Shown: piece after piece, positions 1 through 64,000 of the stretch
How positions within the stretch are numbered: the stretch's first letter is position 1
How the letters are laid out: each line of letters opens with the position of its first letter
Assembly: GCA_947568835.1 (NCBI GenBank)
Contig: OX387608.1
Location: 8,904,001-8,968,000, forward strand
Source of the DNA: Protonemura montana
Taxonomy: Eukaryota > Arthropoda > Insecta > Plecoptera > Nemouridae
Direction of reading: 5' to 3'
DNA: 64,000 nt
Program-made: the position numbers and the translations under genes
Notes under the pieces: generated by a model
Seen by the model: the letters and a program-made list of their open reading frames with translations, nothing else
What the model was told of the DNA's origin: nothing
The model's database searches: none

Positions 1-263
1 GCCGACACAAAAAAAAATAACAGAAAGTCTGCCAAAGTCGGAAATCCCCAAAAAAATGTAGAATGGATCATGAGTTTATTGTACCTATATGTTTCGTTTC
101 ATCATGCCTGACGTCATTTAATGTAGGGCACATCACCAAATCAAACTCTTTATGAGATGCCTCAGACCATAGTGGTGTAGCATCTGTTCACTTTTGTTAC
201 TTGACTAAAAAATCTATGAATGGCCGTTATGGCCGTCGGTAAACAGAAATGAATCACACTTAC

Positions 264-3200
264 TTCCTTCTCATCCGTCGGCTCCTCCTCATCAGGCTCA
301 ACATCGTCCTCCTCGACGCTGGCTGTCGAGCTGCACTCCTCCCTCTCCACCCTGTTATCTTCTTTGCTGCGGTCAAAGCCTTCCGAGGCTGAGCTATCGC
401 TTTGACCGCGCTCCCAGAAAGGGTTCTGCTGTAAACTGACCGACCGTTTACGCACTTTGACCATCCGCTCAGGCAGCTCGAAATTGTGATTGCTTGCGTC
501 TACTGGAGGCACGTACATTCGTGGGGGCGGTGCCGTCGGCCTCTCTTCTTCTGGCGCGGGCTCTTCATGGCATCGTGGCTTGGGGCGTCTTTGTGGTCGA
601 CTATCTTCTTCCTCGTCCATATCCCGGTAGCTGGCTTCGCGTTCCTGTCCCAGACCCTCATACTTCCTCTCCAAGTACGGATCTCTCAAGTGGTGCCATT
701 GGCGTTTTCGTGGCTCGTATACCATCGCCTGATGTCGCAGAAACTCTAGGGCTCTGCGGGGATCATTTTGTTCGTCTTCGTAGTCGTCTAACTCGTCGAC
801 GAAGTGGTCTTGATCTCGGCGCTGTCGGTCGTATGCGTCAACATCGTCTTGGTATTGGCGTCGCCAATCATAAACGTCGTCAACGTCTCGCCGCGGTCGC
901 TCAAAGTCGCCAAACTCTTCGACGTCGTCGTAGTCAATGTCTCGCCGAGGTCGCTCGTATTCGTAAAACTCATCGCTGATGCCGTCGGACGGACTTCTAG
1001 CATGACGCTCTGTGCCAGCACCGTCTGGCAAGACTTGGCGTTTGCCATACGCAGTTGCAAGGAGGTGCTGGATCAGTTCCTGCTCTTGTGGCCGTGGTTG
1101 TCCCAGGACATTGTCCAGGTACGTCTTTGAATTCACCGACGGCAGATATATGTCTTTTAGCGACGTGTCGTATTTGTGTGCCGTGTTGGGGTTCCCGCTG
1201 GCCTCCTCGTCGACCTTCACGATAGGGATTTGGAAGGGATCTGCTAAATTGAGACCGTATGGCTCTAACGGTTTTTCCACCTCCTTGACGGCGAATGAGT
1301 TCGGCAGAGGCGCCGCCTCAGTAAGCTTGAGTTCACTGACTTCGCCAGCCGGGAACTTTTCGGGGGCAGATGCTACGTCAAGACTGGGTACAGCATTGTA
1401 ATCAGCTTGTAGCTGGTGGAAGGCATCGCTTTTAGCGTCAGAGTAGGGGGTGAAGGCTGCCGAGGAGAAAGTGAGGCCGTTGGAGTCACCCTGTGCCACT
1501 TTGGCAGCGGGGGACGCTTCCTGTTTTGCGGCTGTCAGCGGCGCGAGGTGGACTGCGTCCTGGACTGGGGCCGATAGCAGCGACGAGGTGGATAGCGCGT
1601 TCGGCCGCGTCCTGCCTTTCATCGCCGACTTTGCATTACCAAGGAGTTTCGATGATGCGGGTCTCGCGGGTTCCGCGATTGACGCTACCCTATCGGCACC
1701 AGAAGAACCTTGAAACTCCACTTGTTGTAGATCGCCGACTGCGAACTTCTCTGTGTTGAGCGCCGTCGGATAGGCTCCGGGGCCGACTTGTTTGGCGTCG
1801 GGCAGTGGTTTCACGTACACGGCGTCGTCCAGGCCTAACTGGTCGTACGAGTAAGGCCTAAAGTTATATAATTCTGCTCCATTCGAGTCAGAGGCCATGT
1901 TTGAGGGCACTGCTTTGGCGTTGGCGTTAACGTTGGCATTGGTGTTGGTGTTGGTGTATACATTGGCGTTGGTGTTGGTGTTGGTGTTGATGTTGGTGTT
2001 GGCACCACCTTGCCGATTGACGGCTACGTTATTGAAGCCACTAGGTTCTCGTTGAGGATAAGCGCCGTCGTTGATATCTACCGCACCCTTGGCGTTTGAC
2101 ACTTCCTGAGAATTTCCACCGTTATTAAGCTTAACCTCACTTTTGATGTTTGCCGAAGCTTGGGAGTTAGCAGCTAAACCTTCCCCAGCCCCTACGTTAT
2201 TCTGCAGTATGGGGACGTCATTAACCGCCTCTGGATACACCCCTTGTGCAGCAGCTTCGTTGAGATTCCCTGGCAATGAATCACCCGCTAATGGACTGCC
2301 CGCCAATGGATTGCCTGCCACCGCCTCAGATCCTGTCGGCACCCATCCCGGTGGGAACAGTGCGTTCCCGTTGAAGCCCTTCATAAAGCTGACAGCCGCA
2401 AGATGTTTCCGCATCTGCTCGGCGCTCAGATGCCGTTTTGTCAACACCAACCGACGCTCTCCCGATCGCACAGGCCGCGCCGTCGTAACCGTCGACGGCG
2501 TCGGCGTCGTCTGAGTTTTGTCCTCGCAGGGCAGTATCAAAGTGCCCGCTTGTTCGGGAAATACGTAACCACTCGTCGCGGTGCATGGCGTCGTCTGAAA
2601 GGAGCGACTGGCCTGCTCGCGGTCCATGATAGCGAGGTCGTTGGCAGACGCCACAGTTCGATTGGTCACCTCCGGGTAGACGTGTTTCTCGTCAACGGCC
2701 GCACCAGTCGCGTTAAAAAGCGTCTGGAAACTGTTGCCGCAATGTGAAGCACTAGGGGTGTTCGCTTGAGAGGCGTTGGCGCTAAGTTTTGGGGGTGAAG
2801 TCTGCTTGTTGAGGTTGGGAGCGGCGACGTCGGCTGAGTTGGCTGCTTGAGCGTTTTTGACCGGGCCACTTGCAGAAGTGGTGCTAGCTGAAGACGTGCT
2901 AAGCGTGGTGGCGCTGGTTTTGTTGCAGTCTCCCGTTGGCCACTCGTATTTAACATCCTCGATGGTCTGAGGTGTGGTCGTTGCAGAGTTGGTTTGATTG
3001 TGGAGGTCAACATCTTTTCCGCCGAACCCTGCCTTGTTAGCGGGCGCGAGGGTCGAGGCAGATTTAGGTGGAGTACCGCATTCGGTCGACTGTCTGTTCG
3101 TAATTTCATTGGCGTTTACACCGGCCCGATTCACGTTGTTGAACTCCTGGAACTCCTTGTTGATATCAAGTACGTCGCGTTGTTCCGTAGTAGATGTGAA

Positions 3201-6200
3201 ACATGTCGTGGATGTTGATAAGTCGTTTTGAGCCACGCCTGCCTGCTGGTTTGGAAGACAGAGGTCATCGCGCGACACTCCTGGTTTGTTTATGGCCGAA
3301 TTACCCACTGCATTGTTTAATTGACTAGGAGATGATGACAGAGCAAAGTCGTTTTTCGCCATGCCAGCTTTGTTGCCTTGAGGAGAATTTTGAGCACAGA
3401 GGTCATTTTGAGCCGTTCCCGGCTTGTTTCCTGTTGCTAGATTAAGCCTGGGCAGAGCAAGTTCTTTTTGAGCCATTCCAGCTTTATTGCCTTGAGTAGA
3501 ATTTTGGGTGCAAAGATCATTTTGAGACATTCCTGGTTTGTTTAAACCTAAATTGCTGGTTGCACTGTTTAACTGGCTAGGACCTTCGAATGCCGAGTCG
3601 TTTTGAGCCATTGCTGGCTTATTTTGCTGAGAAGTTTGGGTGCAAAGATCATTTTGAGCTATCCCTGGCTTGTTTTGCTGAGATGTTTGGGTGCAAAGAT
3701 CATTTTGAGCTATCCCTGGCTTGTTTTGCTCAGAAGTTTGGGTGCAAAGATCATTTTGAGCTATTCCTGGCTTGTTTTGCTGAGAAGTTTGGGTGCAAAG
3801 ATCATTTTGAGCTATCCCTGGCTTGTTTTGCGGAGGATTTTGGATGCAAAGATCATTTTGAGCTATTCCTGGCTTGTTCAATGCAGAATTGCTCATTGCA
3901 CTGCTTAACTGGCTAGGTCCTGCAAATGCTGAGTCAATTTGAGCCATTGCTGGTTTGTTTTTCTGCGGATTTTGAGCACAAAGATCATTTTGAGCTATTC
4001 CTGGCTTGTTTTTCTGAGGATTTTGGGTGCAAAGATCATTTTGAGCTATTCCTGGCTTGTTTTGCTGAGAAGTTTGGATGCAAAGATCATTTTGAGCTAT
4101 CCCTGGCTTGTTTTGCGGAGGATTTTGGGTGCAAAGATCATTTTGAGATATTCCTGGCTTGTTTTTCTGAGGATTTTGGGTGCAAAGATCATTTTGAGCT
4201 ATCCCTGGCCTGTTTTGCTGAGAAGTTTGGGTGCAAAGATCATTTTGAGCTATCCCTGGCTTGTTTTTCTGAGGATTTTGGGTGCAAAGATCATTTTGAG
4301 CTATTCCTGGCTTGTTCAAAGCTGAATTGCTCATTGCACTGCTTAACTGGTTAGGTCCTGCAAATGCTGAGTCAATTTGAGCCATTGCTGGTTTGTTTTT
4401 TTGCGGATTTTGAGCACAAAGATCATTTTGAGCAATTCCTTGCTTGTTCAAAGCTGAATTGCTCATTGCATTGCTTAACTGGCTAGGTCCTGTAAATGCT
4501 GAGTCAATTTGAGCCATGGCTGGTTTGTTTTTCTGCGGATTTTGAGCACAAAGATCATTTTGAGCAATTCCTTGCTTGTTCAATGCAGAATTGCTCATTG
4601 CATTGCTTAACTGGCTAGGTCCTGCAAATGCTGAGTCAATTTGAGCCATTGCTGGTTTGTTTTTCTGCGGATTTTGAGCACAAAGATCATTTTGAGCTAT
4701 TCCTGGCTTGTTCAAAGCTGAATTGCTCATTGCACTGCTTAAATGGCTAGGTCCTGCAAATACCGAGTCAATTTGAGCCATTGCTGGTTTGTTTTTCTGT
4801 GGATTTTGAGCACAAAGATCATTTTGAGCTATTTCTGGCTTGTTCAAAGCTGAATTGCTCATTGCACTGTTTATTTTACTCGGCCCTGATAACTCTAAAT
4901 CAATTTGGGCCATTCCTTGTTTGTTCACTGCCGAATTTCCAGACGCGTGAGTCGGCGCTAAAAATCCAAGGTCTTGCATACCCAATCCTGCTTTATTATC
5001 TTTGTGATTACAAAGATCGTCTTGCGACGTTCCAGGCTTATTCAAACCGAAATGATCAAGTGCACTGTTTCCTTGACTATTTCCGATCATAGCAAGATCA
5101 TGCTGAGCTATGCCAGCTTTATTTGCTGACTGTGAACTTGGCTTGCAAAGATCGTCTTGAGACATTCCTGGCTTGTTCACTGCTGAATTGGAAAATCCAC
5201 TGTTAATATGGTCCAGTCCAGCCAATCCTAGATCATTTTGAGCCATGCCTGCATTGTTTTTCGGCTGGGAAGAAGGGAAACATGTGTCACTCTGTGCCAT
5301 TCCTGGCTTATTCACTGCCGAACTTCCTATGGCGCTGTTTACCTGGCTAGACCCTGACAACCCCAAATCGTTTAGAGACATTCCCGGCTTGTTCATTGCT
5401 GAATTGGCTCCCAAACTGTTCACAGAACCAGATCCTACCATCGCAAAATCGTTCAGTGCCGTTCCGGGCTTGTTTCCAGGATTTTGATGGCAAAGATCAT
5501 CGAGTGAAATTCCCTGTACCTGCGAATCGCTTTGAGCCATGCCAGTCTGACTCGATTGCAGTGGGGGTTGTGCACAAATACCATTCTGTGCCATTCCAGG
5601 TTTATTCATTACTGAATCACTCGCAGCACCATTTAATTGACTTGGCCCAGCCCATGCCGAGTCGATTTCAGCCATGGCTTCCTTGCTGTTATGTTGATGA
5701 TTTTTAGCGCAGAGATCATTTTGGGACATCCCTGGCATATTAAGTGCAGAATTTTCCGCCGCACTATTAGTTTGAGCTGAAAAGGCCAAGTCGTTTTGGG
5801 AAAAACCTGGTTTGTTTACCTCTTCATTGGTTACTTGTCCAGGCCCAGTACTTGACAAATCATTTTGGGCTACACCCGCCTTATTGCCCTGTTGTCCGGT
5901 CTGGCAAGGCACATCATTCTCAGCCATTCCCCCCTTGTTCTCTCCTGCGCTGCTGTCGGCACCGTAGCTTTTCGGTGGTCCCCCATTCTGTTCCTGGTGC
6001 TCGCTCGACGCTGCCGCCGGAGCGCTTGGCTCGACGGCCCCCGCGTACATTGCACCCGACTGTAGCGCTGGATTGGACAGAACGAGCACCGCTTTGTGAG
6101 CCACGTTCTGAACAGCCTTTAACAGTTCGCACTGATCTGAAGGTGACATAACCACCGCCTCTCTCGGCTCGGCACTGTGCTGAGTCACACCAGTGACATC

Positions 6201-7464
6201 TGATGACCTTTTCAGAATGAGTAGACTCGGCTGGACGAGTACGGGCACAGAACGGCTGTCTTGGCGTACGTTGCTATGGTCATCACGGTGGTCGGTAGAA
6301 CCGACTAACCTCTGGTTCTGGCCGAATCCGCGCTGGTCGTGCTTGTGAGACGGCTTGATTTGTGCCAAGTGGCACATTTCCCCAACGACCATGCCGCCGT
6401 CGTGGATTTGCTTCTGAGCCGGACGCGGTGCTTTATCAACGACGGCATCGTGCATTTTGGCGGCCGATTGATGGAGTTGCCGTGATCGTGGGTCCGACTG
6501 CACTCGCGCTAAGTGGACGACGTCTTTGTGCGCCGTTTCCTTCTGGCACTCCTCGTGGTTATCCTTTTCGGCGCTCACTTCAAGGTCTTTACCGGAGTAC
6601 AGTCTCTTCAACTGCTCGAGCTGGTAGGCGGATTCCTGCACGTTGGCGTCCAAGGGAGATGGCATGATCTCGTCCCTTTTAGATGACAATCTGCCCATCT
6701 GCAGCGGCACGAACCGCATGCTCTGCTCGTCGTAGATTCCAAACAGTTTGTCAGAGTGTGTGTCGCCCTCGGTTTTCATCGTCGTCGAGTCCCCGGCACA
6801 CTTGGACGAAGCTGTAACGTCTTCCATGAGCTCCTTGTTGTTGTAGTTGTTGGATACTGATTCGGCGGTGGACTCCATTTCATCGCAAGTCGCCGAATTC
6901 TTTGAGAATTCTTCACTTGTCGCTGAACATGTAGGCGTTGTCGGGTGACTGGTAGATTTGTACTTCGTGGTCGTCTTGCCTTTGCCCGCTGTCTTCGCAG
7001 ACTTCGATGAGTTTTTACCCGCTGGTTTTCCCTTGCAATGCTCTTTCGACGTTGACCTTGAAAGTAACTCGGACGGTTGCGCCTCTTTGGCTGCGACCTC
7101 CGACGCGGCCTGTTCGCCAAAGAGCATGGTGTTGACTTCTTTAATACGGTCTCTGATTTGAGCCTTGGACGCGACCTTTTTCAACTTTTTGTGCTTCTTG
7201 GGTACATCGGTTGCAAGCTCAAAATGGTGAGGTTCTGGCGCTACGGGCTTCACGTTGTCGAGCCCCGGGAATTTTTCCCCGGATGGGTGACTTACCTCCC
7301 GCTTGCGTCGATGCCGGCGATGGCCCGAAGGCGCGAAACGCCTCTCGACGTGACCACGATGCGCGGGACGCCGCGCGAGAGTCGCGACGTCGGCGCTGGC
7401 ATCGTGGTCAGCGTCACGGTGCGAGAGAACGGCGCCCGCGAGTAATATGATAATCACTACAGAG
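264..7464 (-). CDS. giant secreted repeat-rich proprotein, single 7.2-kb exon (partial gene)
   Basis: I do not recognise this protein. The open frame runs about 2,400 codons. It has no convincing ATG at its 5' end; a strong acceptor (pyrimidine run then CAG) at 7465 suggests that the start codon lies in an undetected upstream exon. A donor GTAAGT at 263-258 closes the exon in phase 0, so the gene continues left of the window. The exon opens with a signal-peptide-like hydrophobic run (SVVIIILLAGAVLS). A furin-type basic cluster RHRRKR follows about 50 residues later. Residues ~520-1400 are tandem repeats of a 17-residue unit (NKPGIAQNDLCTQTSQQ) and a related 27-residue unit. After that come Ser/Thr-rich sequence and an Asn-Thr/Asn-Ala run (nt 1915-2000). 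The acidic C-terminal part has Tyr-rich segments separated by RR or KR pairs. One Cys per short repeat suggests disulfide cross-linking. A matrix, silk-like or multi-peptide precursor role is inference only. Confidence 0.8.
3250..5900 (-). repeat. coding tandem repeat, 51-bp unit with 132-bp higher-order unit
   Basis: Inside the giant exon, a 51-bp unit (17 codons, core AQNDLC) recurs many times. Between about 4369 and 4765 a composite unit recurs at exactly 132 bp: its landmark gagtcaatttgagcc starts at 4369, 4501, 4633 and 4765. The composite is a short unit plus a 27-residue spacer unit (NKPAMAQIDS...NSAL). Near-identity of neighbouring copies shows recent unequal exchange or gene conversion. 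Outer copies (nt 5000-5900) are more diverged, as expected for an array that grows in its middle. No frame break is seen across the array. Confidence 0.9.
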
Positions 7465-9087
7465 CTGTCGAAAAAAGAGCGGTTGAACAAGATTTGTCTT
7501 GAATAATTGTCTGTCAAATAATGAAAACTTAGATTTACTGTTTATAAGTTTGCTATAAAATTAGATTAGAATGTGCAGTTGTTTTATGACTCTCAAGAAC
7601 CTACTTCCAAAGCCCTGAATTAGGTTCTAGAGTCAAGAAGCTTGTAATATTTCTGATAAAATTGGATGAAGATCATAAGGAATGACATCTCTATTTCTCA
7701 GACTTACTTGAAAGCATGGTTCACTAGCATTTCAGTGTCTAAACGACCACAATTTTACCCGTTCTCTTATCAGGCAAAAATTATTTGTATTTATAAAAGG
7801 AAGCCCCCATTAAAAAAGTAAACGGTGGTTCAAAAAATATCCCTGCTTGACACACATCTTTGTCTTGCAAGTAGACACTGCACATGGGATCATTTCGGGG
7901 TTTAAAAATCAGGGCTTGTGTGAAAAAAAGCGGCGAGGTCGATGAAAATCGAGTTAATCTGCGTAATTGACAACTGGGGGTTTGACGCTAACGAAGAGGC
8001 AGTGGTTTTTGTTTCACGGAACGAACGTTTCTAGTGAACAACGGCTCTTTGAGTTTATGCTTTGAGGAGAAATTGATAATTAGTGAGAGTAAATTAGAAT
8101 ATTTATTTATCATGCGTTAATTTTTTGAAAACTGTTTTTCAAAAAATGAGTGCAAAGGCGTTAGGAAAATCTCAATATAATTAAGTTGTAGTTGTGTGTC
8201 AAAGCTGTTCTAACCAAAATTTTCACCTGATCAAGAAAAGGCTTGCTTCAAAAATAAATTTTAACCGGAAGTAACTCAAATTTTTACAAACTTTTGATTG
8301 CATAAACCCGAAAACCACTGTCAATTAACAGAACAAATTAGTGTGAAGCGGTACCGAGATTGACAAACTGTGCCAGTTTAGCACGAGAGAACAAGCCAAT
8401 GTTTTTTTTCGGTGCGCATTACCATCTGTTCCCCCACTTGAGTCCCTACTCCCACCTACAACCATCCGATCCTTATCATCCCAACCCGACTGCTCTAATT
8501 GCTTCTCGACACCTCGGCAAACATTGACTCACTCGGCCGCGACAAAACCCCAACGAGAACTTCAGCAAACTTTAGGAAACAATCACACTCGAATTATTTA
8601 TCATTCCCCACCCCCTTAATTCAATTCAAACAGGCAATCCAATCCACGATAACAATCAATTGTCCCTTTACGACGAATTACGCGCTTCTTCTCAGCTGGG
8701 CTCACGTAGAGGTAAAAAGAAACGAAAAACCCGAACGCAGTTCATTCTCTGATTAAAGTCGGTGTTATTCCAGCCGACGGCGATCTCCCTCCCCCTCCCC
8801 CTACCACCCACATCCACGCATGTACAGGTGCAAAGGGTGAGGGCGTTGAGACGAGAGGAAATTACGCGGACGAGGATGCTGAATTCAGTACAACTCAATC
8901 CGCCGTCGAGCGATGACTGCATGCTCCATGCTGGCAAAGGTGAGAGTTGATCACTAGGTATAATTAATATAAATCAATTTGAAAGAAATAAATTCCATAA
9001 CTGAATATACTTTTTGCTAGTACTTGGACAGACACTCAGTCAGACTGTATTATTGCAACTCACTGGGTTATTTCAGTCTACAATTAG

Positions 9088-9780
9088 GGTCATTCCATGT
9101 CAATTCAACAAATTTTTTTGGAAAATTGACCGTCACCACTTAGAAATCGACCAAACTTGGTAGGATGATGACCACATTATTTCTTTTTTCGACTTATTTT
9201 TTTGTTTCCCTCTGAGTCAAATGGTTCGCCCGGTACGGCTCCGAAACGGCGGGACGGCACTGAATTTTGGGGTACACGCGCCTCTTTTCTTTCTAAAATT
9301 GCGTCGGCTGCAGTTTAGGTTGATTAATTTAAAAAAATTGCTTGTAAGGTATTGAAATTTTGATTCATAAAACATAAATTTCGTTTATAAGAAAATAAAA
9401 CATTCCCCCCTTCCCCCATTTTATTTTTTCTATCCCAATTATCTTTCAAAGCGGTATTTTTCTTTTCTTGAAAAAATTCTATTTGATAGCTATAAGTATA
9501 AACTTAATTTTATGAAAGTTTCAGGGTGGAAAAGCGAAGGAATTTGAGATAAAAATTAAAAAGTATCGCCGTGTGTAAAAAATCACGTGTTTATGCGTAA
9601 ATTGGTTCAACACATCACTAAACCTGACCAACTTTTATGTGAAATAAAAGTATGCTTATGCATAAAATAGGCTTAGAGCAGACTTTCACTAATTTTTTCA
9701 CAATTTTTTCCCGCACCGTCCATGCGCAGTAGCAGTCCGAACTTTAGCACTTTCCAGTGTTTTGGTTCGCCTTCCACGAC
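9088..9780 (+). mobile_element. decayed DNA-transposon-like repeat (family A)
   Basis: It begins GGGTCATTCCATG, the same terminal motif as the 4.1-kb transposon at 25831-29941. Its interior (about 9420-9720) resembles the sequence flanking that transposon on both sides (25770-25830 and 29946-30360): shared landmarks are attatctttcaa, gtttcag, aaaagtatc and aacctgaccaacttttat. No ORF of transposase size is present and the right end was not found, so this is a relic or a non-autonomous copy. Confidence 0.55.
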
Positions 9781-10714
9781 GTTTGGGCTTCTAGCTAACG
9801 ACCCGTTAAATATAACGAAAAAATAAAAATACCAATAAAAAGCTGAGAAAATTTAAGTAAGGCGAAATAATTTTTTTTTATATAAATATAAAAACTAGCC
9901 TTAATGTACAAACATCCCCTACATTGGGAAGAAAAACAATTTACCCTTTTTTTAACTTAGCGAAAATTTAATGAAACATCACCAAAGAACTGTCAAGCTG
10001 ATCTGATTGTTTCGTGATGGGATTTGCGAAAGTCTTTGAGATATTTTTTTCGCGATTTCGGAATCGAATCGGAATGTCACAATTTTACGAGTTGTGCTGA
10101 TTTACCCACTATACACATATTTAATCGAGAAAAAAAAAATGTTATCTCAAAAACTGGCGCGTTCGTCAGCACGAAGCTTTCAGATGCACCGTAAAGAAAG
10201 TTTGAGTAAATAAGTTGCCCCAAGAACCATCATCGCCTGTCTGGCTTGTCTAGTTTTAAAACTATCAACTCTATCATGACTAGCGCAGCAGATATGGGTT
10301 ACCTACAAATCCTTTTTTAACCATAAGCACATAACCTAGCACATATCCAACTCATTCCCAAAGAGTTTTTCTGTGTCCATGATGCGTTTCCGATTTGAAA
10401 ATCTCGTGGTTATAATTGTCCAATTACGTTCATCGAGTGGTTGGTTAACGAATTAACGGTCTGTTAGCGTAGAATCATGATATGATAAGGAAAATCAGTA
10501 ACAGAAAGAAGACAGATTTTAGGGCGAACCAAGAGGCTTCCTGTGTTCTTCATTTGGGAGAAAACATTTGAATTTGCTCCAGATTACAGTAAGGAACTCA
10601 AAACTTAAATTCTCCATTGGCTGCGACAATGTCCACAACGGGCAATTTAATCCCTTCAATCATTGAGTAATCGGACCATACCGTTGAGTGTATTTGTCTT
10701 CACGCTATTGTTAA

Positions 10715-11025
10715 ACTGTCTTCGAGAACAAAAATTGTAGTTGCCACCAGTTGCCACTAGGTGGAGTAATCGCTTTTTGAGAAATGAGAAATTTACTTCC
10801 ATTACTTCTCGCAGATTACTCGCATTTGAGACTGGTTAACGCTCAATCAACCTCCATTAGTGGTAACTTCAACGATTGATGTACATGTATCGATCGTTCG
10901 AGTCGAAATTATTTAATTCTAAGGGTTTATTTACAATTACGGCCGCAAGCGCAATCGGGTGACCCATGCCATTACCACGCGTTTCCGGCACGTTTGCTCA
11001 GCGGAACGTTTAACAGTAGCATGGG
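10715..11025 (+). repeat. dispersed repeat family B, copy 1
   Basis: It shares an ordered set of blocks with 33360-33665, 54425-54715 (reverse) and 58255-58405. The blocks are: a TTGCCA...AGGTGGAG-like block, then 'tttttgaga', then 'ttctcgcagattactcgcatttgagactgg', represented here by the core 'catttgagactgg', then 'aattatttaatt', and finally 'gtttgctcagcgg'. It is non-coding and lies directly before the first detected ACE exon. The type of element is unknown. Confidence 0.6.
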
Positions 11026-11094
11026 ACTCTGACTAAACCAATAAACCAATTCCCTAACTACACTTACAAACTGTCCCATCGTGTCCTGTCGCAG

Positions 11095-14000
11095 CTGCTA
11101 TGCGTGTCCTGCTTTGGCGCGCTAGCAATGTCCTCTACTCCTACCACCGAATGGCGACGCACCCTCGACGTCGAACTTCGTCAAATCAACTCAGCGTTGG
11201 CCAGCGTCCAGTGGCAGTTGGCAACTTCGACGCCGACGCCAACGCTGGCGTTGACGTCGCGCAGACTTGGCGCTGCCGCCAGCGCCTGGCGAAACGATTG
11301 GTGTGACGCATTGGAGGGCGATGAGAGCGATGAGGACGATGAGAGCAATGAGGGTGACACCAGGGAGGCGTCATTGTTGTGTCGTGGTCCTAGATACACG
11401 AGCGCGTTGGCCGAGTGAGTTTGTTTAGACACCGTATAAACACACAATAAATTCGTGTTTGTTTATTTGTTTATGGTGTATCACGAAGGTAAAGTAAAAT
11501 CAATGTGTTTTGTGGAATGGTCGACCTGAGCTCGTAAATATTTCAAATCGGAGCTTGTGAAACGTGACCCACGCACTTTTCAGGAAACAGCGATCGTGAA
11601 TTCTAAACTGTACTGATTGGTTAATTAGAGTGGTTTAACGACACAATGTTTTGACAACGTGGGCTCTGCGGCTATAGCATCGGTAAATAAGTGGATGCTG
11701 ATCAGGATGATGATGATCCTCACCTAGCCTAGAAGCGAGGAGGGAAAACCCGGTCCCGGCACGTAGCCTACTCCTGTCGAATAGCACCAAGGGGACCACC
11801 GGCTTAACGTCCCTTCCGAAGGACGGTACAACTCGAATAACAGGATTCCTCCACAAATCCATGCTGTCGAGAGTTTAATAAGCAAGGCGAGTGAAGTTTT
11901 TGTACTAACTTTCATCCCTCCAACCTACTTCCCGAACAGAGCTGGTCATGTGTATGATGGACACCCATCCAATACCTGACTCAGCGCAGTGTTGCTTAAC
12001 TTCGGTTATCTCACCAACGTGCCAAACCGTTCGGTGACTAACTCGACGCTCCCACGCCTGTGCCAGAGCGACCTCGGCCGTCCTAGGCGACCTGACATCG
12101 CGCTACGCATCAGGACGGGTGTGCGCAGGTGCGACCTGTCTGCGCGGCGAGCCCGATTTGGAGCGCGTGATGCGCACGTCACGTGACCCTGATACACTCA
12201 TGTGGGCGTGGCTAGGTTGGCGTGACGCGGTCGGACCCGCCGCGCGTGCGCCCTACATGCGACTAGTGGCGCTACAGAATCAAGCTGCGCGCAATAACGG
12301 TGGGTAGCGGTACTAAACTTTGCAGCCCATATTTACATAAGGTTTTGTATGTAACGTTTTTAATCAAGAATCGCTTTTAGGTTCAGCAGGTTCTTAATTT
12401 ATAACGTGTAAAATACATGAAATTCGGACGTTCATCCTCGAAAAATGAACTTGCTCCCAAATTCTGTTCCTGCCATTCTTTGGTCTTGCTTTTGTCCTCC
12501 AGCATCAAGGACTGACTTTGACCTGTCCTTTAGAAACATTTTCGGCGTATGGCACCGTCTCTGTGCTAAGCTGATGGTTAAGCTATGTACCAATTAGTCC
12601 AGATTCTGACTCGTTTACCCTGTAAATCCCTCGAATTGCTCAAGCTAGTTGGGTGTACAAATAGGCACAGATGAACGATAGACCAGGATACCACCAAGTA
12701 TATCATTGATGTTACATATGGACTATTCATACATATATTTTTACATATATGGACTGTTCAGAGTATGGGACAAAGTGATGATTGAGAATAAGTGATGGAA
12801 AACAGGGAATAAAAACATTCAGACTCACAATTTAGACTCACAGTGTGATAAGAAAATATAACAGGGGTGTCCTAACCAGGGTATGAGGACATGGGCGAGT
12901 GCTGGCGCTCCGAGCTGGATACCCCTGATTTGGAGATGGTTGTGGAGCGCCTCTATGACGAAGTGCGGCCTCTTTACGAACTACTGCACGCGGTAGTGCG
13001 ACATCGTCTCGTGGGCCTGTACGGTGCCGTGCTGGTGAACCCAACGGGGCCCATTCCTGCGCATCTTTTGGGTGAGTCCTGATCTCGGTAACGGGTAGCA
13101 ATTTGCGGTGTTGATTGTCTGTTTTAGTGACGTTGTGTAACTTGTACGAGCTACTCTTTTAGGAGGTTTGACGACAAGTGATAAAGGTTCGGGTAAAGGG
13201 TACACTGTGATAGATGAGTATTGCGATGATTTGTCTTTACACTGAACGGTTTGGCGTGTTGTAAACACCGGTTCTCATGAGATCACCGAAGTTAAGCAAC
13301 ACAACACTGAGTCAGGTATTGGATGGGTGACCATTATACACATGACCAGTTCTGTTCGGGAGAGAGGTTGGAGGGATGAAAGTTAGTACAGCAACTTTAT
13401 TCGCCTTGCTTATCAACCTCTCGACAGCATGGATTTGTGGAGGAATCCTGCTGTTCGAGTTGTACCGTTAGTCAGAAGGGTTGTTGAACAGGTGGTCCCA
13501 TTGGTGCTCTTCGACAGGAGTAGGCTATGTGCCGGCACCGGGTTTCCCCTCCTCCCTTTTAAGCTAGGTTAGGTTCATCATCATCCTTATCATCATCTAC
13601 TCATTCACCGACGCCATTAGACCACTGCTGCATGGCCAGTTGCCAAAACAGTGCGTCGTTAAACACCACAATTCAATCAATCAATTTGTCTTAACTAGGA
13701 GATGCGGTTCAAGGCCAAAAGAACGAATTACTTCAAAATTGTTGCAAATTATGATGTAATTTATGATATCTTTTGCTTTGGATATGCCGAATGATTGATA
13801 AATAAATCCGTTCTTGAAATAATAGAAGTTGCAAGTAATTAAATAGAGTAAGATTGACCTTTTCTTTTTTACCAGCTCTAATAAATAACAGTCCTTAATA
13901 GATGATTTCAATTCTGACGACGGGATAATAAATCTGTTCTTAAATGGATAGACAGCTGTTTGAAAGTAAGATTAGGGTTGCAGCACAAATTCTGCGAATA

Positions 14001-17000
14001 CAGCGAGCCCTTGTCGATAAAGTTAAGCTGGGGCCACTAAGTGGTAGCCTCCCAACCACCCAATCACCACGATGTGGGGGCCCCAACTCCACCAACAAGA
14101 CTGACGATGTAATTATTTATCTGTCACAAAGTTGGCGCTAATCTACGTTGTCCTTTCTCTATACCGATGATTCCAATAAGCTGATAAATCCACTCTTAAG
14201 CACCACTCTTAAGTTGCAAATAACAACAGCTGCGAGTTTGAAATGTTTGCACATTTTTTCGCTAAATTCAGCGAGTTTTGATATGATATTTTGACGATGT
14301 TAAGCCATGGTAACATATTGCAGTTTAGCCAGTACGAGATAAAATAACTACCCAAGAACCCTGCAATGCTAACAACTCATAAATAACACTTCAGCGGTGA
14401 TCACAGTGGCAGGATTTCATAACACTTTCTATATATCTGCAAAATAATTCCGAAGATTTTTTTTAAATCGTTGAAAATTCGTATTATAGCTTGAAAAAAA
14501 CAAACAAAAATTCCAAGACAAAAGCTTTAGAGCTGAAGATGTCAGCGGAGATGATATGAAGAGTTTTTAAAAATGACCGGCATGTCACACTAAAACGACC
14601 GGGGGCGCAATTCTGTCAGCAAGTTCTCTCGCTGAACGGAGTACAAGTTCTTGGTCTGATTCTGCGGCCGACGCGCTACCTGCGGCGATAATCCACAGGT
14701 AGGCGGCAATTAATTACCTGGCTGCCATGGCCAGGGTGTCGGGGGTTGGGAGAGACGTTTTATTAGCTAAACCTGCCGGCGACACGAGACAAGAAATCAC
14801 ACTTAGCTCCATGGCGTAGGCCGCGTAGTCATGACGACGATGTCGACGGGTCGGGGGGTCGACGTGACTCAGGACGGACGCGGAATACGAATTGTAATGG
14901 TGGGCGAATCTGCCATCTGCAAGTAAAACACAACGCTTTATGGAGAGTGCCATTTAACAACATTGGACAAACTTTGTTAGATGTCTGCTCCACCCCAGTG
15001 CGAGGTCCACGCTATCAGACTTCCGGGGGTCGAAAATTATTCAATAGAAACTGAAAAAATCGGTGCATAAGGGAAGAGTGTGTCTACGGTCTAAATCTTT
15101 TCATATTTCAATATTTTGAAAAGCGTTTGAGGGTGCGTTTTCAAAAACGCACCCCACGTTTTTATAAAGAGCTTAAATCCACATATTAGAAGGCTTTGTG
15201 TGATGACTGATGACACAACGAGCTCAATAATAAAAAATAAAAAATACATTTATATATACGTTGCAGTATTTTTTGGTTTTTCTGGCATTTCCATTAGGGA
15301 GCTTAAACCAGCAAGCGGACGATGGAGAGGAAGCTAGACCGGAAAAATGTGCAACCGAACCGAGATACGTACCCGGGACCTCCCAATCGCCGGTCGGTTG
15401 ATCTACCAACTGAGCTTTCCGGAAGAACATATTCCAGCTTTCGCGGGGGTGGGAAAAGGGATCTCCTCAAGGGGGAAGAGGCCGAGGTGACTCGTATGGA
15501 TGAGTTCGTAGCAACTTCACGATGAGATGCTAATTCAATGGCCACTGGACAGAATGGTCTGTCACTATTCCTCGAATCCTCGTATCCCGGTGTTCTCAAC
15601 CCCGGTGTTCATTGGAGATGGGTATTTTCAAAATATGTATTTTGAAAGTATTTTGTTATTAGGAACACTAAAAACCTCTCAAATTGTTGTCCAACTTATT
15701 AGTCTTCCTATAATAATAACATACTTTGCACATTGGAAGCAATGTGATTCTACTCATTGGAGATCTGTCATTCTCATCAAATGCACTATAAACCTCTCTA
15801 AAATGATATGCCCACGTACCCATTTGATTAGAGCAACACCCGCGACAGGTGGAGATCAGGGTCTGAGTCCCCGTTTGGGCACCAATTTTTGAGAGGTTAT
15901 TAATTAGTGTTCCCAATAATAATATATAAACCTATTCTTAGGATCGTTAATGGTTATGTTAAACATTATAAAGTGACACGTTCTATCTCACTATAGATCA
16001 TTATAAGATGGTGATCACAGGCTACCACTTAAGGACCGAACTTTGCCTAGCCTTGCGAGATAGATCAGAACAACCGAGCTGAAACCAACCACCAAAAGCC
16101 ATTCTCCACGAGCTAATAAACCAGATTCAACAGTCTGACCTTACTGTAATAAACCGGATCTAGTTATTTAGCCCTCAGGATGACCCACAATTTCCAGCAC
16201 AACAACAACAAATAAATGTAGGTATTATTTATTTATTTGTTTATTTATTTGTTCAGGGATGCAATTCGGACTCAAATTTTCGGGAATCATATTTGATTAT
16301 ATATTGATTTAAGAAAAGCTGTGAAACAATGAGCACATTGTTAACAGCATGGAGGTCTAATTATGCCAGAACAACAAGCGCAAATATAGCAATTTAAATT
16401 AAAATGCCGAACCTGCTGACTACTGCTGATACCCGGCTCCTTTAAGCTCTATCCCTTACATTCAAGGCTAAGCAACTGCTAAGAAATTATTTGCCAAATA
16501 GATGTCATTCACAATGAAAACTACAGTGTTAAAAAGTTTATTACCTCAATGGATCAAACTGCAGCCGCAGGTTTCTGTCAAAGATGCTTGATTTCTTATA
16601 AACTTCATAAAACTAGCATATATTAGTATCATTGCACAACTAACCTAATCAGTGACCACCTCCCACCACTTAATTTTAGTGACTGCAGCACTATCTAGCG
16701 GCAAAGTTCCTCGTACAGGGAGCGATTTTTCAAAATAAAATATAAGAATGAATATAATATTAATCTATTGTGTCTGTACAATGAATAACTTTGTAAAATA
16801 CTTTTCCAATCCAATAGTGGATATGTAAAACACCAAACAGAAAGGTGTTGCATCAGTCCTCGTGAGATCAAGCAACACTGCATATTTTGTATGCATCGAA
16901 AATGACAATCATTTGGTATGTCAGTCAGTTGCACTAATCTGTCATATTGCTATTACGAGCTAGCCCAGAAATGAGCAAACATTTATAAATTATATGTATT

Positions 17001-20000
17001 CATGCAGTGTGAATGCTATCAGAAAAAAGCACTCTATTTCCAAAATATCAAATGTATACTTACGGTTTCAGCCCAAGTTTAAACTTTCTCAGCAGAAATG
17101 TTTTTTTTTGTCACTGTGAAATCACTGCCCATCACTTGAAGAGATTAACAGCAAGGTACCACATAACTCTGTACTAAAGACCACCAAAGACTATTAGAGG
17201 TTACAATTTTTCAATGGAATTAAATATCTCTGAATATTTGCTGTTGCTTTCAGTTCTTTTGGAAGTCTTCGACTTGACGCAACGAGGGTTCTTTTTTTTA
17301 ATGTCATCCATTCGAACTTCGTCTACTTTCTTGCAGGGAACATGTGGGCTCAGAACTGGGCATCACTTCTCGACCTCTTGATGCCCTCTGAGGCGGCCTC
17401 CGAGAGCCAGGACCTGACTGCGGCGCTGCGACGCCGGAACAACACTGTTATTACCATGGTGAGTTTGTCGTGGAGGTTGAGGGTGCACATTTCCGTGGTG
17501 TAACGGAGTTGCCAATGTGTGAATTTGAGATTCACACAGTTGAGATTTGTCATTTGATATTGATGTAAATTAGGCCTACAGTCCTACACTGACCAAACAA
17601 AGCTTTCAACTTTCGAGTCCAGAAAATCAGCTCCAAGCCAAAAAAGATGCCATATTCGGCTTATTTTGTCAGTTTCCTTTTGACAGCAGTTTCATATGAT
17701 ATTGAAAATATTAGAGGGCTAGTTTTACAATGTCCATAAACAACTGGAGATGATAAGAAACAATAAAATAGAATTAGACCTTTTAGATTAGGTATACATT
17801 TTTTTATACCTAATGCTCATATGGTGAAACATGATAAGGAGCATTGATAATATCAGAAGTAAACATTAACAGATAGAAATTTGATAATCACCGCAGGAAC
17901 CAGGGTTATCACCCAGACCGTTGCCCAGACACACAAGCAGCCAAAGCAAAGATGCCAGATGCTCATGTCGAGATTGACCACCTCCTTCCAGATGAAGCAT
18001 GCTGAGGACCTGTACACCTCCCTGCGTATGCCAGCCATGACGCCGACGTTCTGGGCCAAGTCACAAGTGGAAGCACCGAAGGAGAACGCCTCGTGCCACG
18101 GAACTGCTGCCAACATGTTCCGTCCAGGAGACTACAGGTAGGTGCAGCTTTCTTTCTGGAGGTCCTTGAAGAATGTCACACAACACTGGAAGCTAGTTCA
18201 CATGCAAGATATTTTGGTATTGTCTGAAATCTTAAAAAGTTATGAGACAGGAACCTTGCTTGCAAATGGTTGAGGCAAAGTCGGCAATACAATTTGGGTC
18301 AAAGAATAAAACTATTCAGTACAAAGTACTAACAATCAACAACTTTTGTCTTGAACCGGAGAAGCTATGTCACAATTATAGCAATTTGATTACTTTTATA
18401 ATTTGGAGGTCGTGGGTACTAGATATCGGCCTTTCTGGCTTAAGAATCTTTCCTCTTCCAGAACCATACATGCTGTAACATGCCACTCGCAGTCCTTGTA
18501 CCTAATTCCTAATTTACAAATGAGATAAATTGAAACCAATCATGAGATGTGCATGCTGATACAAAGACATGGTTTGTACAACATAAAGTATTTATTATCA
18601 GAATAAGCGAGCGCAAGTGGGCGGCAAGGAACCATTGTGTTGAGTAGACAGTCGGTGAAGACTCGTAGACCATCTGCCTGGAAAAGAAACAAAGGGACAC
18701 ATAATTAATTATTTTTCAATTAATTAATTGATTTATTAGTAGGTAGGTTTATCTAGTTCCTGTAACCAGTACAAAACAGTTGCTAAAACTCAGTTCTAGG
18801 TCAATTTAAGATCCATTAATTACCAAATGCACTTGTTGACTAAACAAGCGACATGCCAGAAACTATGGTTTGTTGGTTGGTTGCTTCGATTGATGGTAAC
18901 ACCCTGCAGGATGCTTTTGTGCGGGGAGGTGAACGAAGAAGATTACGCAGTGGTGCATCACGAGATGGGGCACATCCAGTACTACATGGCCTATAGTAAT
19001 CAGCCCACCATATTTCAGGTATGCTTGCCACCTTTATCTCTAAATTATTATCATGGGAAAAAGGAGAAAGCTTGAATTTCTTAAGTTGGCCCAGTGCTTC
19101 TAGACAAATCCAGCTTAAAGGCTCACATCTGACAGCTTTTGCAGCTAAAAGACCCATTGTTATGAGGATGTATTGATTCTGTCAAAACTTTTGGCCTTTG
19201 GCCCGCTGGTTGCAGGACGGAGCTAACTCAGCATTCCAGGAGGCGGTAGGCGACGCGATCACGTATGCCGCCATGACACCTCAGCATCTTCAGCGGCTTG
19301 GGCTCGTTGAAGATATATCCGAGGGTATATGTCCTCTTTTTGAAAGGACGTTAAAATAACACGCAGCATTTTGAATAAAGTCGTTTGCACAGACCTTTCA
19401 GTTCCATATCTGAATTGGAATATAACTTGCTTTTGGTCAAGAAAAATTTGTCTTGATTTCTCATCCTTGGTTGCAGTGATTCTTGTCTTCAATCCACACA
19501 TTTGGCATTTTTGGTCACGTTACTTTAGAGACAGGAATACCCTTTCATGACATGGCATTTTAAAAGTACGACTCGTAACAGAACAGCTTGAAATTCTCAA
19601 AGACCAAGTTCTTAACTGCAATCAAATCTTTCACAGTATTAGAGCTTAAGACTTAAGCTGACAGCAAACATGTCATGTCTAACTTCAGATTGATGATGGA
19701 ATTTACTGTCGTTACATGTACGAGTTGTCTAGCCAGCACACATGCCGAGTGAGTAAGACTTGGTCTGTCACAAAAATGCCTAAGAGACTGATAATTAATT
19801 TATTTTTACCAACATAACATGGCCCGAAATGTGCTAGCAGACCGTGAAGGGCTGCGCTCACTTCTGCGCCTGGCGCTGGCCAAACTGCCTGAGCTGCCCT
19901 TCCAGCTGTTGGTGGACAAGTGGAGGTGGCGGATTTTTGCCGGCGCCGACCGACCCAATGCACTTTGGTGGCAGCTGAGACTACGCTACCAAGGAGTCGC

Positions 20001-21560
20001 GCCTCCCGTTCCCCGCTCCGAACGTGACTTTGACGCTGCCAGCAAGTTCCACGTACCCGATAACACGCCATACGTCAGGTGGGTCTTCGATTCTGAACGG
20101 TCTTTCCATCAGACCGAGAATTGGATGGGCATCTTATCAGACCTGGCTCAGTCCTGCATTCTTCAACTTTGTTCATCTTGTAAAAGTTAGTCTCCTGAAC
20201 ACCCCAACCATATGGCTCCAACCGTCCAATACCGGAACATACACTGTCATACTTTACCTAAGTGATCCTATGAGAATCAGTGTTCCTACGATGCCAAGCA
20301 GTATGTTGCTTTGATTCAAAAACCATCGAACAAAAACCAGCGGAGTCAAACCATCACATAATTTCGAAACATTGCAGTATAGATTCTCTTTGAAGACCAA
20401 CAAGGATTGGCATTTAAAATTACAGACCAAACCTGTTACTGGTTAAGTGTTATGTTTTCTAGTGTAAGCACACTAAGCTGTTTTTCCATCCATCCCAAAG
20501 ACAACAAGCCATGCTTCTAGCAGTCATCCATCCTAAAGGAGACTCAGTGCCCTGTTGCTTAACCACAATGCGACCTCTGCTTTGCCTGCATTGCAGATAC
20601 TTTCTAGGGTCGGTGCTGCAGGTGCAGATGTTCAAGGCGCTGTGCCAGGCGGCCGTGACTGGGCACGTAGACCCCGCCGCCCCTGCCCCTCTGCCCCTGC
20701 ACACTTGTGACATCTACGGCTCCCAGCTAGCTGGGCACAGGCTCAGGTGAGAAATGTTCAGGGGGTGCTCATGAGTAATGGCATATCACCCAGAGAAAAG
20801 TCACCATGACCAAACAATTTCTTAATCCACTTTCTTGTTGTGATAGTTACTTCTATTGGTACATTTTTTGTTTGGGTCAAATTTTTAAGATTCATTTCTA
20901 TGCACAAACACACAAATACTGAGATTAAGCAAAACAAAAGGATGGTTAATATCCCTCTCCCGTCCTTGTTAGGTATTTTTGTTAACAACTAGTGGCAACT
21001 GAGGGATGTTGTAAAACGCACAAACTTGAAATTCCATACATTTAGAGGCCACCACTTTCAATTTTATTCGTCCACAGAAATCTGAAAGAAAACACACTTT
21101 AACTGATAGTTAAGTGGACAGTTTGATCTGTTCTTACTTCTTCGGACCAAAACAGATGACCACCGGCCTGCTGCTATGAACCCTTACCATAATTCCAACA
21201 TTTTTCACGTTTCCTAATGAAAGACAATATTCTCCCTTCCCAAGGTGGTATCGTTGATTGTGTAAATTGACGGTGAGACGCAAATTAGAATTAGAGTCAA
21301 TTTGGCCATTATCACAAACTAGAAAGTTTTAGATGGATTACTCTGAAGCTATCTGAACATCTTATTAAGGAGTGTCGTGTTTTTCCAGGGAAATGATGCG
21401 GCTGGGCGCCAGCAAGCCGTGGCGAGAGGCCTTGTACGCACTGGTCAAAGCAACAGACTACGACACTGCGCCGCTGCGCGAGCTATATGCCCCGCTTGAG
21501 CGATGGCTACATGCGCAGGTCGTCGAACATGACATTCCTGTCGGGTGGGGAGTGCAGTAG
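11095..21560 (+). CDS. ACE: angiotensin-converting-enzyme-like zinc dipeptidyl carboxypeptidase
   Basis: This is an M2-family peptidase, which removes C-terminal dipeptides from peptides outside the cell. Coding exons: 11095-11414, 12067-12299, 12880-13071, 17337-17458, 17941(or 17959)-18137, 18910-19018, 19216-19324, 19841-20078, 20597-20746, 21389-21560. All join in phase to about 613 residues, close to insect soluble ACE. The first detected exon opens with a hydrophobic signal-like stretch (LLCVSCFGALA); its ATG must be upstream. Zinc motif HEMGH is in exon 6 and the third ligand is in EAVGD in exon 7. KFHVPDNTPYVRYF keeps the substrate-binding K, H and Y residues, and WAQNW keeps the binding Gln. 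Three cysteine pairs match the family. The protein ends shortly after GWGVQ without a membrane anchor, so it should be secreted. Oddities: the CHASAW block reads CHGTAA, and HEAIGD reads QEAVGD. Exon 5 has two in-phase acceptors. Confidence 0.93.
11637..12036 (-). repeat. 5S-rRNA-derived SINE, copy in ACE intron 1
   Basis: Reverse-strand copy. The 5S-like head (read on minus: gaacggtttggcacgttgg, then caccgaagttaagcaaca, then ggatgggtgtcc) is at the right end. The body contains cctactcctgtcgaatagc on the plus strand and the tail end is at 11637. The head stops about 30 bp before the exon 2 acceptor (AG at 12065-12066), next to the likely branch point gactaac at 12036-12042. Confidence 0.85.
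13243..13690 (+). repeat. 5S-rRNA-derived SINE, copy in ACE intron 3
   Basis: Full-length plus-strand copy. The 5S-like head runs from gaacggtttggcgtgtt through gatcaccgaagttaagcaac and ggatgggtgaccattatac, followed by the body and the tail gtgcgtcgttaaacacca. It ends in a short (aatc)n tract (aattcaatcaatcaat), a typical retroposon 3' end. Confidence 0.9.
15345..15425 (-). repeat. tRNA-derived SINE-like sequence
   Basis: On the minus strand an A-box-like AGCTCAGTTGGTAGA is followed by a B-box-like arm CCGGGTACGTATCTCGG, whose stem pairs around a 7-nt loop. The canonical loop would be TTCGAAT, and the D and anticodon arms are imperfect. It is therefore a tRNA-like RNA polymerase III promoter remnant (SINE or pseudogene), not a working tRNA gene. 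Confidence 0.6.
15659..15916. mobile_element. short element with inverted ends and an internal tRNA-like cloverleaf
   Basis: Left end ggaacactaaaaacctctca and right end (reverse complement) ggaacactaattaataacctctca are inverted copies with a small gap. Between them at about 15809-15882 lies a tRNA-like fold. TGCCCA pairs with TGGGCA as acceptor stem, CACC/GGTG form an anticodon stem, and the T arm is CAGGGTCTGAGTCCCCG. U33 is replaced by G, so a functional tRNA is unlikely. A MITE that carries a SINE or tRNA pseudogene fits best. Confidence 0.5.
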
Positions 21561-21861
21561 GTACCCGTTAGAATGGGCAAAGCAGTCGATTTCCGGGTGT
21601 TCTTGTACCTCTCACTCGTCGTCGACAATCAAAAACTTTTGTCTCAGTCCATTTCTGCTCTTACTTTTAGAATATACTCTTCAGAGTCTTAGAATATGTT
21701 TTTTATTCAGAAAACAATTCAATTTAAACGGCGTCTATAAGAATGAAAATATAATATGAGCCACACGTATATCCTCCCATACCACTGTCGATAAAAGCAA
21801 TTGTAGTGAGCAGCGTACAAGCTTTACCGATTTCCATGCAAGACCAACATGTGCTCACCTG

Positions 21862-24800
21862 TTAGCTGCCCTGGTTGGCGTGCGGGCTTTGTCCAAGTCC
21901 ACGGTTCGAGATGAGAGGAAAATGTTGTGCGACGGCCGCTCGGATATCCCTTGGCTCCAGACTGCTCGGTGGTCTGCAAACGTGGACAATCCAAACTCAG
22001 TGACGTGCTCAAATGAAAAACAACTTGAATCTGGGTCTGCTTTCGATATCGTTTGATTTCCTTTCTAGAATGCGCCGATTTCCATCAACGAGATAATGGG
22101 AGTTTAATCGTTCAGACAAACTTTGCAAACATGAGAAGTCAGCAATCCAAAAACATCTGGAATTTGGCAATACAGAATCAAAGGTCCCAACGAAACAAAT
22201 TCATACCGATTGTGATTGCGTTCCCAAGCCTTGCAGAGAGAACGCCTTAGGATCTCCTCGATGAACATTTGGGCAGCCTGCAAAATGCAAAAGAACACAC
22301 CTGAAACCACATTTAAATAATATGCAATATTACCTCTGAGCACTGGCTTAAAAATATAAACACAACAAATGATTATAATAACAAAGACATAATCTAGGTT
22401 GCTGTTGCTACTTTTTAAACTCTATTTATCACACCCGGGGCCAAGTCTTAAAATATTTTGCCCGGGAAATTTTTGTTTCTCATACTGAAAATCTCCACTG
22501 TGAAATTGTTGGGACTAGCAACCCAGGCCAGAGAAGAGTATTTCTAATAAGGACTGAGCTAACAAAGAAATTTTGAACCCAAAATTACACATGATGATAA
22601 ACTGCACATTAAACCAATTTCTGCACGCATTCATGCACACTGCATTTCTGCCCACGCTAACTCTTTCAAAATCGTAAGAGTCCTAATCAAGCCATCTCTC
22701 AATCCTTCCCTCTCCCCATGCGAACTAGCGGTTATCAATTTTTACCTATTTATGAGCAAGTTTCTTCATTATTAAGATGCCAAAATGCTAACCAAGAGAT
22801 ACAAATCCCACTTCCAACACATATTTACATTTTTTTCTGGCCTCTGGGCACCCGTTCGTAAATATATTTGAACCGTAAAGAACTGCCTATGTTTCTGAGA
22901 AGACATACACAAGGAGGATAGGGTGCCAAAAAGCTGGACGTTAGGTGCGGAAAAGAGGAAGAGAGCAGGAGCTCAACCTACCAGGAAACATAATGGTTGG
23001 TGTCGCATGGTGCACTTAAAAGCCAGAATTTCTTCTCTTGTATTTTTCACTGTAGAAGACATCCAGTGCAACACACAATTCCAACCACCCTGTTTTCAGG
23101 TAAGTTGTGCTCTTTCTATCTATCTCTTTCCTGCATGCACCCACTAACAACATACCTCCAGCATGACTCTCGCGGCGGCGTGGTACAGCGTCTCGCCAGC
23201 GATGACCTCTGGACGCAGCGTTACGCCGATCTCGCGCGTCGTCTCCGCCAGTTGCAAGGACCAGCGTTCCATCTCGGTGCTCATAGGCAAGGAGTCCAGG
23301 TGGCTGTTGTCAGGCTCCACCACATCCAGCAAGTACCGCTTCTCTGTGACCAGCCACGATTTCCACTTTATTCATAGCCGCCACGGTCTTTTATCATCAA
23401 AGTCTCAAGAGTGGTACATATATTCTTTCTTGGGATAGCTTGACATCAAAAGTTTAAATGCATATCTCACGTAGTTGAGGCCACTTTAAAGCAGACAAGG
23501 TCATGATCCAACCATTTGCAGCCAAAGCAACACCTCAAGACCATACACCTGTTTCAAAGCTGGATTATTACAAACGATAAGGACACAAACATGTCTGGCA
23601 AATTGCATGGACTTCCTTATAGAGAGATTACGCAAAAAGAAAACGGGTAAAAATGTACACAAGTGGTTTTTCAGAGACAACCTGTATAAAGCACACAATC
23701 CTAGCAATTCCTTTATGATTATATTGTCTCATTAATGTAGCAGCATTGGGAAGACAGGAGAATAACAATAAGAGATTTTAACTGCAATGACAGACAAGTA
23801 ATTAAAATCTGTTTTCTAGGCAGATTTATATTTTTAATTTATAGCAATTTACAGGATAATAGCTCACCTGCTGGATGTTCATCCACACTAATGATGTCAA
23901 TATCAGGCTGTATGTCATCTGCCACTGTCAGTTGATCGAGCCATGCTAGCGCCAGTGCCGGCTCCGAATACGAACAGCGCAGAGGCCGCGCTGGCCGCTG
24001 GTGCGAAGGGTCTGCCTGGACAGGAGTGAAGCCGTGCAGGAGTAGCCAGCGCTGAATGTGGCGTATCGGCCAAATATCGGATGGAGGTCGGTCCGAAGTG
24101 AGCAACAGCCGTCGCAAAGCCACAGCTCGCAGGCGCTGGAAAGAAAGCGGAGGAATGAGCAACAGACGATAGCAAAGTAGCATATATTTAGCTTACAAAG
24201 ATATACCATCCTTATTGGAAAATTTCTAAATAAAAGAAATAGCTGCTAGTAGTTTGAAAATTTGCCGCAGGTCTACGTTACTATCGCGATTGCAAGAGAG
24301 ATAGAGAAAGAGAAAACGGTTCCGACGACCAGCAGTGCGGTGTTGGCGAGGTAAATAATGATACTTTCATTATCAAGAACTAATCATGAAAAAAAAGGCT
24401 GGTAATGATATCAACCAGCCCCAAATCCAGTGATAAATTCCTTCAAATATAACAAATTGGAGTAGAAATTAAAAAAAATGTGTTCACCATTCAACTTTCA
24501 ATGACTTTCACAACTCACACACCAAAGCTTTGTTCGAATAGTTGTCCGAGCATCCTCTGACGCATGCCTGGACATGATCGCTGACGTCATCAATTCGAAG
24601 TAACATTCAAATTCTTTCAGTACAAAAGCTCATACGTAACGCTCATATGGGAGATCTGAAATATATTGACGCAGGCAGGCAAGCTTGTTTGTACTTTAAA
24701 CGTATTAGCAATCAGTTTAAAAATCTCAAGTTTACTTTCAAGCCAAGTTACTAACAATCAAATTATATTCTAAGAAAAACTATTTGAACTGGGTTTTGAA

Positions 24801-27800
24801 TGCTAGGTAAAGGGCTACTAAATTTCCCGACGTTTCGCAACATATACTAGTTACTTCTTCAGAGGTTTGAGCAGTCCTCTGAAGAAGTAACTAGTATATG
24901 TTGCGAAACGTCGGGAAATTTAGTAGCCCTTTACTTAGCATTCAAAACCCAGTTCAAATAGTTTTTTTTTAAACTAGTGCTAAGGATAAATCAAGTAGAC
25001 ATGAGTCTAAAAACCATCATAAATTATATTCTGACAAAATAGTTAAAAAAAAAAACAGATTACCTCCGCGGCACAGCGCTTGCCAAGCGGCCAGTCGAAG
25101 AACGTGGCGAGGGTCGGAGCTGTATACGGGTGGACGCAGCGGAATGCGGGCTTCACGGCACGAGAGTCCACGAGCGGCAGCGCCGCCGCTAGCGTACCCA
25201 GCATACGCTCCACACTTGGGCATCTCTCGACTGTGCAGAGGGCAAGTGCACGGCTGTCGAAACAATAAACGCACTTTGAAAAACGCTGATTCTGCCTGAT
25301 CAACGTGGAAGAGCTTGACAGAAAAGCTTTATCAAACTGGAGTTTGAACGTTGAATGTAAAGAAATATCAACTGAATAAAATTTTGCAAAACTAGTGCAG
25401 TTAAAGAAGACACAAGTGTACAAATCTTAAAATGCCAGTTGACCCACCTGATAGTGTTTTTATGCTGGAGGGCTGCAGCCATTAACCCCATTGGCGGCTG
25501 TGACGTCATGGAACATCCGGCGTTTGATGCTGATTCCCGCTTTAACGGTCCCAAAACAGAGGGCTCCCGTTTTATCATCTCTGCAAACATCTGGGAGTCC
25601 TGTTGTGTTGTCTCCTCTGTCGACGGGTATGTGGCCATCAGCGGCTCAATCGAGGTGATTTTCTCCGTCGGTTCTTGCTTAAAATTCACCTGGAAAAGAT
25701 GTAGCCAAAAAGAACAGCACTGTTAAGCAATGTAGATCGTGCTAGATCGTGCTATGTAGATCAATGTAGATTTTTAACACCCCTATTATCTTTCAAGGGT
25801 GGTTTTTTATTTTCTTAAAAAAACACATATGGGTCATTCCATGTGTAATCACTCACCTCAAACTTTGACCGACCCAGATTTTGATGAAAATTGGTATACT
25901 TGTTAAGTTTGTTGACTTAGGGGCTATTTTTTTTTTTTTTTTTTTTTGGTCCAACCGTTCGGATATTACAAGGGGGGGAAGTTGGGGTCATTTTGCCCCC
26001 CGCGCGTGTAGTGACCACCCTTTCTACGCAATATCTAGGGTTCTATGGGAGCTACAGAGCTGGGAAAAAAATCATCTGAAAGGTAATTTCATACCCTACC
26101 TGAATATGGAAACAAAAATGACGATATGTTAATACGAATTTAATTGTGATTTTACACATCTGCATTTTCCAAAATGACCATATCGCTGATGAGTCATTTT
26201 TGATTTGCCTGATTTTTTTTCTATATGTACAGAACATACATATGATCATGTGTTCCAAAAATCAAGATGGGTGTTCTACTACTTTCCAAGAAAAAAAAAT
26301 GTTTTCTGCAAATTCATTCATAATATAAATTAATATGAACTGAATTTAAGACAACATTCAAGAAAATGATCATTACTTACAATCATAGCTACTATGAAGT
26401 ACAAATTTGCATATCTTAAGAGAGATGTAGTTTACCTTATTGAGGTACATATTTTATAAGCCCTGCTGTTGCCCTGTTGGTGTCTGTAGCCGACAAAAAG
26501 TATGTTCGACCAGTTGCCGTGTTGGGGTCGGCCAGTGTTAAAACATCAGCAAAAGCTACAATTAGTTTGTCTTGTACACTGGGATAAAAATATGATGGAG
26601 CTGGTCCATGAGGGTGTAGAAATTTGACTTGAAGTTCAAGAGACTGTGATGATTTTTCAAGAACACACGCTAGCCACCAGTCTTCGTTGTATGCTACAGT
26701 GATGAAACTGCCCACGTCTTTGAACTCAAACTCGGGTATTTCTGCTGCTGTTGCTTCCTCCTCTTCTTCTTCTTCTTCTTCTTCTCCTTCTTCATTTTTC
26801 TCAACAATCTTCACAATGTTGATTTCTTCAGAAAGAGAAAAGTGTTTCACATGTAAGGAAGTTAGCGATTTTGGGTAGAACGCATGAAAGCTTCTTGTGC
26901 CTACGATAGTTTTTAATTCTTTGAATCGTTCTTTAAGTTTGATGCCATTTGCTGTAATCTCTTCATTGGCTACAAACACAAAATTTACAGTCCACACATT
27001 TTCTGTTGCCCACCGGTAAAAGTCTATCGGCGTCATTATTTGGTCGGCATATGGTTTCTGTAAACTTGCCCGTGCTGCATTTCGTTTTACAGTCCCACCA
27101 ACTCCATCGCATGGTCCTTTACCGTGGGATGTGGCAAAAAAATGCCACTCAGCAGTTAGTTCGAAGTCAACTTCATGATGGCACAAGTTGGAAAAATTCT
27201 TCTTATTCTTATATTGGGCTGCCGCTCCATCAGAAAAGTAAATTAAATGGGATACATCCGAAATGTTTTGTTTCAGGTGTCTTATCAGGTGCTTTTGGAA
27301 AGTGTGCACAGTAACGGTGTCATGAGTTAGCGAGTCAGAAATGACAACGTAACTTAAATGTTGTATGTCTCGATCTTCAGGCTTAAAGTAACACACAAAT
27401 GGGTGAAGGGTGCATTGGCTGTTATTCCAATGGTAACCTTGTGCAGCATCCTGGAGCACAAAAGAATAATTCTCAGCGAAGTCGCCCACTACTAAAACTT
27501 CCCCTGGTTTAAGGTTGGCTTTCTTCTCCTGCATGAATGCCGCTTGCTGCCGTGCAATAAAATCATGATTTCTTAATAAAATGCATTTTTCAATAAAACA
27601 GTCAACAAACTCATCTGTAGGTTTCGTAATTGTCTCTAGGGTACATCTGTCTGTTGACAGCCACTGTTTATAAGTCACAGAGTCTATGAAATTTTCACTG
27701 AATGAGATTTCTAGCCATTCACGAAGTTCATCGGTTCCCGGACAATTGCCACACTTTCCTACAAAGCAGTTGAGAAGCGGGGGGTTGCACATGAGGCTGG

Positions 27801-30800
27801 CAAGGCAGTGTTGGTATGATTTGATGGTACCGTCTGAAAGCAAAGGCAGCTTTGCTCCCAAAGCCATCAACTTAACGTTTTGGTGTATCGTACAGACACA
27901 GACAGAATGTGTCCCAGCTGCTCCTGCCAGAACACAATGTTTGGGTCTGAGCTCTGCAAACTTCGAGAATCCAACCTTGATGTCAGGATATTTATCTTTG
28001 AAGCTGCGATACACTTCACTTAAGTTGCTTAACACTAGTCTCTTCTGGCGGTGAACTCGATTGTCACCCACTTTAACCGAGACAAAATCTTTTTTACCCG
28101 GCATGACACGGCTTACATCATCATTTTCATAAAACTCTTCAATCAGTTGAATGCAATCAGGGGAAAGAGTTTTTCCTGCTTTTTGATTTGCAGATGGCAG
28201 TATCCCTTGGGCCTTTACTAGTTGTTTGGTTTTACGTACCAAATGGTTAGATGCATTGAACTCTTGCATTATTCTCTTAATGCTCCAACTTTTTGGAAGC
28301 ACAGATAAAATTGTTATTTTCTCGCTTCTGGTACTCGTCTTAAACTTTTCTTTCAGTTGTGCTATTATCTCTGACCCATCACGGATGCTGTCCTTGCACT
28401 CCTCTGAAGATGTCAAATCTTCTTTGCTGATTTCTTCATTACTGGGAGATACTAGTTCCAATCTCTTCTTTACACCTTGTGTTATTTCGCTGAACTTTCT
28501 TTTCGAATAAAACATAGATTTACCCTTTAGTTTGGTGGTATTAATAGGTGACACACCAAATGCAGCTAAAGACTGATTCACGGCATCTGCTTCACAGGGT
28601 ATGTCCACGAAAGGTAGGTCAAGTTCAGTGGATTTAGTTGGCGTTAGAACAGAAACGGTTGTTAGTTCCTTCAGCCTGAGCGAGAGCAGCTTACGGCAAG
28701 TTGAGCATAATTTCTTTCCAGGGATGAGGTCGGCAATCTCCAAGTATTTCGTCCTGGATGCTGCATTAATTTCTCTTAACCCATTAACTTTCACTATTCC
28801 ACAGTGAGCCTGAAACGGATCGCAGCATAACTTGTGGTGACAGCTATACAGACGAAGGAATTTCTTTTCATGTAAATGACACACGGTCTTCACATTATCA
28901 CACTTAGTACGCAGAGCTAATGATAACTGCTGGTCACTATTGAAACTTTCAATGCTTTTAATCGCTAGATCTTCGATGGGTCCACATTCTTCTTCAAAGA
29001 ACAGTCCAATTGAGCACATTATGAATCTCTAAATAAAAGGTGCTTGAGAGCAAATTAGCTTCTATCCTCATCAACATGAGGCCAGAGACTGATTGCTTTA
29101 GTCCAGACAAGAAATTACCAAACTTTTTACTTGTAACCTGTTACAACTTGATCCATGATTCAGGAGCATGACAAACAATCTATAGTTGTATTCTAGGGAA
29201 TACCATTTTAAGATTCTTGTAGATGCAAGTCCAGACAAGAAATGAACAAACTTTTGACTTCTATGAACTGTTTCAACTTGATCCATGATTTACAGGAATA
29301 TGGCAAACAATCGATTTGTATTGTAGAGAATAACATTTCAAGAACATGCAACTGTGCAAACAAAAATCAACTTTAATATAAAATATATGCCAGTGCTCTG
29401 ATCACAATAATTGTGATCAAAATGCTGTTCTACTGGCAAAAAGGCACTTTTTTATAGAAAAAATTTTTTTTCTTGGAAAGTGGTAAAACACCCATCTTGA
29501 TTTTTGGAACACATGATCATATGTATGTTCTGTATATATAGAAAAAAAATCAGGCAAATCAAAAATGACTCATCAGCGATATGGTCATTTTGGAAAATGC
29601 AGATGTGTAAAATCACAATTAAATTCGTATTAACATATCGTCATTTTTGTTTCCATATTCAGGTAGGGTATGAAATTACCTTTCAGATGATTTTTTTCCC
29701 AGCTCTGTAGCTCCCATAGAACCCTAGATATTGCGTAGAAAGGGTGGTCACTACACGCCCGGGGGGCAAAATGACCCCAACTTCCCCCCCTTGTAATATC
29801 CGAACGGTTGGACCAAAAAAAAAAAAAAAAAAAAATAGCCCCTAAGTCAACAAACTTAACAAGTATACCAATTTTCATCAAAATCTGGGTCGGTCAAAGT
29901 GAAATTTAATTAAAAGTGAGTGATTACACATGGAATGACCCATATTTAATAATTTTAAGTATACATTTTATTCCCTACAAGTTTCAGAAAGGGACACTGG
30001 GGGACAAGGTTGAAATGAAAAAGTATCACCATGTGTAATAAGGTGTGTACTATAGGCATTTGGGTCTTAATAGTATCGAATCAGCATATACCACACCAAA
30101 TCAAATTGACCAAACCATGCCAGATTTTTATACCAAATCAAAACAGCACAAAACCTGACCAACTTTTATTTGAAAATAGTACTCTTGCACATACCTACAG
30201 TAAGCCCAGGACAGATTTTTTAAGATGGAGATAAAAAATCTTTTACCTCGAATTCGCACATATTCGCATGTAAATGACCATCTCACATATTTTAATTTCT
30301 CAATCAGTCTCAATTTTCAGGGGCTGCAAATGCTTAAAATTTCAAAATCTTTTCCAGAGTTGTGTCTAGTTGCGATGTGAAGCTTTCTAGAAAACACAGC
30401 TCAGAGCCCCACCAAAGCAGTGATGTCAAAGAGGTCGACAACAAAAAGACGCTCATTGAAACTTTCACTATTTAGCATCCTACTGACAGTTCTTGCAACG
30501 TTCAACCACTACTCACCTCACGAATCGCGAGCGGCTTGAGCACTGACCGCAGCAAGCTCCTTCCTGGCGCCGGCTGGGGGGCAGCAGCCCCGTTCAATCG
30601 TGGCCTCGCCACGACCACCATTCGTGTTCCGAAGTGACCGTTGATCGCAATCTGCTTGTCTTTGTTAGCAACACTAAAGGCACTCACAGGGCGAACACTT
30701 TGACCTGTAGTCCGAACCACTTGGCCTGGAGCAAAAAAAGGTCGGGTTAATTGACTAGTGGTTCTTATAGTTTGACCTGGAGTAGAAATAACCTGGCCTG

Positions 30801-33800
30801 TAGTCCGAATAACCTGGCCTGGATTAGGAATAACTTGTCCCATTGTTCGAGTAACTTGCCCTAGTTGACCGGCTGCTCGAATAACTTGTCCTGTCGTCCC
30901 TATGGGAGTGACCACATTTGATGCTTGACACATTTGCATATAATAAACCGGACCACTAGGTTGCATTACTTTAATAAGGACGTTACCGCCCTTTGGCAAA
31001 GAACTGTTTGGCACTAAACTTGGCAATAACAACAATGTTTTCGGCACTGGACTACTTGACTCGGAAGAAGAAGATAAGTCGATGCACATGCCACTCGTTG
31101 TCGCTTTTTCTTCTGCTGCAGGTTTTTCGAGAGATTTCTCTAAGCACGGGACGTCAGCTTCAGATTTTATAGGCGCAGCTACCGACCAATCGATCTCCTC
31201 CGGCTCGTTTTTGATTTCAACCTCTTCGATAGCTTCTTCCACGACTTCCTCGGAGTAACTAGCGGGGTCATCGTAGAAGATATCGAGTCCCATCTCTGAA
31301 TTAGGCACATCGACCAGCTCTTCTTTGATGTTGATTTCTTCGTTCTTCTCAGTCCATGTTGGAGTCGGGGAATTCATTTCCTGTCTAATCCCAAAACTCC
31401 CAGAGAGCACTTCATCGTCGATGCTCACAGCACCTGGTGAGCTGGCGTTGGAAATTGGCTGCTCTTCTACCTTAGGGGCGGCCGGTTCTGCCTCGTCTGT
31501 TTCCATTTCGGTTTCCCCCATTTCAGACTCAGCCTCTTCCGATTCCGATTCGGCCTCTTCCGCTTCCGACTCGGCCACTTCTGCTTCCGATTCGGCCTCG
31601 CTCGTGATGAGATCGTCCGATGAGTTTAATTCGTGCAGCCAAACCTTGACGTGAGTCTCTGATCCTAAGGTCAGAATACATATTTTCAAATTGGGTATTG
31701 AATTGGAGAAAAGGAAACGACAAATATCTAAAAAAAAAACTAATACTAAATGAACCAGGTGAGAGAAAAGAAGAAAATACAACTTTCCCAATACACTCAT
31801 TTAAAAGCTTCAATAAATGTTTCTTAACATGGGAGAATGGTACAGGTTGGAGTTGATCAATAGACGTTGAGTTAGTTACATTTGTCCAGTATTAGATTTT
31901 TCCCAACTCCTAGAGAAAGTGGGTGATAAAGTGTTACCATGGCAACAACTAATCATAAGCAAGGAAAGTCAGCTGTTTCTGTGAGTTAAGAGCTTAATTC
32001 TGAGCTAAAAATATTGTAACACTGGGCCTAAGTAAGCTATCTTTGTCTCAAATTTCAAGTAGAAGTTTAGCTTTAAAGCAATGCCGACAACACACAGAGA
32101 CCTAAGAGTTTACTGACGTGTAAGAGTTGCAATAAGCTTGCTAAGCTAGCTTTTTCAGCTAGTGGTATTGCTAGCAATATTTAGATAACGGTGTCATGAA
32201 CAACTAAATGTACAATCCGGAGATTTTTCACTAGTCTAAAGTCATTAAATTGTATTGATGGCAAAAAAAAAAAATTCAACACACTCTGCAAGTTTAAATT
32301 CTGCAAGTTAAGGCATTAAACTAACCAAGCCTTTCGACCTTGGAGCCGGAATGGTCGAGCTTGAGGTGGTGCGTGATTTCGACGGGCTTGTCCCGCGGAT
32401 GCCGAAAGTGGACGATAACCCGCGCAAGAAATTCCCCCCATCCGCGGCGGTACAGGTGGAACGGTGGTTGGTCGACCTGCGGATTAGACATTGCACGAGA
32501 TTAGCTTTAATATTCTAGTCTCTTCTAATTTTTGTACGTAGGTAATGGCATGATGTCAAACAGAAAAAATCTGCAATTGTGTTTTCTGTTCTAGGAAAAT
32601 TACATCTAGAAGAAAAGGTGCGCTTATTTTGTCCAACGAAAAATCTTTATTCTAATGCATCATTCCACTACAACTTTCCATCCAATCTTTCTACTAACTT
32701 CCATCCCTCCAGCCTCTCTCTCGAATAAAATTGGTTATATTTATTATCGTCACCCATCCAATACCTTACCCATAATGATCATAGTGATCTCTTGACAGGT
32801 GTTTCCAACATGCCAAATTGTATGAAGATTAACCAGCTTTTATACTCGGTAGCTTTGGCGCTAGAACATTTTGTCTGCATCCAGTGTTTTATGTTTGATT
32901 CAAACAAGAACATCCTGCTAACAAAGTTTACAAAATGAAAATTCTGCTAGCAAATTTTTTTTCATCACCTTGACGACGTCGTTGGGCGCATAACTTGGAT
33001 GCAACTTGAAGACCACCTGGCGTACGAGCTGACCCGGGCTCTGGTTGTCACGGAAACGAACGTAAAGCATCCACTTGTGTGAAGCTCGGCCGGGCCGCGA
33101 CTCCAGCGATAGGCAGCGTGAAGTGTTGCCAACCACCAGGCTGAAAAGAAATTGGACAAGACTTTTTAAAGAGCTTTTTTAAAATACAGGTACAAATGTT
33201 GTTTTTGGTTCGTTGTACAACCAGCTACAGTCAACTCTGAGAGAGAGGCTGTATGGCTGTAAGTATTCTCATTCTTTCTTGTGTCTCTTATTCTCATAAT
33301 ATTGCATTATTTCATTCTTATGTTCCTAAAAACATTTCACTTTCAGAGTTAAGCTGTCTTCGAAAAAAATAGCGATGATCAACTACTATATCGACGAAAA
33401 TAACAGTTGCTACTTAATGGTGTCACCGCCTTTTGAGAAGTAAGATATTTAATTTTCCTATTTAATTAAGATTTCTTGCACTTGAGACTGGATAACACCT
33501 ATAGTCTGAATTGATGCTAACCTTAACCATTAATATGCATTTATGAATATTTCAGGTCTTAGTTATTTAATTGCGGGGAATGTTTTGTAAAATAATTGAT
33601 AGCGACAAGCTCCATCAAGTGGTAGCTACCGTTACCAGGTGTTGCCAGAAAAAATACTAGAGGAGTTGTTTGACTTATCGAATGAGTATAGCTTCTAGAG
33701 CTTCTAGAAGTTCTATAGAAGTTCTATAACTTCTATAGTGGCCTACCCTCTAAGCTTCGGTAAGTTCCGCAACTTCTATCTACCTTTATCCAGCCTATTG

Positions 33801-35209
33801 GCACACAAAACACCAACAATTTAAAAATATACTTTACGACCACAAGCATAATAAGAATTTACGAGCAGCTTACAAAAATTTTGTTGGGAACGAATGAAAG
33901 GCAGAAAGTCGTATCTTAACAACTTTTGGTTTGACAAGGTGAACAGGTTAAGAACAGAACACTCACTGTTTCAGAGCACGGCCAATCATACGCATCTGCC
34001 GACACGGTTTTGCCGCCCCTTTCCAGTCGGATGGCGGTAGGTGTCTCGGCACTCTACTGCTTTTTTCAGGATTTACGGGCAATGACTTGCTAGCTCCTTC
34101 CCCAGTCTCAGTGGGAATATTAGACGGTGAAATAGTTCTGCTACACGAAGGCAAAGATAAATTTCTAATGGATAATGGTTCTTCCATAGAAGATGTATGT
34201 GGTTGACTTGTAAAGGGTGTGCTAAGGAGGCTAGAGTCGTCGACTTTACTGGTGGATGGTCTTGGACCGCTACTCGAGGTCGAGGGATCCGGAGGGAATG
34301 GATCAAGGTAAGAAGTGGGAGTGTCTTTGCTGGTGGAAGGTTCACTCAACGAGGGAATGGTTAAGGAGGCTGCTGCCCGACGCGTCATGGGAAGCCCGAT
34401 GCTGCCAGGTACCATTGGAGACTGTGTCTTCTTGTCCCAACTAAGCAGCTTCTTGACAGCAGGGTGGATCCGGGTTTGCTCGCCAGATAGCTGGTGAAGC
34501 TGAGATAAATCAAATCTCCGTTAGATTGGTCGAAACGCATTACGTAATGCTCACAGGTGATCATTTGATATCTAAAAAGGCTTACTCCATGTGAAATCTA
34601 ATTTAAATTGCAAACGCTTGCAAAGCGCGAGGTATTGATAAAAAAAAAACTTATTCCAGATTTTCTATGGCTTCTGCAGGAAAAAATACTTGAAAAAATT
34701 GAGGCTCGAAGAAACCATGCAAAAAAACAATGCATGGTAGCGACAATACTTACCGAGGCACTTGTTAATAATTCAGCTCGCGAGTACGCATTATGAACCA
34801 GAGCTCGGCGAAAATCTGCAAGGGTTTCTTGTGCCCGGCTCAGAGTCACCTGCACTTCGGCTAACTGTTCCTCGCGAAATTTCTCCTCAGTCGCAAAATG
34901 CTTTTTTACAATTGCTCGGACACACTCCTCAGTATTTTTGCGCACTGAAAACAAGCCACACGATTCTGAGTTTGAGTCTGCCAACGCAGTACCTATGGCA
35001 GTTCACTACACATTTCTAGACACAGTTCCTATTTGTTAGACTTGCCCATATTGAAAAGTAAGCATTTATTTATGAGTAGAGAGAGAACAAGAAATATATG
35101 AACATCAATCTCACATACCTTCCTCATCTGACAGATGTGGTCGTTTCGGAAGTGAAACCGCAAAATCCTCGTAATCGGGATCCTGAAGTTTACGCTTTCG
35201 TTCTGACAT
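21862..35209 (-). CDS. YEATS2: YEATS domain-containing protein 2 (ATAC complex subunit)
   Basis: YEATS2 is a histone acyl-lysine reader and scaffold of the ATAC acetyltransferase complex in the nucleus. Coding exons, in transcript order: 35209-35119, 34992-34754, 34499-33967, 33140-32969, 32476-32326, 31664-30517, 25689-25448, 25253-25064, 24135-23868, 23343-23156, 22277-22207, 21973-21862. All phases match, giving 1,134 residues (human about 1,420). Residues ~111-287 contain HPAVKKLLSW, typical of the family. The YEATS domain is at ~288-410, with LVVGN, HKWMLYVR, KLHPSYAPND and FHLYRRGWGEF; the last holds the aromatic-cage residues. Residues ~410-450 are an acidic Ser/Glu run. Near residue ~540 is a degenerate GQVIRTT repeat. 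The C-terminus (~1060-1130; MFIEEILRRSLCKAWERNH) is the histone-fold segment that pairs with NC2-beta in the known complex. The stop codon lies 301 bp from the ACE stop codon. Confidence 0.93.
24136..25063. repeat. near-perfect palindrome (hairpin element) in YEATS2 intron 8
   Basis: Arms of about 90 bp at 24775-24864 and 24875-24966 are inverted copies separated by about 10 bp, with one obvious mismatch. The core CTGAAGAAGTAAC...GCGAAACGTCGGG occurs on both arms. Partial relatives lie at 41370-41466, 45655-45765 and 60655-60755, so this is a repeat family rather than a local accident. The transcribed intron would fold into a long hairpin. The rest of this intron shows nothing else. Confidence 0.8.
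26437..29019 (-). CDS. putative transposase, 860 residues
   Basis: Single open frame starting ATG at 29019 and ending TAA at 26437, without breaks, inside the inverted repeats. An N-terminal Cys/His-rich region (LYSCHHKLCCDPFQ, then KKLCSTCRKL) looks like a zinc-binding DNA-contact module. The middle contains acidic candidates for a DDE-type catalytic core: VVGDFAENYSF, YFSDGAAAQYKN and HGKGPCDGVGGTVKR. This block is very similar to abundant uncharacterised proteins I recall from insect and cnidarian genomes. A poly-Glu run (about residue 745) is encoded by a CTT-type microsatellite (about 26757-26790). It may be active, because both ends and the ORF are intact. The superfamily assignment (Sola-like) is tentative. 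Confidence 0.75.
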   Translation of the reverse strand: MCSIGLFFEEECGPIEDLAIKSIESFNSDQQLSLALRTKCDNVKTVCHLHEKKFLRLYSCHHKLCCDPFQAHCGIVKVNGLREINAASRTKYLEIADLIPGKKLCSTCRKLLSLRLKELTTVSVLTPTKSTELDLPFVDIPCEADAVNQSLAAFGVSPINTTKLKGKSMFYSKRKFSEITQGVKKRLELVSPSNEEISKEDLTSSEECKDSIRDGSEIIAQLKEKFKTSTRSEKITILSVLPKSWSIKRIMQEFNASNHLVRKTKQLVKAQGILPSANQKAGKTLSPDCIQLIEEFYENDDVSRVMPGKKDFVSVKVGDNRVHRQKRLVLSNLSEVYRSFKDKYPDIKVGFSKFAELRPKHCVLAGAAGTHSVCVCTIHQNVKLMALGAKLPLLSDGTIKSYQHCLASLMCNPPLLNCFVGKCGNCPGTDELREWLEISFSENFIDSVTYKQWLSTDRCTLETITKPTDEFVDCFIEKCILLRNHDFIARQQAAFMQEKKANLKPGEVLVVGDFAENYSFVLQDAAQGYHWNNSQCTLHPFVCYFKPEDRDIQHLSYVVISDSLTHDTVTVHTFQKHLIRHLKQNISDVSHLIYFSDGAAAQYKNKKNFSNLCHHEVDFELTAEWHFFATSHGKGPCDGVGGTVKRNAARASLQKPYADQIMTPIDFYRWATENVWTVNFVFVANEEITANGIKLKERFKELKTIVGTRSFHAFYPKSLTSLHVKHFSLSEEINIVKIVEKNEEGEEEEEEEEEEATAAEIPEFEFKDVGSFITVAYNEDWWLACVLEKSSQSLELQVKFLHPHGPAPSYFYPSVQDKLIVAFADVLTLADPNTATGRTYFLSATDTNRATAGLIKYVPQ
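29102..29355. repeat. subterminal direct repeat inside the transposon
   Basis: Two diverged copies of an approximately 129-bp unit start at tccagacaagaaat (29102 and 29231). Each contains caacttgatccatgatt and caaacaatc blocks. They sit between the transposase start codon and the right inverted repeat, where transposase-binding or promoter sequences are often found. Confidence 0.7.
29946..30360 (+). repeat. right half of family A element split by the transposon
   Basis: This matches the interior of the 9088-9780 repeat (gtttcag, aaaagtatcaccatgtgtaa, aacctgaccaacttttat). The matching left half is at about 25770-25830 (attatctttcaagg...ttttcttaaaa). Removing 25831-29945 restores a continuous family A sequence, so the transposon landed in an older repeat. 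Confidence 0.6.
30590..30990 (-). repeat. GQVIRTT-type internal repeat in YEATS2
   Basis: The large YEATS2 exon encodes about seven degenerate copies of a short GQV(I/T)RTT-type unit. The underlying DNA shows repeated blocks such as cctggcc, gtagtccgaa and ataacttg. The frame is conserved, so the repeat is part of the protein's disordered middle. Confidence 0.7.
31933..31946. promoter_or_regulatory. perfect RFX X-box match in YEATS2 intron 5
   Basis: GTTACCATGGCAAC is a perfect palindromic X-box, about 270 bp upstream (in the transcript sense) of the exon starting at 31664. Whether it acts on an internal promoter or is a chance match cannot be told from sequence. Confidence 0.45.
32691..32820 (-). 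repeat. 5S-derived SINE fragment (head only), YEATS2 intron 4
   Basis: Reverse-strand 5S-like head: cacccatccaatacc and caacatgccaaattg on plus, with cttccatccctccagcctct joining the body. Body and tail are missing or diverged, so it is an older copy than those at 13243 and 50513. Confidence 0.7.
33360..33665 (+). repeat. dispersed repeat family B, copy 2 (YEATS2 intron 3)
   Basis: Same block order as 10715-11025: cttgagactggataacac, then gttatttaattg, then ctaccgttaccag. It is diverged, and it is non-coding in both orientations. Confidence 0.5.
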
Positions 35210-36417
35210 ATCAACCTTCAATGATGAAAAATCTGCAAAAAAAAGATGTACTTAATATTTGATATATTGATGTAAAACGATTACGTTTCACTCCAATAAG
35301 ATTTTTGCTCAAATAAAGCTATTTAATGTTGAGCTACAGTAAATTTCCAAAATTGTCAGTGGAGCCGGCCATACATAACCAAAAAACATCAAGACGAACA
35401 CGAAAGAAAGCATGTTTTTGTCATGTGGAATCAATGCCAGCGACAGAAATTAGAGAAACTGGGAAAATAACTAAATGAAAGTATTTTATTAGTCATACAC
35501 GATCATACCCATTAAGTTATCGCGTAACTAAACGAGCATTTCGGTAAAATTCATGCAAAATGAGCGCCGCGCAAACGAAATCCCAGCGACCATCTTCACA
35601 TCTGCCGATGAGCGCGAAAAATGAACAGGCAATTAATAAAACGAAATGCTAAATACCGAACCTAAGCCATCCATAAATATACTTTCCGTCACTTTTTACG
35701 TCTTCCGTGCATTTTAATGAAATGACATGAAAATCCTTTTTTCTTTCATTGTTAGTAACGAAAAAATTTGCCAGTTAAATTTCATCCCATTTTAATATAT
35801 TATAGATGTAACAGTCATCTCCACTGATATCCAACACTTTCCTTTTCCTGTAAAACGTTTGTCATGTCAAGATGCTTTGAGCTATGATAAGAATTTGTTT
35901 ACCTACTAAATAGGTTTAGCAAGAAGTATTTTAAAAAACCCGGCTTTGAAATCATAACTGAAATTTAATTCATGAGCTGGTAGCAATGCTTGAGGGCAGC
36001 CCTGCTGGTATCTTCGTTTGCAGGCTAGGCTAAAGACAGATTAAATAAAGCAAATGAACACAACAGTTAACAATTTCGTTTTTATTGATACCTTATTCAC
36101 TAATCTTTTTGTGTGCTAAAGGCAATCTCTAGCTTTTCAGAAAATGCCAGCAGTAAAAATAAAATCCTGCAGGCACTCTTGTAGGAGCAAGTTTATTCGT
36201 GTGATTTTCTCCCGAGCAAGACATTAATTAGCAGTTAGAGCTTAGAACACAATGTGGTAGATACTTGAGCTCACGCATCCTGAGTTGATGTTCAGTGTAA
36301 AATTTCTTTAAAATCTAAGCGGTCCTGATTTGACTAGATCCATGAGGAATAATCACGTTTTGGTTTTCTCTTGGCACATGGGATTACTCGGCTAAGACTG
36401 GAAGACCAGGAAGACCT
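35210..36417. other. intergenic, YEATS2 promoter side and FBF1 3' end
   Basis: No gene is seen. This 1.2-kb interval separates the YEATS2 start codon from the FBF1 stop codon on the same strand, so it must contain the YEATS2 promoter and the FBF1 3' UTR. I see no clear TATA motif. Confidence 0.5.
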
Positions 36418-39400
36418 TCACTTGCTCACTGAGCAAAGAGACTCAAACAGTTGGGTGTCTGCCTCAACCATCGTGAAATCATGTTGAGCCTGCAGCTGCA
36501 TCAGCGAGATCTGAGAAACAAGAGGACATTCAAATGCCTTGTAAAAATGACAAAAAGTAAAATCTTGTAGCAAATACTTTACCAATATAAGCTGCCTTAT
36601 CATGATCAATTTTTAACAAAAGAAACTTACTCATCATAGTTGCTTTTCCTATTGTGAGGATATACACTCTGTGCATTTAGACAATATGTCTCAATATATC
36701 AAAAATCAAATAATTAACCAAAAGAACATAATTCTTTAAACTGTTCATATAAAATGAAAAATAGATATGCAAGTACACATTTTAGTTAGGTAACATGATA
36801 TTCAATCACCAGTTTCTCACTGTGGCTGAGAAAATTCTCAAAAAAAATTCTCATATTTTGCACATGCATGTTGAGGATATAATCATCGAAGGTACCTTGG
36901 TTGCCATGCCAGAGGAGCGGTCGCCGTCAATGCCTGCGTGTTGACGAGCTTGCGCCAGACGGCGGGCTACGCGTGCTCGCTCAATGTCTCGCAGTTGCGA
37001 CAACTGAGTGGAGAGTTCAGCGGCACGTGCACATTCGCGTCCCTCGATTCGTTCAGCGGCAGACAAAGCTGCAGTTGAAATATAAGTGTTGCACGCTACG
37101 TTTATGCAGTGCCAGCCTCTGTGGCTTGTCTATTTTATCAATTGAAAAGTTATATTGATTCTGCAGGTGGAAATTTCAAATAACAACTTATATTCATTCT
37201 GAAACTGGTGGCATTTGCTTCTAATGATATAGAATAATAAATGATCAAGGATGGTTCTCCATGTGTGAAACAAATATAATTAAATAGTTTTGACCAAGAG
37301 CTTTTGCCAATTTCCGCTTCCTCCAGTATATGATACAAAACAGGGGTTGCCATTGAATGACAGGCCAAAGTCTACAATATGTCACCAGTAAAGCATGGAT
37401 ATAAAAAATTAAGAATAAAAATAGATGGAAATAGTCTTTAAGCGATAAATATGTGTAAGAGCATTGAGCCGTGAAGTCCGCACCTGCGTTTCCCTGATCC
37501 CTCGCGTCCACTGCAGCGGCGGCCATGCACTGCAAGTCCCTGGCTGCGCTGGCCAGTGACTCATTGCGCCAGCGGACTTCCGACTCGCGTTCTGCCAGTG
37601 CAGCTTCGCGGGTAGCTAGTCCATCCCTCTCACGTCTCAACTCCGCAGCCAGAGCCGACGATGACAGCTTTAGTTGTTCGGTGAAGCGGGCCACCTCGGT
37701 AGAAGTGTGCGTTGTCAACATGTCACGCTCTTCTTGCAGCTTAGCAAGGAAAGTGGAGCGCTCCTGAGACAGCAATGGTGGGGTTCAGGCTGATTGAGAT
37801 AAAATTTTCTTTTGTCTGGGGCTAATGGTTTATCTCCTTTGTACAAGAGATTTGGGTATAAATGTGTTTAGATTGTGGAAAAAAATTGGTACGATATATT
37901 TATGCACTGATTAAGGTGCATTGAGATCTTTTCCAAGATGTCAACCAATGTTGAAATTAAAAATTACTATGGCTTAGTTCTCTGCTGATTAGTACACTTG
38001 TTAGTTGCTTGATTAATTACACTTAACCTGCCCTGATAGCTAATTAGAGAAACAAAACCCAGCTAAAGAGGATTCCTAGCTTAAGTCGGTTCATTGTTAT
38101 TCCCTATTATCAGTAACTATGCACAAAAAATACACTAAAGTATTCTACCTGTTTCAGTTGTTCATTGAAGTTTGTTCGTTCATTTCTCAACATTTCGGTG
38201 AATGCACCAAGTTCTTTCCTCATCGCTTCAAAGTTTTCTTGCCGCGCTCCTTCCATTTCCTTCGCAAACTCACTTCGCTGTCTCCTCTTATCTTCAGTGA
38301 ATGATGCTATCTCCAAATTAATTCTTTCAGCCATCGTTTGTTCCCGACTCTTGATTTCTCTGACGAGGAGTTCTCTGCCCTTATTAATTTCGTCTGCAAA
38401 TAGAGCCCTTTCCCGCTCGGCCTTCTCCACAAAATCCTGTTGAGCCTGTTTGCTGACTTTTCCTGCCATGCTGACTTCTTGCTGCATATCTTTAAAGGCC
38501 GAACGTATTTCCTGCTTGACATCTTGGGCGAAGTATGCCTGGCTGGCGTGGAGCGACAGAGCGTCTTGTTGATGGTTTCTGCTCTTATCCTGAATTCACA
38601 ACAATACCCTTGTGTAAGGTCATTACTGGAATAAAAAACGGTAGCTGAAAAAAGCCTGGAATGGCATCAAATATATGGTTGAAATTACCTGAAAATCAAA
38701 ATTCCCATTACTCATAGTGTGCTGGGTGACCGGAACTTGCTGCGCTGGCGGAGGTTCGGAACGCTGAGTTAGTGCAGCTTGAAGCTCCGCCGTATCACGT
38801 TGCCAGCACTTTTGGTGTTCTGCTAATGCTTTCGTCAGACCTAGCACAGTACAAAAATGTTATCCTGCTGGGACTTCAAACAAGGGTTGCATTCTAACTG
38901 CCAAGCGAAACTTCTATTGTACCAACCATCTTCATGAGTCCAGAGCAACTAGCAATTGATTTTAAATTGTTTTATGAAATCCTGTCTTTATTATAAGCGT
39001 GTTAGTTTGAGGTATTTATATTTTGTAGCCTTTTTGGGATCTCTCTGCCAAAACCTCAAGTGGTCTAGAATATGGCTTCTCAAATAGGCCTGTATTTTGG
39101 AGAGGAAATTAAAAATAAAATCTCCAACAAACCTTTGAGCTGCAAACCAAGAGTGTCCATACCCCGGGCCACGTCGCTCTGTTCTATTAGCGCAGCTTCC
39201 TGGGTCAGCACTTCCCTACGCCGGCTTCCTGCCATCGCAGCCATCTCATCGCGCAGGCTAGCAGCCAACATATCAAGCTCCCTGCGCATCCTCTGTCCGT
39301 CAAGCTGGGCATCGACAGCCGAACGCGAGACCAGCGTCTCCAGCAACCTCTCCAAACGAGAATCGCGATCTTGTCGAGATTCGAGATCCAATCGTAAGTC

Positions 39401-40915
39401 TCGCTCAAGCCGTCTGTCATGGTCTCGGTTACGTTGGTATTCATCATAATCTACATGATGATTACGGTTTGCCGATATTAAGTTTTGATCTTCCCGATAT
39501 CCACGATCAAATCGATTGTCTTGATTCAATTGTCGTGGTGATGGGGACCGGGAATCGTTCTGTCGTGTTGGCAGGTCAGAAGTTTGCGTGTCAGAGATTG
39601 GCTTCTGAAATCTCTCTTGCTGTATAGACGGCATAGTTTTGTGATTCTCTTGTGGTAACTTTGATTGCGAAGAGATGTTTACCTGCGTAGTTGATTGTCT
39701 GGGTAAATCAGTGGAAAGTCTATGGAGATCAGATGAGCTGTTAGGCTGCAAAGCCTGGTCTTGAGTATTTTTAGTTCTTAAAGGGAGGTCTTCAAATTTT
39801 TGAAAATTCTTTGGTTCAAATTTGAAGTTTGTGAAGAGTTGTGGTTGGTCGTGATTGATAGCTTGCTGTGAAGGTTTTTGAAGTACATTTTCAGTAATAA
39901 TATTTGAAAACTGCTTAGGTACAGATTGAAAATTATTGGAGGGTTCATTTTTTTCTAAAATGTAACTAGTGTCCTTTGATGGTTCCATACAGGAAGTTGT
40001 TTTGTTCGTAATGTGTTGTGGTTGGTTTAGGGTGTAGTTCAACTGTTTCTGTGGGTCAGTGGAGCTTTTAGAGGCTGTCTGTTGTTCAAAAAGATTACCA
40101 GGTTGTCTTGGTTGCTCAATGGAGCTACTAATTGGTTTTTGTGGTTGCAAGGGGCTACTATGTTGTTCATGTGCTCTGTTGGTATGAGGTGGACTGGGTA
40201 AGGGCGCTTCTTGCAAGTGTGTTGGCGTTTGGACCCCTCCCAGCCATGACGGTAGGTCAGGGTCAGTTCGGCCTGGAACGGAATGTCCCCCCTCTGATTC
40301 TTGGAACAGTCCGAGTGGGTCGGCAGGGCCAGGACGGGGTCGTCTTGGCGTTGGCGTAAACTTCGGTCGCTCTGTCGGAGTTTGTATTGCAGTAGAAGTG
40401 GCAACGGGAGCGGTGTCTCGGGAACGTCTCGGTGCCCGGGGTGAAATGGGAGTGGGATTTGATACTGAGGTTTCTTTTGGCTCTTCGTGCAGGCCAAGCC
40501 AGTCAGAGCGAGCTGGGAACATTTCGGCGAGCAGTCGTGATTTTCCGCTCAATGCTTCTGTGGTTTTTGCAGTAGGGATGGATGTTTTGAGAGCTGGATC
40601 TGAAGACTTTATGGCCTTGCCTTTGCGTTTGGTGACTTTCAAGCCGAACATATCGGCATCCAAATCGTCTACATCCTGTTGAGTATAAAATAATTAATTG
40701 CAGTAGTCTACTTTAAAAACTGATAAAGGGGAAATTTTTACCACCATCAAAGTCTCTGTAAACTAATTTCTAATCTCCTAACAGAACATTGTTAAAGAAG
40801 TAACATTTTAGCAAAAAATATGATGAGTTTCTAGATTTGAACGACAGACCTGCACTAGTCGAGCAATTTCCTCGGGATCAATATCAGACATTTCCGAGTC
40901 ATCTTCGTCAAACAT
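36418..40915 (-). CDS. FBF1: Fas-binding factor 1 homologue (ciliary transition-fibre protein)
   Basis: FBF1 sits on the distal-appendage fibres of the ciliary basal body and helps gate entry of ciliary proteins. Exons in transcript order: 40915-40850, 40675-39133, 38840-38689, 38589-38149, 37763-37484, 37068-36896, 36510-36418. Phases match, giving 915 residues (human about 1,130). The N-terminus MFDEDDSEMSDIDPEE is acidic, followed by the family landmark DDLDADMFGLK. Short LAEMFPARSDWLGL and DLPSWLGG motifs follow, then a Gln/Pro/Ser-rich disordered stretch (residues ~170-420). From about 420 to the end the protein is coiled coil rich in Arg, Glu and Gln, with clear heptads. The start codon was chosen because it opens exon 1 with the conserved acidic leader. 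An RFX X-box lies 159 bp upstream. Confidence 0.9.
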
Positions 40916-41073
40916 GATCAAACAGGTGTGAATGCTTTTCAGAAATTGTCACGGCCTCTAAATAAATCTGTCCAGAAACACAGGTAGCAATCTCTCCACG
41001 CAGCAGGATTGATTCGGAGTAATGCATACAAAACAGTAGCTTGTTCTAGGTTATGTTTATACTGACGTTTGTG

Positions 41074-41087
41074 GTTGCCATAGCAAC
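41074..41087. promoter_or_regulatory. RFX X-box upstream of FBF1
   Basis: GTTGCCATAGCAAC matches the RFX consensus RYYNYY-N(1-3)-RRNRAC at every position. It lies 159 bp before the FBF1 ATG. RFX factors drive ciliary genes in animals, and FBF1 is a ciliary gene, so motif and gene agree. Confidence 0.8.
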
Positions 41088-41339
41088 AAGAGGACAGCTG
41101 CTAGCGCTTATTTCGAAAACCAAGCCATTTTTCTGCTCAAAAGCTCCCTTCCTTAGGTTATATTCGGCTCTCTTGTAAACGAATTTGTTCTGTTTTACAA
41201 GTGTTTTTATCGCATATATCACCAACTGGTGGAAATTATAATTCTTGCGATAAAGACTAAGACACCGGACTAGAAGTCTCAGCAACTAATTAGCCTATTC
41301 ATTATTTTAGTTACATGCACTTAGGATGCCTGAACTAGG

Positions 41340-42764
41340 TATTGTTTTAAGTTTTTGTTAATTTTTTGTTTCACCCTTGATAAAGTAACAAGAACAAGTA
41401 ATGATACTTTGGGAAATTTAGTTGCTCTTTGCTTAGCATTCAAAACCCAGTTTAAATAGTTTTTGACAGTTGAACCATTTAACAGGAGTGCTATGGTAGT
41501 ATGATAGCTCTATGCTATGATGGGGTAAATAGTGCTTTCAGGTACTCTATGGGGTAAAATGCCTATTGATTCCAAATATCAATGAAAATAGAGTAGGAAA
41601 AGGTTTCAGTTTGTTCAGTTCCAGTACACAGCAATAAACATTTATTTAATACAGCCTTGAGTATCCTTTGAGGTTCATACAGGCAAACATGCAATTGCTT
41701 TTCAACGTCTTACATAAGGGCAATAGCACGAGAGTGCAACAATTTAATATAGAATATAATCTTTGGGCGCCATGTGTGATTGCAAGTACAGTTACTTAGG
41801 GTGTACATTCTTAAGTTGCTTTTTAATTGCAGAGATTATAACGATGAGTTTGACACATAAAATAAAAATTAACTAATCTCGATTCAGACTTGAGAAGAAA
41901 GTTTGCATTCTCACAAGTGCCTATGGCTCACGTAGATAACGCTTAAGGCTAACCAATTGCCAAAGAGCTACGCCAATGGATGGGCAATCCCAATGCAATT
42001 TTTTGAAGCTGTAGGTCTTCAAGCCTCTTCTCAAGATGCTAAATAGTATAGATTCTTGCAAAAGTGTTGTAAGCTACCAACTATCATTGCATTTGTGAAC
42101 AATGTAACCCACAACCAGAGCAGACAACGCCAAAAAGGCACAAATTACAGAGACAGTTTTGACAGCGGCTTGCTGGCTACCAAATCTACAGGGATTCCCT
42201 AGATTCTTGAATCACCTTTCTTTTCTCTCACTTCTGAAGTTCTTAGTTCTGATTTATAATTTAAAAAAATAGTACAAAAACTTTTCTCCCAGCTAAATAG
42301 ATTTTAGTAAAGAATAAAGTGCAGTATTAAACCTCAGCAGTCTCCTACAGATATATGTGTATAAAAGCAACGGGCAATAGGTGATTTATGAAATAAACTG
42401 TCCAGTGATCAAAACCAACCCTAAGCATCTAGTAATGTTTCGTATAACTATTTATGTGATAGCGTTGATAGTATTTCTAAAGCTGATCTATTATTATTGC
42501 ACCTAACAGGTTAATTGTGTATTGAGAAATGTTAATTAAGAAGGGGTCATCCAAAGAGATGAGGCTATAGGCTAGAATGCCAAATAGATGTAAACAATCT
42601 TCCATGGAAGAATCGATATCCCAAAGAATGACGAGTTACCCCGACCCATACTTTTCCTTCCCAATAAAATAATAAACAGAGCAAAACTGCAAATAAATTT
42701 AAACCAGTTGCTGAATAGGAAATATGTGAGGTTAGATTTTGCCCAGCAAGCCTATCGTCCCCGA
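41340..42764. other. intergenic between FBF1 and MsrA
   Basis: No coding region is supported. A relative of the 24775-24966 palindrome lies at about 41370-41466 (gggaaatttagttgctctt, tagcattcaaaacccag). The remainder is AT-rich single-copy-looking sequence and should include the MsrA 3' UTR. Confidence 0.5.
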
Positions 42765-44646
42765 CTAGCAAGTCATTCCGTGCCCCTCGTACTTGACCAC
42801 GAGCTTCCGCACAAATTCGGTGACTTCGGTGCTGAGCCCCAGTCGTGGTGCTTCCTCCTCGAAGAACGCCACACCGCCCATGCCGACGACGAATCCGTTG
42901 AGTCGAGCGGCAGCGTGTGAGCGGGTGACAGTGTTGGGCTTCAAGCCAATTGCGGTCATCAGCCAGGCATGCTGCTGCAGACGGTACTTTTGATGGTAGC
43001 TGGACAGAATGAAGTTTAGAGTTGTTAGTTGGCCAAGTTTGGTGTAGGTTGCAATACCAAATATGTTTGGTTTGCTGTCAGCAAACTTGGTATATGAGTG
43101 TCAAGATCAAAACAAAATATGTTAATTTGTGTTATAAATGATGAATTTTTGTAATTAGTAAACAATGTCGTTCCATTTTTCGTTGAATAGTACATAAGAA
43201 GTTATTATGAGAGGCTGGGTGGCATATGAAGGAATATCTTACAGCACATTGTAATTCTTGTATTTTTTGCAATTTGTCTTACTTTTTGTTGGATAAAGAG
43301 GTAAAGGCTGATGGATGAAGAAGAACATTTAAGAACTCCAGGATTGATGGAAGTGATTTACTTTTCATATTAAACTACCCTTCTATGCCTCTCTTAACAT
43401 TTTCTCAAGTTGCCATATAGATCTGCTTCAATTTTAACTAACTCAAAAATTAATGCAATGGAGTCCCTAACACACTGTAGGGTGGCTGTAAAATGAATTT
43501 TAGAAACTATCTAATTTCCAGTTACTTTCAAGCATAGAAATCCTTTGATTTGTGTCAACCGGTGATGATTGTAGGTCCGTGCTGACTATTTATAACTCAT
43601 AAAAAAGTCGTGATTTTCAACTTTCCACACTGGTATGGGTAGCGATCATGTAACCTATTCGTTAGAGATCCCGCACATTTTTTTCGGTTAATTCCAGGGG
43701 TCAATACACGTTATTTGACAAGATAACAAGCGGGATCTCCGAAGAAAAAGTAACATGATCAATACGATGGAGCTTTTAAATGGCATTCACAGAACTTGAT
43801 AAGTCGCAAAGAACTCACTCTTCTGCAGCATGGAACTCCGTGGCTGACAAAACCTTGGTCACCAGTGGTGCTTTGCGTTTAGCCTGCTCAACAATGAGTG
43901 ATTCCTCGGCTAGTTTCTTTTGCTCATCGTCGTGGGTTAGGATCAGCGATGTATACTGCTGAGTCATGCGTGCCGTGGGCTCATGGTTTGCCCAGAAAAG
44001 CGACAGGAGCTCTGCGTAAGATGTCTGAGTCTCATCGAATTCAATTTCAATGCTCTCAGTGTGGTCTCCACTGCAAAAAACCAGAGACGAGTGTTTTTTT
44101 TTTAAATTTTGTCTGATAAAAATGAGCAACTAATTTTTCCTCAAATGCAGGAAATTGAAATACAATAAAGTGAATAACCAATAAATGTGCAAGTGTTGAA
44201 CAAAGTATTTATTAAATGCAAAAAGCAGAAAAAAATTAGAATTACTTATGTACATTTTCTTACAGATTACTTGAATTAATAGACATTTTTGTTAAAGTGA
44301 GCTCTGAAAATTTTTTACTCACAGGTCGTGGTATGTAGGGCCTGGAGTTGAGCCACCTGCATATCCAACTCGAGTACGAATCACGCCCTTCTGCACGCCA
44401 AACAAAGAGTCTGGAGCCCAGAAGCAAGCCATTGCAAAGGTGGCCTTCTTCGTCGGGACATTCACCTCATGTAGAATCTTTGCCATGGCCTAGAAGCATA
44501 TCACCGTGAGATACAAATCCAAAAATTAAAAATAAAACGTAAGAACGACACGTGGAATCGCTTACGTTAAAGGATTCGGTGGTTCCGGTAGGGGCTCGAA
44601 GGTGTAATGCTAGTCGACTGAATCCACTGATAATAGTGTTAAACAT
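42765..44646 (-). CDS. MSRA: peptide methionine sulfoxide reductase A, divergent
   Basis: MsrA reduces methionine-S-sulfoxide in proteins and repairs oxidative damage. Exons in transcript order: 44646-44566, 44489-44323, 44070-43819, 42999-42765; phases agree, giving 244 residues. Exon 1 encodes an Arg-bearing, acid-free amphipathic leader (MFNTIISGFSRLALHLRA) that looks like a mitochondrial presequence. An in-frame ATG at 44712 would add 22 residues, but a CAG just before 44646 could be an acceptor, so the start is unsure. The catalytic block reads ACFWAPDSLFG instead of GCFWG, with Cys-Phe-Trp kept. GYAGG, PTYHDL and QYTSLI follow. Usual partner residues near GGYTPNPTYREV are changed (Y to S, E to D). 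The AEDYHQKY end is normal and the protein ends in Cys. It may be a metazoan MsrA-like subfamily. Confidence 0.85.
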
Positions 44647-44712
44647 CCTGTATGACTTGCGGTTAGATTTGAGATAAGAGAAGGAGCAGTTGAGCAATAA
44701 AAGGAATGCCAC

Positions 44713-46800
44713 AGGTACAGGGACCAGGAGTTGCGCGACTAATCTTTGATTATGCAGGAAAGAAATGATGACAGGTTTTCTTGTTACATAATATTGTTAG
44801 GAATGTTTGTATGATTAAAGCGATGACTCACTAGACGCTAGTAGATTCAGTATTAGGATGATATTCGTTCGAGAATTTTCGAAGCAATCGACGGACGTAG
44901 GGCACGCTACCAGAATCTCAAATGACAGCGGAAACTTATCAGCTGTCAGGCAACAAATACAACGCGTACCTACTGCGATTTATGGCGGTCTTTTTGGACA
45001 CCCGTTCAAACGATGAAATTCTTTATTCACACAATTTATCACAATTTAGTATCCGTCTGCCTGGGTGATACATATATTTAGGGAAAAATTAACTCATTAT
45101 TTGAATATAGAGCGTCGTTATACCGGTTATACGCTTACCAAGTGTCAATTGTCTGTAAAAATATTTATTTTTTTGCACTGGCTAACAGCGGATTTTTTTC
45201 TCAGAAACCTGCAGAGTGCCAAATATGGCTATGGATGGCTTTGGTTCGATTCCAAAAAAGGTCGTAATGCGGAGACTTTCGGTCTTTTCCGAGATGTTCA
45301 GAAACCTATCACTTTTGTTATACCCTGTATTCAGATATTTGTTGAAGTCTCATATAAATAGAAAAAACACAAAGAAAATTGCAAAAATGTTTGGAATTTA
45401 ATAGTGGTTAGTGAGTTGACAAACATTGAATTTAAAAGTTCGTATATATTTCTTCGTTGAGAGTTTTTATTGATTGTTCTGAAAGTATATGCCAGTGTAG
45501 TAGTGTAGAACTGCATTTGCGATCCCCTCCTCTGTATTTGATACAGAATTTCAGCTCAAAATATTTTTCTGACCTTAGCACCATAGTTTTGAAGAAAAAA
45601 AAGATTTAAAACTTTTTGTTTTCTTCATTTTTCATCGTAGAAATGTCACAGATGCTTTTACCCTTGATCAAATACCATACACAGACCCTTCATGAAGTAA
45701 CAGGCATAAATAGCGAAACGTCAGGAAAAATAGTCGTTTCACTTACCATTCAAAAACCTTGTCTGCCTAATATTTGCCTAATAACAAATACCTTACTTTT
45801 CACCTAACACCTTCAAAGCTTATAACTCATAGCTAACTGGAAATTGATGCTTTGTCAGAAAAGTACTGACTTTTGAGTTGAGGTAGCTTCATAAGGTTTT
45901 AATCCACTTTAGTTAATTGGGAGATCTAAAAACAAGTTTTAGCAATACATTAATTAAGGACATGAAATGTCATTATTTAAAACATGTGGGACTTGAAAAC
46001 AGGTGTCCAGATGGCTCTAACCTTTTCTTCGTCTCGAAATGCTTTACCGGTTGTATGCAACCAAACATACAACTGAGTAACACGAATTGCATACCTTCAG
46101 TTACCCATGGAGACGCCGAGATCAAGTTACCCATGGAGACGCCGAGATCGCTCGATAGAGCTTTTAAAAGCTGCTTTCTTATGTTACCACGGGTATATAG
46201 CAATTTTTATTAGTATAGCTATATATATATTTTTTTAATTTGGTAATGACGCTTAATTTTTCTATTTAGACAACACACGAATTTTAATGTGTTTACAATT
46301 TATAGCGAAAGAGAGTGGCGTAATTTACTAAACAACGACTCATGTAAAAGAAGGACCTGCAATCTGTAATGTAACCTGTAGAAGGTTCCTGTAATTAAGG
46401 TGTAAATAAGTAAAAAATATAAAATTTAATACCGTTTAATACGTATACAATTTCCTACAGAAAGTACTTTCGAGGGGTGTGGGTGACATAACCACCTCAC
46501 GAACTCGAGGGATAGTAAAAAATATATTTGTGAAAGGGGAAAAATTATTTTATTTTCAATGTCATATTTCTAGGCGGCGAATCAAATCTAAAGTAGCCAA
46601 GGCCACCATTTCCCGCACTACCCTCAACACTGAACTGCAACGTCGGCTGCCTACCTCCTAAGCTGAAAACTGTTTCTTAAGCAACCTCTACCGTCTTTAC
46701 CTCACATCCAGTCACCACCATCTATCGCCGACTTCGATATGCGTCTTTGGCTATGGCACACAACCGACTCGTTTACCGGTCCTAGCCACCAAACGCCACA
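44713..46800. other. intergenic between MsrA and secreted gene 1
   Basis: No coding region is supported. It contains a relative of the palindromic repeat family at about 45655-45765 (agcgaaacgtcaggaaa) and the tandem X-box-like pair at 46100-46151. Short ORFs in this interval lack any recognisable feature. Confidence 0.5.
46100..46151. promoter_or_regulatory. tandem pair of X-box-like motifs (26-bp direct repeat)
   Basis: GTTACCCATGGAGAC occurs at 46100-46114 and again at 46126-46140, inside an exact 26-bp unit repeated twice. Each fits RYYNYY-N3-RRNRAC. The nearest start codons are secreted gene 1 (0.75 kb downstream) and MsrA (1.4 kb away, divergent). Function is unproven. Confidence 0.4.
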
Positions 46801-46900
46801 GCGTCGAACTGGTTCCCCCCGACGACCGCTAGTCGCTTATAAAAGCATTCTACCGGGCCGGGCCGAGGTTTCGTTCGTCTGTCCCACTCCTGCCGGCAAC
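46795..46900 (+). promoter_or_regulatory. TATA promoter of secreted gene 1, shared with its paralogue
   Basis: CTTATAAAAGCATTC (TATA core 46838-46846) lies about 55 bp before the ATG at 46901, in a block of roughly 100 bp that matches the reverse strand at 51467-51595. The shared part runs from gcgtcgaactggttcccc to the start codon, including ctaccgggccg and gaggtttcgttcgtctg. Confidence 0.75.
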
Positions 46901-48053
46901 ATGGTGAGATTTTCCACTTGTCTTCCGTTTTCTCTGCGATTTTCTATTGCCAGCTTCTGCCGCTAGTGTCTATGGATACATTGACACGGCGCCATTTTGG
47001 AATCTTCTTAGTTGATGATCAATCTTTCGGTTCATGACTGCTAAATAATAGTATTCTCTTATTTAGTCAGCTATGTCTTCTTATGAGGGCTATGTACCCT
47101 TGGTATACGATCACAAAAAAGCCAAAGATTTTCTTTGGAGGCTAGGAGACAACATAAAGGTTCAAGAAAATATGTTCTAATCCAAAATTCTTCAACAGTG
47201 GCGCTGGCTTACGCTGCTGGTGACAGCCCAGATGGTTGCGCTGATCACATCTGAGTCCCTCATTGCAAACAGGTAGGCGTCCACAGAAAACCTTTTAGTA
47301 ACTATTTTACAAAGCACACTCTCACGCTACACTCTTTGTCTCAGATCTTCGCTGTATGGCGATCACGTTACTCGAACAGTAGCTACCTCGTGCAAACTGG
47401 ACATACCCAATTGCTTCTGCTCCATGCAGCCTGTTGAACCCGAACAGGCACCTCCACCCTACCCCTGCATATGGGACGCCGTGACCTGCGAGTGCGGATG
47501 GGACGTCGCCGGCTTAGGCGTCTACACCGGTGTCGGCCCCGCCGTCCCAGCCGACAAAACATGCGTAGTGGACGCTCGGAACTGCTTGTGCTTGGTCGGA
47601 TCGCTGCCCTTGGAGCCGGAGGTTGTCGTCACACCGGTTAACATCGAAGAAATACTCACCAACGTAGATGCCCAGATAAACGCCATTCATGCCCAAGTGG
47701 CACCATTGTTGCCGACCATTCGAAATGTGGCTGAAAAACCGATAGGCGCAGTGGTAGCGCTGTCTTTTGAACAGCGAGAGAAGTTGATAGAGGAGCCTGT
47801 TTCGGTGCTGACGCAGCTGAAAGAGGTGGCTGGAAATAAGTTGAACTTTGAGAATTTACACGGCGGTGAAAAGGAAGCGCTGATGGCATTGCTGCGCGAA
47901 GAGAATGTGTATCTAGGCAAGCTGCGCAACGACACCATGTTTATGATTGGGCAGCTTGGTAAGACGAAGGTTGGTGAAGTGCAGCCGATGGTTGTGCGGC
48001 TGCGCAAGGTGTTGGCCGAATTGGAAATCGCGTCGCGAAAAGCGCCGAAATGA
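46901..48053 (+). CDS. secreted C-x6-C-x-C motif protein 1
   Basis: Unrecognised family. Exons 46901-46903 (ATG only), 47199-47272, 47345-48053 give 261 residues. Exon 2 encodes a signal peptide (MWRWLTLLVTAQMVALITS). The mature N-terminus carries three copies of C-x6-C-x-C: CKLDIPNCFC, CIWDAVTCECGW and CVVDARNCLC. The C-terminal ~140 residues are charged and helix-prone, without Cys, and include the block shared with the paralogue (KPIGAVVALSFEQREKLIEE, matched there by EPLGALKGLTFAQRKNTIAE). Exon 2 is 74 nt in both genes. No further membrane segment is seen, so extracellular export is predicted. The role is unknown. The short first exon and strong TATA box resemble highly expressed tissue-specific arthropod genes such as cuticle or silk-gland genes; that is analogy only. 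Confidence 0.85.
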
Positions 48054-49160
48054 GGACGTGACGTGAAAAGTCACGTACGATCTGAAGAAACCTGGGACTG
48101 GATAAAAATTAACAGATGACAACCGACGGGGAAGACTAACGATGGTTGAATTAAGAGGTTTACTGTTGGTAACAGTGTAGCCAGGTGTTTATTAAGCAAT
48201 TTTCCTTCGTATAAACTGGAGACTTATTACTTTGTCTTATCCTGTCAGGAATTTCATCTACTATTAAACATTTGAATGTCGTAGGATAACCATCAGAGTT
48301 TTTTTTTTTTTAATTTGGTTCTATGTAACAACCGCTTCTTAAACTCTTCCTGAAACTGAAACTCTTCTTTTTTCTATCACATTCCTGAATTCTTGTCTTG
48401 AAATTTGTCACATTACCAATGAGGGACGGAATATCTGCCCAATTTAGTTTTATATTTGTATTTGCTTTCATTTTCACGCGAAATCTCGTGAACTTTGATT
48501 AGCCTCCCTTCTCCTCGCTGAGTACACCCACCTTTAAGACTTTCTCACTGCTGACTCCATAAACCCCAGTGTAGTATTTTCAGCGTTAAAAACACCAGTA
48601 AAAATGGTTGCCACACAATCTTTCAGTCCATAAGCTCTTATGTGTGCCATGGAAAACTGTATGTCGGTCATTTTTTTGTCATTTTTTTTTTATTAAAAAA
48701 TCTATGGACACAGAATTATGTTATCCGTGTAAAACTGGATATATCTCACAAACGATTCAAATATGTAATTAAATTAATATGTCACTATCAAAAATCCGGA
48801 TTGTCCGGAAAAATATATTTTCATTTAAAAATAAATTAAATTTATGAACAAATCAATGCAATTTTTGTTTTTGTAATTTAAAAAATTTTCACATTGGTAT
48901 TTGGTACTCCTCAATTTTCCATTCACTTTAAAGTCGCAGCACAAGACGGGCGCAGAAATAAAAAATAAAAACGATACCTGTCGTCATGACCGACATAAAA
49001 ATAAAAACATCGGACTGAGATGACCTCAAGACCACGTGTAAGTGCGTCTCAAATCTGCGTCTGAACAAGAAATTCCTAAACTCAATATGCCATTTAAACT
49101 TCTTTCTTAGGTCACTACACCCAACGTCAAAATGACACTCTAAATAATGGATTCAAGATT
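48054..49160. other. spacer between the two tail-to-tail paralogues
   Basis: No gene is seen. AT-rich with several A- and T-runs. It should contain the 3' UTRs of both convergent genes; AATAAA-like strings occur on plus at about 48829-48835 and 48956-48966. No homology arms from the duplication are visible here by eye. Confidence 0.5.
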
Positions 49161-51469
49161 TTAATCCCGCTTGACCTTTCGAATCGCTTCCTCAAATGCT
49201 ACCGCCACTTTACTCAGTCGCGCCACGATCGGCTGCCCAATCTCTCCAATCTGCGCAGCCAACAACTCAGAGTCACGACTCACCGCGGTAAGGTACTTGA
49301 CATCTCCGCTCAGCTGCGCCACGAGCGCGTGACCATCGTCGCGTTCTATACGTCCAATCAACTCAGCGTCCTTAATCATCTCCTTCAACTGCATCATAAT
49401 TACGACCGACTCAGCAATTGTATTCTTCCGCTGCGCAAAAGTCAGCCCCTTCAACGCTCCTAGTGGTTCCAAAGCCATCCGTTGAGTACGTGGCAATAAA
49501 TTTTCCAACGTTCCTATCAACGACAGCAAAAATGTCTGAAAACTAGTAATTTTATTTACCAAACTCGCCTCTGTCTCTGGAGGAGTGACGATAGCCCCCA
49601 CTAGACACGTGCACTTTGAGTAGTCTGTCACGCACTTGTCGTTCGTGCTGATTTTCGGCTGATTAGAGGCAAATTGGGCTAACCCGCCCACGCCCATGTC
49701 CCAGCCACATTCGCAAGTGCTCGAATGGGTCAAACAGGCTCGGATAGGTTCTATCACGTCCGTGTTTGGTACCGTAACCGGCTCATAGTTGCACAGACAT
49801 GTTGATAAGTCAACGTGGCAAGTCTGCGTGGATATCCGGGACGTTGAGGTTATGTTGGTTGATTCGGGAGGCGATTGCTTGGCGTCGGTGTTCCGTGCGA
49901 GGTAGATCCACAAGCACGTACAGGTGTCTAGGTTGTAATTGCAGCCGCCGAACGGGCGGTAGGTGAAGCAATTGCAAGTGTTGGGGTCCATTTCGCATCG
50001 CATGTTTAATCTGCCACTGAGAGAACATTTCAAAGAGTTAATATGTGCTTAAGTAGGCACTTTTTAAACATATATTTCCATTTTTTATGTACTTGTTCGA
50101 CTATACAGACAGCGCTAAACAATTTAAATAAGCGTTACAGTGACGAGGGACTTTGGAGGAACTTTACTTAAAAAACTTAACTTCGCTTAACTCACATAGG
50201 GCCACTAGGTACCAATGTTCAGTTAAAAAGATAACTGGTATTTGGGATAGAAATAAAAGTGTCTGATTGGCTGTGGTAATGAAGATGACTGGCCGTTATC
50301 TATTGTTGTAAAACTGACCCACATTTAAGCTGATCATCCAAAAAAAAAGATTCCTGTTTTTTCGGCATGGTTATAATATTCAATTCTGTATTAGATGAGC
50401 TTAGGCACGATTGATACTGACGATAATAGCTTAGACGTGAATAGGCACAGAAACCCTTACAGTTCTAACAGAAATTCTAATGTCAAAAGTCGTCCAAGTA
50501 TGTAATAACAACCGAACGGTTTGGCGTGTTGGAAACACTGGTTCTCGTTAGATCACCGAAGTTAAGCAACACTGCGCTGAGTCAGGTATTGGATGGGTGA
50601 CCATCATACACATGACCAGTTCTGTTCTGGAGAGAGGTTGGAGGGATGAAAGTTAGTACAGCAACTTCATTCGCCTTGCTTATCAACCTCTCGACAGCAT
50701 GGATTTGTGGAGGAATCCTGCTGTTCGAGTTGTACCGTCCTTCGGAAGGGACGTGAAGCCGGTGGTCCCCTTGGTGCTTTTCGACAGGAGTAGGCTACGT
50801 GCCGGCACCGAGTTTCCCCTCCTCCCTTCTAGGCTAGGTTAGGTTCATCATCATCCTCATCATCATCCACTCATTCACCGACGCCATTAGACCAGTGCCG
50901 CAGGGCCAGTTGTCAAAACAGTGCGTCGTTAAACACCACAAATAATAATAATAATAATAATAAACGTTATAACAACTCTACTGTATGCTCTAGAATATTT
51001 ATCTATATTATAGTATATACTACACTTATAAATGTCCGCTAAGAAATATCGGATGAGAAACTCACGTGCCAATGTCCTTGAAGTTGAGTGTGGCGCTAGC
51101 AGACGCCAAGGTCACGATCAGCAACAGAAACCCGAACCACTAAGAAGAAAAATGTGTTAGGAAAAGCGATCCGCATTCTGAAGGAGCCCGAATCTACCTG
51201 AGGTGAAATTGTAAAAAAAAAACTTACATAACTTTAAATAAATCGGCTGAATTAAATGGGTCATTTTCTTAAAGATGGCGCCCAGCGAAAGTCAGAACTA
51301 GCGCTGCGAGCGGTGAAATCTGGCGATAGTATAGTGAAATAAACGGGCAGAGTTTTCTATGACTTTTCACGCCAAAAGAAGAGACGAAAACATGAATTTT
51401 TTTTTCTGATATTGACAAAAATCTCGTCGCGGAAATCGTGATAGAAAAATGGCTCTGAAATCTCACCAT
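49161..51469 (-). CDS. secreted C-x6-C-x-C motif protein 2 (paralogue)
   Basis: Paralogue of the plus-strand gene at 46901. Exons in transcript order: 51469-51467 (ATG only), 51139-51066, 50016-49161; 310 residues. The signal peptide is MWFGFLLLIVTLASASA. Five C-x6-C-x-C motifs are present: CEMDPNTCNC, CNYNLDTCTC, CHVDLSTCLC, CLTHSSTCECGW and CVTDYSKCTC. The last three align with the three motifs of protein 1, so either two motifs were gained here or two were lost there. The Cys-free helical C-terminus matches protein 1. Intron 2 (50017-51065) holds a 5S-derived SINE. The gene runs toward its paralogue, tail to tail. Confidence 0.85.
50513..50965 (+). repeat. 5S-rRNA-derived SINE, best-preserved copy
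   Basis: It runs from gaacggtttggcgtgttgg through the 5S-like block gatcaccgaagttaagcaac and ggatgggtgaccatcatac, body cctactcc (reverse) and gtgccggcacc, to the tail gtgcgtcgttaaacacca. It ends in (aat)7. It lies in intron 2 of secreted gene 2, antisense to that gene. Confidence 0.92.
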
Positions 51470-51600
51470 GTTGGCGGCAGTAGCGGGTCAGACGAACGAA
51501 ACCTCGGTCCGGCCCGGTAGAATGCTTTTATAAGATGCTAGCGGTCGTCGGGGGGGGGGGGGGGGGGGGGGGGGGGAACCAGTTCGACGCTGAGACGTTT
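51470..51600 (-). promoter_or_regulatory. TATA promoter of secreted gene 2 with expanded G-run
   Basis: On the minus strand TTATAAAAGCATTC (TATA at 51526-51534) and the following block match the plus-strand promoter at 46838 onward. A run of 27 G on plus (51550-51576) replaces a run of 6 C in the paralogous promoter. A run this pure may fold as a quadruplex or may be affected by sequencing error. Confidence 0.75.
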
Positions 51601-53938
51601 GACGTCGGGTCAACGCGCCAATATTGGTTGTGTGCAACTGAAAACCTACATCGGTCTGCGGATAGCGCAATGTACAGGCTCTAGGCTCGAAGCCGGAACT
51701 TTGGGAAGTACTTTGAGATTCGATAAGAAGAAGCCATAGAAATTTTTTTAACTTTTTGGTTGAGCTTTGCGGGCGATTCGAGGGACAAAAAGTGCCCCTA
51801 AAGATTCCACAATACTGAAAATAAATATTAAATGTACATGTCCGGATGTCAACTTACATTTAAATCATATTTAAATATTTAGTTATCAATGAGATTCCAG
51901 TGGTAGCATACCAACCTATACTAGTCGCCTATTTTGATTAAGGGGGCCAAAAATAAACCATGTCAAAATGAAAAATACCACTGATAAGTAGGTTAGTACG
52001 TATAGGCCAATAAGTAAGTCAGACTTTTTCTGGCACAACATTTTTTGGTACATGTCACATGTCTTACAGGTAGTGTTTGTTCTATATTTTTAGCACATTT
52101 AAAAAAAATGCATTTTAGTTTACATAAGATTTTTACATTCTTTAGAGGCTGACAGAAAACTAAAAATTCGTATGGAGAGGATTTGGCCAGCGTGAAAAAA
52201 GAAGTCGTCTGGAAATGCATTTTCTGCTTAAGGGTAGGTATTCAAACGTTCAGTATGCAAATGCAAATAAAAATAATAAAAAATCAGTTAAAGAAAACAA
52301 TAAGACTTTTAAAATTATTATGAAGACTAATACCTTCTCAAAAATTGATGCCCAAACGGGAATTTGCAATTTAAATAAGATTTAAAGAGTTGCCATAAGA
52401 ATTGCACGTATTCGCTGAGCTCGCTCATCCAATAAACAAGATTAAATTACTAGCGATCCTCAAGCCTAAACAAAACCTCTCTGACATTTCTGACATTTCT
52501 TGCTAATTGAGATTTCTATCATTCATGATTAAATAGATTCAACAAATTAACCACCCACCCCATTTCACAGAATCACTTCGCGGACGTCCGATCGCACACG
52601 CTATCAGAGCGAGCGAGAGCGACATGTGTTTGTAAACACACCCCTATGCCATTTGTGTACCCCTTCCACCCTTCCCAGTCCATCGGCGTTCACCACAGAT
52701 TAGGGGGAGATCGCCGTCTGACTGGAGATCCAACAATCACATCCGTGCTTTTGTCTTCTCTCCCTCCCCCCCCTCTCCTCTACCAGCAATATAATAGTCA
52801 TCAGTGCTGCAAACTCGGGAGTTTAATTATGACATTGGTTATACGCCGAATGGAAAACTGAAAAGAGCCAGCTGTCTCGATGGGATTTGTTAATGCAGTG
52901 TTGTTTTCTCTGTGCATGCTGCTTTCGGATTGACAGAGACATTCGTAGGATCGCAGTGTTCCAGTTCCGTACGAACGTCATTGCTAATTCAAAAATACGT
53001 TAAAACATACCTTAAAAGTGTCTATAGCGATTAGTGACTGAAAAGTGCGATGTTATTTTATTTAAGGGGAAATTGGCATCTAGAGATTTTGGACACATTT
53101 TTCTAGAGATTTTCTGGCCGCAACGATGGAGTTCAAATGCTAGAATTTGAATTTACTGACCGCAAAATGTTTGGTGCTTTGGTGCTTAAAAAAATTGTCC
53201 ATAAGATTAACACAGAGACATTTTTGACCCCTAGCACCTAGTACATTGCACTGGTTTGCACTGGTTGGATATATTCCGTATTCAAGGTAACAAAAAAAAA
53301 ATAATACGATTATTAACAACAACAAAATTTCCTTCAGAAACAGCAGCCTTTTTACGAAAAAATGTGTCAGTTTTTGAGTTAATTCCTTTTATATTTTCGT
53401 GTTGATGGAGGTGCCGTACGCTTCGGCTAAAATCTGAAATCAACCTTTTTTTGGATATGCTTAGACTTTTTCGTATACCGCATTTCGTGTATCGTGTGGT
53501 CACAAAAAAAAGATCCCGTACGCGCATATAAAGCCAAAGAACTCTTGAGGACTTTTTAGGGTGCCCCATAAAAATCACCAAACCCACAACATCCAATTAC
53601 ACTCCGAGATATTCACCAATAGTGTCGATCACAATGCAATTTCGAATTGTCAACCGGTCGGCATCCAGCGACACCAACAAAGCGAGCGGATTTAATGAAA
53701 TCCCGACAAGACACCTGCCCCTATGTCTTGCGTCCCTTAATCAACGCCGCCCTCGCCGTTAAAAACCGGCCAATGGGGGACGGGCGTCGGCGCCGCGACG
53801 CTTTGTGTGCGCAATTCAATCAATTACAAGTGGGCGGGGACATTGTTGCGTACCCTTTGGGAGCAACCCCTATTGGTGAACGTTTTGGGTTTGGATTCAT
53901 CGGACTCTGATTGCATTAGAATTGATTGACCAGTGGGA
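51600..53938. other. gene-free interval with GC-rich patches
   Basis: No coding region is supported. 52560-52960 has a GAGCGAGCGAGAGCGA run followed by TGTGTTT-GT-AAACACA (forkhead-like palindrome, 52625-52640). 53640-53910 is GC-rich with an 87-codon ORF that shows no family feature. Both could be regulatory DNA; nothing proves it. Confidence 0.4.
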
Positions 53939-54196
53939 TTTAGCGACGCACTGTTTTGGCAACGGGACCTGTGGTACTGGTCTTATGGCGTCGGTGAATG
54001 AAAGGATGATATTGAGGATAATGATGAATCTAGCCTAGCCTAAAAAAGAGGAGGAAAAAAAGGTGCCGGAACAAAGCCTACTCCTGTCGAAGAGCACCAA
54101 GTGGACCAACCGGCCTAACGTCCCTTCCGAAAGACGGTATTACGTGAACAACAGGATTCATCCGTAAATCCATGCTGTCGAGAGATTGATAAGATT
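53939..54196 (-). repeat. 5S-derived SINE, 5'-truncated copy
   Basis: Reverse-strand copy with tail (tagcgacgcactgttttggc on plus) and body (agcctactcctgtcgaagag, aatccatgctgtcgaga). The 5S-like head is missing, as expected for truncated reverse transcription. Confidence 0.8.
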
Positions 54197-54424
54197 GGTG
54201 AATGACGGTGAAGATGAAGATGAAAATTAAATGAAGATGAATTTGAAGACAAACGTTTAGAAATGATGACAGTGGCGATTGCTCACTACTGTTTCATTGA
54301 AAAATTTTCAGATTTTCTGTTGATAACGAGGTTCTGCCAACAAGAGCTCTCCAATCCTCTTTGAAATACGGGAGACATCGTGGCAGGAGATTTTAACCAT
54401 CGAGTTTATAAAGAGCCAGCGTTA

Positions 54425-54715
54425 GTTCTAAGCTTTCTGCTGAGCAAACGAGCTGATAACACGTGGTAACGGTAGACGCCATCCGATGGCGCCTTCGGCT
54501 GTCCAATTAAACACACCTCTAAAATTAAATAATTACGACTCAAAATATCGATACATTCACAGAGGTTAACATTAATAAAATATCAATTGAGAGTAAACCA
54601 GTCTCAAATGCAAGTCATCTGCGAGAAATAACGATATGACATTTTTTAATACTTAAAACGAATGAGAGTCCACCAAGTAGCAACCATCATTTTGGTCGGT
54701 AAAGTAGTCACAATT
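54425..54715 (-). repeat. dispersed repeat family B, copy 3
   Basis: The reverse complement carries the same ordered blocks as 10715-11025: cttgcatttgagactggttt, then taattatttaatttt, then cgttaccacgtg and gtttgctcagcag. It is the closest match to copy 1. Confidence 0.65.
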
Positions 54716-56520
54716 GGCTGTCGTTTTTTGTGAGAACAGTTTTACCATCGTTAAAAGATCCTAAAGTTCCTTGATAGATGGTTTAATATTAGCACTCGCC
54801 ATCTGTCTAGCCTATAAACTCGATTATTTAACTATATTTAACATGAGTAGCAATGCAAACTTAACTAATTATAAGTATTTCCTTTTACGCTATACCAATA
54901 AAGTCATAACAAATTACCCACACACACAGCCACTCCCGCATGAAAAGGAAGATAAGTTATTTGATCCTCTTATACGATGAATATCTACAGAGAGAAACAA
55001 CATTACATAAACTTTTTGATTTATAAATGCAAAAAAGAGAATTTTGTTCCACATGGTCTTTACTGGTAAATTGTAATTAACATCTTCACACAAGCTCGAG
55101 CTCTAATAGATCCACGTTGTACATGTATATATACCACGTTTCATGGTGCAAAATTCTATATAACTCTATTGAATTGGCAATGAATAGCTCGCACTAGGGG
55201 TGAGTGGGGGTGGGTTTGGTGGGGTATAGGGGGTGGACAAGCCACTAAATTAGAGAGATTAATTTCCTTAACTTTGATTCGCAGAGAACCAATTAGCAAT
55301 GCCGGCAATCAAACGATGCCGCGCGAGCGCCAAAGTGGGTATAGAGAGGTATACATATTTGGACGTCGACTGCCCGCCGACTGCCCGTCGTGACGCGAGA
55401 TGGGCAGTGGCGGGCACAAATGACTCTCAGTTTTCAGGGTTAGATGCGATGATGATTATGGTGCTGAGGATAATAAGTTAAGGAGATGGTAAGCAGATTG
55501 GTAGACAGGTAGGCAGATAGGGCATATGGGTTGTAAGTAGGTCATAAAATGTTCATAATTTGTTAAGATCTAATTCAACGGTATTGTGTAGATCTGATTA
55601 AAATTTGGGTCGCAAGTTACTCTTTCGGAATCCTTCAGCTGTTTCGTTGAAAATACTGAAGCAACTGGAGGTTTTTATATTTGCTGAAAGATGACCAGAA
55701 ATTGTGAAATTGAAACAAAAAATGTAAGTTAGTGGAAGAAGGCAGAATTTCATTTGAAGAGATATGAGGATGAGGATGAGGAATTTCCTTTTATGAGAGG
55801 AAACAAATAAATATGTTAAAAGATTGAAATTTCGTTCCCCATTGCCCTATTGCATTTGTGGTAAAATAATCATTTAACTGATTTTTTTCTAGGTCCATAG
55901 TTCCCTGGCCATACTTTTGTCACAGTGAAAATGATGTACATACAAATCATATTATTCTCTGAGCCTATTGTTCTAGTTCATGTCAAAAGGACTAATTACT
56001 AAACTAAATCGATGTTTAGTTAAACTTCTCTATTTTCCAGAGACTGCTCCAGATTGTCATCGCAACTTAGACGACCAAAGCAAAGGCAATCACAATGTTC
56101 CAAGCCCAATACAGATTTGCTCGTCCATTGCCGGGACAAACGTCCGACGGGGGGGTAACATTTCCATGAAGCTGGGGGCTTTGGGGGCCGGAGAGATGGG
56201 GTAAGGGGTGGGATTGGGAGACGCGAAGGAAACTTTTAATCAACCCACTCAGCCATTCTCTCGCCAAGTCTATTACGTCAGCTACGCCGCCATTTCGCGT
56301 CTGTTCTGCGATCTAGAAATTGCGAGCCACAGTTGCGGTCTACCAGACAGAAGACAATGCAGATTACTGCTGTGTTGTTCTTTATTTTACAGACCAAGAT
56401 AGATTAGTTTAATCAAAAAATGTTCGTTTGGTTTTTAAATGTTTTTGCAATGTAAAGAAGTGATTACTATTTATCTGAGTCAATTTGGACAAAGCTCTTC
56501 ACCATAAAATGTTGGAACTT
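54716..56520. other. gene-free interval
   Basis: No coding region is supported. Two GC-rich patches (about 55195-55440 and 56090-56345) stand out from AT-rich surroundings. No RNA gene is seen. Confidence 0.4.
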
Positions 56521-56953
56521 GTACGGTTTGGAGTGTTGGTAACACTGGTTCTCGTGATATCACCGAAGTTAAGCAATACTGCGCTTGGTTAGGTATTGGA
56601 TGGGTAACCATAATACATATGAAAATATATTTTTGGGAGAGAGGTTGGAGAGATAAATGATAGTGCCGCAACTGCATTAACATTGTCTATCTATACCTCT
56701 CGACAGCTTGGATTTGTGGAGAATTCATATTTTCGCGTTCTACCGCCCTTTGGAAAGGACGTTAAGCCAGTAGTTATCAAGGTGTTCTTCGACAGAAGTA
56801 GGCTACGTGCCGGCACACATTTTGCCCTCTTCCTTTTTAGGCTAGGTTACGTTCATCATCAACCATTCATTCACCGACGCAAGGAGACCCGTGCCAGAGT
56901 GTTCGTTGTCAAAACAATGCTTCGTAAAACCCCACTAATAAATAAATAAATCT
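56521..56953 (+). repeat. 5S-derived SINE, diverged copy
   Basis: Plus-strand copy with head (gtacggtttggagtgttgg, tcaccgaagttaagcaatac, ggatgggtaaccat), body (gacagaagtaggctacgtgc) and tail acaatgcttcgtaaaacccc. It ends in (aata)n. More diverged than the 50513 copy. Confidence 0.88.
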
Positions 56954-57839
56954 AAGATTGAAGAATTGATATCGGTTGGCCTTCAAATATTGGAATTTCA
57001 AAATTCCAGGATATAACTGCTCAGTGTTGCTTAACGCTTAACGTCTTGGTTTGAATTCAACCAAGATAACCATGATAAAACCAAGATTAAAATACACCAT
57101 GACCAAATCATTTCATCTAAAAGTAATTCTTTAACAACTGTAACTACAATTTTAATAAGTGTAAAAAATTTAACTAAATTTTCACGTATCACCGAGTTAG
57201 AGATGGCAAGGCTCTTGAACATATAAAATTGGAGAAAGGTTTATTGTTGTATCGCTGGGTCGACGCAATTTGGAACTTTGAAAGTACAAGACTGTAAGAC
57301 CGGCTTATTGATAGATACTTAGTAAAATGTAACCCAAGAAACGCAGGTGCATCAAGTTTTAAAAATGGGCCTATGTTTACGAATTCATAGTGGTCAATAC
57401 TTACCTCTGAAAAATGTTCCCCGTAAAAATGGTTTCATTGGGCTTTTTTTGTCGATTGCTCTGCAATTCTATTTCTGGTGCTTACCCGATGGTGTAGGAA
57501 TTGATAACACATCATAAATGTTCCAGTCAAAACCGTTGGAAATATTAATAACAACAATAATACAAGTATAGTTTAGTGTCAATGTTCTCGTCAATGTATG
57601 CACATTTGACAATAAATTACATAGTATGTTTGAGACAAACAAGAGACGAATAGAGAACCTCTTAAATGCTACTTAAAGACTGTCAATCGTAGTGCACCAA
57701 CATTTTTGGGACGTACCGTATCTGTGACAGTGACCCATGCCATATGATAATTATTTTTCCATCCCATAGTACGTTCCTCAGCAGAAGAGCAATTTCCATC
57801 CAACACTCACACAGCCAAACACATATGCAACTGGTGTGG

Positions 57840-57935
57840 CCATTGTCCGGTCACGTATTGTACCAGTCACAGCATTCCCCAAGAGAAAACCAGGAATCGA
57901 ACCCGATAACGCCACTGAATACCCCGTGAGTGGGT
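57840..57935 (-). repeat. tRNA-derived repeat, B-box end
   Basis: On minus, GGGTTCGATTCC forms a perfect B-box inside the arm ATCGGGTTCGATTCCTGGT. The matching A-box half is not clear, so this is called a SINE fragment and not a tRNA gene. Confidence 0.45.
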
Positions 57936-58254
57936 GGCGCTAGGGGTGTAGGGTGGGGGAACGCGTTCCAACCGCGGCCCACTGGGGACAATGAGCGGAC
58001 CGCCGCCGCCGCCACCGCCGCCGCTTGGCAAATGTTCTGCTCCGATATTAAGTCTGCGAGTTGATTAATTAGCAGGCGGTGGTACGCGCAAGAAGGACAT
58101 AAAGCGCAACGAGCTATTAGCAGACCAGCCCTCGGATACCGAGGATGCAACACGTTCAAAGTGTTTACGAGTTAAATACTGAGTCTCAGAGCTGATTTAA
58201 AACTGAAGTATTCACGAAAAATATCAATTGATCAACACGGTATACTATACCGAC

Positions 58255-58405
58255 GAATATGGTAGTTACTCCTAGGTGGAGGCATTGCTTTTTTGAGAGT
58301 TAAAACGTTTTATTTTGTTATTTCTCGCAGTTTACTCACATTAGGGACTGGAATACGCTCAAAAAGTCTTCATTGGTGCTAACTCGATAGCTTTATTTGA
58401 CAGGC
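58255..58405 (+). repeat. dispersed repeat family B, copy 4 (partial)
   Basis: It contains taggtggaggcattgctttt, tttctcgcagtttactcaca and gggactggaatacgctcaa blocks in the family order. The right half of the family is absent. Confidence 0.55.
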
Positions 58406-61400
58406 AAGGCTATCCCGGTATCAGAATATCTTCCTGATCGACGAATGGTGGGTGCTTGCATGGTAGGTTTCCTTTGGCCCTTTGAACATAAATGCGTCAA
58501 CAGAAGAATAATCCTGCGATGGATCACTCTAATATTCAAGCCAATACTTCATCCCAATTTTCCTTCGGAATCGCAGTTTAAAGCAGAATTGCGTTGCAAG
58601 GTTACTACCGCCATTTTGTTAAACACAGCTGTTTGAAATTTTACGAATGACAAGCCTTCAAACATTGCTAACCTTGCATATTTTAAAGAAAAAATACTCT
58701 GTACCTGCCATTACAAATGATTATGATGTGACATGATAAATGATATGTTTATGACAATTTGACTTGAGTTTTGAACGTACCTACGATTGGTTGTCTGACA
58801 TTAAGAACAACAAGATGGCATCTTTATGGCCATTCTTTCCAGAAGACACTGTTTGGTCTCCAAGTTCTGCACCGGAAGTAGCATATTGCGGGACACGTGC
58901 GACGCGGCGAACAAAAGACAGCGATGAGATCCAATGGGCCGGCCCGAGGAAAACAGATTTTCATTAACGTCTCCTCGGCACACAGCTGAGCGGACTTCTC
59001 ACTCCGACACATTATTAGAGGTATAATTTTGTCTCGCTTGCACCAACGCAGCACAACCTCGGTCTCTTCTCGTCGTGGGATGTTCGCTCTCTCTTACTCC
59101 CATGAGTTGGGTACAGCTAATCACAGCCACCCCTTGTAAATTAGCTTGCATCTCTTTCCTAGCGAAACCACAAGGCGGTGGAATTTGCTCGTTTGGAGTA
59201 TCTAATGCTATATACCTTTATCATCATTTCAAATGGAAATATGGGACATGGAAATGAAAATGTTCAGAATCATAGAATTTATGTAATAAATATTAATAAT
59301 TATAAACTAAATAACACAGATTTTGCTTCCACCATACACGATTCAAGTGACAAAAACCCCAAAACAGAGCCTACATAACAATTGCTCGAAAAAAAAAAAC
59401 TGCCCAACAACCCCCAACATCACATCACCCCTGCCGGAATCGAACCCGCACCTCCCGGACATTGCTCCACGTAAATTCCTCGTCCTCTAATCGCACCAAC
59501 TCCATCATCTAATAACTTTACCCAACCCACCCACACCCTCCGTCCACACACGGGCCCATGCATGTGAATCCAATCATCGTAACGACACGTTAATTGAGCT
59601 ATAGACACACACATCGGGACTATCGTATTCATCAAGCTGGCGGATGGCTTGGGCGCAGGACGGGAGGGTTGGGTAGGTGGAGGGTGGATAGGGAGGTGGG
59701 GGCATTTCATTAGACGTCATGCCATGATTTGATGCAAGCGGCCGCATGCCCGGCTTGCTTGGATAGCAAGCTATTCTCCTCGCGTTAATGAATATTATGC
59801 ATTAGTTCATATTTCAATGGTAGAGAAAAATGGAAGAAGACAGGGTATACGCGAGGACGGCAGGGAGGGAGTTGGATGGTGTGGGAAATGGAGTTTTCTC
59901 TGCTCCATTCTTCGCACAAAGACATTTTTTTTTTTTTTACTTTTCATTTATCCTCGTATTGCGCGCGTGCTGCGATACCTCCGTCTCGCTTGTGCTTGTG
60001 AGGCGTCGCCTGGTCACGTCTCTTTCTAGCGCACGCTTCGCTAGGGATGCACTGTTTTTTTTTTTTTTGGAATTAGATGAGCGCCTCCCCCACCCACGCC
60101 CCTCGGCGCCAGTTCGAACCCTGTTCGATGTAGGTACAATGGATTCGCCGGGCCGAGAGCCAACCTGATATACACTGAATATTAATCTGGTCCCGTCGGT
60201 CTCGCTTCGAGCTTGCGGTCTCTTTCCTTTCTGCTTCTCTCTCCGCAAAGGCGCGATTTTGTGTCCTCTCGCTCTGTTTTTGGTGCGTGCTGTTATGCGG
60301 GATGCGTAACGTGTCCGTGACGTACTCTACGCAGAAAAGTTTGGGAAATAACATGTTGCTTTTAAGTTTTACCCCATTGCAAAGGGTTTGTTGGAGGCAC
60401 TAGCTACATAATTGCTCATCTACAACTACGATAGGTCAGTAGTTCATGCAGTTTTGCAATGCTTTTCAAAACTGTGTGCCAAATCTCTTTTTCATCCCAT
60501 TGATTAAATAATGAAAGATTTAATCCCTAGTATATAGATAAATATTTTTTTATATAGGTACAATCGTGGGTACTTACAATACCCACGATTGTGTGCAGTT
60601 TTGAAACTTTATGATGGTTTTTAGGCTCATATCTACTTGATTTATCCTTAGAATAGATATTTATCCTGAAATGGGTTTTGAATTTTTATCTAATTTTTTT
60701 ATTTGTCCTTTACTTAGCATTCAAAACCCATTTCAAATAGTTTTTCTTAAGTTTTGATACTCTTCCTTAATTCATACAGGTGATTTTTTTTTTTTTTTAA
60801 TCTTCTCAGAGGTTGGATGGTGGTCAGGGCAAAAAAGGGGTAAATTTTCCATCAAAATGAGCTACACAGTTTTTCACTATGTCTATTTTTGAGGAGAGCT
60901 TGAATTTTTACACTCAAAGCGACAAGACTTTGTATATGCAACCACTTTGTCCCCTTGAAAAGTGGGGTGATGCAGGCCTCTTTTGAATTTGTATCTTTAA
61001 AAGGGCATGGGTAGTATAATATGTTAGTCCGCACGATTGACGACCAATTGAACTTCTCATAAGCAACTTGAGACACAGTGGACCATGATGTTAGCTGTGA
61101 TGCTAACCTGACTATTTGAATATTGGACTGGACCGTTGGTGCATTCGACCACTAAAACCGTCCTTCATCAATGATTCGACTTATGAACCATTGAACGATT
61201 CGACCATTCTTTATTATTCTTTTGGATTGTTGGACAGTTGGCTACGCCATAGCGATATGGATCCACCATAGGCTTGGAGAGAAAACTAAAATCTAAGGTT
61301 ATCGAGGACATGACAGCATCATGACATTTAATACTCATATCAAACCAAAAATATAATCTAAAATTAGAGAAATAATCGCTGGAATTCGTGTTTAATACCA

Positions 61401-63723
61401 AGAGCTTAACTTGTTTGTAAAGCATATAAAATTAAGTTTATAATCAAAAGCTTCAAGTTTTCGATGCTGAAAATTCTATGTTTTTGTTTACTGTTCTGAA
61501 AAATTTCTATTGATTTCTTATCCAATATGCATATGTACACGTTCATGTACAGGGACAAGTAGAGAGAGAAATCCAATATAGTGTTATCATACAGCTCACT
61601 TTTGGATTCTTAGTCTAAAATAAAAGAAAGCATTCACATGTACTGTCAAAAATCCACAGGTCCTTGGTCCTTGATCCAATGGCCCTCAACAGTCCAATGC
61701 ATCTAGTGTTTCTTATCTAATCGATAAAAATGACACTTCCCTTAAATTTATCGCTAAAATTAGCAACACCGGCCCCCTGTCCTCAGAACTGTTTCACCAG
61801 TCTATCTAAAAATGGCGTCACCATCGCAATCCCAAAGAGCGCCAACCGCCTCTCTCTCACCACCAAAACTCTCTTTCTAGTATGATCGCGTTATTTTAAT
61901 CCCGTACTCTCCGCTCCGGGCCCGTGTCGGCGTTGGGTGTGAGGCAACAATGTGGGCGTAGAGAGTGGGGGGCATTATGATGATGTCGTCAACAAAAGCA
62001 ATGATATCTCGGCCTCAGGCCCCAGGTGGAGGGGATGGGGGATGGTAGGACGCGGATAAACCAATCTTCATCACGACGTCGTCGTCGTCGCCCGGGTTTT
62101 TTTTTTGTCGACGGCGACGTCGCATGTTAATTACGCGACAACGACGTCGACGTCGCGACTCTAATGTTAATTGCGTTGCCAGGAATGACGGTTGGGCGTC
62201 GGAGGCTGTAGAGGTTGAGCTGGAGCTGTGGTAGAGATGACGGTGACGACCCAGAGAGTTTCATTAAAAATTTGAACACCGAAATTTTTTTGAACGGAGA
62301 GGAAGTGTGTAGTCGTGAACACGAAATAAGTTAAAATACTTTGTTTGCTGTTTTTAAGCCAGAGATTCCGCGAGGGAAGGTACAATTTTTTTATTTGTTT
62401 TCATTAGTCTTATGGCAAAAATGGCTCTAGATGGCATTAATATGGTAACTTCTCTCACGGTATAGACAGGTTCGTATTTGTCAGCATATTGCCATGATAA
62501 CCATTGTCTTACCCAACAATTGGTATACACTGGGGTGAACTGCCCGATGTTGGGAACGTTTTACTTGTTTTTAAGCCTTTTTCAAGGGATATTCAAGTTG
62601 TTTTAGTATTTGTTTGGCTTGCGCCTCGAGACGCTGACATTTACAGGTCAGCAGGTTAGAATTTACACCAGGTAAATCAGTAATTTCGCCTACTACAAGT
62701 CAAAGTAAAAAAGATTAGGAAATACGGCTTACGGCGGTATGGTGATATGGCGATATTTATGGGAAGTTTGCCTCATTGTAGCACGAATGGCCCTAATGTA
62801 GAAAGACCTGGGTGACTTCGAGCTGTCAAAATCCAGCACACGAGTAGGAGGAGATATTTGAGATACATTTGGTAGACTTATTGACAGGTGTCAATTGAAG
62901 CTGTTTTCATTTTGGCTTAAAACTAAACCCACGATTTGGCTATTGGAGGGGTTTGTGAATATATAATAGTAAGACTGAAAAATAAACGTTTTGTCTGTTT
63001 GGAAGCTGGTAAGTAGGGTTTAAACGCCAGTTTTAAAACGGCAAGCAAATAATTTAAAATTTCAAGATTAATCATTCCTTAATGATCTAATCGTTCGATG
63101 TGTTATGCCTCTTACAGGATAATTAAAAAATAAAACAACTGAGCAGCCCCGCAATGAACACACATAGACGGAGACATAGCAAGAGAGCGGCAAACTAATT
63201 TAATTTCCGAGTAATGCTCACATTTAATGTTCTACTTTACTAATTCTGGGAATTATATTGCGGATATACTAAGTATTTTGAAATACCGCCACTAAAATAA
63301 CAGTTGAAATTTCATTAGTGATTTGGTAGCAATACAGGGAGGCAGTCTTCTTGTTGGGTAACTTCTCTCACGGGTTAGACTGTAAACAGACCACTTAGTG
63401 GGCGGTGGTTTATAACAATCGTAATCTTCTCAGATCACCTATTATTTATTTATTAGTTAACGAGGAACAATTCCATTAGGTTATTCCCATTAGATTAACG
63501 CAGAGAGCTTCCATCATCACTTTCTCACCAAGTTTCAAATTTTAACAACTGATACACTGATCTCATCGCAGAGGTTCTCTTCGTGATATCCATGGATCAC
63601 ATTGGTGCACTGAATTCTTAGAGACACTTTCCTTACACGTAAAACTCACGTCCAGGAAATCCCAAGTAAAAGAGTCCCCGTAAATATTTCACTCAAAAAT
63701 CAAGTCCCAAACGTTCCAACGAA
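58406..63723. other. gene-free interval, right flank
   Basis: No coding region is supported. It contains GC-rich CpG-dense patches (59860-60300, 61900-62200), a member of the palindromic repeat family (60655-60755), a short perfect hairpin (ACAATCGTGGGTA with its reverse complement, 60559-60592) and two 20-bp copies of gtaacttctctcacgg (62443 and 63357). The patches look like promoter or enhancer DNA, possibly of the gene entering at 63724 or of one off the right edge. Confidence 0.4.
59425..59510 (-). repeat. tRNA-derived repeat, B-box end
   Basis: On minus, GGTGCGGGTTCGATTCCGGC holds a perfect B-box within a pairing T arm (GCGGG/CCGGC partly). The upstream part (gatgatggagttggtgcgat) is not a normal D arm, so it is a SINE-type remnant. 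Confidence 0.45.
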
Positions 63724-64000
63724 TCACGCCGTAACATCACGAGCTTCCTCATCGGCCGTTTCCACCAACCGTCGGTACGTAGTTCGTTCACTTCCCACCA
63801 TGTCCACATTGCGCCACTTGACCGTCAACACAACCACCAAATAAACAATCACAGCACCCAACACACCAAAAATCGCCATTCCTCCAACGTCTTGCCTGGC
63901 AAGCGTGACCAGCGCGTGCTCGGCGAACTGCACAGGGGTGTCGCGCGCACGAAGTAGCCACGTGGCGAGTCGTGCGCTGGGCGTGACGCATGCGTCGTCG
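63724..64000 (-). CDS. C-terminal exon of a single-pass membrane protein (partial)
   Basis: An open frame enters from the right edge on the minus strand and ends TGA at 63724 (about 92 codons). It encodes DDACVTPSARLATWLLRA, then a 24-residue hydrophobic segment (GGMAIFGVLGAVIVYLVVVL) with basic TVKWR after it, then a 30-residue charged tail ending RDVTA. The topology fits a type I protein with a short cytoplasmic tail. An insect UDP-glucuronosyltransferase tail has this layout, but the usual aromatic residues before the membrane segment are missing, so I do not assign the family. Confidence 0.5.
   Translation of the reverse strand, partial: DDACVTPSARLATWLLRARDTPVQFAEHALVTLARQDVGGMAIFGVLGAVIVYLVVVLTVKWRNVDMVGSERTTYRRLVETADEEARDVTA

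Follow-up and report, generated by a model that had tools for sequence, protein, structure and literature searches.

A and B, two genes of opposite orientation in a 64,000-nucleotide stretch of the Protonemura montana genome (contig OX387608.1, positions 8,904,001 to 8,968,000; hereafter the window, in which the positions of A and B are given), encode proteins whose C-terminal tails have homologues at the C-termini of three collagen-like proteins from the same genome. The homology was strong for A and, for B, was established mainly through A. It suggests a larger modular family in which A and B, rich in cysteine, stand beside the collagen-like genes. We put the chance at about one half that the two proteins are secreted, belong to a modular structural family as non-collagenous members rich in cysteine, and link or coat collagen-like material.

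Gene structures, promoters and cysteine motifs

Both genes have three exons. Gene A (46901-48053, forward strand) encodes 261 aa. Its first exon supplies only the initial methionine (46901..46903, ATG followed by GTGAGA), the second has 74 nt, carries the signal sequence and ends in phase 2 (47199..47272), and the third includes the stop codon (47345..48053). Gene B (51469-49161, reverse strand, 310 aa) has the same arrangement, with a Met-only exon 1 (51467..51469, ATG), a signal exon of 74 nt that ends in phase 2 (51066..51139) and an exon 3 that includes the stop codon (49161..50016). If the next acceptor is used, this exon starts at 50010 and the protein has 308 aa. The re-derived structures agreed with the first-pass annotation, which had described a Met-only exon 1, a 74-nt signal exon and a large exon 3 in both genes. 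The signal sequences were assigned by eye, and from them we infer that both proteins are secreted. Across 228 aligned codons of exon 3, A and B matched at 47%, 60% and 39% of first, second and third positions, a pattern that points to constraint on the protein sequence.

Although the proteins were only 31% identical, the proximal promoter block was identical at 90 of 98 positions. In A the block (46815..46912, forward strand) spans the core promoter, the 5′ UTR, exon 1 and the start of intron 1, and its counterpart in B lies at 51458-51555 on the reverse strand. A TATA box is found 63 nt upstream of the ATG in each gene (A: TATAAAA, 46838..46844, forward strand, within the block; B: 51526..51532, reverse strand). 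Searching the whole genome with the block returned, besides A and B themselves, just one 31-nt fragment lying farther upstream of B (51571-51601); the block was not found at the three collagen-like genes. The near-identical promoters and the collagen-like relatives were both absent from the first-pass annotation.

Three C-x6-C-x-C units were present in A (47391..47591, forward strand) and five in B (49605..49997, reverse strand), as had been noted before, and they contained every cysteine of the two proteins (9 of 9 and 15 of 15). These counts exceed random expectation. When the same number of cysteines was placed randomly within the Cys-bearing stretch, three motifs arose in 15 of 200,000 trials for A, and five motifs in none of 200,000 for B, where the maximum of four was reached twice. 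Asp was the third residue after the first Cys in six of the eight motifs, and the eight contained two His in all. The structure model of the Cys-rich arm had a pLDDT of 22-29, too low to model the arm. Pfam profiles of known Cys-rich domain families (EGF, VWC, TIL, CPCFC and similar) did not match either protein.

Homology of the C-terminal tails

The tails comprise residues 119-261 of A (47622..48050, forward strand) and 170-310 of B (49164..49586, reverse strand). Both were delineated from alignment, model and hhalign, and that of A also from genome search. A Cys-free helical tail common to both proteins had been proposed earlier; counting bore out the absence of cysteine, and the helices are predicted with moderate confidence. 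The A tail model was helical (mean pLDDT 69.6, pTM 0.60), and the B model had a mean pLDDT of 42.

Relatives were sought in the same genome, which comprises 258,480,905 bp in 34 contigs. TTAGG telomere repeats appeared at one of six contig ends read, the start of C15, where 1,000 bases were readable and 5,000 masked, and the 10,000 bases read from a 15,885-bp contig included mitochondrial genes of insect or crustacean type; both features indicate an arthropod, probably an insect or another pancrustacean. Three collagen-like genes combined a tail match with a Gly-X-Y rod: two close together on contig C15 (C15-1, C15:11317394-11319809; C15-2, C15:11327640-11331623) and a third, giant one on contig C4 (C4:10920889-10914277). 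The collagen domain PF01391 was detected in all three (E 8.4e-55 and 2.2e-20 in the C15 genes, 6.4e-75 in C4). PF01391 matched neither A nor B, even at E up to 10, and on the Gly-X-Y repeat they do not count as collagen-like. Gene A detected C4 at E 3.6e-5 and the C15 genes at 3.4e-4 and 0.0026. Reciprocally, A was detected by the C4 tail (E 2.2e-6, with the C15 genes at 4.8e-9 and 1.6e-8), the C15-2 tail (6.6e-5) and the C15-1 tail (4.6e-4). Matches involving B were weak: its tail reached C15-1 at E 0.87, the C15-1 tail returned B at E 1.31, and the C4 and C15-2 tails did not return it.

When the tails of A and B were aligned with those of the collagen-like proteins, hhalign gave a probability of 97.3% (E 2.4e-11, 127 columns). 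In shuffle tests the score of A against each collagen tail was reached in none of 1000 shuffles, and that of B against C15-1, C15-2 and C4 in 0, 0 and 26 of 1000. A control helical stretch, the N-terminal part of C4, gave scores against the five tails that were reached in 65 to 374 of 1000 shuffles, and it was rejected as a relative of the tail. The same nine columns recurred in all five tails in the alignment.

Gene structure offered a further likeness. In A, B, C15-1 and C4 the signal exon had 74 nt and ended in phase 2; in the fifth gene, C15-2, it probably has 80 nt, an uncertain choice made by eye from many candidates. The collagen-like genes share with A and B the homologous C-terminal domain and a small phase-2 signal exon (in C15-2 only probably). 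They differ in carrying Gly-X-Y rods, and no C-x6-C-x-C unit was found in them. C15-1 had two Cys, in one C-x6-C; C4 had six, with one C-x8-C-x-C-x-C; and the frames scanned for C15-2 held no C-x6-C-x-C. A Met-only exon 1 was found in A and B; none was detected in the region upstream of any of the three collagen-like genes.

Other candidates were discarded. The match at C2:10117888 (E 1.3) had one C-x6-C and no C-x6-C-x-C in the matching frame, and the lone C-x6-C-x-C at this locus, in another frame, was taken as chance. Those at C14:4843703 and C3:19464750 (E about 1) and at C3:15822211 (E 3.83) had no motif in six frames. In scans with A3, none of 19 pattern matches in bacterial and archaeal contigs and none of 28 in viral contigs was confirmed as a relative.

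No Pfam family matched A or B at the cut-off. At E up to 10, B had no match and A a single sub-threshold one, in the tail (PF18397, E 0.045). In the tails, PF18397 (E 0.011) and PF15011 (E 0.022) were likewise below threshold, each in one of the five members, and were regarded as chance. Sequence searches of the PDB gave best E values of 0.6 for B and 0.4 for A, the tail-profile search reached 0.069, and nothing fell below E 0.06 in any of them. Foldseek returned no match at E ≤0.001 in the PDB (B model and A tail model) or in the viral library (A tail model only). The PDB profile and Foldseek matches were generic helical bundles. A significant match to a known domain family, which the first-pass annotation had named as evidence against its view, was not found in Pfam or among PDB sequences. 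Its label of an unknown family stands insofar as no Pfam match exceeded the cut-off and no PDB match fell below E 0.06, but it was too narrow, since homologues of the tail end three collagen-like proteins encoded elsewhere in this genome. The accompanying suggestion of an extracellular or structural family was supported, again with no Pfam match above the cut-off or PDB match below E 0.06.

Proposed role and alternatives

We infer the assembly role of the tail, the disulfide cross-linking, and the tissue and product as follows. The part common to the family would be a helical domain of roughly 140 residues at the C-terminus, before which other members place collagen-like Gly-X-Y rods. A signal peptide would lead to secretion, the tail would serve as a four-helix-bundle-like assembly domain joining chains, and the Cys-rich arm of repeated three-cysteine units would form disulfide bonds. 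With odd cysteine totals, each chain would leave one or more cysteines without a partner in the same chain, which would favour covalent links between chains. A and B may be co-expressed from their near-identical promoters; since the promoter block was not found at the collagen-like genes, it gives no support for co-expression with them. The two proteins would link or coat extracellular collagen-like material, perhaps silk, glue, an egg coat or a similar secretion.

A and B might instead be part of an internal matrix, whether basement membrane, cuticle or connective sheath, with a tail like the non-collagenous end domain of matrix collagens. The signal exons, and the fact that this tail also accompanies collagen-like rods, would suit such a location, which we nevertheless consider unlikely. 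No Pfam matrix or cuticle domain was detected in A or B (E up to 10) or in the five tails, and TATA promoters with the same 63-nt spacing would seem to fit strong local secretion better, although cuticle genes can have them too. Small secreted Cys-rich proteins frequently have effector roles, and A and B, which lack collagen repeats, could be soluble effectors (inhibitor, antimicrobial, venom or seminal) whose helical tail is an old relic of the structural ancestor from which they were duplicated. This we judge quite improbable: no inhibitor, defensin-like or toxin family was matched in Pfam or PDB sequences, each unit has an odd number of cysteines (three), and all five genes have retained the tail.

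A very small probability is given to binding of a metal such as zinc or copper by the C-x6-C-x-C units, making A and B extracellular metal-binding or metal-hardened proteins. The rigid spacing with its C-x-C pair and the recurrent Asp agree with it, but cysteines are usually oxidised in proteins of the secretory pathway, His is scarce in the motifs, and no known metal-site family was matched in Pfam or PDB sequences. Least credible of all is convergence of helical, charged sequences in place of homology between the tails. The generic helical bundles among the PDB profile and Foldseek matches and the weak score of B against C4 would be expected from it, but it is opposed by the nine shared columns, the hhalign result, the 74-nt phase-2 signal exon of four genes and the null C4 control.

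A further and rather doubtful possibility is that collagen-like and disulfide-rich non-collagenous chains are brought together by one common helical C-terminal domain in an undescribed animal material, with A and B as cross-linkers. Should all these proteins make up a single material, arthropods would offer one more example of collagen used beyond its customary matrix role. Such a material would also be a compact natural system for protein materials, with one assembly domain and two kinds of arm. The tail homology places two orphan genes in a family whose role can be tested, in which one end domain occurs on both collagen-like rods and cysteine-rich arms, and the tail is a domain with no matching model in the Pfam copy searched.

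Comparison with known systems

The insect cuticular family CPCFC has a repeated C-x5-C in secreted proteins. A and B, which are probably secreted, resemble it in repeating a short Cys-spaced motif; they differ in the spacing, C-x6-C-x-C, and in having no Pfam match. Spidroins, the proteins of spider silk, consist of a repetitive core and, at the end, a conserved helical domain controlling assembly, and Pfam includes models for them. None of the five tails gave a spidroin end-domain match at E up to 10; the resemblance to the proposed family lies in the outline of working, a helical end domain steering assembly. Judging from titles and the beginnings of abstracts, no such family was apparent among the matches listed for literature on collagen silk, sawfly silk, collagen-like eggshell and stonefly or mayfly collagen. 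The sawfly Nematus oligospilus makes a collagen silk from three small collagens (PMC12976744). In its passages on this silk, that review mentions no Cys-rich partner or helical tail (PMC12976744); the comparison with A and B is one of descriptions only. The likeness lies in the secretion of collagen-like proteins to form an insect material (PMC12976744), which may also be true of the relatives of A and B.

Tail homology between the cysteine-rich pair and collagen-like genes

Genes A (46901-48053, forward strand) and B (51469-49161, reverse strand), a neighbouring pair encoding putative secreted cysteine-rich proteins, end in a cysteine-free helical C-terminal domain, here called the tail (residues 119-261 in A and 170-310 in B). 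We searched the genome assembly (258,480,905 bp in 34 contigs, with the window at C11:8904001-8968000) using gene A. Apart from A and B themselves, the search recovered three weaker matches, at C4:10914310 (E 3.6e-5), C15:11331306 (E 3.4e-4) and C15:11319387 (E 0.0026). Each was confined to the tail and lay at the C-terminus of a collagen-like frame; the frames belong to one gene on contig C4 and two on contig C15 (C15-1 and C15-2). Reverse searches of the genome with the collagen-like tails returned A with E values of 2.2e-6 (C4), 6.6e-5 (C15-2) and 4.6e-4 (C15-1). The C15-1 tail found B at E 1.31 and the gene B tail found C15-1 at E 0.87, and B was not returned by the genome searches with the C4 or C15-2 tails. 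Judging from these weak or missing matches, B is linked to the collagen-like genes chiefly by way of A.

A profile of the A and B tails matched a profile of the three collagen-like tails with 97.3% probability (E 2.4e-11, 127 columns), and nine alignment columns were identical in all five tails. In shuffle tests, A outscored 1000 of 1000 shuffles against each of the three collagen-like tails. B did so against two of them, while its C4 score was reached by 26 of 1000 shuffles. The family size is a lower bound, as each genome search scored few candidates (3 to 7).

The collagen-like genes

C15-1 (603 aa as modelled) contained 133 Gly-X-Y triplets in runs of at least four and matched the Pfam collagen domain PF01391 (E 8.4e-55). 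The last frame of C15-2, for which the gene model is partial, matched the same domain (E 2.2e-20). The C4 gene (C4:10914277-10920889, reverse strand) was giant, with 2,036 aa as modelled, and also matched PF01391 (E 6.4e-75, 1,907 residues scanned). Its rod was composed mostly of a 13-residue repeat, GPPGPPGSNGNPP, in 83 copies, together with 34 copies of a 16-residue form. Each repeat consists of whole triplets plus one residue, which shifts the triplet frame regularly, once per repeat; such a rod may or may not form an ordinary triple helix. The gene also had a helical-looking N-terminal part and a C-x8-C-x-C-x-C cluster. A damaged copy of the C4 tail, with 72% identity and two stops, was found nearby (C4:10912540-10912749).

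An open scan for signal exons (lengths 40-130) detected a 74-nt exon ending in phase 2 in C15-1 and in C4, as one of three candidates in each, and no fitting exon in C15-2. A second scan of C15-2 was restricted to phase-2 exons of 60-100 nt. An 80-nt candidate with signal-like sequence adjoins its collagen frames; it was picked by eye among many candidates, and the assignment is uncertain. The upstream scan revealed no Met-only exon 1 in any of the three genes.

Structure and promoters of genes A and B

The two genes were arranged tail to tail, A running left to right and B right to left. The exons of A (46901-46903, 47199-47272 and 47345-48053) encode 261 aa and those of B (51469-51467, 51139-51066 and 50016-49161) 310 aa. 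GT...AG ends were read from the sequence in all four introns, and the signal sequences were assigned by eye. With an alternative acceptor, exon 3 of B would start at 50010 and the protein would be two residues shorter. Third codon positions of exon 3 had 63% and 61% G+C, compared with 34% G+C in the DNA between the genes. Across 228 aligned codons the two genes agreed at 47% of first, 60% of second and 39% of third positions, and 73 of the 228 residues were identical. By these sequence measures the proteins are under constraint. Intron 2 of B held a 5S-rRNA-like stretch (50511-50631, forward strand, 58.7 bits), possibly a piece of a 5S-derived repeat, and a second such stretch was present in the window at 13241-13361 (forward strand, 55.2 bits).

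An ungapped promoter block, which begins ahead of the TATA box, includes the ATG and ends within intron 1 (46815-46912 in A), was identical at 90 of 98 positions between the genes, and an additional 31-nt piece further upstream matched at 94%. Since the proteins were only 31% identical, the promoter is either under strong constraint or has been homogenised between the copies. Given its near-identity, A and B are probably expressed together. The block was returned nowhere else by a genome search that skipped very common words, and was not found near the three collagen-like genes. A run of 27 G (51550-51576) lay just upstream of the B promoter, where A has six C on its own strand.

The C-x6-C-x-C motif occurred three times in A and five times in B, accounting for all 9 and all 15 cysteines, respectively. 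When equal numbers of cysteines were placed at random within the Cys-bearing stretch (200,000 trials per gene), A reached three units in 15 trials, and B reached five in none. The last three units of B aligned with those of A, sharing TCECGWD in the middle one, and B had two extra units at the front. Both totals being odd, each chain would keep one or more cysteines without an intrachain partner, unless these are modified or bind metal.

The best model of the A tail (two-sequence input; mean pLDDT 69.6, pTM 0.60) had helices at 8-26, 30-37, 41-45, 49-71, 82-109 and 117-140, consistent with a four-helix-bundle-like domain; the remaining four of the five models had mean pLDDT of 45-57. The B model also had a helical tail (pLDDT blocks 44-70), and its Cys arm, the stretch of motifs ahead of the tail, had pLDDT 22-29 with no fold resolved. 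Structure searches with the tail and B models gave no match with E <=0.001. The matches listed were largely generic helical bundles, which carry nothing on descent.

Elsewhere in the window, exons were identified for an angiotensin-converting-enzyme-like peptidase (19798-20190, forward strand; PF01401, 6.5e-28), a protein with a 3HBD three-helical bundle domain (25046-25426, reverse strand, 1e-8) and an MsrA_helical-domain protein (42768-43100, reverse strand, 1e-6). A reverse-strand open frame of 2,459 residues (162-7541) had many NKPGIAQNDLC-type repeats, as well as a hydrophobic segment close to the start, with no Pfam match above the cut-off (DUF6844, at 0.00058, was below it). Another, of 863 residues (26437-29028, reverse strand), had no Pfam match at 0.01 and gave the impression of a mobile-element protein. 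In the genome as a whole, the TTAGG telomere repeat (seen at 1 of 6 contig ends read, the C15 start) indicates an arthropod, and the mitochondrial genes, judged from their reading frames and one tRNA, appear pancrustacean.

Proposed assembly of the putative secreted proteins

Most simply read, the five genes would form a secreted structural family that joins one assembly domain to differing arms, which are Gly-X-Y rods for three of the genes and cysteine-rich for the other two. Chains would be gathered by the helical tail and then linked through their cysteines. We infer these steps, from tail homology to material; the scheme suits a secretion such as silk, glue or an egg coat. A review (PMC12976744) describes a collagen-like silk made by sawflies, which shows that insects are capable of such silk. 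By description, sawfly silk and the C15 and C4 relatives of A and B are alike in consisting of collagen-like proteins.
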